From assembly GCA_028285245.1 (NCBI GenBank), contig JANQPY010000027.1, forward strand, positions 1 through 51,932: DNA of 51,932 bases. Reading direction: 5' to 3'. A program made the position numbers and the translations under genes. The notes under the pieces are model-generated. The model was not told the DNA's origin. It was given only the letters and a program-made list of their open reading frames with translations, and searched no databases. This stretch comes from Gammaproteobacteria bacterium (GTDB lineage Bacteria > Pseudomonadota > Gammaproteobacteria > Steroidobacterales > GCA-2729495). This document shows positions 1 through 51,932 of this stretch, piece after piece. Position 1 is the first letter of the stretch. Every line of letters begins with the position of its first letter.

Positions 1-1
1 T

Positions 2-2314
2 GATGCGTGGCGGCCCCGTCAACCGGCACCGCCCGTCACGTTCGTTACCAACCAGGATGATGGCCACGGTAACCGGCTCAACGAGATTAAGCGCGCGGCG
101 GTAGAGGAACTGATTCGCGTATGGCGTTATGAGGAACGCCACGAAGTTGAGAAAGGTGAGTGGGGCTGGGTAAATGTGCCCAACCAGCTCGTTCGCTACG
201 ACAACAATGAGCCGGACAACCTCCCTTTCGCTGCCGATTGGACCGCCACGCTGAACAATGGCGTGCGAAAAATGGATTCGATCAACCTGTGGGTGCCGAA
301 GAGTATTCACCGCGCCACAGGCAAGTCTTCTATGCCCATGTCGATCCAGCGGGTCTTGCCTGGATTGCACCGGGGCAAGACAGCGGTTATCACGGGCGGC
401 AGCTTAGGTATTGGCATGCAGCTCGGCCGCTATCTGGCGATGGCGGGTGCCCGCGTGCTGCTCACTGCCCGCAGTCCCGGCAAGCTCGAGGCGGCGAGGG
501 ACTCGATAGTCGGCGAACTGCGCCGCATCGGCTACGCGAATCCGGACGATCGCATTCAGATCATGGCTGGAGTCGATGTAGGCGATGAGGATGCGTTGCA
601 GCGGCTGCACGACAAGACCATCGAGCTGTTCGGTGATCTGGATTTCCTCATTAACAACGCTGGTATTGCCGGCGCCGAGGAAATGGTTGTCGATATGAGC
701 CTCGATGCATGGAACACGACCATGCAGGCGAATCTCATTTCCAACTACTCGCTTATCCGCAAGTTTGCTCCGCGCATGAAGGAAAGAGGATCCGGGTCGA
801 TTTTGAATATTTCCAGCTACTTCGGGGGTGAGAAGTATGTGTCTGTCGCCTACCCGAATCGAGCCGACTATTCGGTGTCGAAAGCCGGCCAGCGAGCGCT
901 GGCCGAGATCCTTTCCCGTCATCTCGGGCCGGAGATTCAGATCAACGCGAGCGCACCGGGGCCCGTCGATGGCGCTCGTTTGCGTGGACTGGGCGGCGCG
1001 CCCGGACTGTTTGAACGACGCGGCAAGCTAATTCTTGAGAACGTGCGCCTCAATCGGGTGCACGCTGCAATACTCGAAGCGTTGGACGACGGCGCCTCTG
1101 CGGACGATGTGATCCGGCTCGCTGCCAATCGAATCCCGGAACTCAACGAATGGCATGAAGCGCCCGAGGCGTTCCAGAAACTCTTTGCCCGGGTCGCCGA
1201 GGGGAGTCCGGCGGCGACGGCCAGCCATGCGTTGCTCAGTGAGCTGATGGCGCCGAAACTAATGAATCGCCTGGTGGCGGGCGGGCAAATCGATCAGTCG
1301 CATGCCGACAAGTTCTTAGGCAGCTTTCAGCGACCACCTCAGCCCTTCTTTCTCGAGCAAGACATCCGGCGGCAGGCGGAAAAGATCGAGGCCGGCATCC
1401 TCAATCGCCTGCACCTGCACAAGATGCCAACGGACGAGGAGATCGGCCTGTCGACGACCTTTAGTCTGGCCGATGAGAGCGTTAGCGGGGAAACTTTTCA
1501 CCCGTCCGGAGGACTTAAGTTTGACCGGTCGGTGACCGAGGGTGAACTGATCTTGCGGCCTGGTGCTGAAGACCTCAGCTCGCTCCAGGGTAAGCACGTC
1601 GTGTTGCTGGGCGATGCAATGCGCGACGAGCTGACTGAGGTTGCCCAAGGATTTATTCGCTACGGTGTTGCCCGGCTGACGCTGTTGACTCGCAGTGAAG
1701 AGGCGGGTGAGGCGATACGTAATCGTGTCGATCTTCCGGAGGGCGTGGCGCTCGATGTGCGTCCCGTTGGGGACGATATTGAGGCCGGGCTGTCGGGAGC
1801 CTTGCGCGACCACGGTGGCATCGACGTGGTGGTCAGTACGCCGTTCGCGCGCCTGCCGCTCAATGCGTTGGCGGAGGATGCCAGCGGTAGCTGGGATCGT
1901 GTGCTCACGACCGAACAATTCGAGAAAGTGGTGGACGATCATCTAACGCATCACTTCAGGGTCGCGCGTATTGCAGCGCTGATTCCCCGCTGTCAGATCG
2001 TGCTGGTGACGCCTGAAACTTCGCGTGCCTCCACTCGGGAGGAATTCGCGTTAGCCATGTTCATCAAGACAACCATGCATGCGTTCACCGTGACGCTCGG
2101 CGTCGAGACCGAGCGGCTGCCGAGTGTGCCGGCAGTGAACCAGGTCCAGTTAACCCGCCGCGCGCGCGGTGAAGAGCCGGGCAATGAGAAGGAGCTGGCG
2201 GAAGAAATGGAGCGGCTGGTTTACGCCGTCCTGCAATGTGCTGTACCCGCACCCAGTCCTGCCGAGAGCCGCTACCTGTCAAGAATCTACCGTGGCAACG
2301 CGGTCACGGTCTGA
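2..2314 (+). CDS. mcr: malonyl-CoA reductase, C-terminal part (5' end outside window)
   Basis: The reading frame is open from base 2, so the gene starts outside the window; about 770 residues are present. The protein matches my recollection of Chloroflexus malonyl-CoA reductase along its length, a bifunctional NADPH enzyme that reduces malonyl-CoA through malonate semialdehyde to 3-hydroxypropionate. Visible landmarks are a Rossmann motif GGSLGIG, NNAGIAG, the short-chain-dehydrogenase catalytic segment around PNRADYSVSKAGQ, ETFHPSGGL, LTHHFRVARIAAL, and the C-terminal end RIYRGNAVTV. The first ~60 residues match the linker between the two halves, so what is here is essentially the half that makes malonate semialdehyde from malonyl-CoA. 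Homologues were reported in Erythrobacter NAP1 and gammaproteobacterium HTCC2080. It converges with the deformylase-like gene. Whether the first half is intact cannot be seen. Confidence 0.92.
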   Translation, partial: DAWRPRQPAPPVTFVTNQDDGHGNRLNEIKRAAVEELIRVWRYEERHEVEKGEWGWVNVPNQLVRYDNNEPDNLPFAADWTATLNNGVRKMDSINLWVPKSIHRATGKSSMPMSIQRVLPGLHRGKTAVITGGSLGIGMQLGRYLAMAGARVLLTARSPGKLEAARDSIVGELRRIGYANPDDRIQIMAGVDVGDEDALQRLHDKTIELFGDLDFLINNAGIAGAEEMVVDMSLDAWNTTMQANLISNYSLIRKFAPRMKERGSGSILNISSYFGGEKYVSVAYPNRADYSVSKAGQRALAEILSRHLGPEIQINASAPGPVDGARLRGLGGAPGLFERRGKLILENVRLNRVHAAILEALDDGASADDVIRLAANRIPELNEWHEAPEAFQKLFARVAEGSPAATASHALLSELMAPKLMNRLVAGGQIDQSHADKFLGSFQRPPQPFFLEQDIRRQAEKIEAGILNRLHLHKMPTDEEIGLSTTFSLADESVSGETFHPSGGLKFDRSVTEGELILRPGAEDLSSLQGKHVVLLGDAMRDELTEVAQGFIRYGVARLTLLTRSEEAGEAIRNRVDLPEGVALDVRPVGDDIEAGLSGALRDHGGIDVVVSTPFARLPLNALAEDASGSWDRVLTTEQFEKVVDDHLTHHFRVARIAALIPRCQIVLVTPETSRASTREEFALAMFIKTTMHAFTVTLGVETERLPSVPAVNQVQLTRRARGEEPGNEKELAEEMERLVYAVLQCAVPAPSPAESRYLSRIYRGNAVTV

Positions 2315-2414
2315 CTGCGCTCAGCTCGACAAGAAAGTTCAGGCAGATGCGCCAAGAGGGCTTGGTCTGATGCAAGCTATCAGGGTGGCGCACTACGCGG
2401 CCGTCCAGACAAGA

Positions 2415-2900
2415 CTAAGCAGCGCGCTTCTGCCTGAACCGCCACCGCCGCCACCACGACAGCCGGTCCACAAACAGCTTGCCTTGCAGGTGGTCCATTT
2501 CGTGCTGCAGGCACACGGCCTCCATGCCGCTTAGGTCTTTTTCGAACGTGTCACCAGTGCGGTTCTGAGCTCTTACGCGCAGTTTGGTTTTGCGCCAAAC
2601 GCTGGCTTTATAGTCTGGAACCGACAGGCAGGTTTCTTCAACCAGGCCGGGCGCACTGGCTGAGAGGATTTCTGGGTTCACAAAGTGCTGAGGCGCGGAC
2701 TTGTCGCTCGATACATCAATGACCAGCACAGCACGCTGATCAGGGGTTTGCTGCGCGCATAGCCCGATTGAGTTCGTTACGTAGAGCGTCTCGAACAGAT
2801 CGTCAACCAGCTGGCCCAGAGACTCATCGAATTCCGTAACCTCGGCGGCAGGGTTTCTGAGCCGATCATCCGGATAGGCATAGACTTCCAGAATTGCCAA
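2415..2900 (-). CDS. peptide deformylase-like protein, last gene of the puc operon
   Basis: 161 residues, the usual deformylase length. Deformylases remove the formyl group from N-terminal formyl-methionine. The metal site is present: Cys91 in ETCLS and the third motif QHEMDHLQG with His133, Glu134 and His137. Two motifs deviate. Motif 1 reads SIGLCAQQ instead of GIGLAAPQ (first Gly to Ser44, Ala to Cys48), and motif 2 has Thr90 where Gly is normal. This marks a divergent paralogue, probably not the housekeeping Def. The start lies 9 nt after the pucC stop, so it is very likely co-transcribed with pucBA and pucC. A role in processing antenna N-termini is inference only. The C-terminus is rich in Arg and Trp. 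Confidence 0.82.
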   Translation of the reverse strand: MAILEVYAYPDDRLRNPAAEVTEFDESLGQLVDDLFETLYVTNSIGLCAQQTPDQRAVLVIDVSSDKSAPQHFVNPEILSASAPGLVEETCLSVPDYKASVWRKTKLRVRAQNRTGDTFEKDLSGMEAVCLQHEMDHLQGKLFVDRLSWWRRWRFRQKRAA

Positions 2901-2909
2901 ACGACTGCC

Positions 2910-4373
2910 TTACGGTGCGCTGCTGTTCGTCTGGCTGACGGTAGCCGCGTCTTGATCTGACGCTGATACTCGCGTCTCGGTTCGCCGACGCAGCAGGGGT
3001 GCGATGGCAATTAACGTCGCGACCAGGAGGGCAATCTCCAGTGTGTAAACGGTGACGTAGCCTTTCGCCGCGCCGGTGAACCCCCACACCGTTTCCGACG
3101 GTGCCAGGACCAGATTCGCGCCATCGCGAAGTACGCCACTCAATGCCATAGCGATGCCGGCAGCCGTTGCCTGAACGGAGCCCCAGGCACCTAGCGCGAG
3201 TCCGGCCTGCTTCTTCGGCGCCCGTTTCATGGTCGCGGTCAGGGTGCCGTGGGCAAACATGGCGCCGCCGACGCCGATCAGGAAGTTGCCGACAAGAAAC
3301 AGGCCAGTGGCACCAGTGGGTGCGGCGATAACCACGAGCACGAAGGCCGGGATGCCGATCAAGGTGCCACTCTGTGCCATTCGGTGTGGGTTCTCTTCAC
3401 TGGTCGGTGAGTTGGACGCGAGTGCAAACCCGAGCAATCCGCCAAGTGCCAGCAGCGCCGTAAGTTGGGTGGTGGCCGCAACTGACATGTTGAGAACCTG
3501 GCCGCCGAATGGCTCAAGCAGTATGTCGGCCATCGTAAAGCCAACAGTACCGAGGCCGACGATCACCAGGCAGCGAATCGCATGCTCCCCGGTACAGAAT
3601 GCAGCCCAGGATTCTCTGAACGTGGGATCCGGAGCGGGGGCCGGTCGGCCCCGCGGCGGATTGCGGGTTTCCTGTTTCCACATGGCCGTGACGTTGAGAA
3701 TCATCGTCGTGAGTGCGGCACCCTGAATCACCTGCACCAGCCGCCCTGGGGAAAAGTTCGTGAGTGCTGCGCCGAACAACAGTGCGCTGACAATCATGCC
3801 TACCAGCAGCATCACGTACATTAAGCCGACAACGCGTGGGTGGGACTCCGGCGCTGTTAAGTCTGTGGCTAAAGCAAGACCGGCGGTCTGCACAGTGTGC
3901 AGCCCTGCGCCAACGGCCAGAAACGCGAGCGCCGTGGCGCCGTGTCCAATCCAAAGTGGCGCGTTACCCGCCTGGCCCTCGCCAGCCAGTACCAACAGCG
4001 CAAAGGGCATGATGGCGAAGCCGCCAAACTGCATCATGGTGCCTTTCCAGATAAACGGCACACGCCGCCAACCCAATTCGCAGCGATGCGTGTCTGAGCT
4101 ATAGCCAATCAAGGCTCTGAACGGAGCGAACACCAGTGGCAGGGCCAGCATGATGCCAACCAGGGAGGCCGGCACATTGAGTTCCACGATCATGACGCGA
4201 TTGAGCGTTCCGACCAGCAGTACCAGCGCCATGCCCACAGAAATCTGGAACAACGACAGCCGCAATAGTCGGCCGAGTGGCAGATCGGGCGTCGCCACGT
4301 CGGTAAACGGCATGAACCGCGGCCCGTAAGATATCCAGGCCTCGGTTACGCGCTGGCTAAGACGATTGAGCAT
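2910..4373 (-). CDS. pucC: PucC-type LH2 assembly transporter-fold protein
   Basis: 487 residues with about 12 hydrophobic segments, a member of the PucC/LhaA branch of the major facilitator superfamily. These inner-membrane proteins are needed for accumulation of light-harvesting complexes and probably shepherd bacteriochlorophyll or antenna polypeptides. Landmarks shared with the second copy at 10.3 kb are LPLGRLLRLSLFQISVGMAL, GTLNRVMIVEL, the loop FAPFRALIGYSSD, LGWRRVPFIWKGT and QFGGFAIMPFALLVL. It lies downstream of pucB, pucA and the repeat protein on the same strand, so I assign it as pucC and the other copy as lhaA. ATG start at 4373; the stop is 9 nt from the deformylase-like start. 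Confidence 0.9.
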   Translation of the reverse strand: MLNRLSQRVTEAWISYGPRFMPFTDVATPDLPLGRLLRLSLFQISVGMALVLLVGTLNRVMIVELNVPASLVGIMLALPLVFAPFRALIGYSSDTHRCELGWRRVPFIWKGTMMQFGGFAIMPFALLVLAGEGQAGNAPLWIGHGATALAFLAVGAGLHTVQTAGLALATDLTAPESHPRVVGLMYVMLLVGMIVSALLFGAALTNFSPGRLVQVIQGAALTTMILNVTAMWKQETRNPPRGRPAPAPDPTFRESWAAFCTGEHAIRCLVIVGLGTVGFTMADILLEPFGGQVLNMSVAATTQLTALLALGGLLGFALASNSPTSEENPHRMAQSGTLIGIPAFVLVVIAAPTGATGLFLVGNFLIGVGGAMFAHGTLTATMKRAPKKQAGLALGAWGSVQATAAGIAMALSGVLRDGANLVLAPSETVWGFTGAAKGYVTVYTLEIALLVATLIAIAPLLRRRTETRVSASDQDAATVSQTNSSAP

Positions 4374-4420
4374 CAGGTCGCCTTACAGCCCGCGCGCTGC
4401 GGAAGAGAGAGCTTAGGTGT

Positions 4421-5002
4421 TCAGGCGCTCCGGCGCTTGGTGAGCAGCGGGAAACCGAAGCTCGTATTGCCGGGGCCTTTCTTCAACAGTGGGAAACCGA
4501 AGCTCGTATTGCCCGGTCCACCCTTCAGCAACGGCATCCGGAACAATGCAGACAGCGGTGCCGGGTTACTGCTCAACAGCCTGTAACCGAATGAACGCTG
4601 GTTGTCGAAGCTGATCATTCGGGTTGTTGGTGCTTTGCCTGACAGGAGCGGCAAACCAAGAAAGTCGGAAAGCGGCGCCGGACTCTGGCGGCGGATCTCC
4701 GGCATCTCAATATCCAGCGGGTCCCCGCTGTTGAGCACGTTAACGATCGCCTGCCCTCGACCGAAAGGCTCTTCCACGCCGACGATTGACTTGCCCTGTT
4801 GCAGCTGATCGCGGCAGACCTGCCCATAATCAAATGGCAGGCGCTCATCATCGATAGCAGCTTTAACAGCAGTATCCGCATCGAATCCGGGTGTCAGAAC
4901 AACCAGATCGGATTCCGCAAAACCACGCTCGACCAGTTTGGCGACGACGCCGCGCGCCTGTTGCTCGGTGGAATAAACCTTAACGGTAGGTAGCATGGTC
5001 AT
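4421..5002 (-). CDS. uncharacterised LH2-operon protein with C-terminal tandem repeats
   Basis: 193 residues in two parts. Residues 1 to ~100 look like a small alpha/beta fold resembling general-stress-protein 17M/YflT-type domains: VKVYSTEQQARGVVAKLVER, then VVLTP, then QLQQGKSIVGVEEP. Residues ~105-193 are repetitive and rich in Pro, Leu, Gly and Phe. The sequence GPGNTSFGFPLL occurs twice with a 14-residue period, preceded by degenerate copies such as SALFRMPLL and DFLGLPLL. There is no signal peptide or clear membrane helix. It sits between pucA and pucC on the same strand, which points to a role in LH2 expression or assembly. I do not recognise a named family for the whole protein. A second in-frame ATG at 4996 is also possible. 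Confidence 0.8.
   Translation of the reverse strand: MTMLPTVKVYSTEQQARGVVAKLVERGFAESDLVVLTPGFDADTAVKAAIDDERLPFDYGQVCRDQLQQGKSIVGVEEPFGRGQAIVNVLNSGDPLDIEMPEIRRQSPAPLSDFLGLPLLSGKAPTTRMISFDNQRSFGYRLLSSNPAPLSALFRMPLLKGGPGNTSFGFPLLKKGPGNTSFGFPLLTKRRSA
4449..4532 (-). repeat. 42-bp in-frame direct repeat, two copies
   Basis: Two copies start at 4449 and 4491 and share the 20-base core gggaaaccgaagctcgtatt. They encode the GPGNTSFGFPLL units of the puc-operon repeat protein. The near identity of the DNA suggests recent duplication or slippage. It is coding and not a CRISPR. Confidence 0.85.
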
Positions 5003-5080
5003 GCCTCGCTCAGTGAGAGTGGGACGTTGGTACCGCCACTAACGACATGTCACGCGGGATCATGGCGGAGCGAGCGGCAC

Positions 5081-5099
5081 GGCCGCGATCCCTGCGGCC
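5081..5099 (-). other. GC-rich hairpin downstream of pucA
   Basis: Six perfect GC pairs (GGCCGC/GCGGCC) around a 7-nt loop, 56 nt after the pucA stop and 79 nt before the next gene. There is no U-run. It is well placed to act as a 3' stabiliser of the abundant pucBA message, as intercistronic hairpins do in other purple bacteria, while letting some transcription continue to pucC. The function is inferred from position. Confidence 0.5.
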
Positions 5100-5154
5100 G
5101 GTTCTTATGCCAGACCGCAATGCTGCCTGGCTGCCGTTTCGTTCTACTTCTTTG

Positions 5155-5298
5155 TTACCCGCCGAAGAAAGCCGGTAACCAGGAAGTGTTGGATAGCACG
5201 GAGTAGTGAATGATCAACGAGATCAGCGCTACAGCGCCCAGGAATAGCGGTAAGCCAACCGTCGGGTTGACCACACACCAGATTCTGCCTTGATTCAT
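5155..5298 (-). CDS. pucA: light-harvesting complex 2 alpha subunit
   Basis: 47-residue one-helix membrane polypeptide that begins MNQGRIWCVVNPTVGLP. The start ATG at 5298 has AAGGGG a few bases upstream and lies 11 nt after the pucB stop. His31 is the expected ligand of the B850-type bacteriochlorophyll, and the N-terminal MNQG segment that ligates B800 in LH2 is kept. The C-terminal segment reads WLPAFFGG, so positions 44 and 45 are Phe-Phe rather than the Tyr-Trp or Tyr-Tyr of B800-850 complexes. In characterised LH3 and mutants, loss of these hydrogen-bond donors shifts the 850-nm band toward 820 nm. The gene is too short for most automatic ORF cut-offs. Confidence 0.95.
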   Translation of the reverse strand: MNQGRIWCVVNPTVGLPLFLGAVALISLIIHYSVLSNTSWLPAFFGG

Positions 5299-5309
5299 GA
5301 CTTACCCCT

Positions 5310-5471
5310 TTAGCCGAGCCACGGCGTAAAGAGATACGCCAGAACGTGAGCGAACAAAGCAATCACGAAGAACACCCGCGCGCCGTCAATAACGTGCTTG
5401 TGCAGTTCCTCGGACTCCTTGATGGTCAGGCCCGTCGGCCAGACGCGGTCAGGATCATCAATATTGGCCAT
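5310..5471 (-). CDS. pucB: light-harvesting complex 2 beta subunit
   Basis: 53 residues beginning [20 protein letters not shown], with the beta-type motif [19 protein letters not shown] and a single membrane helix ending [14 protein letters not shown]. The His in FAHVLAY is the B850-type ligand. I chose the ATG at 5471 because GAGGAAAC precedes it directly and it gives the normal beta length; a longer in-frame start at 5513 would fall within the promoter region. First gene of the LH2 operon. Confidence 0.95.
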
Positions 5472-5513
5472 TGTTTCCTCCCATGGAATCGGGATGCCTT
5501 TTCCCGTTTCCAC

Positions 5514-5542
5514 AACCTAGTGACGGTGCCGCGATATGTCAA
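5514..5542 (-). promoter_or_regulatory. candidate sigma-70-type promoter of the puc operon
   Basis: On the minus strand a perfect -35 TTGACA (5542-5537) is followed by a 17-bp spacer and TAGGTT (5519-5514) as a weaker -10. The leader to the pucB ATG would be roughly 35-40 nt. A GACA-N2-TGTC pair lies just upstream near 5573-5582. Confidence 0.55.
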
Positions 5543-5641
5543 GAAATCCGGGCAATACGGGCGGATATTTGATGACAGATGTCCGCATTGCGCCCGCCAA
5601 CGCGGATGTGACCGGCCCACTCGTGAACGGGGCCTGATTGG

Positions 5642-5658
5642 TTTGGACTTTGTCTAAA
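5642..5658. promoter_or_regulatory. 17-bp palindrome upstream of puc, similar to the katG operator
   Basis: TTTGGAC-TTT-GTCTAAA: 7-bp arms with one mismatch around a 3-bp spacer. It lies 11 nt beyond the methyltransferase stop and about 100 bp upstream of the puc -35 box. The same pattern, perfect, occurs at 49012-49028 at the katG promoter. The form resembles sites of Fur-superfamily regulators (Irr, PerR). The regulator is unknown. Confidence 0.4.
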
Positions 5659-5668
5659 TGGTGCGATG

Positions 5669-6481
5669 CTAGCCGCGCCGAAATGCCGCGAGCAGAAAAC
5701 GCCGCCGGACGGGATGCGGCGCAGACCGGTCGGGCCAATGCTCGGCAATCGCCGCCTCCAGCTTCTCGATAACCGGCTCCATGAGTTCGTCCGTCAGAAT
5801 CCAGCTCTCCGGGTTCGCTTTGCCTCGCACACCGGCAACGAAATCCGCGGGGCTCATATCGACCTGCCATTCGCTGGCAACGATTTCTTCACCGTTCTCA
5901 GGTTCTGGCGCGAAGCCAAGGCTGGCCAGTTTGGCGGCGAATTCCCGCTGGCCGGTGGGCGCCTTCAACTGCGGGCCAGCCAACTCGACGACGGCCCGCC
6001 GATAAACGTTCTGCAGGGCACCGGTCACAGACTCCGGGTCAATCCAATCCCGGCCCATCACGAAATGCGCCTCGTGATGCATACAATCCGCTGCCTGTTC
6101 CAGCACGCTTTCCCAGCCTGGGAGCAGGTGCAATACGTGCACCGCCGTAACAGCGTCGAACTGCTGTTCTTGCATCGGCAGGCGATGCAGATCACCACGC
6201 ACCAGCATCACATCGCCACGCTGAACGGCTGCATGCTGGTAGACCTGCGCCAGCATGTCGCCGGAAAGATCGATACCCGCAACGCTGCAGCCGGCCTCTG
6301 CCACCGGCAGCGCAATGCGGCCGGTGCCGATGCCGAGTTCCAGAATTTTCTTGCCCGGACCGATCAGCCTGACAATAGCCGCGCCGACTTCACGGGAAAC
6401 TTCCGGAGGGTGCGCGCGTTGGCTGTCGTACTGGTCAGCAACGCGCTGGTCGAAAGCAAAATCGAGCGCGCGCGAGGTCAT
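5669..6481 (-). CDS. class I SAM-dependent methyltransferase in the bch operon
   Basis: 270 residues with SAM-binding motif I ELGIGTGRIALPVAEAG near residue 50, the acidic ribose-binding strand end VAGIDLS, and DAVTAVHVLHLLPGW as motif III/IV. It resembles ubiquinone/menaquinone or type-11 methyltransferases with a ~110-residue C-terminal addition. It follows the bch2-like transporter by 27 nt on the same strand (bchG-bchP-bch2-this gene), so a role in bacteriochlorophyll, carotenoid or quinone chemistry is plausible. It is not a recognisable BchM, BchU or CrtF, and the substrate is unknown. Confidence 0.75.
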   Translation of the reverse strand: MTSRALDFAFDQRVADQYDSQRAHPPEVSREVGAAIVRLIGPGKKILELGIGTGRIALPVAEAGCSVAGIDLSGDMLAQVYQHAAVQRGDVMLVRGDLHRLPMQEQQFDAVTAVHVLHLLPGWESVLEQAADCMHHEAHFVMGRDWIDPESVTGALQNVYRRAVVELAGPQLKAPTGQREFAAKLASLGFAPEPENGEEIVASEWQVDMSPADFVAGVRGKANPESWILTDELMEPVIEKLEAAIAEHWPDRSAPHPVRRRFLLAAFRRG

Positions 6482-6508
6482 TCGATCGGATGAGGTCAGG
6501 CGGAGAAA

Positions 6509-7879
6509 TCAGGCAATCGAACCAGCTTCCATCGCCCTTTCGAGATCACGCTGCGTCAGATCGGCCGCGTGCTGCTGCTTAAACTGCTGCACGCTGATGC
6601 GCATCAATACCGCCGCGGCGATGAGCATGGCGACCGCTTCGAAAAAGAAGATGCCACCGTAAGCGGCCTGCGGCGTAACGGCGCCGCTCTCGATCAGGCT
6701 TGAGTGCAATATGCCGCTGCTGATCGACGAGAAGCCGGTGCCGAAGGCCTGGGCGACACCCCACAGGCCCATGTACATGCCGGTGGCGCCCTCGATGGTC
6801 ATGTCCATCATCATGGCCAGCCCACCGACGTTAAAGAAGCCGGTGAAGATGCCCATGCCAAACAGGATCGGCCGCACCCACTGACTCTGTTCCATGGTGG
6901 CTGCGCCCGCCAACGCGAACATTCCAATGGCTATTCCGAAGCAGCCCAGCAGCGCGATGGTCTTTTTGCTCAGGCTTGTCGTGACGCTGATGATGCCCAT
7001 CACAATCATGCCGAGCAGTACGCCGCCGCCCCATGTGGGCTGAAACTTGGTGGTCTCCGCCACGCTCATGCCAAAGACTTCCGCGCCGAAGACCTCAAGA
7101 ATATTGTCCTGGAGGAAAATCGCGAAAATCGCCAGGAAGATAAATGCGAAGAACCCGCGGGTTTGCGGATTCTCCTGCAGCAGGCGCAGTGCAGCAGTCA
7201 GTGGGTTCTGATCGCTGGCAATTGCGCGCGCCCGGGCCCGTGATTCAACCACCTCTTCGGGCGACAGGCGCTTTTCGACGCCAAGAATTCCGAACAGCGC
7301 CGAGCCGATCACGATGAACGGCGTCAGGTTGTACAGCGTTTGCATCGCCTCGGGCGTGTACTCGGGGCGGACGATGTTCATGACGACCGAGGCGAGGATC
7401 GTGCTCATGATCGTGACGATCCACACCACCGAGATCACGCCACCGCGGGTCTTCTCGCTGGTGACTTCCGCGATTAACGAGTGGTAGCAGTCACCCAAAA
7501 ACGCCATGGCGACGCCAAATACTGCGAACAACAAAAAGCCGAGCAGAGTCCAGGCCATGGAGCCCGCACCCATGCCCTCTGCAACCGTGGGTAGCGCGAC
7601 AAACACAGCGCTGGCGGCAACCGCGCCCATGAGCATGTAGGGCGTGCGGCGATAGCCAAGAATGGGATGTGTGTCGGCGAGCCGGCCAACAATCACCTGA
7701 AATGGCGACAGGAAGTAGTGCATCGCCAGCATCGAGGTAACCAGTACTGCAGCGACGCCCAACTCGACGATTGAGATGCGGTTGAAGTCGATAGTGAGCA
7801 GCGCAAACATCCAGCCGACCCCGATTTTCGGGGCAGCCAGTCGCAGAGTGCGGAGCAGGGCTGCGATGACGCCGAGCAT
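6509..7879 (-). CDS. bch2: PucC-family transporter-like protein of the bchP/bchG operon (bch2 type)
   Basis: About 456 residues, twelve hydrophobic segments. It belongs to the PucC superfamily but to a different branch from pucC and lhaA. Landmarks are GWMFALLTIDFNRISIVELG, HYFLSPFQVIVGRLADTHP and LGYRRTPYMLMG. In Rhodobacter the corresponding gene lies between bchG and bchP; here it follows bchP. Its role is unproven, possibly pigment handling in the inner membrane. I place the start at the ATG at 7879 because GGGGGG lies about 9-10 nt upstream. The longer frame back to 7945 would need a TTG codon without a ribosome site. Confidence 0.85.
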   Translation of the reverse strand: MLGVIAALLRTLRLAAPKIGVGWMFALLTIDFNRISIVELGVAAVLVTSMLAMHYFLSPFQVIVGRLADTHPILGYRRTPYMLMGAVAASAVFVALPTVAEGMGAGSMAWTLLGFLLFAVFGVAMAFLGDCYHSLIAEVTSEKTRGGVISVVWIVTIMSTILASVVMNIVRPEYTPEAMQTLYNLTPFIVIGSALFGILGVEKRLSPEEVVESRARARAIASDQNPLTAALRLLQENPQTRGFFAFIFLAIFAIFLQDNILEVFGAEVFGMSVAETTKFQPTWGGGVLLGMIVMGIISVTTSLSKKTIALLGCFGIAIGMFALAGAATMEQSQWVRPILFGMGIFTGFFNVGGLAMMMDMTIEGATGMYMGLWGVAQAFGTGFSSISSGILHSSLIESGAVTPQAAYGGIFFFEAVAMLIAAAVLMRISVQQFKQQHAADLTQRDLERAMEAGSIA

Positions 7880-7987
7880 TATTGTTATCCCCCCCAGGAT
7901 CGACGGCCGCCGCTCAATATTGGCGCACGGCCTGCTGCGCTGCAAGTCGGAGGCCGTGAGGCACCCCGTTGGTATGCAGCCGCAGCG

Positions 7988-9211
7988 CTAATTCGTTGGC
8001 GCGACACCGAGCAAGTGGGCCATGTCCTTGCAGAAAATCCGCACGTGCGCCAGCGGGCGTGCCCGCACCAGGCGCTTATGCATGTAGGCCTGCCAGGTCA
8101 GGTATTGCACGTCGGGATCGCGGCAAATATTGACGAATCTCTCCCGTCGCTTGTCGGACGAGTACCAGAATTTCTGCATGATGCCGAGCACCCAGAAAAC
8201 CTTGCCGTGGCTGCGCATAAAGCGCTTGCGCGCCTGCTTTAGGGCGCGCGGATTGCCGGTGCGAAGCAGTTCGCCTACCGCTTCGGCGGCAAGCTTGCCG
8301 CTGGTCATGGCGTAGTAGATTCCCTCACCGGAAGCTGGGGCCACCGCACCAGCCGCATCGCCGGCGACAATCACATCACGGCCATTGTCCCATCGCGGCA
8401 GAGGGCTCATGGGAATCGGTGCGCCCTCGCGTCTGATCAGCGCCGACTGTTCCATGCCGGCAGTGCGTCGGATGGCGCTGACGGCACCGCGCAGCGAAAA
8501 GCCCTTTTTCGCGGAGCCCACGCCGACGCTGGTTGCGGCGCCGTGCGGAAAAACCCAGCCATAGAAATCCGGAGACAGGCGGCCCTGGTAGTAAATTTCG
8601 CAGCGCTCGCCATCGAACTCGGGCGTTATTTCCTGCGGCGACTCCACGATTTCGTGATATGCCAGCACGTGCCGGGCGCGGTCGGCGCCCTTGATCTCCT
8701 GGCGGGCCACCTTTGAGCGGGCGCCGTCGGCACCAATGATTGTTTTGGCGCCGACCTGCTCTGTGTGTTTAGTGCCATCCGGTCCCTGGGTTTCGAACTC
8801 GACGATGGGGGCGCCGGAAGCGGTGCGATCAATACTGACAAACTTACCGCGGCGCCAGTCGGCTCCCAAAGACGCCGCTCGCTCGCGCAGCCATTCATCG
8901 AAATGCTCGCGATCGACCATGCCGACGAAGCCACCTTCAATCGGCATATCCACTTTGCGGCTGGCCGGTGAAATCATCCGCGCATTGCGGGTGCGCGCAA
9001 CGATTAATTCATCGGGGATGGCAAATTCTTCGATGAGTTTTGGCGGTATCGCGCCGCCACAGGGCTTGATGCGGCCCGCTCGGTCGAGCAGCAACACTTT
9101 GTGTCCCGCTTGCGCGAGTTCAGCGGCGGCGGTAGATCCGGATGGCCCGCCGCCAATAACGACTACGTCGAAGGATTCGATGTCTACGGCCCGAAATTCT
9201 TTTCCGGGCAC
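7988..9211 (-). CDS. bchP: geranylgeranyl reductase (bacteriochlorophyll)
   Basis: 407 residues. It uses NADPH to reduce the geranylgeranyl tail of bacteriochlorophyll (or its diphosphate) to phytyl in three steps. An FAD-binding dinucleotide fold opens the protein (DVVVIGGGPSGSTAAAEL), followed by LLLDRAGRIKPCGGAIPP, typical of BchP/ChlP. The second FAD motif IVAGDAAGAVAPASGEGIYY lies near residue 280. GTG start at 9211 without a strong ribosome site. It lies 48 nt after bchG and 108 nt before the chosen bch2 start on the same strand. Confidence 0.95.
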   Translation of the reverse strand: MPGKEFRAVDIESFDVVVIGGGPSGSTAAAELAQAGHKVLLLDRAGRIKPCGGAIPPKLIEEFAIPDELIVARTRNARMISPASRKVDMPIEGGFVGMVDREHFDEWLRERAASLGADWRRGKFVSIDRTASGAPIVEFETQGPDGTKHTEQVGAKTIIGADGARSKVARQEIKGADRARHVLAYHEIVESPQEITPEFDGERCEIYYQGRLSPDFYGWVFPHGAATSVGVGSAKKGFSLRGAVSAIRRTAGMEQSALIRREGAPIPMSPLPRWDNGRDVIVAGDAAGAVAPASGEGIYYAMTSGKLAAEAVGELLRTGNPRALKQARKRFMRSHGKVFWVLGIMQKFWYSSDKRRERFVNICRDPDVQYLTWQAYMHKRLVRARPLAHVRIFCKDMAHLLGVAPTN

Positions 9212-9259
9212 GATACCACAGGCGTCTGAATCCTGGTGTAAGCGTTGGGTTGCCGCGTG

Positions 9260-10129
9260 CTACGACGGTCGCACAGCAAACGCGCACACCAGCATGCCGG
9301 ATACAAACATCAGCGTCGCCGTGCCGTTGAACCAGGGCGCGCGCTCCTCCGGGGCGGCCAGAAGGCGCGGCGCCAGTGCCGCCTGGCCTGCCGAGAGACC
9401 GGCGATAGCGAGTGCATGCCACGGCAGCTGCCACCAGACCAATGCCACCACAACGGCGGCCTGAGCTGCCAGCATGATGCCGCAGGACAGGCGGGCGGCG
9501 GCAGGGATGCCGAGCTGCACGGGCAGTGAGCGAATGCCCATTTGCCGATCGCCCTCGGCCGACTTGAAATCGTTGAACGTCATGATGCCGAGCGTGCCGA
9601 CGCTGTAGAAGGCAGCGAGCCAGAGGATGCGCGGGTCGGGTAATGCAGCGGTGAGCATCGTCACGCCCGTGAACCACGGGATTCCCTCATAGGAAATGGC
9701 GCAGGCAAAGTTGCCAAGCCAGCCGTTATTTTTTAGTCGTAACGGTGGAGCGCTATAGGCCCAGGCCAGCGCCAGACCGATAACGGCTGCCACCAGTACC
9801 CAGGATCCAAGCGACCACGCGACAAGGAGAGACAGGCCGGTCCAGCCCAGGGCCAGGTACAGCGCTGAGCTTCCGGGCATCCGGCCGGATGGGACTGGCC
9901 GGTTCGGTTCGTTGATTTTGTCGACGTGGCGATCGAACCAGTCGTTGGCAGCCTGGCTGGTTCCGCACACCAGCGGACCGGCAAGTGCCACGCCGGCCAG
10001 GATAATCGGCCAATTTGCCAGGATGGATTCGCCGGAAGAAACCACTCCGCACATGAGTGCCCAGACTGGGGCAAACCACGTGACCGGCTTCAACAGTTCG
10101 ATCGCCGTGGCGACTGAGATATGCGGCAT
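9260..10129 (-). CDS. bchG: bacteriochlorophyll synthase
   Basis: 289 residues, a UbiA-family membrane prenyltransferase that esterifies bacteriochlorophyllide a with geranylgeranyl diphosphate. The Mg-diphosphate motif NDWFDRHVDKINEPNRPVPS is at about residues 62-81. The second Asp-rich region is TFNDFKSAEGDRQMGIRSLP. Eight or so hydrophobic segments are visible. First gene of the minus-strand operon bchG-bchP-bch2-methyltransferase, divergent from lhaA across 146 nt that must hold both promoters. Confidence 0.96.
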   Translation of the reverse strand: MPHISVATAIELLKPVTWFAPVWALMCGVVSSGESILANWPIILAGVALAGPLVCGTSQAANDWFDRHVDKINEPNRPVPSGRMPGSSALYLALGWTGLSLLVAWSLGSWVLVAAVIGLALAWAYSAPPLRLKNNGWLGNFACAISYEGIPWFTGVTMLTAALPDPRILWLAAFYSVGTLGIMTFNDFKSAEGDRQMGIRSLPVQLGIPAAARLSCGIMLAAQAAVVVALVWWQLPWHALAIAGLSAGQAALAPRLLAAPEERAPWFNGTATLMFVSGMLVCAFAVRPS

Positions 10130-10275
10130 CGGCGCAACATAGTGAGCCGCCCGAAGGCTGTCAACGGCGCGACGTTTGCATAGTCCTCAGTCTGGCCATG
10201 ATTCATCGCCAAGTGTCTGGTCTTCCTCCGGAGTGCTACTGTTGCTCCCGCCTATGCGCTGTCAGCGCTCCATAA

Positions 10276-11709
10276 ATGCAGAACAAACGCTTAAAGACAT
10301 TCGCTGGCTTCTGGACAGAGCTGAGTCCTACCTGGCTACCGTTCGCTGATGCCGCTTCGGCGGAATTGCCTTTGGGGCGGTTGCTCCGTCTGGCGCTGTT
10401 TCAGGTCTCGGTTGGCATGGCCATCGTGATGCTGAACGGCACGCTGAACCGCGTCATGATCGTTGAGCTTCAGGTGCCGGCGACTTTGGTCGGCGTCATG
10501 ATTTCGCTACCGCTGTTGTTCGCGCCGTTTCGTGCGTACATCGGCCATCGTTCTGATAACTACCGCTCGCTGCTCGGCTGGCGGCGCGTGCCGTTCATCT
10601 GGATGGGTACGCTCTTGCAGTTCGGTGGGTTTGCCATCATGCCCTTTGCTCTCATTGTGCTGTCCGGAGATACGAACGGCCCGCTGTGGTACGGCCACGT
10701 CGGTGCTGCGCTGGCGTTCCTGCTGGTCGGCGCCGGTCTGCACACGACGCAAACGTCCGGTCTGGCGCTGGCGATGGACCTGGCACCGCCCAAGACCCGG
10801 CCGAGGGTCGTGGCACTGCTGTACGTCATGTTACTCGCCGGAATGCTCGTGAGCGCGTTGGGGTTTGGTTTTGCGCTTCAGGATTTCAGTCAGATCGGCT
10901 TGATTGGCGTCGTCCAGGGGGCTGCCCTGATTACCGTTGCACTCAATCTGGTTGCCCTTTGGAAGCAGGAGCCGCAGGACTTTGCGCTGACGTCGCCTGA
11001 GCGCAAGCGACAGAGTTTTCGCGCATCCTGGCAGGCCTATAAAGCGAGCGGGCAGACGCTTCGTCTGCTTACCGCCGTGGGTTTCGGCACCGCAGCTTTC
11101 AGCATGCAGGATGTGCTGCTGGAACCCTATGGGGGTGAAGTACTCGGGCTTTCTGTCGCATCGACAACGACGCTGACAGCCCTGTGGGCCGCCGGCACGA
11201 TAGCGGCCTTGATTGTTGCCTCGCGTCGACTGATGGCGGGTGCAGATCCGGGGCGTTTGGCGGCCAGCGGCTGTTTGGTTGGGGTCCTGGCGTTTGCCCT
11301 CGTGGGGTTCGCCGCGCTACTGGATTCCGCGTTTGTCTTTCGGATCGGTACGGTGCTGATTGGCTTCGGCGCCGGCCTGTTCGCAGTTGGTACGCTAACT
11401 GCCTGCATGGACCTGGCCCGCAGGGAGTCTTCCGGTTTGGCCCTGGGCGCTTGGGGTGCCGTGCAGGCGACATCGGCCGGGCTGGCCATCGCCGCAGGCG
11501 CGCTACTGCGCGATCTGGTCACTCGATGGGCAGATGCGGGTATTTTGGGTCCCGCGCTACATGGCCCGTTGCCGGGTTATATTAGCGTTTATCAGATCGA
11601 GATATTCCTGCTATTCGTAACGCTCGCGCTGTTCGGGCCCCTCGTTCGCGCCGAGCGTGCACAGCAGGATAGCCGGGCAAAGTTTGGTCTGAGCGAGTTT
11701 CCCGGCTAA
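10276..11709 (+). CDS. lhaA: LhaA-type LH1 assembly protein (PucC family)
   Basis: 477 residues with twelve membrane segments. Strongly similar to the pucC product in this window: LPLGRLLRLALFQVSVGMAI, GTLNRVMIVELQVPATLVG, LGWRRVPFIWMGT. LhaA is needed for LH1 assembly and normally sits directly upstream of puhA, as here (17 nt gap). In Rhodobacter lhaA follows bchFNBHLM; here it is the first gene after a divergent promoter with bchG, so the cluster has been rearranged. No good ribosome site is seen before the ATG at 10276. Confidence 0.9.
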   Translation: MQNKRLKTFAGFWTELSPTWLPFADAASAELPLGRLLRLALFQVSVGMAIVMLNGTLNRVMIVELQVPATLVGVMISLPLLFAPFRAYIGHRSDNYRSLLGWRRVPFIWMGTLLQFGGFAIMPFALIVLSGDTNGPLWYGHVGAALAFLLVGAGLHTTQTSGLALAMDLAPPKTRPRVVALLYVMLLAGMLVSALGFGFALQDFSQIGLIGVVQGAALITVALNLVALWKQEPQDFALTSPERKRQSFRASWQAYKASGQTLRLLTAVGFGTAAFSMQDVLLEPYGGEVLGLSVASTTTLTALWAAGTIAALIVASRRLMAGADPGRLAASGCLVGVLAFALVGFAALLDSAFVFRIGTVLIGFGAGLFAVGTLTACMDLARRESSGLALGAWGAVQATSAGLAIAAGALLRDLVTRWADAGILGPALHGPLPGYISVYQIEIFLLFVTLALFGPLVRAERAQQDSRAKFGLSEFPG

Positions 11710-11726
11710 ACCTGGCAGCGGAGGCG

Positions 11727-12518
11727 ATGGATATGGATACAGGCGCGATCACTGGCTACGTAGACGTTGCACAGATTGTGCTCTACGGGTTCTGGATCTT
11801 TTTTGCCGCATTGATCATTTATCTGCGGCGGGAAGACAAGCGCGAGGGTTATCCGCTCGAGTCGGATCGCTCCGATAGCATAAAGGTGCAGGGCTTTCCG
11901 GCCGTGCCCGAGCCGAAGAAGTTTGAGCTACCCGATGGAAGGGTGGTCTACGCGCCGCGGCAAGAAGAGCCCGAAACCGTTGCCAATGCACAGCCCAGTG
12001 AGCCATGGCCAGGTGCACCGCTGGAGCCAGTCGGTGACCCGATGCTCGCCGGTGTAGGACCAGGATCGGCCGCCAGGCGACCCGATCACCCCGAGGAGGG
12101 TCCGGACGGTCTGCCCAAGATCCGGCCATTGCGCGCGTGCCCGGAGTTTTCCGTTGCCAATGGGCAGCCTGATCCGCGGCGGATGACTGTAGTCGGCGCG
12201 GATGGTGAACCCGCTGGTGCGATCAGTGATGCCTGGATCGATCTGGAAGAGCCGCAGATCCGCTATCTGGAAGCGCAGCTCAACGCGTCGATTGCCGGCG
12301 GTGACAACAGGCCGGTGCTGATTCCGATGCCGCTCGCCAAGATCAATGCCCGCCGCGAAACCGTAACGGTAAACTCACTCACCGCCAGTCAGTTCGCCCA
12401 TATCCCGCGGATATCATCCGGCGATTCCATCACGCTGCAGGAAGAAGAAAACGTCGTCGCGTACTTCGGTGCCGGACAGCTTTACGCGATGCAGTCGCGC
12501 AAGGGGCCGCTCGTTTAG
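11727..12518 (+). CDS. puhA: photosynthetic reaction centre H subunit
   Basis: 263 residues. One N-terminal membrane helix (VDVAQIVLYGFWIFFAALII) is followed by the YLRREDKREGYPLE segment typical of H subunits, then a cytoplasmic beta-rich domain. That domain caps L and M and channels protons to QB. KIRPLRACPEFSVANGQPDP, DLEEPQIRYLEAQL and VLIPMPLAKINARR are recognisable PRC-barrel segments. Length is normal. It starts 17 nt after lhaA and leads puhB-puhC-puhE. Confidence 0.97.
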   Translation: MDMDTGAITGYVDVAQIVLYGFWIFFAALIIYLRREDKREGYPLESDRSDSIKVQGFPAVPEPKKFELPDGRVVYAPRQEEPETVANAQPSEPWPGAPLEPVGDPMLAGVGPGSAARRPDHPEEGPDGLPKIRPLRACPEFSVANGQPDPRRMTVVGADGEPAGAISDAWIDLEEPQIRYLEAQLNASIAGGDNRPVLIPMPLAKINARRETVTVNSLTASQFAHIPRISSGDSITLQEEENVVAYFGAGQLYAMQSRKGPLV

Positions 12519-12521
12519 GCA

Positions 12522-13175
12522 ATGTCAGGCGCCGGAGAACTGCACGAAGTTGATCCAATACGCGGCCTGCCCGAGCTTCTGCCTGAAGGCGAGCGGATCT
12601 TGTGGCAGGGCCAGCCGCAGTGGTGGTCTTTAGGTCAGCGCGTTTTTCACATTCGACTTGTGATCGTTTACTTCGTCGCGCTGATTCTTTGGCGCGTGGT
12701 CTCACCTGGCGAAGCAGACCCATCGACAATGTTGGCCGGCCTGGCGGTCACCGCCGCACTGGGCGTAGCTGCGGTCGGCCTGCTCATGCTGCTGGCTGCC
12801 CTGATTTGCCGCACGACCATTTACACGGTGACCAACCGGCGAGTCGCGATGCAGCTGGGCGTGGCGCTGCCCATCAACCTGAATCTGCCCTTCAAGCACA
12901 TTGAGTCGGCCGGTCACGGAGCCTTCCGGGACGGCACGGGCGATATTCCATTGCGCCTGTCCATGGACAACCACGTTGCCTACCTGCTGCTGTGGCCGCA
13001 TGCGCGACCTTGGCGGGTCCGGCGGCCCGAGCCGATGCTTCGCTGTGTTGCAGATTCGGCTGCGGTTGCGGCCACGCTGGCAACAGCGTTGGCGCAATAC
13101 CACGGCGGCGGGGCTGAAGCGACGGCGGAGCCGGATGCTTCCGCCACCTGCGAACGGGCGGTCGCGCAGAGCTAA
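12522..13175 (+). CDS. puhB: photosynthetic complex assembly protein PuhB
   Basis: 217 residues. The start EVDPIRGLPELLPEGERILW is typical of PuhB. Two membrane helices around residues 40-100 precede a PH-like (bPH2) region beginning TIYTVTNRRVAMQLGVALP. PuhB is an inner-membrane factor that helps reaction-centre assembly and interacts with PuhA. ATG lies three bases after the puhA stop, so translation is probably coupled. Confidence 0.93.
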   Translation: MSGAGELHEVDPIRGLPELLPEGERILWQGQPQWWSLGQRVFHIRLVIVYFVALILWRVVSPGEADPSTMLAGLAVTAALGVAAVGLLMLLAALICRTTIYTVTNRRVAMQLGVALPINLNLPFKHIESAGHGAFRDGTGDIPLRLSMDNHVAYLLLWPHARPWRVRRPEPMLRCVADSAAVAATLATALAQYHGGGAEATAEPDASATCERAVAQS

Positions 13176-13186
13176 AGAAACCCATC

Positions 13187-13657
13187 GTGGCGTCTCACTC
13201 CCATGCGCAGCAGTTCCCGCGGGCAATTCTGGTTGCGGCGGCGGCATTGATCGGCTTGACGATCGCCCTGGCTGCCCTCGGGCGTTTATCCGGTCTGGGC
13301 GTCACGGCCCCCGACGATGCGGACATCGTTGCGAGTATTGAGCTGTACTTTCAGGATCGCGAAGACGGGTCGGTCTGGATATATCGTGACGTTGCTGAAG
13401 AGCCAGTCACGGTCTTGCCTCCTGGTACCAACGGTTTTGTCCGTGGCGTAATGCGCGGCCTGGCACGGGAGCGCCGCATGCACGACGTTGGCGCAGGCGA
13501 GCCGTTCGAGCTGCGCAGCAATGCCGCCGGGGGCTTAAGGCTGCACGACCCCTCTACACGTCGCACGATTGATTTGCAGGCGTTTGGGCCCGACAACTAT
13601 GGCGCCTTCGCGGCAATCTACAGCGACGCGACGGCGGCTAGCGATCTGTTGAGATAG
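13187..13657 (+). CDS. puhC: photosynthetic complex assembly protein PuhC
   Basis: 156 residues: one N-terminal membrane anchor (residues ~12-35), then a periplasmic domain with SIELYFQDREDGSVWIYRD, GFVRGVMRGLARERR and PFELRSNAAGGLRLHDP, a pattern characteristic of PuhC. It supports assembly or organisation of the RC-LH1 core. GTG start at 13187, 11 nt after puhB. Confidence 0.92.
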   Translation: MASHSHAQQFPRAILVAAAALIGLTIALAALGRLSGLGVTAPDDADIVASIELYFQDREDGSVWIYRDVAEEPVTVLPPGTNGFVRGVMRGLARERRMHDVGAGEPFELRSNAAGGLRLHDPSTRRTIDLQAFGPDNYGAFAAIYSDATAASDLLR

Positions 13658-13668
13658 AGTTCGGCAGC

Positions 13669-14457
13669 ATGTGGTCGCTCCTGCTGCCGGTAACCTACAT
13701 TCTGTTGCTCTGGTGGCTGCTGACTGGTGTCGTGTTGTATCTCGACGGCCTCCCGCGCCGGAGCTTCCGATGGACGCTGCTTGGCGCAACCGTCGTCCTG
13801 TTGCTTGCCGTGCTGGGCGTTGTCGGCACGCGATCTTCAACCAGCCTGCCTGATGTCTACTGCGCGGCAACCTGCGGGCTACTGATCTGGGGCTATCTGG
13901 AGCTGACGTATCTCACCGGTTTTTTTACCGGCCCGGTCAAGCATGCCTGTCCACCCCGCGCCACAGGGCCGCGGCGTTTCTGGCTCGCGTTGCAAACCAG
14001 CCTGTATCACGAGCTCGCAGTCGTATTTGCCGGGCTTATGCTTTACGTCATTACCGCGGGCCACGAAAACCACTTCGCGTTCGGTTGCTTTGTGGTGCTG
14101 TGGATCATGCGCTGGAGCGCAAAACTGAACCTGTACTTCGGCGTGCGGAACCTCAACGAGGACTGGCTGCCTGAGCACCTGCGCTACCTGGCTAGCTATA
14201 TGCGTCGGCGTCCGATAGGCCCGTTTTTCTTGTCGTCGGTTGGTGCGGCAATGGCGATGGCGATCTACCTCACGAGTCAGTTTTCCGCCGAGCCGCTCAA
14301 CGGTCAGGCGGCTGGCCAGCTGTTGGTGCTGACCTTGCTGTGGCTCGCGATTCTTGAGCATTGGATGCTCGTGCTGCCGGTTGATGCGTCGGCCGTGTGG
14401 CGCTGGGGTCTGCGATCGCATGACCGTGCTCAGACCGGGCAAGAAACGCACGATTAG
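13669..14457 (+). CDS. puhE: PuhE-type membrane protein (DUF3623)
   Basis: 262 residues with about seven hydrophobic segments. The region around WIMRWSAKLNLYFGVRNLNE and the segment LPEHLRYLASYMRRR are the conserved PuhE signature. PuhE is restricted to photosynthesis gene clusters and affects bacteriochlorophyll levels or photosynthetic-unit development; its activity is unknown. It starts 11 nt after puhC and is followed 8 nt later by bchO. Confidence 0.9.
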   Translation: MWSLLLPVTYILLLWWLLTGVVLYLDGLPRRSFRWTLLGATVVLLLAVLGVVGTRSSTSLPDVYCAATCGLLIWGYLELTYLTGFFTGPVKHACPPRATGPRRFWLALQTSLYHELAVVFAGLMLYVITAGHENHFAFGCFVVLWIMRWSAKLNLYFGVRNLNEDWLPEHLRYLASYMRRRPIGPFFLSSVGAAMAMAIYLTSQFSAEPLNGQAAGQLLVLTLLWLAILEHWMLVLPVDASAVWRWGLRSHDRAQTGQETHD

Positions 14458-14465
14458 CGCCGGCT

Positions 14466-15347
14466 ATGCAAGCGAATATCGTCGAGGACCTTGCTTGGGA
14501 GCGGGAAGGCAGCGATTGGCCAAATCGTGAGCACAGCCAGTTTGTGCGCGCCGATGGTATCCGCTGGCATTGCCAGCTCTACGGTGACGGTCCGCGGGTG
14601 TTGCTGCTGCACGGGGCCGGCGCAGCCACACATTCCTGGCGCGATTTCGGCCCTGAACTGGCCAGCCACTTCCGCGTGCTGGCCGTTGATCTGCCGGGGC
14701 ATGGGTTCAGCGAGACGTTGCCGGGGTCGCGGTTGTCGCTGGACGGCGTATCTACAGCGTTACTCGCTCTGCTGGAGACGCTCAACTTCGATCCAGAGCT
14801 GACCGTAGGCCACTCAGCCGGGGCCGCTTTAGCCTGTCATCTCGCCCTGTTTCGTGGCCTCTCCCCCCGGAAGCTGGCGAGCCTCAACGGCGCCCATCTG
14901 CCTTTGCGCGGTTATCCGAGCTGGCTCTACGGCCCGATCGCCGGGTTCATTGCCAACAGCCGGCGCTTACCCCGCTGGTTTGCGCGGCGCGCCTGTGATC
15001 GAAAGGTGGTTGACCGGCTGATGCGGAACACGGGTTCGAACATTGACCCGGAAGGCTTCGAGTTCTACTGGCGTCTGGCCCGCTCTCCGGCCCACGTCTC
15101 TGCGGCGTTGGGGCTGATGGCGCATTGGGACGTGCGCCCAATCGAGCAAAGTCTGAATAAGCTAAAGCAGCCGTTACTCCTGATCACTGGCAGCAATGAC
15201 AGCACCGTGCCGCCGGCCGATTCGCTGCGCGTACATGATCGTGTCGCTGGATCTACCCACGTCTCTCAGGATTCGCTCGGGCATCTCGCGCACGAGGAAG
15301 ACTCCGCCGGCACGGCGGCAGTGGTCCGCGACTTTTGGTTCAGCTGA
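14466..15347 (+). CDS. bchO: BchO, alpha/beta hydrolase of bacteriochlorophyll synthesis
   Basis: 293 residues. BchO is often annotated as a magnesium-chelatase accessory protein, but no reaction is proven. Alpha/beta-hydrolase features: oxyanion segment VLLLHGAGAATHSWRDF, nucleophile elbow GHSAG, acid region LLITGSNDSTVPP and a His in DSLGHLAHEE. The N-terminus DLAWEREGSDWPNREHSQFV is typical of BchO. Last gene of the lhaA-puhABCE-bchO run, converging with the DUF3422 gene (6 nt between stops). Confidence 0.92.
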   Translation: MQANIVEDLAWEREGSDWPNREHSQFVRADGIRWHCQLYGDGPRVLLLHGAGAATHSWRDFGPELASHFRVLAVDLPGHGFSETLPGSRLSLDGVSTALLALLETLNFDPELTVGHSAGAALACHLALFRGLSPRKLASLNGAHLPLRGYPSWLYGPIAGFIANSRRLPRWFARRACDRKVVDRLMRNTGSNIDPEGFEFYWRLARSPAHVSAALGLMAHWDVRPIEQSLNKLKQPLLLITGSNDSTVPPADSLRVHDRVAGSTHVSQDSLGHLAHEEDSAGTAAVVRDFWFS

Positions 15348-15353
15348 CGGCCG

Positions 15354-16649
15354 CTAACCGTCGGTGGTCCTGGTTAGCTGCTTTCTCACGGTGCGCACGC
15401 CCAGGGCAACGATGAGGGCAACCACCGGGATACTCAGCGCGGTAATTATCCGCGGCTCGAGTGAATCATCTATCAGCGCCAGGCTCTCGGCGAGGTAATC
15501 AATCAGGCTGACGACGTAGTAAGTAATTGCCGCGACGGACAGCCCTTCGACGGTTTGCTGGAGCCGAAGCTGAAAAGCTGCTCGCCTGTTCATTGAGGAA
15601 AGCAATTCCTGATTTTGTTTCGCACGGCCAACACCAACGCGGGTAGATAGCAGTTGCGTGGCGCGCGCGGCTCTCCTGGAAACCGATTCCTGACGTTTGG
15701 CGACAACCTCGCAGGTATTCATGGCCGGCGCGAGGCGGCGCTCGGTAAATTCCTGGAAGGTTTGCAGCCCCTCGAGTCGTTCCTCGCGCAATTCTGCAAT
15801 TCGCCGATCGATGATGTCGCTGTATGCAGCCGACGCGCCGAAGCGAAAGTTGTTCACTGACTGGCGGTTTTCCAACGACGCCTGCAGCCGTGTGAGCTGA
15901 TTCAGGAGCTGGGCTTCGTCGGTTTCACCTTCCTGTAGCAGGGTGTTGGTGACGTCGGCGAGTTCGGTCTCCGAGCGCAGCAAGAACGGCGTTAGCTCCC
16001 GCGCGACGGGCAAGGCGAGCAGCGCCATCACCCGGTAGGTATCAATCTCGAGGATTCTCTGGATCATGCGGCCAGCTTGACGAGGCGACATGCTGCCATT
16101 GAAAACGAGCAGGCGGCTGAAGCCATCTTCGCGAATGCGCAGATCCGTGAGAGCGCTTGCCGCTCCGTTTGCCAGCGCACCGCCGATTAGCGGGTGGCCG
16201 CTAAAGTACTGTCGCGAGAGCTCCTCGTACTTGCTGGCGTCGACGTTGCCGGCTACTAGCGCGACGTTCGTTGCGACCATGGCTTCGCCCGGCAGACGGC
16301 TGATCCAATCTGCCGGTAGCGTGCTTATCGCGGACGACTCGAACGGCTCTGTGCCGTCGGCGTCCGCGATAAGCATGTACCGGGAAAACTCGGTATGCCG
16401 TTCCCAGCGTAGCCGCGATTCCGTAAGGGCCAGTTCGTAGTGCGTTGCGCCGGGTTCAGGTGGGGCTGCGCCGTGGTCCCGGGCCAGCTCGCTCAGCAGG
16501 TCCAGCTCGCTCTCAGCCTCTGCAGCGTCGGCGTACGAAGCGACATAGGTGACGCGCGCCGGCCGTCTGACTGCCACCGGCGGCCGCGCATGGACCTCAT
16601 TGTTGAGCTCAATGCGCTGCGGGTGGTCTCGCAGTAGCTTATTCGCCAT
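15354..16649 (-). CDS. DUF3422 family membrane-anchored protein
   Basis: 431 residues. The N-terminus HPQRIELNNEVHARPP is the hallmark of DUF3422. A soluble N-terminal domain (to ~residue 240) is followed by a predicted coiled coil (ELREERLEGLQTFQEFTERR) and two C-terminal membrane helices near residues 365-425. The family is common in proteobacteria and has no established function. It lies between the bchO and crtC arms, 20 nt upstream of crtC's stop, on the same strand as crtD-crtC and downstream of them, so it may be the third gene of that operon. Confidence 0.82.
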   Translation of the reverse strand: MANKLLRDHPQRIELNNEVHARPPVAVRRPARVTYVASYADAAEAESELDLLSELARDHGAAPPEPGATHYELALTESRLRWERHTEFSRYMLIADADGTEPFESSAISTLPADWISRLPGEAMVATNVALVAGNVDASKYEELSRQYFSGHPLIGGALANGAASALTDLRIREDGFSRLLVFNGSMSPRQAGRMIQRILEIDTYRVMALLALPVARELTPFLLRSETELADVTNTLLQEGETDEAQLLNQLTRLQASLENRQSVNNFRFGASAAYSDIIDRRIAELREERLEGLQTFQEFTERRLAPAMNTCEVVAKRQESVSRRAARATQLLSTRVGVGRAKQNQELLSSMNRRAAFQLRLQQTVEGLSVAAITYYVVSLIDYLAESLALIDDSLEPRIITALSIPVVALIVALGVRTVRKQLTRTTDG

Positions 16650-16669
16650 GGCGCTGGAGCGCGGCCGGA

Positions 16670-17623
16670 TCAGGCGCTAAACCAAGCCCGCGGGTTGCGA
16701 TACAAGACCATGTATCGAATCCATGGATACTTCAGACGGTCAAGCGAGAGAGACTCCTGCATTGCGAGGGAAGTTTGCCCATCGATGCGCGTCTCGAGCA
16801 ACGACCGCGCATAGAAAGGTCCGTCTTCAATTGAGCGGATGACCCGCGCGCCGGCCTTTTCGTCCGCGCGGGTTGAGCGCTTCAGACGCCATCGCGTGCG
16901 CGGAAGGGAGACGGCCGGCAGTTGTGGCCGCATCTCAGTCAGCGAGCCATCGTTGCCGGCTACTAATGCGACAGACAAGTCTTCCTGATCCCTTCGCTTC
17001 AGGTCATAGAAGATCGCCGTCTTGTGTTTCAGGCGGGCGCGTGACCAGGTCCAGCTGCTGAAGCTGTTTTCCAGCGGTGCGTGCCCTGCATTGTGGTCAA
17101 GATAGGCATCGCCCTTCCATCGGGCGCGACCGGGCGAGTGAATGTCGACCTCAATGCGCGCGTGCGGCGCAACAGGCCACCAGCGATGCCAGCTTGCGGT
17201 GTCCAGCAGCACGCTGCGCGAAGTGAGCGCGGTGGGTGTCAATCTGAGACGGCCACGGATCCGGTTCATGCGGGGCCAGTTCAGTTCGTCCAGGTCAATC
17301 GTTAGCTGATTGCCATCCCATCGCATCTGGCTGGGTCCGATGACGAGTGTGTCGGCGGAGCGTTGCAGCGCATTGCGACCGCGCTCCGTGAAGCCCCAGC
17401 AGTAGCGGTCGTCATCCCAAAGGGAAACATTCATCGAGCAATGGTTGTGTGGGTCGCCGCGCTGGAAGGCGCGCGAAATCGCGTAGTAGGTTGAGAACAC
17501 ACTGCCAACGAACGCGATGATTGTGAGTCCCGAGCGGCCATCGTCGCTGGTGGCATCGATGTACCACCAGGCGTAGCTGTTTTGTCCTACGGTTTCGTCG
17601 AAGCGAAGTCTTCCCGGATGCAC
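16670..17623 (-). CDS. crtC: carotenoid 1,2-hydratase (hydroxyneurosporene synthase)
   Basis: About 317 residues. It adds water across the 1,2 double bond of lycopene or neurosporene in the spirilloxanthin/spheroidene pathway. CrtC landmarks: SYAWWYIDATSDDGRSGLTI, FVGSVFSTYYA, HCSMNVSLWD, YLDHNAGHAPLENSFSSWTW and a C-terminal W-rich strand region. I prefer the GTG at 17623, which gives MHPGRLRFDE and overlaps the crtD end by 37 nt. The frame stays open to 17896, but that stretch lies inside crtD and is not CrtC-like. Start moderately uncertain. Confidence 0.9.
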   Translation of the reverse strand: MHPGRLRFDETVGQNSYAWWYIDATSDDGRSGLTIIAFVGSVFSTYYAISRAFQRGDPHNHCSMNVSLWDDDRYCWGFTERGRNALQRSADTLVIGPSQMRWDGNQLTIDLDELNWPRMNRIRGRLRLTPTALTSRSVLLDTASWHRWWPVAPHARIEVDIHSPGRARWKGDAYLDHNAGHAPLENSFSSWTWSRARLKHKTAIFYDLKRRDQEDLSVALVAGNDGSLTEMRPQLPAVSLPRTRWRLKRSTRADEKAGARVIRSIEDGPFYARSLLETRIDGQTSLAMQESLSLDRLKYPWIRYMVLYRNPRAWFSA

Positions 17624-19107
17624 GCCGCGGCCAGCCGGCCGGACAGCATCGCCATGGGAACGCCCGGGCCCGGGTGCGCGCTCCCGCCGGCCAGATAAAG
17701 ACCTGGGACCTTCGTTCGGCCGCCGGCTCTCTGGAAGCTCGACCTCCAGCCATGGGACGCCCGGCCGTACAGACCGCCCCCGCTGCCCGGAAACAGCCTC
17801 TCGAAGTCGGCTGGCGTTGTCGCCCGAATCTCCGTCGGACGATAGTCGAGCGTCATCCCGCAAGCGGCGAGATGTGTGAAGGTTTCTGCTCTGCATTGCT
17901 CTACCTCCGCTGCGGATCTGATCCGCGTATCGCCGTCCGCTGGCGCATTGACGATAACCAGCAGGCGCTCCCGCTCCCCTGCGGACAATCGCCCATCGTC
18001 ATCCCGATCCTGAGCACAAACATACACCGTTGGCGCCCGAGGTACGCTCTTCTCCGAAAAAATTTCGCTGAACTCCCGTTGGTAATCGTCCGAAAAAAAC
18101 ACGTTGTGGCGAATGGGCGCGGGCCCTTCCACGCTTGCGAGCAACGACCATGTCATGGCCGACATCGACCGGTCCCGGCTAGCCACGGGCGGCGCAGCCG
18201 CTTGGACGTCGCGCCCCAGCAGGCCCATGCCAATGGCGGAGACGTCCGCGTTGCAGACCACAGCGGAGGCCGGCAGCACCTCGCCGTTGTCGATTTCAAC
18301 ACCGGTCACCTGGCTTTTGCTGCTAAGAATTCGGGAGGCGGCAGTATTGGTCGTGAGTTTTCCACCCAGCCGCTCAAGCTCGGCACGCAACGCTTCGACG
18401 ATACGCCCCATACCCTGGTCGACCAGCCACAGGCCTTCCCGCTCGGCATGCGCGACCAGCATCAGCGTGGCCGGTGACAAGAAAGGCGACGACCCGCAGT
18501 AGCCGGCGTAGCGGCCGAACAGCTGTTTGAGCCGCGGGTCCCGGAAGTACAGACCCAGGACCCGCCAGAGCGATGTATAGGGTTTTAGCCGCGCCAGATT
18601 CTTAAAGCCAGTCAGCCCAAAGCGCGCACAAAGGCCCAGCATGCTGGTGCGGTGTGCATTGATAAAGGTTGGCTCAAGGCTCCTGTAAATTCTTCGCGCA
18701 TCCGCACTGAAGCGAAGAAACGCACGCGCGTCCGCCGCGCCGGAGAAGTGTCCGATCGCGTCCGCCGAGGCTTCCAGGTCGGCATACAGATCTAGCGATG
18801 CCCCGGATGCCCAGGAATGCCGGGCAAGGCGTTGCGCCAACTGCATGCCGACGCGGTTCTCAGGCGGTGCCCCGGCATCTTCAAGGAGTCCGTCAAGCAC
18901 CCAGCGCATAGTCATTACCGTCGGGCCCGAATCGATGCCGCGGCCATCAACGTGAATCTGCCGCAGCTTGCCGCCGGCGGCCGGCGCCTTGTCAATCACA
19001 TGGACTGCAAAGCCGCTGCTCGCCAGGTCAATCGCCGCAGCAAGTCCGCCCATGCCGGCGCCGATGACCACAACCGGGTTACTGATTGCCGGCTCCCGGC
19101 ATTGCAT
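17587..19107 (-). CDS. crtD: 1-hydroxycarotenoid 3,4-desaturase (methoxyneurosporene dehydrogenase)
   Basis: 506 residues, an FAD-dependent phytoene-desaturase-family enzyme acting after CrtC. FAD motif VVVIGAGMGGLAAAIDLASS lies near residue 12 and DSGPTVMTMRWV near residue 60. The C-terminal segment GLYLAGGSAHPGPGVPMAML is the second dinucleotide signature. ATG start at 19107, divergent from crtF across 79 nt. The 3' end overlaps crtC. Confidence 0.93.
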   Translation of the reverse strand: MQCREPAISNPVVVIGAGMGGLAAAIDLASSGFAVHVIDKAPAAGGKLRQIHVDGRGIDSGPTVMTMRWVLDGLLEDAGAPPENRVGMQLAQRLARHSWASGASLDLYADLEASADAIGHFSGAADARAFLRFSADARRIYRSLEPTFINAHRTSMLGLCARFGLTGFKNLARLKPYTSLWRVLGLYFRDPRLKQLFGRYAGYCGSSPFLSPATLMLVAHAEREGLWLVDQGMGRIVEALRAELERLGGKLTTNTAASRILSSKSQVTGVEIDNGEVLPASAVVCNADVSAIGMGLLGRDVQAAAPPVASRDRSMSAMTWSLLASVEGPAPIRHNVFFSDDYQREFSEIFSEKSVPRAPTVYVCAQDRDDDGRLSAGERERLLVIVNAPADGDTRIRSAAEVEQCRAETFTHLAACGMTLDYRPTEIRATTPADFERLFPGSGGGLYGRASHGWRSSFQRAGGRTKVPGLYLAGGSAHPGPGVPMAMLSGRLAAACIREDFASTKP

Positions 19108-19186
19108 TGACTCGTTTCATGCGCGCTCCTAGATTGCACCAGTCGCGCATAGAGTACGCGCGTTCGTTTGCGCGAGGTCTGAACAG

Positions 19187-20302
19187 ATGCGTGACCAGTG
19201 GTCGAAAATCAGGGACAGCCTGCTGGGCAATCCGCGATTTCACCGGCTCGCGCTGCGCATCCCGCTGGTGAGATCAGTTGCCCGCAAGCGCGCCCGAGCC
19301 GTATTCGATCTATGCAGCGGCTTCGTGTATTCGCAAGTATTGCTGGCCTGTGTGCGGCTCGGGGTACTGGAGTTTCTGCAAGACGGCCCGCGCGAGCTCG
19401 CGCTTGTGTCTGCCCACTGCGGGGTCGGCCAGACAGAAACTGAACGTTTGTTGCGAGCGGCGATACCACTCGGACTAATCGAGCTACGCAGCAACGAGCG
19501 CTATGGTCTGGGCTATCTGGCAGCTCCGCTGCTCGCGAACCCCGGGCTACTCGCGCTGATTGAGCACAACGCCCTGTTCTTCCGGGACCTCGCCGATCCG
19601 GTGGCGCTGCTGCGCGCGCCGGATGAGCCAACCGAGTTGTCCCGCTACTGGGCGTACGCTCGGGCGGCCGATCCATCCGCGTTGCCGAGCGAAAATGTCG
19701 ACGACTACTCAGAGTTGATGGCGATTTCACAGGCCGCGATCGCCGAAGATCTGCTCGCGGCATACGATTTTTCCAGGCATCGATGTCTGTTGGACGTGGG
19801 CGGCGGCGAGGGGGCTTTCGCCACCGCCGCCGCCACCGCGCACTCAAACCTGCAAGTGATGGTGGCTGACCTGCCGATGGTCGCGGGTCGTGCAGACAAA
19901 CGTTTTGTTAGCGCGGGCATCGAGACAAGGGCGCAGTCGTGGGGCGGTAATTTCTTTGCAGATCCGTTGCCCACTGGCGCTGATGTCGCCACGCTGATTC
20001 GTGTCGTGCACGACCACGATGATGCAGATGTGCTCGCGCTGCTGCGTTCCGTGCGTGCCGCCCTGCCAGCTGATGGACGGCTGATTGTCGCCGAGCAAAT
20101 GGCCAGCACCGGCGGCGCCGAGACAGTTGGCGATACGTACTTTGGGCTTTACCTGCTGGCTATGGGCCGGGGCCGGCCGCGAAGCTCCGAAGCGATCGAA
20201 GCGTTGCTCGTGGAAGCGGGGTTTGGTGGGGTGGAAGAAATTCCGACGGCCTTGCCGCTGCAGGTTCGTTTGCTCGTTGCCCGGCCGCGGGCCGGTGCCT
20301 GA
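19187..20302 (+). CDS. crtF: hydroxycarotenoid O-methyltransferase
   Basis: 371 residues. It methylates the 1-hydroxyl of carotenoids to give methoxy ends (spirilloxanthin or spheroidene). It has an N-terminal winged-helix dimerisation domain (VYSQVLLACVRLGVLEFLQD) and a C-terminal SAM domain with LLDVGGGEGAFATAAA. The catalytic-region signature IRVVHDHDDADVLALLRSVR has the conserved HD pair. GAGG about 9 nt upstream supports the ATG. It is followed after 151 nt by pufB and could feed transcripts into the puf operon, a superoperon arrangement known in Rhodobacter. Confidence 0.93.
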   Translation: MRDQWSKIRDSLLGNPRFHRLALRIPLVRSVARKRARAVFDLCSGFVYSQVLLACVRLGVLEFLQDGPRELALVSAHCGVGQTETERLLRAAIPLGLIELRSNERYGLGYLAAPLLANPGLLALIEHNALFFRDLADPVALLRAPDEPTELSRYWAYARAADPSALPSENVDDYSELMAISQAAIAEDLLAAYDFSRHRCLLDVGGGEGAFATAAATAHSNLQVMVADLPMVAGRADKRFVSAGIETRAQSWGGNFFADPLPTGADVATLIRVVHDHDDADVLALLRSVRAALPADGRLIVAEQMASTGGAETVGDTYFGLYLLAMGRGRPRSSEAIEALLVEAGFGGVEEIPTALPLQVRLLVARPRAGA

Positions 20303-20453
20303 CTTGCAAAAACCTGCGATGAGCATAAGCTGTGTCGTCAGGGCTAGAAGTAACAGGGATCGGGCCGGTTTGAGAATGCCGCACGACTTGGCCGCGTGCA
20401 GTTAGCTTCTCAAATGCCTGCATCCCGGCGTCCACTAGAAGGGGGTCTCTCTA

Positions 20454-20678
20454 ATGGCAGATAACCAAGGTAATTCCCTGTCCGGAATGAGCGAGAAGCA
20501 GGCTCAGGAGTTCCACGGGATATTTGTAACCAGCTTTCTGGGCTTTTTGATCATTGCGATCATCGCTCACATCCTGGTTTGGCAGTGGCGTCCCTGGATC
20601 CCGGGGCCCGAGGGCTACGGGGCACTGACTCAGGGAATTGACGCGCTGGCTAACGTGATCGTTAGCCGTCTGGCATAG
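20454..20678 (+). CDS. pufB: light-harvesting complex 1 beta subunit
   Basis: 74 residues. N-terminal part [20 protein letters not shown] and a single helix ending [15 protein letters not shown] match LH1 beta; the His in IAHIL ligates B870-type bacteriochlorophyll and the following Trp residues tune it. After the helix there are about 22 extra residues ([20 protein letters not shown] and on) compared with the ~48-residue beta chains of Rhodobacter. A GAAGGGGG ribosome site lies about 10 nt upstream. No pufQ is visible upstream. Confidence 0.95.
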
Positions 20679-20690
20679 GAGCACAAAACC

Positions 20691-20891
20691 ATGTGGCGAA
20701 TCTGGTTACTGTTTGATCCGCGGCGCACCCTGATTGCGTTGTTCACATTCTTGTTTGTGCTCGCGCTGATAATTCATTTCATTCTGCTGAGCACTGGCCG
20801 TTACAACTGGCTCGAGGGCGGAGCCGCGGCTGACACAGCCGCCGTTCAGATACTGCCCGCGCCGGCTCAGCGCGTCGCCAGCCTCGACTGA
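20691..20891 (+). CDS. pufA: light-harvesting complex 1 alpha subunit
   Basis: 66 residues beginning [20 protein letters not shown], with the helix [19 protein letters not shown] pattern (here [15 protein letters not shown]) and the YNWLEG motif after it. The His in IIHFI ligates bacteriochlorophyll. AGGAG lies 8-9 nt before the ATG. 12 nt after pufB; followed by a strong hairpin and pufL. Confidence 0.96.
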
Positions 20892-20909
20892 CGTCGGGGT
20901 TGCCGGCTG

Positions 20910-20942
20910 GCGGGCACTGCTGCCGCGCGCAGCTTTGCCCGC
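20910..20942 (+). other. pufA-pufL intercistronic hairpin
   Basis: Outer stem GCGGGCA/TGCCCGC (7 bp), inner stem GCTGC/GCAGC (5 bp), a 2x2 internal loop and a CGCGC loop. It sits 19 nt after the pufA stop. Intercistronic hairpins at this place in Rhodobacter protect the pufBA message and set the LH1 to reaction-centre ratio; the same role is inferred here. Confidence 0.65.
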
Positions 20943-21008
20943 AGTCAGTTGGCGGGTGGCGCTGCAGACTAAAGGCAGGCGTCCACGGCCAGGCACCGGA
21001 AAAACTAG

Positions 21009-21833
21009 ATGGCTCTGCTGAGTTTTGAAAAGAAGTACCGCGTTCGCGGCGGCACCCTGATCGGGGGCGATCTGTTTGATTTCTGGGTGGGGCCCTTCTA
21101 CGTCGGTTTCTTTGGCGTAACGACCATATTCTTTACCCTCGTCGGCACGGCCATGATCGTGTACGGCGCTGCCATCGGTCCGACCTGGAACGTTTGGCAA
21201 ATCAACATTGCGCCACCAGACCTAAGCTATGGGCTTGCGATGGCGCCGCTTAAAGAAGGGGGTCTGTGGCAGATCATTACCGTCTGCGCTCTGGGGGCGT
21301 TCGTATCCTGGGCGCTGCGCCAGGTGGAGATCGCCCGCAAGCTGGGCATGGGGTACCACATTCCGTTCGCCTATTCGGTGGCCGTATTTGCGTACTTTTC
21401 GCTGGTGGTCATCCGGCCGGTGCTGATGGGCGCATGGGGACACGGGTTTCCTTACGGCATCCTGAGCCACCTCGATTGGGTATCGAACGTCGGCTATCAG
21501 TATTTGCATTTCCACTACAACCCGGCGCACATGCTGGCGATTTCGTTTTTCTTCACCACCGTGTTTGCACTGGCACTGCACGGCTCTCTCATTCTCTCAG
21601 CCGCAAACCCCAAGCCGGGGGAAACAGTTAAGACGGCGGAACATGAGAACACCTTTTTCCGCGACATCATTGGGTACTCAATCGGCGAACTTGGTATTCA
21701 CCGGCTGGGTTTGTTTCTCGCTCTGAGCGCAGGCTTCTGGAGTGCCATTTGCATCATCATCAGCGGCCCGTTTTGGACGCGCGGCTGGCCCGAGTGGTGG
21801 AGCTGGTGGCTTGATCTGCCAATTTGGAGTTAG
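21009..21833 (+). CDS. pufL: photosynthetic reaction centre L subunit
   Basis: 274 residues, five membrane helices. It carries half of the special pair, an accessory bacteriochlorophyll and the QA-side path. [20 protein letters not shown] is the L-specific N-terminus. FHYNPAHM holds the accessory and special-pair His ligands. [20 protein letters not shown] holds a non-heme iron ligand and the QB pocket. ATG at 21009, 117 nt after pufA; pufM follows 21 nt later. Confidence 0.98.
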
Positions 21834-21854
21834 CTGGCAGGCGCAGTAAACACG

Positions 21855-22823
21855 ATGGCCGAATACCAAAACATATTTAACCAGGTTCAGGTGCGTGGCC
21901 CTGCCTACGCCGGTGCCAGTCTGCCGCCGGATGAAAATGCACGCACGATGCTGACCTGGTTTTCATCACTGCTTGGCAGATTCGGTGACGCTCAGATCGG
22001 CCCCATTTATCTCGGCGGACTCGGTGTGGCCTCTATCGTTTGCTTTGTCGTGGCATTCGAAATCATCGGCCTGAATATGTGGGCTTCTGTTGGCTGGGAT
22101 CCTCTGGAGTTTGTCCGGCAGTTGCCATGGCTGGCCCTGGAGCCGCCCGGGCCCGAATACGGTCTCAGCCTGCCGCCCCTGGCGGAGGGCGGCTGGTGGA
22201 TCATGGCCGGCTTCTTCCTTACCGCATCGCTGTTGCTTTGGTGGCTGCGCACGTATCGCCGTGCCCGCGCCCTGGGCATGGGTACTCATGTTGCCTGGGC
22301 CTTCGCCGCGGCGATTTGGCTTTACCTGGTGCTGGGCTTCATTCGCCCCGTGCTGATGGGTAGCTGGAGCGAGGCGGTGCCGTTCGGGATCTTTCCGCAT
22401 CTCGACTGGACCGCGGCTTTCTCGATTCGCTACGGCAATCTGTTTTACAACCCGTTCCACATGCTTTCGATCGCGTTTCTCTACGGCGCCACGCTGCTGT
22501 TTGCGATGCACGGCGCGACGATCCTGGCGGTCAGCCGGTTTGGCGGGGACCGCGAGGTAGCGCAGATTGTTGATCGGGGAACGGCGTCGGAACGGGCGGC
22601 GTTGTTCTGGCGCTGGACCATGGGTTTTAACGCCACCATGGAATCGATTCACCGCTGGGCCTGGTGGTTCGCTGTGCTGTGTCCGCTGACCGGCGGCATC
22701 GGCATACTTTTGACGGGTACTGTGGTGGATAGCTGGTACCTGTGGGGCGCCAAGCATGGCCTGGTACCCATTTACCCGGCCACCGGACCGGCAACGGTCG
22801 ATCCGGCGCTTGGGTCACCCTAA
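21855..22823 (+). CDS. pufM: photosynthetic reaction centre M subunit
   Basis: 322 residues, five membrane helices. [18 protein letters not shown] is the M-type start. [20 protein letters not shown] carries the special-pair His. The segment [17 protein letters not shown] carries iron-site and QA contacts. Together with L it binds pigments, quinones and Fe. The normal length for an M subunit. The gene is followed 25 nt later by the chosen pufC start. Confidence 0.98.
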
Positions 22824-22848
22824 TCCGCATGACGACCGGGGGATTGGC

Positions 22849-23859
22849 GTGATTAGCAACGTGCATGGAATCCGGTTCGCACTTCTGATCACCGCACTGT
22901 TGGTACTTTCCGCCTGCGAGCGGCCGCCGGTCGAGAGTGACCAGCTCGGCTTTCGCGGTACCGGCATGCAGCAGGTCACCAATCCACGGTTGCGCGGACT
23001 GGAATCGATGATTCCGGATCCGTTGCCTCCGGCGCCAGCAGCCGGTCCCAAGGCATCCGAGGTCTACGAGAATCTCGAACTGCTGGGCGACGTCCCGTTG
23101 CCACAGTTTGTGCGCTTGATGCAGGCGCTAACCAGTTGGGTTGCTCCACAGGAAGGGTGTGCCTACTGTCATGCGCCGGGTGAATCCATGGCGTCAGATT
23201 CGTTGTACACAAAAGTGGTGTCGCGGCGCATGCTTGCCATGACGCGCGAGATCAACAACAACTGGACCAGCCACGTAGGCAATACCGGAGTTACCTGCTA
23301 CACCTGTCATCGCGGCAACAATGTGCCTGAGTATGGCTGGTATCAGGCTGCAGATGAGTCAGCCAGGCTGCCTATGCTTGGACACGATGCCGGCCAGAAC
23401 CGCGCGGCACCGCAGATTGGCCTCACTTCGCTGCCCTACGATCCGTTCTCAAAGTATCTGGTCGATCCTGAGAGCATCCGCGTGATCGGGGAGAAACCAC
23501 TGCCGGGCAAAACGCCAGGCGCATCGATTCAGGCAACAGAAGGCACTTACGCGCTGATGATGCATCTGTCGCAGTCACTCGGCGTAAATTGCACCTACTG
23601 CCACAACAGCCGCGCGTTCGCAGTTTGGGAAGAGAGCAGTCCACAGCGGACGACTGCCTGGCACGGCCTGAGTCTAGTGCCGGCTCTCAATACCGGATAC
23701 CTCGCTTCCATTAAGGAAATCTTGCCCGACGACCGGCTTGGGCCTCATGGCGATGTGCAAAAGGTTAACTGCATGACCTGCCATCAGGGTGCTTCGAAGC
23801 CGTTGAATGGCGTCAGTATGTTGGCGGATTATCCGTTGCTCGCAACTGCGCAGCCATAA
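22849..23859 (+). CDS. pufC: reaction-centre tetraheme cytochrome c subunit
   Basis: 336 residues. It re-reduces the photo-oxidised special pair from the periplasmic side. Four CxxCH heme sites are visible: CAYCH (104), CYTCH (150), CTYCH (248) and CMTCH (308). Met residues upstream of the first three sites can serve as sixth ligands. The N-terminus has a lipoprotein signal with lipobox LSAC and Cys23, so it is probably lipid-anchored. I choose the GTG at 22849 because GGGGGA lies 5-6 nt upstream; an earlier in-frame start at 22756 would overlap pufM and lengthen the signal region. End of the puf operon. The 145-nt gap to the convergent next gene has GC palindromes (e.g. 23928-23941) but no U-run. 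Confidence 0.96.
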   Translation: MISNVHGIRFALLITALLVLSACERPPVESDQLGFRGTGMQQVTNPRLRGLESMIPDPLPPAPAAGPKASEVYENLELLGDVPLPQFVRLMQALTSWVAPQEGCAYCHAPGESMASDSLYTKVVSRRMLAMTREINNNWTSHVGNTGVTCYTCHRGNNVPEYGWYQAADESARLPMLGHDAGQNRAAPQIGLTSLPYDPFSKYLVDPESIRVIGEKPLPGKTPGASIQATEGTYALMMHLSQSLGVNCTYCHNSRAFAVWEESSPQRTTAWHGLSLVPALNTGYLASIKEILPDDRLGPHGDVQKVNCMTCHQGASKPLNGVSMLADYPLLATAQP

Positions 23860-24004
23860 CGATTGACTTAAAGAACTCTGTTGACGGTCTTGCTGGCGCC
23901 CTGCGGCGCAGCTTTGATTGCATGGCCCGCGCAGCTGCGCGCTATTTCGACTTCTCCTTCGTCTCCGAGCGCACCCTTTAGTGTCAACGTTTCTGCGATC
24001 GCGC

Positions 24005-25036
24005 TTATTTCTTTTGCATCAGGTAGTGGGCGACGAACCATTCGTTGCCTTCTGCATAGCCAAATAGCTCGGCGCAGGCCATAAAGAACATGCGCCAGCG
24101 CTCAACGGCAACTGGCGCCTTTTCGGGGCCTGGCAGCGATGCAAACATAGCGATTGCCTGCTCGCGGTTCGCATCCAGGTTAGCCAGCCAGGCCTCGCAG
24201 GTTCTAGCGTAGTGAACGCCGTTTACGCGCCACTGCTGTTCGATCTCCATATCGTTTCTGAAATAGCTGAACAAATCTTCTGACGGCATCATGCCGCCGG
24301 TAAAGAAGTGTCGGCCCATCCAGTTCCCTGCGCCCTCGGTTTCGAAGAGATAAGGAACGTCGCGATGGCAAAAGATATGCGCAAATAGCTTGCCGTCCGG
24401 CTGTAGCCAGCTAGAAATTTTCTGCAAGAGAAGCTCGTAGTTGCGCAAGTGCTCGAACATCTCGATCGAGACCACCCGATCGAAGCGTTGTGCCGTGTTG
24501 AAGTGGCGAATATCTGCAGTAATGGCTTCGACATTCCGAAGGCCGAGTGCCTCGCAACGGGACTCAATAAACTGCCGTTGACCGCTAGAGTTCGATACCG
24601 CCGTAATCCTGGAGCCGGGGAATCGCTGACCCATCCACAGCGTTAGCGAGCCCCAGCCGCAGCCAAGCTCAAGGATCTGCATGCCGTCCGCCAGTTCCGC
24701 CCGCTCGCAGGTGAGCGAGAGCGCGTGTTCTTCTGCTTCCGCGAGGCTGGCGACGTCACTGGCAAAGACGCTGCAGCTGTACTTGAGGTGTGGGCCCAGT
24801 ACGAGCTGGTAGAACGCCGCGGGTACCTCGTAGTGCTGTTCGTTGGCCTTATCTGTCTCTATCGCCAGGGGTTCTTGGCGCAGACGGGCAGCAAACTGGG
24901 CGCTTTGCGCCTGTCGCGTGCTCGTTGTTGGGGTGCGGGTGTTTCTTAGCCGGCTGGCCAGCAGCCTGCGGATGCCAAACCGCACAAGTGCGTCTGGGAA
25001 CAGCCCGCGTTCGGCCACTCCAATCAGGTTCAGCAT
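24005..25036 (-). CDS. cyclopropane-fatty-acid-synthase-like SAM methyltransferase
   Basis: About 343 residues. Family features: YSCSVFASDVASLAEAEEHA, SAM motif LELGCGWGSLTLWMGQRFP, EMFEHLRNYELLLQKISSWL and the C-terminal FFMACAELFGYAEGNEWFVA. These enzymes methylate double bonds of membrane phospholipid acyl chains. The short N-terminus lacking the usual CFA N-domain resembles the branch that includes the furan-fatty-acid methyltransferase UfaM, but this is inference. The start may be ATG 25036 or GTG 25054. It converges with pufC and is downstream of the DUF1475 gene on the same strand. Confidence 0.82.
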   Translation of the reverse strand: MLNLIGVAERGLFPDALVRFGIRRLLASRLRNTRTPTTSTRQAQSAQFAARLRQEPLAIETDKANEQHYEVPAAFYQLVLGPHLKYSCSVFASDVASLAEAEEHALSLTCERAELADGMQILELGCGWGSLTLWMGQRFPGSRITAVSNSSGQRQFIESRCEALGLRNVEAITADIRHFNTAQRFDRVVSIEMFEHLRNYELLLQKISSWLQPDGKLFAHIFCHRDVPYLFETEGAGNWMGRHFFTGGMMPSEDLFSYFRNDMEIEQQWRVNGVHYARTCEAWLANLDANREQAIAMFASLPGPEKAPVAVERWRMFFMACAELFGYAEGNEWFVAHYLMQKK

Positions 25037-25114
25037 CGACAGCTGAGCACCCACGGCCTTGGCTCAACGGCTGCGCGCTTAACGCGATCACAAAGCGTAC
25101 CCCGTTCCACGGTG

Positions 25115-25468
25115 CTATGCGGTTAGAGCGTGCCGGGCGTCTACGCGCAGGAGCAAAGCACTCACTGGCGCGGCCGGGGGTAACTTGCGGATCTGAATCA
25201 GCAGATAGGCGAGGGTGGCAATATTGCCAAGCGTCATGATCAAAATTAGCCACAGCACGCGCAGGCCATTGTGGGTTTCCTTATACGCTACCCAGACAAA
25301 AAAGATAATGAAGCCGGCGTAGACGTCGAGCAGCGTCATCAGAAACCAGCGGTCACGGATGAGTTCCCTGCCCGCCTCAAAGAGACCACGCTCAAGGCCA
25401 GCCCAGACCGCGCACATCAATAGCAGTATCAGCAGACTTACAAACAACGTGCCAAGTAAACGATGCAT
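25115..25468 (-). CDS. small membrane protein, DUF1475-like
   Basis: 117 residues, three to four hydrophobic segments. RDRWFLMTLLDVYAGFIIFF, VWVAYKETH and LGNIATLAYLLIQIRKL fit the DUF1475 pattern. No function is known. ATG start at 25468. It lies 78 nt upstream of the CFA-like gene on the same strand and is divergent from the DUF1295 gene across 162 nt. Confidence 0.75.
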   Translation of the reverse strand: MHRLLGTLFVSLLILLLMCAVWAGLERGLFEAGRELIRDRWFLMTLLDVYAGFIIFFVWVAYKETHNGLRVLWLILIMTLGNIATLAYLLIQIRKLPPAAPVSALLLRVDARHALTA

Positions 25469-25630
25469 GGCTTCTCCGGCTCAACTCTTAGTCAGGTGTT
25501 CTACTAGTCTAGCGCCTGCGAGACGCGGCCCGGCCTTGTTGGGGGCTGATGTGACGGCAAATGGGTTATGCGTAGGGCGCGATGCTGCGTAAACTGACAC
25601 AGGGTCACTGAGAGGCGGGCTTGAGCGCGC

Positions 25631-26509
25631 GTGAGTTCCGCAGAATACAGAGCGCTTATTTCATTACCAGTGATCCTCTTGCTGGGCGCTGCAATCACGT
25701 GGGCCGGCAGTCAGGGCGGTGAGCGCATGCTCGGTTGGCCCGTATTTGCCTGGTGTGCCGGCTTAAGCTTCGGGTTGAACTGGCTGGCGTTCGTGCATGC
25801 CTGGATTGCTCGAACCGAGCGGTATTTCGATCTGACCGGCAGTTTGACGTACCTGAGTGTGGTCGTGTTGGCCCTGGCAGCGAGAGGTACGGCTGATCCC
25901 AGAGCGCTGCTCATAGGTGCGCTGGTCGCTGTGTGGGCAGTTCGGCTCGGCAGTTTCCTTTTTCTGCGCATATCGCGTGCAGGTTCAGATAGCCGATTCG
26001 ACGAGCTTAAGCACAGCTTCCCCCGATTCCTGATGGTCTGGACGCTTCAGGGTCTGTGGGTGCTGTTGACGCTTGCCTGTGCGCTGGCGGCGATGCTGAG
26101 TGCGGCCACCAGGCCAGGCGGATTGTTCACGGTCGTCGGCGTGGCGTTGTGGGTTGCGGGCTTCGCGATAGAGGCGGTCGCCGACTACCAGAAAACGAGG
26201 TTCCGAGAGCGCGAATCAAACCGCGGGCAATTTATCGCCGTCGGCTTGTGGGCCTGGTCGCGTCACCCCAACTACTTTGGGGAAATCACGCTGTGGGTTG
26301 GCATTGCTGTGATTGCCTTCCCCGCGCTGGCAGGCTGGCAACTCATCACTCTTATCTCCCCTGTTTTCGTCTATCTGCTCCTGACGCGAGTGAGTGGTAT
26401 TCCTCTCCTGGAAGCACGTGCTGAAGAAAAATGGGGCGATGATCCGGCCTATCAGACCTACAAAGCGCGCACGCCCGTGCTGCTGCCGTGGCCGCCCTCC
26501 AAGGGCTAA
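25631..26509 (+). CDS. DUF1295 membrane protein (steroid 5-alpha-reductase-like)
   Basis: 292 residues, six to seven hydrophobic segments. The C-terminal signature FIAVGLWAWSRHPNYFGEIT and the ending LLEARAEEKWGDDPAYQTYK define the DUF1295 / 3-oxo-5-alpha-steroid 4-dehydrogenase-like fold, which binds NADPH and usually reduces lipid-like substrates. The substrate is unknown. GTG start at 25631. The GPH-type transporter begins 23 nt after its stop, so the two are probably an operon. Confidence 0.82.
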   Translation: MSSAEYRALISLPVILLLGAAITWAGSQGGERMLGWPVFAWCAGLSFGLNWLAFVHAWIARTERYFDLTGSLTYLSVVVLALAARGTADPRALLIGALVAVWAVRLGSFLFLRISRAGSDSRFDELKHSFPRFLMVWTLQGLWVLLTLACALAAMLSAATRPGGLFTVVGVALWVAGFAIEAVADYQKTRFRERESNRGQFIAVGLWAWSRHPNYFGEITLWVGIAVIAFPALAGWQLITLISPVFVYLLLTRVSGIPLLEARAEEKWGDDPAYQTYKARTPVLLPWPPSKG

Positions 26510-26532
26510 CTCATGTTGGGTAACGGCATCGG

Positions 26533-27873
26533 ATGACCATCGGCTCGCCGCTGTCGCGATGGCGCTTGACAGCTTATTCCTTACCGTCATTGGCGACTTC
26601 GGTAGTCGCATTGCCACTGGCGCTGTTCATTCCAGCCTATTACGCCAGCGATCTGGGCATGCCGCTCGCGACGGTGGGCGCTGCGATCGCTCTATCGAGA
26701 CTCCTTGACGTGGTGTCCGATCCGATAATCGGTGTGTTGAGCGATCGTGTTAACACTCGGTTTGGACGCCGCCGCGTCTGGATGGTCGTGGGCGTGCCGG
26801 TGTTCCTGCTGGCTCTTTGGAAGATCTTTGTGCCAGGTCCGCAGGTGAGCTTCAGCTATCTGCTTGCGTGGTCGGCCTGCCTGTATATCGGCTTTACGCT
26901 CATCGATCTGCCTCACAAGGCCTGGGGCGCGGAGCTGTCTGACGACTACGATGAGCGCTCGCGCGTCACGGGGTGGCGCGAGGCTTGTTCTACGCTGGGA
27001 CAGGTGGGCTTGTTAGCAGTGCTGACATGGTTGGCCGCGCGCGGCATTGATGACGATGCCCGTCAGCTCAATGGCGTGGCCGTGGCCGTGTGCGTCACTT
27101 TGCCAATACTCATAGCAATCTGCGTGATCCTGGTGCCGGATCGCCGGCCAGGCGCGCGTCGGGCAGGCTTTCCCGGTCCCTGGGCCGGGCTGATGCTGAT
27201 CGTCAGGAATGATGCACTTCGCCGCATGGTTGGGTGTGTCTTGCTATTTGTGTCTGGCGTGGTGATTCAGGGCACGCTGCACCGCCTTGTGTTGGCGGAT
27301 GTGATGGGCAGTGAATCGCTCTTTCCCGTGATGCTGCTCCTGGAGAATCTGGCCACACTGGCATGTATACCCGCCTGGTACTGGCTGTCGCTGCGTGTTG
27401 GTAAACATCGGGCTCTAATAATGGCGGCTCTGTGGATCGCTGCCTGGAGCCTGCCCCTTGTGTGGCTGCGCGCCGGCGATGTGGCCACACTGCTTGCCAT
27501 TGTCGCGATTCGCGGCTCCAGCTTCGCGTCGATTCTGTTTCTCGCGAACTCAATGGCCGCGGATGTGATTGATGTTGATGCTCTGGAAAGCGGAGAGCGG
27601 CGTTCAGGACTCTACTTCGCCATATGGGGCATGGTAATCAAGCTATCGCTGGCGCTTGGCGTGCTCTTGGGCACCACATTGCCCTCTCTGGTTGGATACA
27701 ACCCCGCATCAGAGACCATCGACCCGCCAGTGCAGAGCGCCCTGATGTTGATCTATGGCGCTGTGCCGGCGCTGCTTATGGCGCTCGGCACGCTGTTTCT
27801 GCGCGGTTTTCCAGTCACGCGCGAACGGCATCAAGCCTTACAGGCGAAGTTGCGGGGTGCGCGTTCCGCCTAG
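26533..27873 (+). CDS. GPH/MelB-type major facilitator transporter
   Basis: 446 residues, twelve membrane segments. The motif DVVSDPIIGVLSDRVNTRFG followed by RRRVWMVVGVP is the signature of the glycoside-pentoside-hexuronide:cation symporter family. The substrate is not predictable. Close relatives occur with CFA-like enzymes in singlet-oxygen-response loci of photosynthetic alphaproteobacteria, as I recall them. ATG at 26533; it converges with the aldolase gene (19 nt between stops). Confidence 0.83.
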   Translation: MTIGSPLSRWRLTAYSLPSLATSVVALPLALFIPAYYASDLGMPLATVGAAIALSRLLDVVSDPIIGVLSDRVNTRFGRRRVWMVVGVPVFLLALWKIFVPGPQVSFSYLLAWSACLYIGFTLIDLPHKAWGAELSDDYDERSRVTGWREACSTLGQVGLLAVLTWLAARGIDDDARQLNGVAVAVCVTLPILIAICVILVPDRRPGARRAGFPGPWAGLMLIVRNDALRRMVGCVLLFVSGVVIQGTLHRLVLADVMGSESLFPVMLLLENLATLACIPAWYWLSLRVGKHRALIMAALWIAAWSLPLVWLRAGDVATLLAIVAIRGSSFASILFLANSMAADVIDVDALESGERRSGLYFAIWGMVIKLSLALGVLLGTTLPSLVGYNPASETIDPPVQSALMLIYGAVPALLMALGTLFLRGFPVTRERHQALQAKLRGARSA

Positions 27874-27892
27874 AAGAGCGGCTCTTGACCTA

Positions 27893-28786
27893 TCAGGTGC
27901 CAGACGCAGCGAAGATGGACCCGATGGATTGATCCAGCATGTTGTTGAACTGGTCATCATTCTGCTCAGCCGACAGACCGCCGGTGAGCGCACGCGAGAA
28001 GCTGGCGATCATGCCGTTGTTCTGGGCGAGCCGTCGGTTTGCCTCATCGATTGAGTAACCGCCGGATAGCGCGACCACCCGCAGCATTCTGGCGTGGTCC
28101 TGGCATGCCTTATAGAAGTTGGCCTCTTCCGGCAGCGTCAGTTTGAACATCACCGGAGCGTCGCCAGAGAGCTTGTCCAGGTGGGCGAGCAGCTCATCAC
28201 GCAGTATCGCCTCAGCCTCCGACTTGTCGGGGGCATTGATATCCACTTCGGGTTCAATGATGGGTGTTAACCCCTTGGCCAGAATCTGCTGACCGATTTC
28301 AAACTGCTGCGCGACGATGGCAGCGATACCGCCAGCATTCGCTGACTTAATGACCGAGCGCATCTTTGTGCCGAAGACATTTTGCGAGAGCGCTTTGTCC
28401 AGCAGAGCATCGAGGCCCGGGATAGGCTTCATGAGCTGTACGCCATTCGCTTCGTCGGCGAGACCCTTGTCAACTTTCAGAAACGGGACGACGTTCTTGT
28501 CCTGCCACAGGTAGTGGGATGAGGACTTGCCCTCGAACTGCCTGTCCAGAGTGTTCTCGAACAGGATTGCGCCGAGTATGCGTTCGCCAGTGAAGGCAGG
28601 GCTGGTCACGATGCGCGTGCGCATCTGGTGCACCTGATCAAACATTTCCTCATCGTTGCTATAGCTATCTTCCGACACGCCATAGAGCTTGAGGGCCTTG
28701 GGCGTGCTGCCGCCGCTTTGGTCGAGGGCTGCAATGAAGCCGTTGGAGTGCTTGACCTTGTCGAGCTGCGCTGCGAGGACTGACAT
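27893..28786 (-). CDS. class I fructose-bisphosphate aldolase
   Basis: 297 residues. Cleaves or forms fructose 1,6-bisphosphate through a Lys Schiff base. Family landmarks: [56 protein letters not shown] and [14 protein letters not shown] with the probable Schiff-base Lys. ATG at 28786 with AAGGGG about 8 nt upstream. A single gene with no metabolic partner next to it; it can serve glycolysis, gluconeogenesis or reductive carbon flow. Confidence 0.9.
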
Positions 28787-29051
28787 AGCTACGCCCCTTG
28801 GAGATGTTCTTCGTTGATAAATTTCCGGCGGCGCCTGGCTACCGGTAAGGAGCCGGACCGCTGCGGCCGCGCATTATCGGCCAGATTGGCTGACCCAAAC
28901 AACCGCTGGTGGGGCCCATTCACGAGACCCCGGGGCTACGCGAAGGCTGGATGCGCAATTCGAGTTTTCCGACCCTGGCAGACCGAAATATCTGCTGGCG
29001 CCGAGCTTTGGCTTGCCTAGACTGGCCAGATACTAAGCGGAGAGAACTCGC

Positions 29052-29381
29052 GTGGTTAAGATCAGCGTTCAGCAAGATTTACGCGAAGAATGGCAGCCAG
29101 TGCTTGATCGGCAGCTCAATCTGGCCATGAGCCGGATGCGTGACCAGCTGGGGAGCCTGAGAGTGCGCTTCGGCGCCAGCCTGACGCCCGGCCAGGAGAC
29201 AGCGGTCTACCGCTGCGAAATCCGTGGTCGCGCCATGACGGGCAAGATCTACCGGCATACCGCGCGCAGTACCGATGGCACCACAGCCATTGCGGACGCG
29301 CTGGCGCGCATCTCGCGGGCGGTTTCACGGGATCGGCGGCAGCCGCCTTCAGCCAATGAGCACCGCCCCTTAATTCAATAG
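29052..29381 (+). CDS. HPF/RaiA-like small protein (copy 1)
   Basis: 109 residues. The pattern of an N-terminal strand-helix (LNLAMSRMRDQLGSLRVRFG), then YRCEIRGRAMTGKIYRHTAR and an Ala-rich helix AIADALARISRAVSRDRR, fits the ribosome hibernation factor / RaiA fold. It lacks the long C-terminal dimerisation domain of long HPF. GTG start with GGAGAG about 10 nt upstream. The 3' end overlaps the convergent NhaR-like gene by 12 bp. A second member lies at 31953. Role in ribosome silencing is inferred. Confidence 0.6.
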   Translation: MVKISVQQDLREEWQPVLDRQLNLAMSRMRDQLGSLRVRFGASLTPGQETAVYRCEIRGRAMTGKIYRHTARSTDGTTAIADALARISRAVSRDRRQPPSANEHRPLIQ

Positions 29382-30266
29382 CGCAGTTGCTGATTCGGTA
29401 ATCTTTACGACGGCGGGGTGCTTGAGCTTCCGCTCGGGCGAGATAGCGAAGAAGCTATCGCTGATGCCGTCTGCGATACCGATTTGCCGGGCGTGGTACA
29501 TGTGCTCCACTTCGTTGCCGATCGCACTGGGCGCGGGGAATACGCCAATCCCTGCGGAGCCGAAGGCCTTCAGCAACGCGCTGTCGTCGAACTCCGCGAC
29601 CACCCGTGGTGTGACACCGACGCGATCAAACCACTCCTCTAGTCCCCGCCGATTGGCGGTCGAGCCCGCAGGCAGGAGCATCGGCGCGTCGTGTAGAGAA
29701 TCGGGAAACCTTTTCTTGTAACGGGCGGCATCCCGGCGATGCGCAAAAAACGCAATGCTGCTGGTGCCCAGATCATGGTTGTAAGCCTTAACGTTCATCC
29801 CCGGGGGAATCGCTCGGTCGGACAACACGAGGTCCAGCCGGTGCACGGCCAGCTCGCCCAATAAATGATCCAGGTCTCCTTCGTGACACACGATACGAAT
29901 GGGGTCCGGCAGATCTAGTGCAGGTGACAGAACACCACACGCGACGAGCTTGGGAATCGAGTTGCAGATGCCCACGTTAAAGGCGACCGGGATGCCGGGC
30001 TGCTTGCTGCGGATTCGCTGGGAGAGTTCAGCGCCCAGCGTGAAAATCTCGTCGGCGTACTGATTTACCACATGCCCGGTTTCAGTGAGCGCCAGCCCGC
30101 GGCCGACCCGCTGCAGGAGTGGTTCACCGACCGCTTGCTCGAGGAGCTTTAGCTGCCCGCTAATGGTCTGCGGGGTCAGGTGGAGTACCTTTGATGCTTT
30201 GCTAATACTTCCCTCCCGTGCGACCGTCCAGAAGTAGAGCAGGTGTGTGTAGTTTAAGTGGCGCAT
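29370..30266 (-). CDS. NhaR-like LysR-family activator divergent from sbtA
   Basis: About 298 residues. The start MRHLNYTHLLYFWTVAREGS and the helix-turn-helix SKASKVLHLTPQTISGQLKL are typical of NhaR rather than general LysR proteins. The rest is a periplasmic-binding-protein-like effector domain. I choose the ATG at 30266; the frame extends to a GTG at 30305, but NhaR proteins begin at this point. It is divergent from sbtA across 254 nt that contain two matching operator-like boxes at 30318-30361. Regulation of bicarbonate uptake, perhaps in response to Na+ or carbon status, is inferred. Confidence 0.85.
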   Translation of the reverse strand: MRHLNYTHLLYFWTVAREGSISKASKVLHLTPQTISGQLKLLEQAVGEPLLQRVGRGLALTETGHVVNQYADEIFTLGAELSQRIRSKQPGIPVAFNVGICNSIPKLVACGVLSPALDLPDPIRIVCHEGDLDHLLGELAVHRLDLVLSDRAIPPGMNVKAYNHDLGTSSIAFFAHRRDAARYKKRFPDSLHDAPMLLPAGSTANRRGLEEWFDRVGVTPRVVAEFDDSALLKAFGSAGIGVFPAPSAIGNEVEHMYHARQIGIADGISDSFFAISPERKLKHPAVVKITESATALLN

Positions 30267-30317
30267 TCTGGGTCTGCTGAAACCGAAAGAGCGGGTATCT
30301 TCCACGATTCTTAAAAT

Positions 30318-30361
30318 TCGTTAAAGACGAATAAAAAGTATTAAGAAATCGTTAAAACCGA
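30318..30361. promoter_or_regulatory. two matching LysR-type boxes between nhaR-like gene and sbtA
   Basis: TCGTTAAAGACGA at 30318-30330 and TCGTTAAAACCGA at 30349-30361. Each is a T-N11-A dyad with TCG/CGA ends, and their starts are 31 bp apart, about three helical turns. The first extends to a perfect ATTCGT/ACGAAT inverted repeat. They lie 52-95 nt upstream of the regulator's ATG in an AT-rich stretch. This fits the paired recognition and activation sites of a LysR tetramer. A TATATA element follows at 30364. Confidence 0.6.
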
Positions 30362-30520
30362 TGTATATATCTTCGAGCCTACCTGTTGTTAGATCTGGAA
30401 AGATCGAATTGATCGAACAGTCGAGTAGGCTATCCTCTCGCCCATGACGTTGCGCTGCACAATGAGCCGGCCTGGGGCGCCTGCCCCGGCATGCTCGCCC
30501 GGCCCAGGGCGGTAGCGACG

Positions 30521-31519
30521 ATGGAATCGTTGTTTCTCACCAACCTGACGTCACCGCCGCTCCTGTTCTTCTTCTTGGGCGTGCTGGCCGTGCTCGTTCG
30601 TTCCGATCTGGAGATTCCAACCCAGGTTGCCAAGTTCCTCTCGCTGTATCTGCTGTTCGCGATTGGTTTTAAAGGCGGCGTCGCTCTGGCAGAGAGTCCG
30701 CTCGACTCCAGTGTTTTCCTCACTATCCTGGCAGCCCTATTCCTGGCTGCCGTGGTGCCGCTGATCGCGTTCTTTGTTCTGCGACGAAAAATCGCATTGG
30801 CAGACGCAGCCGCCATTGCCGCCACTTACGGTTCAATCAGCGCCGTCACGTTCGTCACCTGCACAAGCTACCTCGACGCGGCAGGCATCGAGTGGAGTGG
30901 CTACTTGGTAGCCGCCATGGCCTTGATGGAATCGCCGGCAATCATCATTGGCATTCTCCTGTACCGGCTATACGGTCGCGACGGCTCGTCGAGTCAGGCG
31001 GCGTTAGATATGGGCGAGCTGCTGCGCGAGTCCTGCCTGAATGGCTCGGTCTTCCTCATTCTGGGTAGTCTGGTCATCGGCTGGCTCACAGGCCCGGCGG
31101 GTATGGCACAGATCAGCCCAGTCGTAACCGATCTATTTATTGGCGTGCTGTGCCTTTTCCTCTTGGACATGGGCATTGTGGCCGCGCGGCGTCTCCAGGA
31201 TCTGCGTGCATCAGGTCAGGAGGGAGGCTTTGGGGCGCCGGGCCTGGTTGGCATGGCGCTGGCGTTGCCATTGACCAATGGGCTGCTGGCCGGCGCGCTG
31301 GCCCTGATGCTTGCATTGCCCGAGGGTGATGCATTGCTGCTCACCGTGCTAGGTGCCAGCGCGTCCTACATCGCTGTCCCGGCAGCCATGCGGCTGGCCT
31401 TGCCGGAAGCCAATCCAAGCATTTACCTGCCGATGTCACTGGCGGTCACTTTCCCATTCAACCTGCTTATCGGCATTCCGCTTTACCATGAGGTGCTGCG
31501 GATGTTCATGGCCACGTAA
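30521..31519 (+). CDS. sbtA: sodium-dependent bicarbonate transporter SbtA
   Basis: About 332 residues, ten hydrophobic segments in two inverted halves. SbtA (DUF897) co-transports HCO3- with Na+. Landmarks: FLSLYLLFAIGFKGGVALAE, ATYGSISAVTFVTC, ALMESPAIIIGILLYR, LGASASYIAVPAAMRLALPE, ANPSIYLPMSLAVTFPFN. The two SASYIAVPAA- and GSISAVTF-type segments form the substrate and Na+ site in cyanobacterial SbtA. I chose the ATG at 30521 (AGGG-rich leader); a longer start at 30491 is possible. sbtB follows 27 nt later. Confidence 0.92.
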   Translation: MESLFLTNLTSPPLLFFFLGVLAVLVRSDLEIPTQVAKFLSLYLLFAIGFKGGVALAESPLDSSVFLTILAALFLAAVVPLIAFFVLRRKIALADAAAIAATYGSISAVTFVTCTSYLDAAGIEWSGYLVAAMALMESPAIIIGILLYRLYGRDGSSSQAALDMGELLRESCLNGSVFLILGSLVIGWLTGPAGMAQISPVVTDLFIGVLCLFLLDMGIVAARRLQDLRASGQEGGFGAPGLVGMALALPLTNGLLAGALALMLALPEGDALLLTVLGASASYIAVPAAMRLALPEANPSIYLPMSLAVTFPFNLLIGIPLYHEVLRMFMAT

Positions 31520-31546
31520 CCCTGCCGAGCAGGTAAGGCTAACCAC

Positions 31547-31843
31547 ATGAAACCCTGTAAACGCGTAGAGCTTGTCATCGAAGAGCCAATCAAGCGGCGG
31601 CTGGAGAAAGTCCTCAGCGGCACCGGCATGCCAGGCTACACCGTCATTCCGCGTGCCAGCGGTCGCGGCGATCGCGGGCTGCGACGCGGAGATGAGCCAA
31701 CCGGTACGTCGACCAACTGCGTGTTCATCATTGCCTGCGATGATGATTCTCAGGTTAGCCTGGTGGTTGAGGCCATCCGGCCAGTGCTCTCAAAGTACGG
31801 TGGTATTTGCCTCGTTTCCGATGCCATGTGGCTTAAGCACTAG
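31547..31843 (+). CDS. sbtB: PII-like regulator SbtB
   Basis: 98 residues with a PII fold: VELVIEEPIKRRLEKVL, the T-loop SGRGDRGLRRGDEPTGTSTN, and CVFIIACDDDSQVSLVVEAI. SbtB binds adenine nucleotides (cAMP, AMP, ADP, ATP and, as reported, c-di-AMP) and closes the SbtA channel when carbon demand is low. The C-terminal Cys-rich redox loop of some cyanobacterial SbtB proteins is absent; the chain ends at WLKH. The tight sbtA-sbtB pairing confirms both assignments. Confidence 0.9.
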   Translation: MKPCKRVELVIEEPIKRRLEKVLSGTGMPGYTVIPRASGRGDRGLRRGDEPTGTSTNCVFIIACDDDSQVSLVVEAIRPVLSKYGGICLVSDAMWLKH

Positions 31844-31952
31844 CCGCGCCGCAAAAATCGAATCGCTCGATGTATTCGCTACCGCAATTTCGACTTGTCC
31901 CTCACGTCTCTTCGGCTAGTCTGGGCCTCATCGAAAAAGCGGGGCAAACAAC

Positions 31953-32303
31953 ATGGAAGTACGGGTCGACGCGCGCAACATCAGTCTCCCTCCGGGCGGC
32001 GCTCGAGAGTTGTCTGATCGGGTGGCCAGGGCATTCAGCCAGGTCGAATCCGCGGTGAGACACCTGCATGTGGTGCTGAAGGACATCAACGGGCCCCGTG
32101 GCGGCCGCGACAAGGAGTGTGTTTTGCACATCGCTCTCGATGGTGGCGGCGATCTGGTGATCACGGAAACTCGCGCAACCGCAAAGCGCGCTCTGATGGG
32201 CGCTATTCACCGCGGCCGTCGCTCAGTCCGTCGGGAGATGCGGCGCCGGCGCGGGCATCGACGGGCGCCGCAAGCGTCGCTTGAGTGGCCTGCGTTGGCC
32301 TGA
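31953..32303 (+). CDS. HPF/RaiA-like small protein (copy 2)
   Basis: 116 residues. DARNISLPPGGARELSDRVA, VVLKDINGPRGGRDKECVLH and TRATAKRALMGAIHRGRRSV match the HPF/RaiA-type ribosome-associated family with a strongly basic end. ATG at 31953, 109 nt after sbtB on the same strand. It is clearly related in design to copy 1 at 29052 but with low sequence identity. Its 3' end precedes the exported protein gene. A hibernation role next to carbon uptake genes is inference. Confidence 0.72.
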   Translation: MEVRVDARNISLPPGGARELSDRVARAFSQVESAVRHLHVVLKDINGPRGGRDKECVLHIALDGGGDLVITETRATAKRALMGAIHRGRRSVRREMRRRRGHRRAPQASLEWPALA

Positions 32304-32379
32304 CGGCGCGCGCGAGTTGACACGCGTCGACATACAACCAGGCCGCACTGATATCCATGCACGATCATTGCTTACGCGC

Positions 32380-32949
32380 GTGGGCTCGCGCTGTGCCGGG
32401 GGTCTTCGCTTAGTTAGCCTGCTGCTAGTGGCATTGCTCCTCGGCGATGTGGCCATGGCACAGGCGCGCACGGAGGTGCGCGATGCGCTGCGCGGACTCT
32501 CCTTCGTATCGGAGCAGCTTAGCGATCAGCAGCTCAATGAACTGGACGTACTCGCTGGCCAATTCCCAGACAGCGATCGTTTGGCAGTCGGCCTGAGCGC
32601 GATGATCTACGACAACACCGATTCACCTGCGGAGTACGTTTTGTGGCTGCGTCATGAAGGGCGCCGATGGCTTACTTTCTCGGCGACTGCGCCGGTATCG
32701 CTGCGGGTCGACGGGGACTCTCTTAGCCTCGACGCTTTGCGTCAGTCGCAACCGTCAGTGGAGCCGTCTGGCCGGTTTCTCGAGAAGCTGGAGTACCGGT
32801 TGACGCCGGCGGAGCTTGCAACAATCGGGCGCGGCGCTGATGTGCGTCTGCGGTTAAGGTCTGATACCGGGACCGTGGAGAAACGCCTGAGTGCCGATGA
32901 GCGACGTCAGATTCTCGCCTTCGCTGCGGCTTCCGGCGACGACGCCTAG
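32380..32949 (+). CDS. hypothetical exported protein
   Basis: About 190 residues from the GTG at 32380. The hydrophobic run LRLVSLLLVALLLGDVAMAQ is a signal peptide with cleavage likely after AMA or AQA. The mature part has DALRGLSFVSEQLSDQQLNE, a core YVLWLRHEGRRWLTFSA and a charged C-terminus. I recognise no family. The start is uncertain: no convincing ribosome site is seen, and a TTG at 32368 or an overlap with the HPF-like gene are alternatives. Confidence 0.5.
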   Translation: MGSRCAGGLRLVSLLLVALLLGDVAMAQARTEVRDALRGLSFVSEQLSDQQLNELDVLAGQFPDSDRLAVGLSAMIYDNTDSPAEYVLWLRHEGRRWLTFSATAPVSLRVDGDSLSLDALRQSQPSVEPSGRFLEKLEYRLTPAELATIGRGADVRLRLRSDTGTVEKRLSADERRQILAFAAASGDDA

Positions 32950-32989
32950 CGGTCGAACTCCGCCGCTTACGAGTAGATCTATCCGGTGA

Positions 32990-33940
32990 CTACCGCCGCG
33001 CAGATGCGGCGACCCGTCGTCCCTTTCTCTTGTGTGCAGCCTGGGCCTGCAGCCGCACTTCATCCAGCAGACGCTGTGCGGGTGGGGTCATCGGCCGATG
33101 TCTTGGATAGATCAGGCTTGCCTGGCGCCGGATCGTTGGCCGGTCAATGCTTAATCTGGCGAGCGGTGCTGGGTCCATCGCAAGCTCCGGGGCGACCAAT
33201 GCGGGGGCAACCATCATGAGCAAATCGGTGGTCCGCAATAGTCGCATACCGATCCGGTAGGCATCACTGCCGATAATCTGCTTCGGCGGTTCGATGTTTT
33301 CTGCCGTGAAACAGTCAACGATAGCGTTCAGGTCATTCGGCCGCGTGTAAGGCACCAGCCACGGATAGCCCTGCAAGTCTGCCAGCCGGAGACGTCGACG
33401 CTTCGTTAGCGGGTGGTCGGAGTTGCAAACAATGATGTCGTCGCTGCTGTAGATCTGCTCGCGCGCATAGTCTTGTTCCAGTTCGAACGCGCTCACGCCG
33501 GCAGCGATAAAGTCAAACTCGCCCGCGTAGAGCCGATGTCGCAGCTGTTCTGAGTAGCCCTCGATCAGGTTGATACGCACGCCCGGGCGATCAAGCTGCA
33601 CCTTCGTCACGGCGGCAACAATGATGTCGCCGGCGAACGCCTCGCCTATGCCCACGGTGACGGTGCCTGTGAGCCCTTCGCCGGCGCTGCGCAGTTCGTC
33701 CAGGGCTCGCTCATCGCCCGCAAGCTGCGCCTTAGCATGCCGCACCAGAATTTCGCCAAACTCTGTTGGACGCGTCACGCCGCCTGGCGAGCGATCGAAG
33801 AGCCGGACACCAACCTCTTCCTCCAGATTGGCCAGGCTGGCACTCAACGCCTGTTGGGTTAAGCCCAGCGACTTGGCGGCGAGCACGAGACTCCCGTTCT
33901 CGTGTACCGCCAGGAAACGCTTTAGCTGCCGAAGTTCCAT
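32990..33940 (-). CDS. LysR-family transcriptional regulator
   Basis: About 316 residues. The N-terminal helix-turn-helix MELRQLKRFLAVHENGSLVL ... SLGLTQQALSASLANLEEEV is clear, followed by a substrate-binding-type effector domain (VTVGIGEAFAGDIIVAAVT). ATG at 33940. It lies 14 nt after the SDR stop on the same strand, so it is the third gene of the RedY-like/SDR/LysR group and probably autoregulates the divergent region at 35105-35223. Confidence 0.88.
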   Translation of the reverse strand: MELRQLKRFLAVHENGSLVLAAKSLGLTQQALSASLANLEEEVGVRLFDRSPGGVTRPTEFGEILVRHAKAQLAGDERALDELRSAGEGLTGTVTVGIGEAFAGDIIVAAVTKVQLDRPGVRINLIEGYSEQLRHRLYAGEFDFIAAGVSAFELEQDYAREQIYSSDDIIVCNSDHPLTKRRRLRLADLQGYPWLVPYTRPNDLNAIVDCFTAENIEPPKQIIGSDAYRIGMRLLRTTDLLMMVAPALVAPELAMDPAPLARLSIDRPTIRRQASLIYPRHRPMTPPAQRLLDEVRLQAQAAHKRKGRRVAASARR

Positions 33941-33954
33941 GGTGCCCAATCGAC

Positions 33955-34785
33955 CTAGTGCATCTCCTCGCCGCCGCTAACGTTGAGGGCTTCACCTGTT
34001 ATGTAGCGCGCGTCGTCGCTCGCCAGATATGCCACGGCTGCCGCCGTATCTTCCGGCAGGCCGGGGCGGCCGAGCGGAATACGTTTGCGCATTGCCGACA
34101 TAAACTCTTCCAGGGTCTGTCCGCGCAGCTTCGAGTAGTACTCATTCTGCTTGGCGCCAAGGCCTGTCGTAACGTGATTTGGACACACCGCGTTGACGGT
34201 GATGTTGTGCTCCCCAAACTCAATCGCGTTCGACCGGGTGAGGCCTACCATGCCGTGTTTCGAAGCGACGTAAGCGGCCAGATGCGGAAAGCCTGACTTC
34301 GCAGCCTGACTGGCAATATTGATGATGCGGCCGCCGTTGCCTGCTTTGATCATGTGTCCAGCCGCGTGCTGCGTGCAGAGAAAAGCGCCGGTCAGGTTAA
34401 CGTCCAGCACCACTTTCCATTCGTCCAGCGACACATCCTGGAAGCCTCGCATGAGATAGCCGATACCCGCGTTATTTACCAGGATGTCGACCTGACCGAA
34501 TTTCTCTACGATGGTATCGAAGAGTTGGTGGACACTAGACTCTGAGCGTACGTCGCAAGGCACTGCGATACTCTCTGCGCCGCGCTTACGCATGTCCTCA
34601 GCGACTGCTTCCATCTCATCGGTTACGCCGATGTCATCACTGTCCAGCAGTTTGTCGGGTGCGCCCAAGTCTGAGACGACGATGCGGCAGCCCTCGTCCG
34701 CAAGCCGCCGCAAAATGGCCGCGCCCAGCCCGTTGTCACGTCCTGAACCGGTGCATACCGCGACCTTCCCAGCTAATCCCTGCAT
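33955..34785 (-). CDS. short-chain dehydrogenase/reductase
   Basis: 276 residues. Classical SDR fold: cofactor loop TGSGRDNGLGAAILRRLADE near residue 12, NNAGIG, catalytic Ser in IINIASQA and the YVASK catalytic pair. An inserted loop after the second strand (APDKLLDSDDIGVTDE) is typical of SDRs annotated with acyl or aromatic alcohol substrates. Starts 4 nt after the RedY-like stop, so translationally coupled. Substrate unknown. Confidence 0.85.
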   Translation of the reverse strand: MQGLAGKVAVCTGSGRDNGLGAAILRRLADEGCRIVVSDLGAPDKLLDSDDIGVTDEMEAVAEDMRKRGAESIAVPCDVRSESSVHQLFDTIVEKFGQVDILVNNAGIGYLMRGFQDVSLDEWKVVLDVNLTGAFLCTQHAAGHMIKAGNGGRIINIASQAAKSGFPHLAAYVASKHGMVGLTRSNAIEFGEHNITVNAVCPNHVTTGLGAKQNEYYSKLRGQTLEEFMSAMRKRIPLGRPGLPEDTAAAVAYLASDDARYITGEALNVSGGEEMH

Positions 34786-34789
34786 TGAT

Positions 34790-35104
34790 TCAGGCCTCCA
34801 TCCGGTCGGTCAGCATAAACACTGGGTTGTCTGCGAACCCCTGAAACTCCGAGGCCACCCGGCGCATGGTTTCTGTGCCCACGTCATCGCCGAACTGATG
34901 CATGTCTGAAACCTCGATTTTTTCTACATATTCGTACGGCGCATTGCCGTCGCTCCCGAGCAGGCCGCTGACCTTGTACAGGTCAAACCCAGCAACGGAG
35001 GGCAATTCACGCACGATCGGCAAATCGGTGGATTTGGCCCATTCCTCATAGGCCTGCACGTCCACACCCGGTTTCAGGCGAAAAAGCACGATAAGTGTCT
35101 GCAT
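34790..35104 (-). CDS. RedY/HapK-like dimeric alpha-beta barrel protein
   Basis: 104 residues. IVLFRLKPGVDVQAYEEWAK, LPSVAGFDLYKVSGLLGS and ASEFQGFADNPVFMLTD fit proteins annotated as REDY-like HapK, small ferredoxin-like barrels first noted near prodiginine gene sets. The biochemical role is not established. First gene of the minus-strand group, divergent from a methyltransferase across a very AT-rich 119-nt region. Confidence 0.7.
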   Translation of the reverse strand: MQTLIVLFRLKPGVDVQAYEEWAKSTDLPIVRELPSVAGFDLYKVSGLLGSDGNAPYEYVEKIEVSDMHQFGDDVGTETMRRVASEFQGFADNPVFMLTDRMEA

Positions 35105-35223
35105 TTATTGGATTCCTTGATATTTGGCCAGGCAGCAATATACAAATAAATTTCGTATTTGACAAGAAATAATAAATATATGATGGTTTATCGCACAGCC
35201 TGAAACAGGCCGGAGCGACTGAC

Positions 35224-36411
35224 ATGATTAAAGACCTACAGCACGGCATGACCATCAAGCCCACGCGGGACGAGCAATCCCGGCAGGCATTCGTCGGCTC
35301 TCTGCGGGCGCACATCCTCGGGCCAATGGCCGAGGGCATGAAGCAGCACTATGAGGAACGTCTGGTGCCCGCCTTTCGCCGCCGCACGGGCCGCGACCCG
35401 GTAGATGGCGAGGAGGTGCATGACCTCATGCAGGCCGAGGACTGCTTCCGGCTGTACAGCAGCGTTCGTTACAACGCTCAGGAGATGGTCCACAACTCGG
35501 TGATTCCGACCGTTGAGCGCCAGCTCGACGAGCTGAACGAGCGCGGCCGTCAGATCCGTAAGGACGGCAAGTCACCCATCGCCCTTAATCCTGATTTCGA
35601 AACGCCCAAGAACGTGGCGAGCATCGATGTGCATCTGACGCCGGGCAGCTACCACACCGAGTTCGCCGAGGACGATGTGGCCCAGGGTGCGATCTACGAC
35701 AATTCGATCAACGTCTTCGCGTTCAACCAGATGGGCCGCAACGTAGACGACATCGGCACGACCATGTCCAACTACATCCGCCTGAAGTTTCCCGAGTTCA
35801 AACCAGAGCGCATTCTCGACTGCGGCTGCACCGTAGGCCACAACACCGTGCCGTGGAAGCTGACTTACCCGCAAGCCGACGTACATGGCATTGATGTGAG
35901 TGCGCCGGTTCTGCGCTACGCGGCGGCCCGGTCTCGCGGCTTTGGTGCCGACGTCAATTTTCATCAAATGAGTGCGACGTCGCTGGATTTCCCGGATAAC
36001 CACTTCGACGTGGTGTTCTCATCCATGTTCTTGCACGAGCTGCCGCTGAAAGACATCCGGGCCTATCTCGCTGAGGCCCATCGTGTTCTCAAGCCTGGCG
36101 GCCTGCTGATAACGATGGAGCTGCCGCCTAACTCCAATCTTGAGGCCTACGACCAGTTCTATCTGGACTGGGACTCGTATTACAACAACGAGCCCTACTA
36201 CAAGCCCTATCGTGATCAGTCCAACAAGGAGCTGTGTCGTCAGGCGGGGTTTGATGCCAACGAGTATTTTGAGTTTCAGACGCCGCGCTACACGTACATG
36301 GATGAGGCCGATTACATTCGTGAGATCAACACTGAGGCGCGCTTCACTGATCGCTCCGGCACGCTAACGGAAGGCCTGCGCTGGTTCGCCTTCGGCAACT
36401 GGAAGAAATAG
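35224..36411 (+). CDS. SAM-dependent methyltransferase with long N-terminal domain
   Basis: 395 residues. Residues ~195-310 form the SAM domain: ILDCGCTVGHNTVPWKLTYP (motif I with an unusual CGCTVG), VHGIDVSAPVLRYAAARS and FDVVFSSMFLHELPLKDIRA. The first ~190 residues are a helical domain without a recognised family name, and the C-terminus is rich in Tyr and Asp. ATG at 35224. The small gene that follows starts 11 nt downstream; an oxidoreductase follows a terminator. Substrate unknown. Confidence 0.78.
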   Translation: MIKDLQHGMTIKPTRDEQSRQAFVGSLRAHILGPMAEGMKQHYEERLVPAFRRRTGRDPVDGEEVHDLMQAEDCFRLYSSVRYNAQEMVHNSVIPTVERQLDELNERGRQIRKDGKSPIALNPDFETPKNVASIDVHLTPGSYHTEFAEDDVAQGAIYDNSINVFAFNQMGRNVDDIGTTMSNYIRLKFPEFKPERILDCGCTVGHNTVPWKLTYPQADVHGIDVSAPVLRYAAARSRGFGADVNFHQMSATSLDFPDNHFDVVFSSMFLHELPLKDIRAYLAEAHRVLKPGGLLITMELPPNSNLEAYDQFYLDWDSYYNNEPYYKPYRDQSNKELCRQAGFDANEYFEFQTPRYTYMDEADYIREINTEARFTDRSGTLTEGLRWFAFGNWKK

Positions 36412-36422
36412 AGGTAACGACG

Positions 36423-36824
36423 ATGTCCAGAATCCCTACAGAAGTCCGCGGAAAGCGGCCGAACTTCTTTCCGGAAGCCGGTACCGATGAGTTGGTCAGC
36501 ATGCTCCTGGAGCTCACCTCCGAACTGTGGGTGGTGAAAGAGCGGCTATATGCGCTGGAAAAAGTCGCCGACCAGGCTGGGCTGAATCTCTCCGGCCGCA
36601 TCGAGGGTTGGCGCCCGTCAGAGAAAGAGGGCCAGGAACTCGATGAGGCTCGCGCGGCGCTGCTCGCGAACCTGCTGAGGTCAACCAAAGCACGCCATGT
36701 GCCGAGTGCCCACCTGCGGCGCGCGTTGGATGCATCGATGGGCAACGGCGACGAAGTGCCCAACATTCCAGAAGTGGGCGAAGTTGCCGAGGCGCCGAAG
36801 GCCTCGCGTCCCCGAGCCGCCTAA
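36423..36824 (+). CDS. hypothetical protein co-encoded with the methyltransferase
   Basis: 133 residues, soluble, no signal peptide. Residues 20-75 are probably helical (LVSMLLELTSELWVVKERLY). A Pro/Ala-rich tail follows. I recognise no family. The 11-nt spacing to the methyltransferase suggests the products work together. A strong terminator lies 80 nt downstream. Confidence 0.65.
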   Translation: MSRIPTEVRGKRPNFFPEAGTDELVSMLLELTSELWVVKERLYALEKVADQAGLNLSGRIEGWRPSEKEGQELDEARAALLANLLRSTKARHVPSAHLRRALDASMGNGDEVPNIPEVGEVAEAPKASRPRAA

Positions 36825-36903
36825 CCTCCCAGGCGGCTCGAACCAGCAGCGGCTCGCGCCTAGAGCCGCTCGATGCAGGGCGTTGTTCTGCACTGCATCT
36901 GGA

Positions 36904-36941
36904 GCCGGGCCGCCGCATAATGGCGGCCCGGCCTTCTTTCC
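36904..36941 (+). terminator. rho-independent terminator
   Basis: Perfect 11-bp stem GCCGGGCCGCC / GGCGGCCCGGC around a 7-nt loop, followed by CTTCTTTC. It ends the methyltransferase operon before the oxidoreductase. The U-run is interrupted, so read-through is possible. Confidence 0.75.
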
Positions 36942-36977
36942 GCACCGCAACCTGCAACTGAACCAGTGGGAGATCTA

Positions 36978-38972
36978 ATGGGGGATTCCACGGAAGCATC
37001 CAGCTATCCGCTGCTTTTTTCGCCAGTAGAAATCGGCGGGTTGCAGCTGCGCAACCGCGTTGCGCACGCATCTATCCTCACCCGCTTCACACGCAACGGC
37101 CGGGCAACGCCCGAGCTGATCAACTACTACAGCAGTCGGGCGGCGGGCGGCGCGGGCATGATTGTGACCGAACCCGTGGCGATGATTTCGACCAATCGGG
37201 ATTCGGGTCGCCTGCGCGCCTACGACGATGAGGGTCACGATGATCTAAGCCGTCTCGCTGAAGCAGTCGAAGGACAAGAGTGCCGGCTGCTCGGGCAGGT
37301 GCAGGACCCCGGGCGGGGCCGCCACGAGGTCGGCCGGAATGACGCGGCCATTGGCGTATCGCCGCTACCCGATGACTTGAGCTGGACCGTTCCGCATGCG
37401 TTAAGTGCTGCACAGATCGGCCAGATCATTGGCGAATGGGCCGCAGCGTGCGGCCGGCTAAAGAAAGCGGGCTGGTCGGGCGTCGAATTGTCTTCCGGGC
37501 ACGGTCACCTCTTTCATCAGTTTCTCTCGCCGTGGGCGAACGCTCGAGAAGATGCCTACGGCGGTGATCTTCAGGGGCGTACCCGTTTCATCCGCGAACT
37601 AATCGCTGCCATTCGGGCCGAGTGCGGCCGACCGTTCGTCATCGGCGCCAAGCTGCCAGGCGATGACGGCGTGGCAGGAAGTATCGATCTGGAAGAAGCG
37701 CGCAAGATTGCGGAGGTGGTTGGTGCCGATAGTGAGCTCGACTACTGGACCTTCGTATGGGGTGCGCACGCGAACTCGTTGTGGACGCATCTGCCGAATG
37801 CGCATGCGGAACGGGCACCGTATATGGAGGCCATCGCGTCGCTGCGTCAGGCCAATCCAAAAATTCCGACCGGCGCGATTGGATATCTAACCGATCCCAA
37901 TGAAGGCGAGCATGCCGTGGAGTCGGGAGCCGCCGAACTGGTGTTTCTTGGCCGCCCGCTGATCACCGATCCGGCATGGCCTAACAAGGCGAGAGAGGGC
38001 CGAGAGCCGGAAATTCGCTACTGTGTTTCTTGTAACACCTGCTGGCGCTCCATCATCGACGGCCACCGCCTCGAGTGTGACAACAACCCACGCGTGGCAC
38101 AGGCCGAGGAGGCTGACTGGCAGCCACAGCCAGTTAAGAAGAGTAAGCGGGTTGTCGTGGTAGGCAGCGGCATCGCGGGCATGGAAGCCGCCTGGGTCAG
38201 CGCCGCGCGCGGCCATCAGGTTACGTTGTTCGGGCAGAGCGACGAGGTGGGCGGCAAGACCCGCCTGCACGCAGAGCTGCCGGGCGGTGAGAACTTAAGC
38301 AGCATCTACGACTATCAGTGGCTGGCGGCGAAGAAACACGGCGTCAATTTTGAGCTCGGCGTTTTGGCCGAGGCCAAGACCGTGCTCGATGCGTCACCCG
38401 ATGTGATTGTGTTAGCCGCAGGCGCCGAGATGACGCCGCCGAGCTTTATCCCACAGGAGTACATCGACGAAGACTTCGTTCCCGACGTTCGTTCGCTAAT
38501 GCAGTCGATGCTGGACCGGAAGCAGCGCGAAGAGGGCCGCATCGTTCTCATCGATCGCGACCATACCGAGATGACCTACGCAGCAGCCGAGCGGCTCACC
38601 GAGCTGTTCGAGCACGTCACCGTGGTCACGCCCCGCGATCGCATTGCCTCCGACTGCGCGCTCGTTACTCGCCAGGAAATTTACCAGCGACTCTACGATC
38701 GCAACGTCGACATCATTACCAGCTGCGAACCCCAGGATCTCGATGCACTCGAAGAAGCCGAGCTGCATGCCATCAATGTATACAACGGCAAGCCGACTGT
38801 GATCGAAGATGTGATCGCCATCACCTACGCGACCGCCCGCAAGCCGGACGACCGGCTGGCCGCGCCGTTAACCGAAGCGGGACTGGAAGTGATTACCGTC
38901 GGCGATTGCCACGCCCCGCGCTCCGTTCTCTCAGCGACACGGCACGGGCATTCGGTGGGGCTTAGCCTCTAG
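36978..38972 (+). CDS. FMN/FAD iron-sulfur oxidoreductase (2,4-dienoyl-CoA-reductase-like)
   Basis: About 664 residues, a fused old-yellow-enzyme type protein. Residues 1-340 form the FMN TIM barrel (FSPVEIGGLQLRNRVAHASI, LSSGHGHLFHQFLSPWANAR). YCVSCNTCWRSIIDG and LECDNNPR give the 4Fe-4S Cys cluster. The C-terminal third binds FAD/NAD(P)H: VVVVGSGIAGMEAAWVSAAR. Members reduce enoyl-CoA, trimethylamine or cyclic enones; the substrate is not clear here. I choose the ATG at 36978 because GGGAG lies 6 nt upstream. Confidence 0.87.
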   Translation: MGDSTEASSYPLLFSPVEIGGLQLRNRVAHASILTRFTRNGRATPELINYYSSRAAGGAGMIVTEPVAMISTNRDSGRLRAYDDEGHDDLSRLAEAVEGQECRLLGQVQDPGRGRHEVGRNDAAIGVSPLPDDLSWTVPHALSAAQIGQIIGEWAAACGRLKKAGWSGVELSSGHGHLFHQFLSPWANAREDAYGGDLQGRTRFIRELIAAIRAECGRPFVIGAKLPGDDGVAGSIDLEEARKIAEVVGADSELDYWTFVWGAHANSLWTHLPNAHAERAPYMEAIASLRQANPKIPTGAIGYLTDPNEGEHAVESGAAELVFLGRPLITDPAWPNKAREGREPEIRYCVSCNTCWRSIIDGHRLECDNNPRVAQAEEADWQPQPVKKSKRVVVVGSGIAGMEAAWVSAARGHQVTLFGQSDEVGGKTRLHAELPGGENLSSIYDYQWLAAKKHGVNFELGVLAEAKTVLDASPDVIVLAAGAEMTPPSFIPQEYIDEDFVPDVRSLMQSMLDRKQREEGRIVLIDRDHTEMTYAAAERLTELFEHVTVVTPRDRIASDCALVTRQEIYQRLYDRNVDIITSCEPQDLDALEEAELHAINVYNGKPTVIEDVIAITYATARKPDDRLAAPLTEAGLEVITVGDCHAPRSVLSATRHGHSVGLSL

Positions 38973-39186
38973 GCTGCGTGTCGGACACAAGAGGTTCGCT
39001 TGCGAAAACGGGCGTCCATCGTTATTGGCGACTGCGCGCCAGAGAACTTCGGGAACAAGTCAAACGCTACGAGTGCATCAGCGTTTGCTCTCGGCCAAGG
39101 GCAGTAACTGGCCGAAAGCGAACGTTCTCATGGCCAGCCAAAGGGTCTATAGGAACGAAGTAGGCACTTGGGATTCTGGAAAGCCA

Positions 39187-40044
39187 CTACATTGGGACTA
39201 TGCGATAGTGGCCTTGTGTGCTCACGTATATGACACACCCTGTCGGGGATTTGCAGAGTAGTCCCTGCGGCAATTGACCCCTGCTTCCGAAGTAGCTGCC
39301 AGCTTCAAGTTGGGTTACCTGGGAGCTGCCCGTCTGGCGATGTTCTATCAGTCCCCGAATGACAACAGCTCGCAACCAACTCCCGCTGCCATGCAGTTCT
39401 CCCTTGAAGTTTCTTGACATCCTAACAAGTGTGCCGTTGCTTTGTCCGTTGCTGGGCGTTCCCCAGAGAAATGCGATGTGGAGATTAGTTGCCTCTGAGC
39501 TGTTCGCTCTGTCTACCCATGGAATGTCCGAATCGCTAATCCATACCAAGTTTGCAGAATCGATATTGAGAGACCGTTGCTGGCTTTCAAACGCATCTTC
39601 GGACGGCTGAACCAGGTACGGCCCCTCCAGGATCTCCAGGAATATTCTCGCTGTTGCGCCGGGGGCGGCGGCGGTGATGTGCGGCTCGCCGGCTTGTTGC
39701 AACCAGAATGACCCAGGCCCCATCCAGAAGTACTCGGCACCGGGATCATCGTTGTGGACCGCGCCATTGATGACGATTCCCCTGTAGGTGATGTTGTGAA
39801 TATGGGGTGGCGAGGAAAAACCGTCTGAGAACTCAATTATTGCGCCCGTGGGTACATTGCTCCTGATGTCACCCCAAAGGACTCCGGCTCTTGGGCTTGC
39901 GTCTCCCCGTGCCGGGTTGAGCGGCTGGAACGTGATGTCCTGCTTAGGAACAATTTCTACGAGATCCTCCGTCGTTCCAGCGATACTCCAGATGCTTAAG
40001 AAGGCACCGATAAATCCAACGACAATTCCTTTGGTGTGTTGCAT
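39187..40044 (-). CDS. exported DUF4437-type cupin protein
   Basis: 285 residues. The N-terminal hydrophobic stretch GIVVGFIGAFLSIWSIAGTT is a probable signal peptide. The core LNPARGDASPRAGVLWGDIR, FSSPPHIHNITYRGIVINGA, HNDDPGAEYFWMGPGSFW matches DUF4437 cupins, with His residues that could bind metal. A second cupin half follows (HIAFLWG ... SWLRAVVIRG). Function unknown. The 214-nt gap before it (38973-39186) shows no gene or clear structure. Base composition looks lower in GC than its neighbours. Confidence 0.75.
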   Translation of the reverse strand: MQHTKGIVVGFIGAFLSIWSIAGTTEDLVEIVPKQDITFQPLNPARGDASPRAGVLWGDIRSNVPTGAIIEFSDGFSSPPHIHNITYRGIVINGAVHNDDPGAEYFWMGPGSFWLQQAGEPHITAAAPGATARIFLEILEGPYLVQPSEDAFESQQRSLNIDSANLVWISDSDIPWVDRANSSEATNLHIAFLWGTPSNGQSNGTLVRMSRNFKGELHGSGSWLRAVVIRGLIEHRQTGSSQVTQLEAGSYFGSRGQLPQGLLCKSPTGCVIYVSTQGHYRIVPM

Positions 40045-40093
40045 GGCGCTTGCTCAGAGACCTACGTCAAGCCTGGCTTCAGCCTTCTGTCGA

Positions 40094-41038
40094 CTACAGG
40101 GCGACTACAATCTTGCCGACCGTTCTGCCGGACTCAATATGGCGGTGGGCGTCCGCCATGTCGTCAAATGAAAATACCTTGGATACGTGAGCATTCAGTT
40201 CACCATTTTCAAGCAGGTTGCTTAGCGTGCTGAGGTCTGCGCCATTAGACTCAACCAGAATAAAGTCCAACTCAATCTCGCGTCGACTCACCTCAGCCTG
40301 AACCGCCTCTGTAAACTCGTTGGTTGGCAAAGAGACGACTTTCCCGCCATCTCTGACGACGCGCAGAGACTTCACAAGCACGTCTCCACCCATGCTGTCG
40401 AGAACCAGATCAACATCCGATAGCATCTCTTCGAACTTTTGCGCTCGGTAATCGATATGCTCATCTGTACCGAGAGACAGAAGGAAATCGCGGTTCGCGG
40501 CGGAAGAGGTCGAGATCACATACGCGCCCAGGGTCTTCGCAATCTGGATTGCAAAGTGCCCGACTCCGCCTGACCCGGCGTGCACCAACACCCGATCACC
40601 CCGCTTTACTCTGGGCCGTAGTGCCTGAAGTGCCGTCAGCGCAGCCAGTGTCGTTGCCGCGGCATCTTCGAAGGTCAGCGTCTCCGGCATTCTGGCCAGA
40701 TGGCTTGCCGGCGATGCGACATACTCGGCATAGGCCTTGCCTTCGCCGGGGAACCGAATCATCCCGAAGACTCTGTCGCCCACATCCATTCCAGTTACCT
40801 GTCCACCAACCGCTGCGACGACCCCGGCGATATCCCAGCCAAGAATGACCGGAAGATCTTCGGTGCCTACGATCATCGCGAGTAACTCACCCGCCGCCCG
40901 GACCTTTGCGTCTACCGGATTGATACTGATGGCTTTAACTTCGACTAATACTTCGTCTGCAGCGATCTCGGGCTTTGCGATGGTGCTCAGGCGCAAATTC
41001 TCTACGCCGCCAGTTTCGTTCAGCAAGTAGGCCTTCAA
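40094..41038 (-). CDS. zinc-independent NADP-dependent alcohol dehydrogenase/quinone oxidoreductase
   Basis: 314 residues, medium-chain dehydrogenase family. GroES-like N-terminal domain ([20 protein letters not shown]) and Rossmann motif [20 protein letters not shown]. The Zn-binding Cys/His set is absent, so it is of the quinone-oxidoreductase type. The start is a TTG at 41038 that overlaps the upstream SDR stop (TTGA) with GAGG about 8 nt before, indicating translational coupling. Confidence 0.86.
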
Positions 41039-41850
41039 TGTGATTCCTCGATTGTATTTGGACGTGCCAGGATGGCATCGATTGCCACCATGAGCGCCGC
41101 CAGTTTGTGGTCATCCAGCGCGTCAGGATGTGGTGAGGCAAACTGCCCAACGTCATTGTCAAAGTACTGCCCGGATGCGCCGGCGAAATCGTCCGCAAGC
41201 GCCGCTCGACACAGTATGTCCGCGCCGATGCGAAGGTCTTTTCCTTTCACGCCGTAAGCCCGTTTGACCATCTTGCTCGCCAGTAGTGACCCGGGATTCA
41301 CGGCAATGACAGCGGGACCGTCAGCTTCCAGCCTTTGCGCTAGGGCTCTTGACCACATGGTCAGTGCCAGCTTGCTTTGTGCATAGGCAGCGTCGTCGGA
41401 CAATCGAGTTCGCCCAGACAATGCCGGAATGTCGACCGGTGCCTGCGCAGCGGAGGACAGATTGATTATTCGTCCGGAAGTACCCAGCAGCGGTAGCAAC
41501 CGCGTTGTCAGAAGATACGGCGCAATCGTGTTTACGACGAATCGCACATCCAGGCCTCCCGACGCAATCGGCTTTAAAGTGTTGTAAACGCCAGCGTTGT
41601 TGATCAACACATCCAGCTTCCTGTGCCTACCGGGAATTTCCAGCGCAAGTCTCTCGACTTCCTCGATGTAGGACAAGTCGGCGAGATAAGTCTCAACTGT
41701 GCCTTTGCGCGAAAGCGCCGTGGCTACTCGATCCAGTTTCGCCCGGCTTCGCCCGTGGATAAGCGTTTGGTGGCCGGCTTGAACTAGTATGCCCGCCGCC
41801 TCCAAACCAATCCCGTCAGTTGCTCCGGTAATCAGTATGGTTTTCTTCAT
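41035..41850 (-). CDS. short-chain dehydrogenase (retinol-dehydrogenase-like)
   Basis: 271 residues. [20 protein letters not shown] is the cofactor motif; [12 protein letters not shown] and [16 protein letters not shown] supply the catalytic Asn, Ser, Tyr and Lys. The arrangement resembles WW-domain/retinol-type SDRs. Overlaps the downstream MDR gene by 4 nt. Both probably act on one carbonyl substrate, which is unknown. Confidence 0.85.
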
Positions 41851-41898
41851 TCCTTCCCACTCGTGGGTCGAACGCCATGCATAGATCGACTGCAGTGT

Positions 41899-42747
41899 TC
41901 AGGTTCCTATCTCCTGGATTTGGACCAGCATTTCCGGCCAGCTGCGCTGGTTGTCCATGTCGAACTGTGCTGCCTGTTCATCTGCCCATTGGAAGCGTTT
42001 GAGCGCCGGCGTTTGGCTGGTGGCCTGGTATAGCCAGTAGGCTTCCGCGCGCAGCGCCTCTCCAATCGGCAGATCGATAGACTCGTATACGGCTTGCTTG
42101 GTGGCATTGATCGATGCGGAAGGCCAAAGCGCGATACGTTTCGCCAGGTCCGCCACAAATGGACCGATTTCGTTCACGTCCAGGGCGCGGTTGATCGTGC
42201 CGTAGGCTTCGGCTTGGTCTGCATCAAAGTCGCGTGCGCCTAAGACGATTTCGAGCGCCCTGCCAAGTCCCACCTGCCTGGCCATACGCGACGCACCGCC
42301 GCCGCAGGGCAAGATACCCATGCCCACTTCCATCTGCATAAATCTTGCCTTGCCGCGCGCCGCGAATCGCATATCGCAAGCAAGCGCAAACTCGTGTCCA
42401 CCTCCACGGGCGAATCCCTCAATCTTGGCGATAGTTGCCTGCGGCAGTTTGCTGATCCGTTCGAGCACGACCTGCAGATCCAGCAGCTTTGCCTCATCGC
42501 GAGTCACAGCCCGCCCGGACATATCCTTCAGGAAGTTGGTGTCGGCGTGGCACACAAAGATTTCTGGGTGCGCCGACTGGAAAACGACAACTTTTCTTGC
42601 GCTGTCTGCTTCCAGTTTTTGGGCTAGCCGGTTGAGATCTGCGAGCATCGGCAGGCCCTGCACGTTCACAGGCGGATAGTCGAAAGTTACCCACGCGATT
42701 CCGTCATCAAGCTTGACGCTGAAGGTCTCAAAGTTGTCGTAGTTCAT
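41899..42747 (-). CDS. enoyl-CoA hydratase/isomerase family protein
   Basis: 282 residues, crotonase fold. The oxyanion-hole segment IEGFARGGGHEFALACDMRF and the second ARFMQMEVGMGILPCGGGAS are clear. The usual catalytic Glu pair cannot be assigned with confidence, so hydratase versus isomerase or hydrolase is open. Divergent from a LysR gene across 96 nt and 48 nt upstream of the SDR on the same strand. Confidence 0.84.
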   Translation of the reverse strand: MNYDNFETFSVKLDDGIAWVTFDYPPVNVQGLPMLADLNRLAQKLEADSARKVVVFQSAHPEIFVCHADTNFLKDMSGRAVTRDEAKLLDLQVVLERISKLPQATIAKIEGFARGGGHEFALACDMRFAARGKARFMQMEVGMGILPCGGGASRMARQVGLGRALEIVLGARDFDADQAEAYGTINRALDVNEIGPFVADLAKRIALWPSASINATKQAVYESIDLPIGEALRAEAYWLYQATSQTPALKRFQWADEQAAQFDMDNQRSWPEMLVQIQEIGT

Positions 42748-42800
42748 ATCTGGCTCTCCGAGAGTTAGGCAAGCAGCATAATTCTCACGACTTTTAAGAT

Positions 42801-42838
42801 AATCATCACAATGGGGAATTGATAATTCGTATATGATT
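42801..42838. promoter_or_regulatory. nested inverted repeats in a LysR divergent promoter
   Basis: An inner perfect dyad GAATT-GAT-AATTC (42816-42828) lies between outer arms AATCAT (42801-42806) and ATGATT (42833-42838). This fits an operator of the LysR regulator that begins at 42844, controlling itself and the enoyl-CoA hydratase gene. Confidence 0.5.
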
Positions 42839-42843
42839 GATAA

Positions 42844-43722
42844 ATGGACGTCCTGTCACTCAGACTGTTTGTACGCGTAGCAGAAGTTGGCGGAGTTACG
42901 GCCGCGGCTCGCGACCTCTCCTTGTCGCCGGCCAGCGCCAGCGCGCGCCTTGCCAAACTAGAGGGGCTGATCGGCTTTCGGCTGTTCAACCGGACGACCC
43001 GCGCTGTGTCATTGACCACCGACGGCGCGGCCTTCCTGCCATACGTCCAGCAGACGATAGAGACCCTGGAGGCGGGGCTTGGCGCCGTCAGCGGCCAGGG
43101 TGAAGAGCCGCGGGGTTTGCTGCGTATGACCATGCCAGGGTCCTTCGGACGCATGCATGTAATTCCGAGCCTGGGTCAGTTCCGGGCTCGGTACCCGCTG
43201 GTCGATCTGGATCTGCGATTGTCGGACGATGTGCTCGACGTAGTTGAGGGGGCCTACGACCTGGTCATTCGAAATGCACCGCTGGCCGACAGCAGTTTTG
43301 TAGCGCGCAAGCTGGCGCCCGATCACCGCGTACTAACGGCTGCTCCCAGCTATCTCGAACAACACGGTGTTCCCGCTACGCCAGACGAACTCGGCGGGCA
43401 TCATTGCATTGTTTTCCCCAACGAGACCAAGTGGACATTTGCCAACGGTCAGGCGATCGAGGTGCCTCGGCCGATCGTTGTCAACGACGGCGAGGCGATG
43501 CGCGAGATGATCGAGAGTGGGCTGGGGATCGGCCGGAAGTCACTTTGGAATGCGGGCCGCAGTCTGCAGGCAGGCCGGCTCGTCGACGTGTTAGCCGACT
43601 TTCCACTGGTCACCAAGTCGGCGATCTGGGCGCTCTACCCGGGTGGTCGGATTGTTTCGCCAAAAGTACGCGCAATGATCGACTTTCTATTGGATAGATT
43701 TTCGCCAGTTCAACCCTGGTAG
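42844..43722 (+). CDS. LysR-family transcriptional regulator
   Basis: 292 residues. MDVLSLRLFVRVAEVGGVTA and the helix-turn-helix ARDLSLSPASASARLAKLEG mark the group of LysR proteins that regulate adjacent oxidoreductases. The effector domain begins LLRMTMPGSFGRMHVIPSLG. ATG at 42844. Divergent from the enoyl-CoA hydratase gene, which is its probable target together with the SDR and MDR genes. Confidence 0.9.
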   Translation: MDVLSLRLFVRVAEVGGVTAAARDLSLSPASASARLAKLEGLIGFRLFNRTTRAVSLTTDGAAFLPYVQQTIETLEAGLGAVSGQGEEPRGLLRMTMPGSFGRMHVIPSLGQFRARYPLVDLDLRLSDDVLDVVEGAYDLVIRNAPLADSSFVARKLAPDHRVLTAAPSYLEQHGVPATPDELGGHHCIVFPNETKWTFANGQAIEVPRPIVVNDGEAMREMIESGLGIGRKSLWNAGRSLQAGRLVDVLADFPLVTKSAIWALYPGGRIVSPKVRAMIDFLLDRFSPVQPW

Positions 43723-43931
43723 TCCGCGAGGGCAAATTGGGCCGAAAGAGTTTCTGCCTCAAAGTCTCATCGCGGTCGTCTGCTCAGAGTCGATCGACCA
43801 CGCTCAAGGCTCAGACAGCTTCAGTCCCCCTGCGCGCTCTATCTAGCGGGTCGGTATGCCCGTCCGAGCTACGCTGTCGACAACTGCGATTGCTTGCTCA
43901 ACTCCCGCCTTAGCGTCCAGGTTCTCTCTCT

Positions 43932-44055
43932 ATGGCGCATGCCGCGGCTAAGAGCAATCCTTACCGGTGCAGTCAGGCAGATCTTTCGTCGCTGCGTCAG
44001 CATGGTGCCGAATTTGTTCTGATGGGTGGCGACTTGAGTTGCGCTGAAGATTCAG
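43932..44055 (+). pseudogene. remnant of a katG 5' end
   Basis: About 120 bases align with katG positions ~49198-49325 of this same window. The translated fragment AHAAAKSNPYRCSQADLSSL continues RQHGAEFVLMGGDLSCAEDS, against katG's [20 protein letters not shown] continuing [15 protein letters not shown]. It has small deletions, no catalytic region and runs into the antisense end of the PEP-CTERM gene. The remainder of the 329-nt gap 43723-44051 holds no gene, only a possible 27-codon C-terminal remnant on the minus strand (43843-43927). Confidence 0.75.
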
Positions 44056-45035
44056 ACGTATGGATTTTGCTGCGGCAACGCTCCCACTTTGTTCAATCGC
44101 ACCCATCCGAGCAACCCAAGCGCCGAGCCAAACAGCCAAACAGCGGCCGGGACGGGCACTGGCACGACGGAAACGAATTCCAGATCTTCCAGGCCGTTGA
44201 TGATGCCAGGAGCGGTTTGCACCAGTTCGATACCTTCCGGAAGCGTCAGGTTAAGCGAACCAGTGGATAGGGCATTGACGACAGACATGATGCCGGGATC
44301 GTCAGCATCTGCGAATACATTGAGCCCAACGCGCCAGTTCCAGGTATCGCCAGCGCTCCAGACCAGAGCAGGCGTCTCCAGCGACACGTCCAACGTCGTT
44401 TCGTCAAATACGTTGGTTACCGCGGCAAAGCCGCCCTGCGTCACCGGGGCAGGTTGGCTTAGAACTCTTTCCTTGAAACTGCCATCGGCATTCCAGGTCA
44501 CATCCATCCGACTCTGTGCCACGATCTGGCCAAGGCTCTGGCCTGCTGAGGTGTTGGTGAGCTGCATGGTGAGAACGTAATTGACGAAAGCGTTCTTTTC
44601 GCCGGTTCCGGCGCCCACGTTCGTTGGCGTGCCATCGACGAGATGCTCGGCATCAAAGGTGATGTTGAAAGCATTGGCATCCAGTGACAGGTCAACCGGA
44701 CTAGTGTTGCGAAGGCCAAGTGCATTTAAATTCGCGCTGGCAGATAACGCACCGGGATTCAGCAAATCTGTGGAGTCGTCGACTCGAAGACGCAGGTTCC
44801 CACTAATGAGATCAATCTCGGCGAATGAGTAAGCAGACATGGGTGCTGCGCCGGACGGGTTGGCAACGATGTTGGTAGCTGCAGGACCGAACGGGTTCGG
44901 AATTCGGGATTCGACCCTGGTGGTTGTGGCGCTACCCGCATCGGTAGCTCCCACAGCGATCGTAATCTGAGCCTGGCCGGTTACGGCCCAGGACGTGCCG
45001 AACGCGATGACGAGTAATGCCCGGTGCAACTGCAT
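44052..45035 (-). CDS. exported protein with VPxPA/PEP-CTERM-like sorting tail
   Basis: 327 residues. Signal peptide LLVIAFGTSWAVTGQAQ, then a Thr/Ser/Asn-rich beta-strand region, then a C-terminal VPVPVPAAVWLFGSALGLLG sorting signal. In the PEP-CTERM/exosortase system this tail is cleaved on export. Unusually, about 14 residues (RLNKVGALPQQNPYV) follow the basic end, and the last codons overlap the katG remnant, so the original stop may have been lost. GGGGGG lies about 8 nt before the ATG. A terminator-like hairpin lies 43 nt upstream. Confidence 0.75.
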   Translation of the reverse strand: MQLHRALLVIAFGTSWAVTGQAQITIAVGATDAGSATTTRVESRIPNPFGPAATNIVANPSGAAPMSAYSFAEIDLISGNLRLRVDDSTDLLNPGALSASANLNALGLRNTSPVDLSLDANAFNITFDAEHLVDGTPTNVGAGTGEKNAFVNYVLTMQLTNTSAGQSLGQIVAQSRMDVTWNADGSFKERVLSQPAPVTQGGFAAVTNVFDETTLDVSLETPALVWSAGDTWNWRVGLNVFADADDPGIMSVVNALSTGSLNLTLPEGIELVQTAPGIINGLEDLEFVSVVPVPVPAAVWLFGSALGLLGWVRLNKVGALPQQNPYV

Positions 45036-45077
45036 GACTGATCCCCCCTTTATGCTTATCTAGTCTTTAGTCAGGGC

Positions 45078-45114
45078 AAAAAAAAACGCGGACCCGGCTT
45101 TCGCCGAGTCTGCG
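45078..45114 (-). terminator. strong rho-independent terminator, minus strand
   Basis: On the minus strand an 11-bp stem with one A-C mismatch and a G-U pair closes a GAAA tetraloop, then CGCG and nine U's (45086-45078). It ends transcripts coming from the glycosyltransferase, or acts as an attenuator in the leader of the PEP-CTERM gene, whose ATG is 43 nt downstream. Confidence 0.8.
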
Positions 45115-45374
45115 TCATCGCCAAATAAGGTAACGAATTACCGAAAGGTTGTCCATGGTTGCAGGTCGGAAGCCAGATCCCCACCTGCGTTCGCTGCAGG
45201 GTGGAAGGCAGGCGCCCATATCCCCGCCGGGCATGCGGCTCGCTCAACGTATGCGGGACGCCTGCAAGTGGCCCGCGCGTAGCCCTTTCTCTTCACGGAA
45301 TACTCACATGATTATGTTCAAATGCGGCCGGCCAGAGCGGCGAGGTGCGCGGCAAGGAACGCCCGGATGCAGAG
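45115..45374 (-). other. structured intergenic region without a gene
   Basis: No convincing coding frame. The minus strand contains a GGTAA-TTCG-TTACC hairpin (45129-45142) and several mutually pairable GCAGG/CCTGC elements between 45170 and 45265, including a perfect GCAGGCG/CGCCTGC pair, so alternative folds are possible. I cannot match it to a known riboswitch family. Confidence 0.4.
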
Positions 45375-46511
45375 CTACCGGGCTGCACTCTCGGCGATAG
45401 CGGCTGCACGCTCCAGGCCCGAGTCAGTGTCCAGCTGCTTTGCAAACTCCCGGCTTGTCGAGCGCAAGGCATTGTCCTCGATCAAATGCGCGACAGCTTC
45501 ACGTATCTCCTGCGCGGAGCTGTCTGGCTCCAACACGCGCCCGAGTCCGAGTTCAGCGACGCGGGCGGCAACCACGGGTTGATCTCTGCCCATCGGCAGG
45601 CAAAGCATTGGTACGCCATACTGAACCCCCGACATCACCGTGCCATGACCTGCGTGAGTAATGAGCAGGTCGGCATCCGGCAATACATTGTCGTGCTCAG
45701 TGAATTGAACAACCAACACGTTATCAGGGGCACGAAGTGACTCAGGCTCAATCGCGGGCCCCGTCGTAACAATTGCTTCAACCGTGAGATCACCGAGCGC
45801 ATCGCAAATGCGTTGAAGCAATACACCCTGGGACTGGAAGGCGGTGCTGAGGCCGACCACCAGCAAAGGCCGGTCCGGGAATCTGCGGGGGGATTCTTGA
45901 GTGGTCTTGGCAACGCGGAGCGGGCCTACATGAGAAATGCCGGTTGCTTCGGTGTTATCAAAGTCTCGGTAGCTGAAGACCAGCACTTCGTCGGTGCCTT
46001 CAATCAGCTGTCTGAAACTGATGATCGGCCCAATCCCAAACTCATCAAACTCTGCGCTGGCGCCCTGCAGGCCCGCGTCAACGGCGTCGGCCATCGGCCC
46101 GGTGATCAATGTGTCATAGAGGCTGTGCACGAGCGCGACTGTAGGGATTCCAGAAGCACGGGCCGCAGCTATCGCGTATGGCAGGAAAGAATCCACGAGC
46201 ACAGCGTCATACCGATTGGTCTGGAGTGCTGCCATGGTTTCATCGGCATACGCACGAGCAAACACACAGTTATTCCAATAGAAGAGCCCCTCTTCCTCAG
46301 GCATGATTTTGTCGGTTGAACTCCATTGGCTGACGAAGTGCGTGGGTAGGAGCCTGCCGCCGGCCGATTCGATACGCGACTGCAAACAGGCCTGCGCAAT
46401 CACATCTACCTCATGGCCCCGCCGGCTCAATTCACGCACTAGCCTGAACTCAGGTGGCAGGTTGCCAGCCCCGTCCCAGGTGACGAGGAGAAATCTAAGG
46501 TTCTGGCTCAT
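45375..46511 (-). CDS. UDP-glycosyltransferase-like protein (MGT/GT1 type)
   Basis: 378 residues from the ATG at 46511. GT1-fold: N-terminal RFLLVTWDGAGNLPPEFRLV, acceptor domain with DAVLVDSFLPYAIAAARASG, and the donor-binding segment ADLLITHAGHGTVMSGVQYG followed by MLCLPMGRDQP. Members glycosylate macrolides, flavonoids or carotenoids (CrtX-like); the acceptor is not known. The frame continues open to 46964, but the upstream part is antisense to the next gene and is not conserved-looking. Confidence 0.82.
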   Translation of the reverse strand: MSQNLRFLLVTWDGAGNLPPEFRLVRELSRRGHEVDVIAQACLQSRIESAGGRLLPTHFVSQWSSTDKIMPEEEGLFYWNNCVFARAYADETMAALQTNRYDAVLVDSFLPYAIAAARASGIPTVALVHSLYDTLITGPMADAVDAGLQGASAEFDEFGIGPIISFRQLIEGTDEVLVFSYRDFDNTEATGISHVGPLRVAKTTQESPRRFPDRPLLVVGLSTAFQSQGVLLQRICDALGDLTVEAIVTTGPAIEPESLRAPDNVLVVQFTEHDNVLPDADLLITHAGHGTVMSGVQYGVPMLCLPMGRDQPVVAARVAELGLGRVLEPDSSAQEIREAVAHLIEDNALRSTSREFAKQLDTDSGLERAAAIAESAAR

Positions 46512-46671
46512 GCTTGCGCCCTTGGATCGATACGCATCGTAGGTTCGCCCGAATTTTTGTCTGCTTGGAAAATATCGATCTGAGTGCTGTCGCCATAGTT
46601 GTTCCGAGGCCGCCGCTCCGCGGCGATGGCGGACTTGAGCACTGGCTGGGAAGTTAAACCCATTTTCGATA

Positions 46672-48423
46672 ATGTCAGGGACTGTGACAATAGACTGCTG
46701 TTTCATCGTGGCGAAGAAGAGGAATCGAGTCCGCGGAATAATCCAGGCAACACGTTGCGTTCTTGTCGCTCTCGTCGTGTTTGTAGTGCTCTCAGGCTGC
46801 TCGGTGAAGCTAATCGGAGCTGGCCAGAAGCCGTTTGAGAGTTTGGATGAAGATGAAGGGGCTCTTGCATCGCTCACGACCAAGACGGCCGTCAAAAAGC
46901 TGCTAGGGCCGGCTACCAGGTCGTTCGCTGACGACCGGATATGGGTGTACTCGGAGGCCGACAATGGCCTTTGGCTTTCCGTCTATCCAACGATAAGTGC
47001 ATTGCTATTGCCCGGCATTCCGCGCATTCCGGGGCTCGTTATGCATTCAGGTTCCAATCCGACCTTTCAGGTTTTCGAGTTTGACTCGAATGGTGCGGTG
47101 ACCGGCGAAAGGCGAACGAAGGCCGGCTTTAACTGCAGTGAGGGGATTTGTGTAGGCCGATTGTCCACCTATGAAACACTTATGTACTCCGGCGTTTTTA
47201 CACTTGACGCCCCAGGCTGGTACACGTTCAACGAGGACAGCAGACGCTGCACGCTTCAGATGTATGACAGGCGATTCTCTTCTGGAGGCGGTGCGAAGAT
47301 CTGGATAGATGGTTCCCCGGCAGGCTGGCTTCTCTCGCCGAAGACCTATCAGCAATGGCCCTTGTCTCCGGGTGAAAGGGAGATATTCGTAAGAGCCGGA
47401 AGGAAATCTGCACTGCTGACTGTTGATTGCCAACCTGGAAATACAGTCCTTGTGTCATTTTCTGGTGACGATGAAGGGCAGCTTGAGACAGTCGACCAGG
47501 TCACAGGCAAGAGCCCCCTGGATGAGCGCAACCTGGTGCTGACCAATTGGCAGGACGCGGGCATTCTGCAACAACAGGGAAAGAACCCGGACCTCAAACT
47601 GGATTGGTTAGTTAGCGATAGGATCACAAGGAAAAGTATGCTCGATGAATTGGGGCCGCCCAACTTTGCCTTGGGCGACGGCAGTAAGGCGGCGTACGTC
47701 TCAGAGCCTCCTGACTGGCAGAGTATGACCGGGAAGGATTTAGGAGAGACAGCGTTGGGCGATACATACGTGCTTACTGTCGAGTTCGACGAAACGGGAG
47801 CTTTGAAGTCCTACTTGGTTGCTTACATCAACGTTCTCGACGAATCCTTTGCCACCCAAGGGAACGAGGAGCAATTCAGTCTCAGAAGACTCTCGCGCTA
47901 CCACCCGTATTGCTCAGAGGGAAATCTCTGCATGTCGCCGTCTGGCGCAATCACTCAGTTCGCTAGCAGTCAAGCGAATAGAGAAGTTGAGAATAAAATC
48001 GACAGCTTCAATCGGGATACCAGCCACTGCTACATGTATCTGTGGTCCGACAGCCAGGAGGAGGCTCACCTGCGTGTAGATCTGAACGGTGTAACGCAGG
48101 GATATCTTGCGGATGCAATCTGGCCGGATGGTTTCTTCGCCTGGCGTTTACCCGTAGGGCCCCAGGAAATTCGAGTGATCGGGCCAAGCACTGATGGTAA
48201 CCCGCCGGAAGTCTCTCAGACGGTTGACTGCGTTGGCAAGAAAGTCGTGAGCGTAGCGGTCGAGAAGAAGAAGGATGCGCTCGCACTGGATACCCGCACG
48301 TCTATGAAGGCACCTAGAGTTGAATTACTCGACCGCCATTACATTTCAACGGCCAATGGCATCGTTCGGGAAGATGCCCCAGTTTTTGGTCACGCGGCTG
48401 TGGATCGCTTGCTACTGGATTGA
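46672..48423 (+). CDS. large lipoprotein with an internally duplicated domain
   Basis: 583 residues. Hydrophobic segment CVLVALVVFVVLSGC is a lipoprotein signal with the lipid-bearing Cys near residue 43. Two halves repeat the same order of elements: KKLLGPATRSF / LDELGPPNFAL (BamE/SmpA-like LG-P motif), CSEGICVG / CSEGNLCMS, then CTLQMYDRR ... KIWIDGSPAGWL / CYMYLWSDS ... RVDLNGVTQGYL (DUF2846-like strands), each ending in a VDC segment (LTVDCQPG / QTVDCVGK). Spacing of Cys pairs suggests conserved disulfides. No named family for the whole. The ATG at 46672 and a GTG at 46708 are both possible starts. GC is lower than in the photosynthesis genes. Confidence 0.7.
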   Translation: MSGTVTIDCCFIVAKKRNRVRGIIQATRCVLVALVVFVVLSGCSVKLIGAGQKPFESLDEDEGALASLTTKTAVKKLLGPATRSFADDRIWVYSEADNGLWLSVYPTISALLLPGIPRIPGLVMHSGSNPTFQVFEFDSNGAVTGERRTKAGFNCSEGICVGRLSTYETLMYSGVFTLDAPGWYTFNEDSRRCTLQMYDRRFSSGGGAKIWIDGSPAGWLLSPKTYQQWPLSPGEREIFVRAGRKSALLTVDCQPGNTVLVSFSGDDEGQLETVDQVTGKSPLDERNLVLTNWQDAGILQQQGKNPDLKLDWLVSDRITRKSMLDELGPPNFALGDGSKAAYVSEPPDWQSMTGKDLGETALGDTYVLTVEFDETGALKSYLVAYINVLDESFATQGNEEQFSLRRLSRYHPYCSEGNLCMSPSGAITQFASSQANREVENKIDSFNRDTSHCYMYLWSDSQEEAHLRVDLNGVTQGYLADAIWPDGFFAWRLPVGPQEIRVIGPSTDGNPPEVSQTVDCVGKKVVSVAVEKKKDALALDTRTSMKAPRVELLDRHYISTANGIVREDAPVFGHAAVDRLLLD

Positions 48424-48496
48424 ACGCAGCGCGCGCCAGTTGGAAAGCTCCTCGTGATTGCTGTCTTCGACTGCGTAATCGATATGGTGCCCAGAA

Positions 48497-48952
48497 GTGA
48501 AGGTCATACAGTGGCTAGTTCTTGTCGTACTAGTGGTAACCAACACGACGCAGTTCGTGCTCTATCGAGGAATTAAGCGGAAGTGGAGAAAAATGCCAGT
48601 CGTGGCGGCGAAAGTGACTAGATCAACACTGCGTGATTTTCACGACGTACGTGGCAATCGCCACTACGAAGCAGACATTCGCTTTGAATATGAGTTCCGA
48701 GGTCGCAAGTACGAAGCCAGGACTCCGGCGTTACGAGGCCCGCAGTTGCTGACTCAGTGGAACTACGTTGGCAACCTGGTGCGAAAATACCAGGAGGGTG
48801 AGATGTACAACGCGCGTGTTTTTGCCGATTTCCCCGAGGCCGCATTCCTGGAGATTGAGCCCGTGAGCATGGTCGCGGTGATCGGACTGCCGGCAATCAC
48901 CGTGGCGATGGCCACCTACATTTTGGGAGCCGGTTGGTTGCTTGCTGGCTAG
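48497..48952 (+). CDS. DUF3592-type membrane protein
   Basis: 151 residues. A membrane helix at each end (IQWLVLVVLVVTNTTQFVLY and VAVIGLPAITVAMATYILGA) flanks a soluble beta domain with ADIRFEYEFRGRKYEARTPA and YQEGEMYNARVFADFPEAAF, the DUF3592 pattern. Function unknown. GTG start at 48497. It stands alone between the lipoprotein and katG. Confidence 0.75.
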   Translation: MKVIQWLVLVVLVVTNTTQFVLYRGIKRKWRKMPVVAAKVTRSTLRDFHDVRGNRHYEADIRFEYEFRGRKYEARTPALRGPQLLTQWNYVGNLVRKYQEGEMYNARVFADFPEAAFLEIEPVSMVAVIGLPAITVAMATYILGAGWLLAG

Positions 48953-48993
48953 TCCAATGGGAAGCGCGGCTGCGCATGGCCGCCGCAATTTGA

Positions 48994-51384
<2,391 letters not shown>

Positions 51385-51403
51385 CCGGAGAAGAGTTGTT
51401 ACC

Positions 51404-51440
51404 GGATCAGGCCACAATCACAGCGATTCTGGCCTGATCC
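51404..51440. terminator. inverted repeat after katG, possible terminator
   Basis: Perfect 10-bp arms GGATCAGGCC / GGCCTGATCC with a 17-nt loop between the convergent katG and propeller genes. No U-run on either side, so factor-independent termination is not certain. Confidence 0.5.
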
Positions 51441-51457
51441 GCGAATTCATATGCGCC

Positions 51458-51931
51458 TCAGCGCGGCGGCGACAACCTGACAACCAGCGCGTCCGAGGCG
51501 CCTGCGCCTCGCGACAGCGTATCGCCGGCGAGCGCGAGGTCCCCATTGGGCAGCTCAACGAGCGCGCGGGCCCATTCGTTGCCTGCCTGCCCGACAGTTT
51601 GCTCCCAGCGCCGGTTGCCGGCCGCGTCGAGTTGCAGCGCCCACATGTCGTATAGACCAGCGCCCTTCGACATGGTGTAGCCCGCGAGCGCGAGGTTGCC
51701 ATCGCGTGTTTCGGTAACGGCTCGAATCCAGTCATCTTTGGCGCCGCCCAGGGTCTGGTCCCAGATGATGTCGCCGCCTGCACTAAGCCGCAGCACGCGA
51801 ATGTCGAAGCCACCGGCGCCGGCGGAACGCGTCATACCACCGACTAACACATCGCCGTTCGCAGCCGTTGAAACCGTGCTGGCATAGTCAGCGTCTGCCC
51901 CGCCGAAGGTCTTGTCCCACAGCGGCTCGCC
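51458..51931 (-). CDS. beta-propeller-like repeat protein, C-terminal part (5' end outside window)
   Basis: The minus-strand frame stays open to the window edge. About 157 residues contain three repeats of ~50 residues: LWDKTFGGADADYASTV ... GDVLVGGMT, IIWDQTLGGAKDDWIRAVTE ... NLALAGYT, RRWEQTVGQAGNEWARALVE ... DLALAGDT. The W-x-[KQ]-T-x-GG and LALAG elements fit a WD40/PQQ-like propeller often seen in exported proteins. Function unknown. Converges with katG. Confidence 0.7.
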   Translation of the reverse strand, partial: GEPLWDKTFGGADADYASTVSTAANGDVLVGGMTRSAGAGGFDIRVLRLSAGGDIIWDQTLGGAKDDWIRAVTETRDGNLALAGYTMSKGAGLYDMWALQLDAAGNRRWEQTVGQAGNEWARALVELPNGDLALAGDTLSRGAGASDALVVRLSPPR

Positions 51932-51932
51932 A

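Follow-up and report, generated by a model that had tools for sequence, protein, structure and literature searches.

What does a malonyl-CoA reductase (MCR) do at the edge of a gammaproteobacterial photosynthesis gene cluster? The DNA analysed here (the window, 51,932 bases) is the entire contig C24 of its own assembly, G000. Its first open reading frame (positions 2-2314, plus strand) runs in frame from base 2 through a stop codon, with the 5' end cut by the contig edge. A first-pass annotation had described the 770 encoded residues as the C-terminal half of a Chloroflexus-type MCR. Searches of PDB sequences with phmmer bear out the family. The protein matched full-length MCR 8hi4 of Roseiflexus castenholzii with 785 bits (E 9e-235; in the best stretch, residues 12-770 align to chain residues 465-1229) and full-length MCR 8hjw, which we take to be that of Chloroflexus aurantiacus, with 743 bits (aligned from chain residue 448 to the end). 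With MCR chains and fragments excluded, the best remaining match scored 73 bits.

PMC10470521 names Ser731, Tyr743, Arg746, Tyr749, Lys753, Arg785, Leu795, Arg799 and Arg1164 as residues for catalysis or CoA binding in Roseiflexus MCR. The first eight are identical in the window by alignment and position check, and Arg1164, read from the alignment, is also kept. Tyr743, Arg746 and Tyr749 fall within YPNRADY (851-871, plus strand), the YXXRXXY catalytic motif of SDR3. Alignment and conserved residues together identify the C-terminal SDR3-SDR4 part of a Chloroflexus-type MCR, which converts malonyl-CoA to malonate semialdehyde.

As mcr is in frame at the first bases of the contig, its missing N-terminal part lies beyond the assembly edge, and a search of G000 found none elsewhere in the bin. 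It is present in P0001, a 1209-aa protein from another record (a 6,964-base contig) that is 100% identical over all 770 window residues. At the level of sequence, P0001 shows that an intact full-length mcr reading frame exists, without the truncated or frameshifted N-terminal half that would have told against the annotation. With 770 of 1209 residues, the window carries about 64% of the chain, so that "C-terminal" stands but "half" does not. In P0001 the N-terminal SDR1-SDR2 part is fused in the same chain, keeps residues equivalent to the T-Y-K triad Thr165, Tyr178 and Lys182, and contains its own YXXRXXY motif, YYGRIPY. From these conserved catalytic residues, we infer that the enzyme would reduce malonyl-CoA with two NADPH to 3-hydroxypropionate.

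A convergent block begins 100 bp from mcr. It comprises peptide deformylase (2415-2900), a pucC-type PUCC protein (2910-4373), a protein without family match (4421-5002) and two light-harvesting antenna subunits matching PF00556, which we read as alpha type (5155-5298) and beta type (5310-5513), all on the minus strand. The gene had been placed directly beside the puc operon; the proximity is real, but the deformylase gene intervenes before pucC. The remainder of the photosynthesis gene cluster (5669-23859) includes a methyltransferase, further PUCC proteins (one of them lhaA-like), an FAD protein (bchP-like), a UbiA protein (bchG-like), puhA, DUF3623 and an amine-oxidase-type protein (carotenoid desaturase-like), the bracketed names being read from Pfam. 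It ends with the reaction-centre L (21009-21833), M (21855-22823) and cytochrome C (22756-23859) subunits. The contig thus carries photosynthesis genes, as first described, and pufL, pufM, puhA and the antenna genes identify an anoxygenic phototroph with a type II reaction centre. Three PUCC-family proteins (2910-4373, 6509-7945 and 10276-11709) occur within this single cluster. Being convergent, mcr and the deformylase-puc block cannot belong to one operon, and a common transcript is not expected. No stable hairpin was found between mcr and the deformylase gene (z 0.66).

To place this arrangement among others, we collected MCR stretches from GTDB genomes. A total of 102 were confirmed, of which 80 were kept (L011-L090). 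The first-pass statement that proteobacterial MCR is confined to a few phototrophs is not supported, as the confirmed stretches span several phyla; carriers among the 80 include Halieaceae, Woeseiaceae MAGs, Wenzhouxiangella, sphingomonads, Burkholderiales, Gemmatimonadota and Myxococcota, among others. Of the two hosts that the annotation named, HTCC2080 is among them (L019) and Erythrobacter NAP1 is absent from the list of 80. No homologue of puc, puf, puh or bchG was found in the available flanks of mcr at 82 loci (L009-L090). The exceptions among photosynthesis-related genes were one crtD/I-like match (L078) and bchP-like matches at E 1e-3 in four loci. For the 80 kept loci, downstream flanks were at least 5 kb in 49, at least 9 kb in 40 and less than 300 nt in 13; in 38 loci the upstream and the downstream flank each reached 5 kb or more.

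The picture differs at the level of whole genomes. We picked 50 of the 80 loci for taxonomic spread, 49 of which lay in genomes that were searched, and reaction-centre genes (PF00124) were present in 45 of these 49. The four without were Myxococcales, Burkholderiaceae and Novosphingobium MAGs and the gammaproteobacterial MAG of L089. The association of mcr with phototrophy therefore holds at genome level and not between neighbours. Linkage to photosynthesis genes, to which the first-pass annotation had attached meaning, keeps that meaning for the genome and loses it for the neighbourhood. Since the genes converge and the arrangement was unseen in the flanks of the other loci, the position of mcr beside puc is probably incidental, and we set local linkage aside as evidence for function.

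Within the window's own family both traits are rare. PF00124 matched two of 40 genomes, G000 and G027, and at E 1e-80 none of the 36 other family members searched gave an MCR. Elsewhere in the order, two genomes from a different family carry an MCR at 50% identity that belongs to the other main MCR clade. G027, the second phototroph of the family, has a photosynthesis cluster (C24:62245-88143) with a gene order unlike that of the window, and no MCR was found in it.

Such rarity could mean that the contig is misbinned or chimeric, with mcr and the photosynthesis cluster coming from another organism; reaction-centre genes are, after all, absent from 38 of the 39 other family genomes. The composition of the DNA argues otherwise. 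Against its own assembly (63 contigs, 2.79 Mb, 95.4% complete, 2.3% contamination), the first 30 kb of the window gave tetranucleotide correlations of 0.918-0.921, compared with 0.820-0.953 for 25 of the genome's own 10-kb pieces from other contigs and 0.415-0.884 for 34 other mcr loci. The two parts after 30 kb scored 0.891 and 0.867. At the 2.3-kb scale the mcr piece itself scored 0.750, inside the genome's own range (33% of 104 own pieces were lower); as 10 of the 80 pieces taken at other mcr loci also reach this score, the 2.3-kb test is weak alone. Gene order points the same way, as positions 29-39 kb are collinear with contigs of two same-genus genomes at 57-80% protein identity. Together, composition and same-genus collinearity make misbinning very unlikely.

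The collinear region also contains an SbtA-type bicarbonate transporter (30491-31519, plus strand) and a 98-aa PII-like protein (31547-31843, plus strand) with weak matches of 35.7 bits to 5d4n and 26.3 bits to SbtB 6wue. We asked whether this pair points to carbon fixation linked with mcr and rejected it as specific evidence. The order LysR, sbtA, PII-like, LysR, SDR, HapK, methyltransferase is common to the window (from 29 kb) and same-genus G003, and its later part recurs in G002. Neither genome gave an MCR or reaction-centre match; sbtA belongs to the genus backbone and is not specific to mcr.

Conserved gene order around mcr was found on its upstream side. We examined 82 loci (L011-L090, L212 and L213); eight were too short to tell, and the 74 with at least 300 nt of upstream sequence all carried the same partner directly upstream, a homologue of a protein of about 1815 aa ending less than 300 nt from mcr (median gap 30 nt). 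The representative from L035 has ligase, hydratase and zinc-dehydrogenase domains and, over almost its full extent, matches 6eqo with 1979 bits. Depositors named that molecule acetyl-coenzyme A synthetase; we take it to be the propionyl-CoA synthase (PCS) of Erythrobacter NAP1. Relatives of the partner go by the source name acrylyl-CoA reductase/3-hydroxypropionyl-CoA dehydratase/synthetase. With pcs upstream in all 74 loci, mcr usually forms a pcs-mcr pair in which it comes second. An apparent natural PCS-MCR fusion in L067 (ORF of 3041 aa) was rejected, as its two parts lie in different frames. At L089 (4619-13638), from the sediment gammaproteobacterial MAG without a reaction-centre match, both pcs and mcr are broken up among two or three reading frames, by decay after loss of phototrophy or by assembly errors.

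PCS was not found in the bin of the window, where the best matches were ligase-like pieces at contig ends, with 40-43% identity. The contig starts inside mcr, so that pcs would be expected in just the stretch that the assembly lacks. In the same assembly, an acetyl-CoA-synthetase-like gene is seemingly split across the ends of contigs C21 and C25; contigs may break inside genes here. No PCS from the 6,964-base contig of P0001 was seen among the best 120 of 1,215 and the best 120 of 272 matches, protein lists in which clustering at 90% could hide it. By analogy with the 74 other loci, we infer that pcs precedes mcr here as well. Upstream of pcs, the PpsR-type motif TGTN12ACA occurred in one of 60 loci, against 3.1 expected by shuffling.

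Genes for the steps beyond propionyl-CoA are on a separate contig of G000. An operon on C40 (L170) encodes a CitE-like lyase, methylmalonyl-CoA mutase, pccB, pccA, MeaB and an epimerase. The mutase scored 1258 bits against a cut-off of 876, pccB matched 3n6r with 872 bits, its nearest PDB chains being propionyl-CoA carboxylases, and pccA is a biotin carboxylase/carrier protein. Propionyl-CoA carboxylase, which the first-pass annotation had proposed looking for, is thus encoded together with epimerase and mutase. The gene of the CitE-like lyase (L170:9541-10413) overlaps the mutase gene start by four bases. A PF01039 search of G000 returned one match, the propionyl-CoA carboxylase subunit; acetyl-CoA carboxylase is assumed present from its role in lipid synthesis. 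The RuBisCO large chain (PF00016) was found in none of 14 genomes searched, G000 included.

Our preferred reading, to which we assign a probability of roughly 0.68, is that MCR and the predicted PCS work in a half-pathway that carboxylates acetyl-CoA on the way to succinyl-CoA, in a reaction-centre host in which no RuBisCO was found. Acetyl-CoA carboxylase would convert acetyl-CoA to malonyl-CoA, MCR would spend two NADPH in reducing this to 3-hydroxypropionate, and PCS, predicted just upstream of mcr, would yield propionyl-CoA. The carboxylase, epimerase and mutase encoded on C40 would then lead to succinyl-CoA. Such a half-pathway would consume two bicarbonates and three NADPH per acetyl-CoA. 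In the light less respiration may be needed, which would leave reductant and ATP available for it. Set against this reading, PCS and the N-terminal part of MCR were not found in the bin, and isocitrate lyase is present (a 430-aa frame on contig C45 with two adjoining matches), so that growth on acetate would not depend on MCR. The four MCR genomes lacking a reaction-centre match, G027 as a phototroph in which no MCR was found, and a PpsR-type motif no commoner than chance upstream of pcs also count against it. The carboxylase-mutase route also serves propionate and amino-acid catabolism. Methylmalonyl-CoA mutase occurs in four of four same-genus relatives without MCR, which suggests that the lineage had the mutase branch before it acquired MCR.

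MCR, carboxylase, epimerase and mutase would also belong to a complete 3-hydroxypropionate bicycle, supporting autotrophy as in Chloroflexus. The CitE-like lyase that starts the mutase operon fits this alternative, and according to PMC9802188 the bicycle occurs in MAGs of photosynthetic Burkholderiales and of Gemmatimonadota. However, the CitE-like protein scored 178 bits, far under the citE cut-off of 443, and the mesaconyl/beta-methylmalyl-CoA hydratase family PF19315 had no match in the roughly 95% complete assembly at E 1e-5; in a search of 14 genomes it matched eight, in most cases along only some of the profile. With neither RuBisCO nor this hydratase found, we regard the Chloroflexus bicycle as very unlikely in G000.

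A heterotrophic role deserves more weight and is still improbable, at something like one chance in several. Here MCR and PCS would mainly serve uptake or release of 3-hydroxypropionate, propionate or surplus reductant while the cell grows heterotrophically, and light would have no particular part in it. Isocitrate lyase already covers acetate in G000, no shared regulator motif of the PpsR type was found upstream of pcs beyond chance, and four of 49 MCR genomes lack reaction-centre matches. Assimilation of organic substrates has been proposed for Actinobacteriota with partial pathways (PMC9802188). What weighs against a purely heterotrophic role is that 45 of the 49 MCR genomes are phototrophic by gene content, while reaction centres are so rare in the family of the window.

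We then compared the ancestry of MCR with that of the reaction centre. Across 40 genomes, identity to G000 in MCR and in PufLM was uncorrelated (Spearman 0.17, p 0.29). In the MCR tree (41 of 43 rows, after two fragments shorter than 900 aa were dropped), G000 grouped with three Woeseiaceae MAGs at an SH-aLRT of 90, or 100 with L012 added. The PufLM tree contained 40 of the 45 reaction-centre genomes together with G027 and a second pair from G071. In it G000 did not join the Woeseiaceae MAGs; resolution around G000 was poor, and its placement was with a long-branched Myxococcota row (82/68). With identities uncorrelated and nearest relatives differing between the two trees, co-inheritance of MCR and PufLM was rejected, and the difference also counts against our preferred reading. 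G071 (Longimicrobiales, the genome of L049) has two pufLM pairs, on C235 and C38, that lie apart in the tree, either from a bin mixture or from two reaction centres.

These patterns allow a broader and more tentative proposal, which we hold at somewhat below even odds. Anoxygenic phototrophs that lack RuBisCO may share the pcs-mcr pair as a mobile cassette for carboxylation, exchanged among gamma- and alphaproteobacteria, Gemmatimonadota and Myxococcota. The cassette would plug into an ancestral methylmalonyl-CoA operon and turn light energy into bicarbonate-fixing assimilation of acetate without the second half of the bicycle. In the window it would have come to lie beside a photosynthesis cluster whose reaction-centre genes have a separate origin.

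The common view of aerobic anoxygenic phototrophs is that they live photoheterotrophically, with little carbon fixation. A pcs-mcr pair across several such lineages would represent a defined RuBisCO-free route that takes up two bicarbonates per acetyl-CoA, and would bear on the share of their carbon that bicarbonate contributes in the light. The organism studied here would likely use MCR to incorporate acetate and bicarbonate into biomass when light provides energy. The window adds one lineage, from a family with few reaction-centre genes; the later steps reside on a separate operon, which makes the half-pathway prediction testable gene by gene.

The combination of MCR and PCS in proteobacteria, phototrophs included, is already published. 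According to PMC9802188, both enzymes occur in Alpha- and Gammaproteobacteria, and an HP/HB cycle is assigned to Luminiphilus. For phototrophic Myxococcota, PMC10576062 examines the bicycle and reports the Calvin cycle. An mcr adjoining a puc block was not met in a literature search covering open-licence papers. The window is a new lineage and a new neighbourhood for mcr, not a new kind of system.

Among known systems, the MCRs of Roseiflexus castenholzii and Chloroflexus aurantiacus share with ours a length of about 1210-1230 aa, tandem SDR domains and all checked catalytic and CoA-binding residues. They differ in host phylum and in the puc block that lies beside mcr here, and the second cycle of the Chloroflexus bicycle was not found in G000 (searched as PF19315). 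The Woeseiaceae MAGs PL25b_bin.32 (L035), PL23b_bin.52 (L017) and PL25a_bin.57 (L011) hold the closest named MCR relatives (71-76% identity) in the same pcs-mcr order, whereas their PufLM forms a clade separate from G000. In these MAGs (G068, G067 and G063, respectively) the only mutase match, at E 1.5e-88 to 1.1e-87, lies in a reading frame some 1,160 aa long, unlike the full methylmalonyl-CoA mutase of G000. We read this long frame as IcmF-like; propionyl-CoA may leave by another route or through a different mutase in these carriers of pcs-mcr and pufLM. The Halieaceae phototrophs (HTCC2080, Luminiphilus syltensis, Chromatocurvus and Pseudohaliea) differ from the window in having no photosynthesis homologue in the available flanks of mcr, some of them short downstream. 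They resemble it in an MCR that is 65-67% identical, in the pcs-mcr order (predicted for the window), in reaction-centre genes and methylmalonyl-CoA mutase, and in the RuBisCO search, which found none in either.
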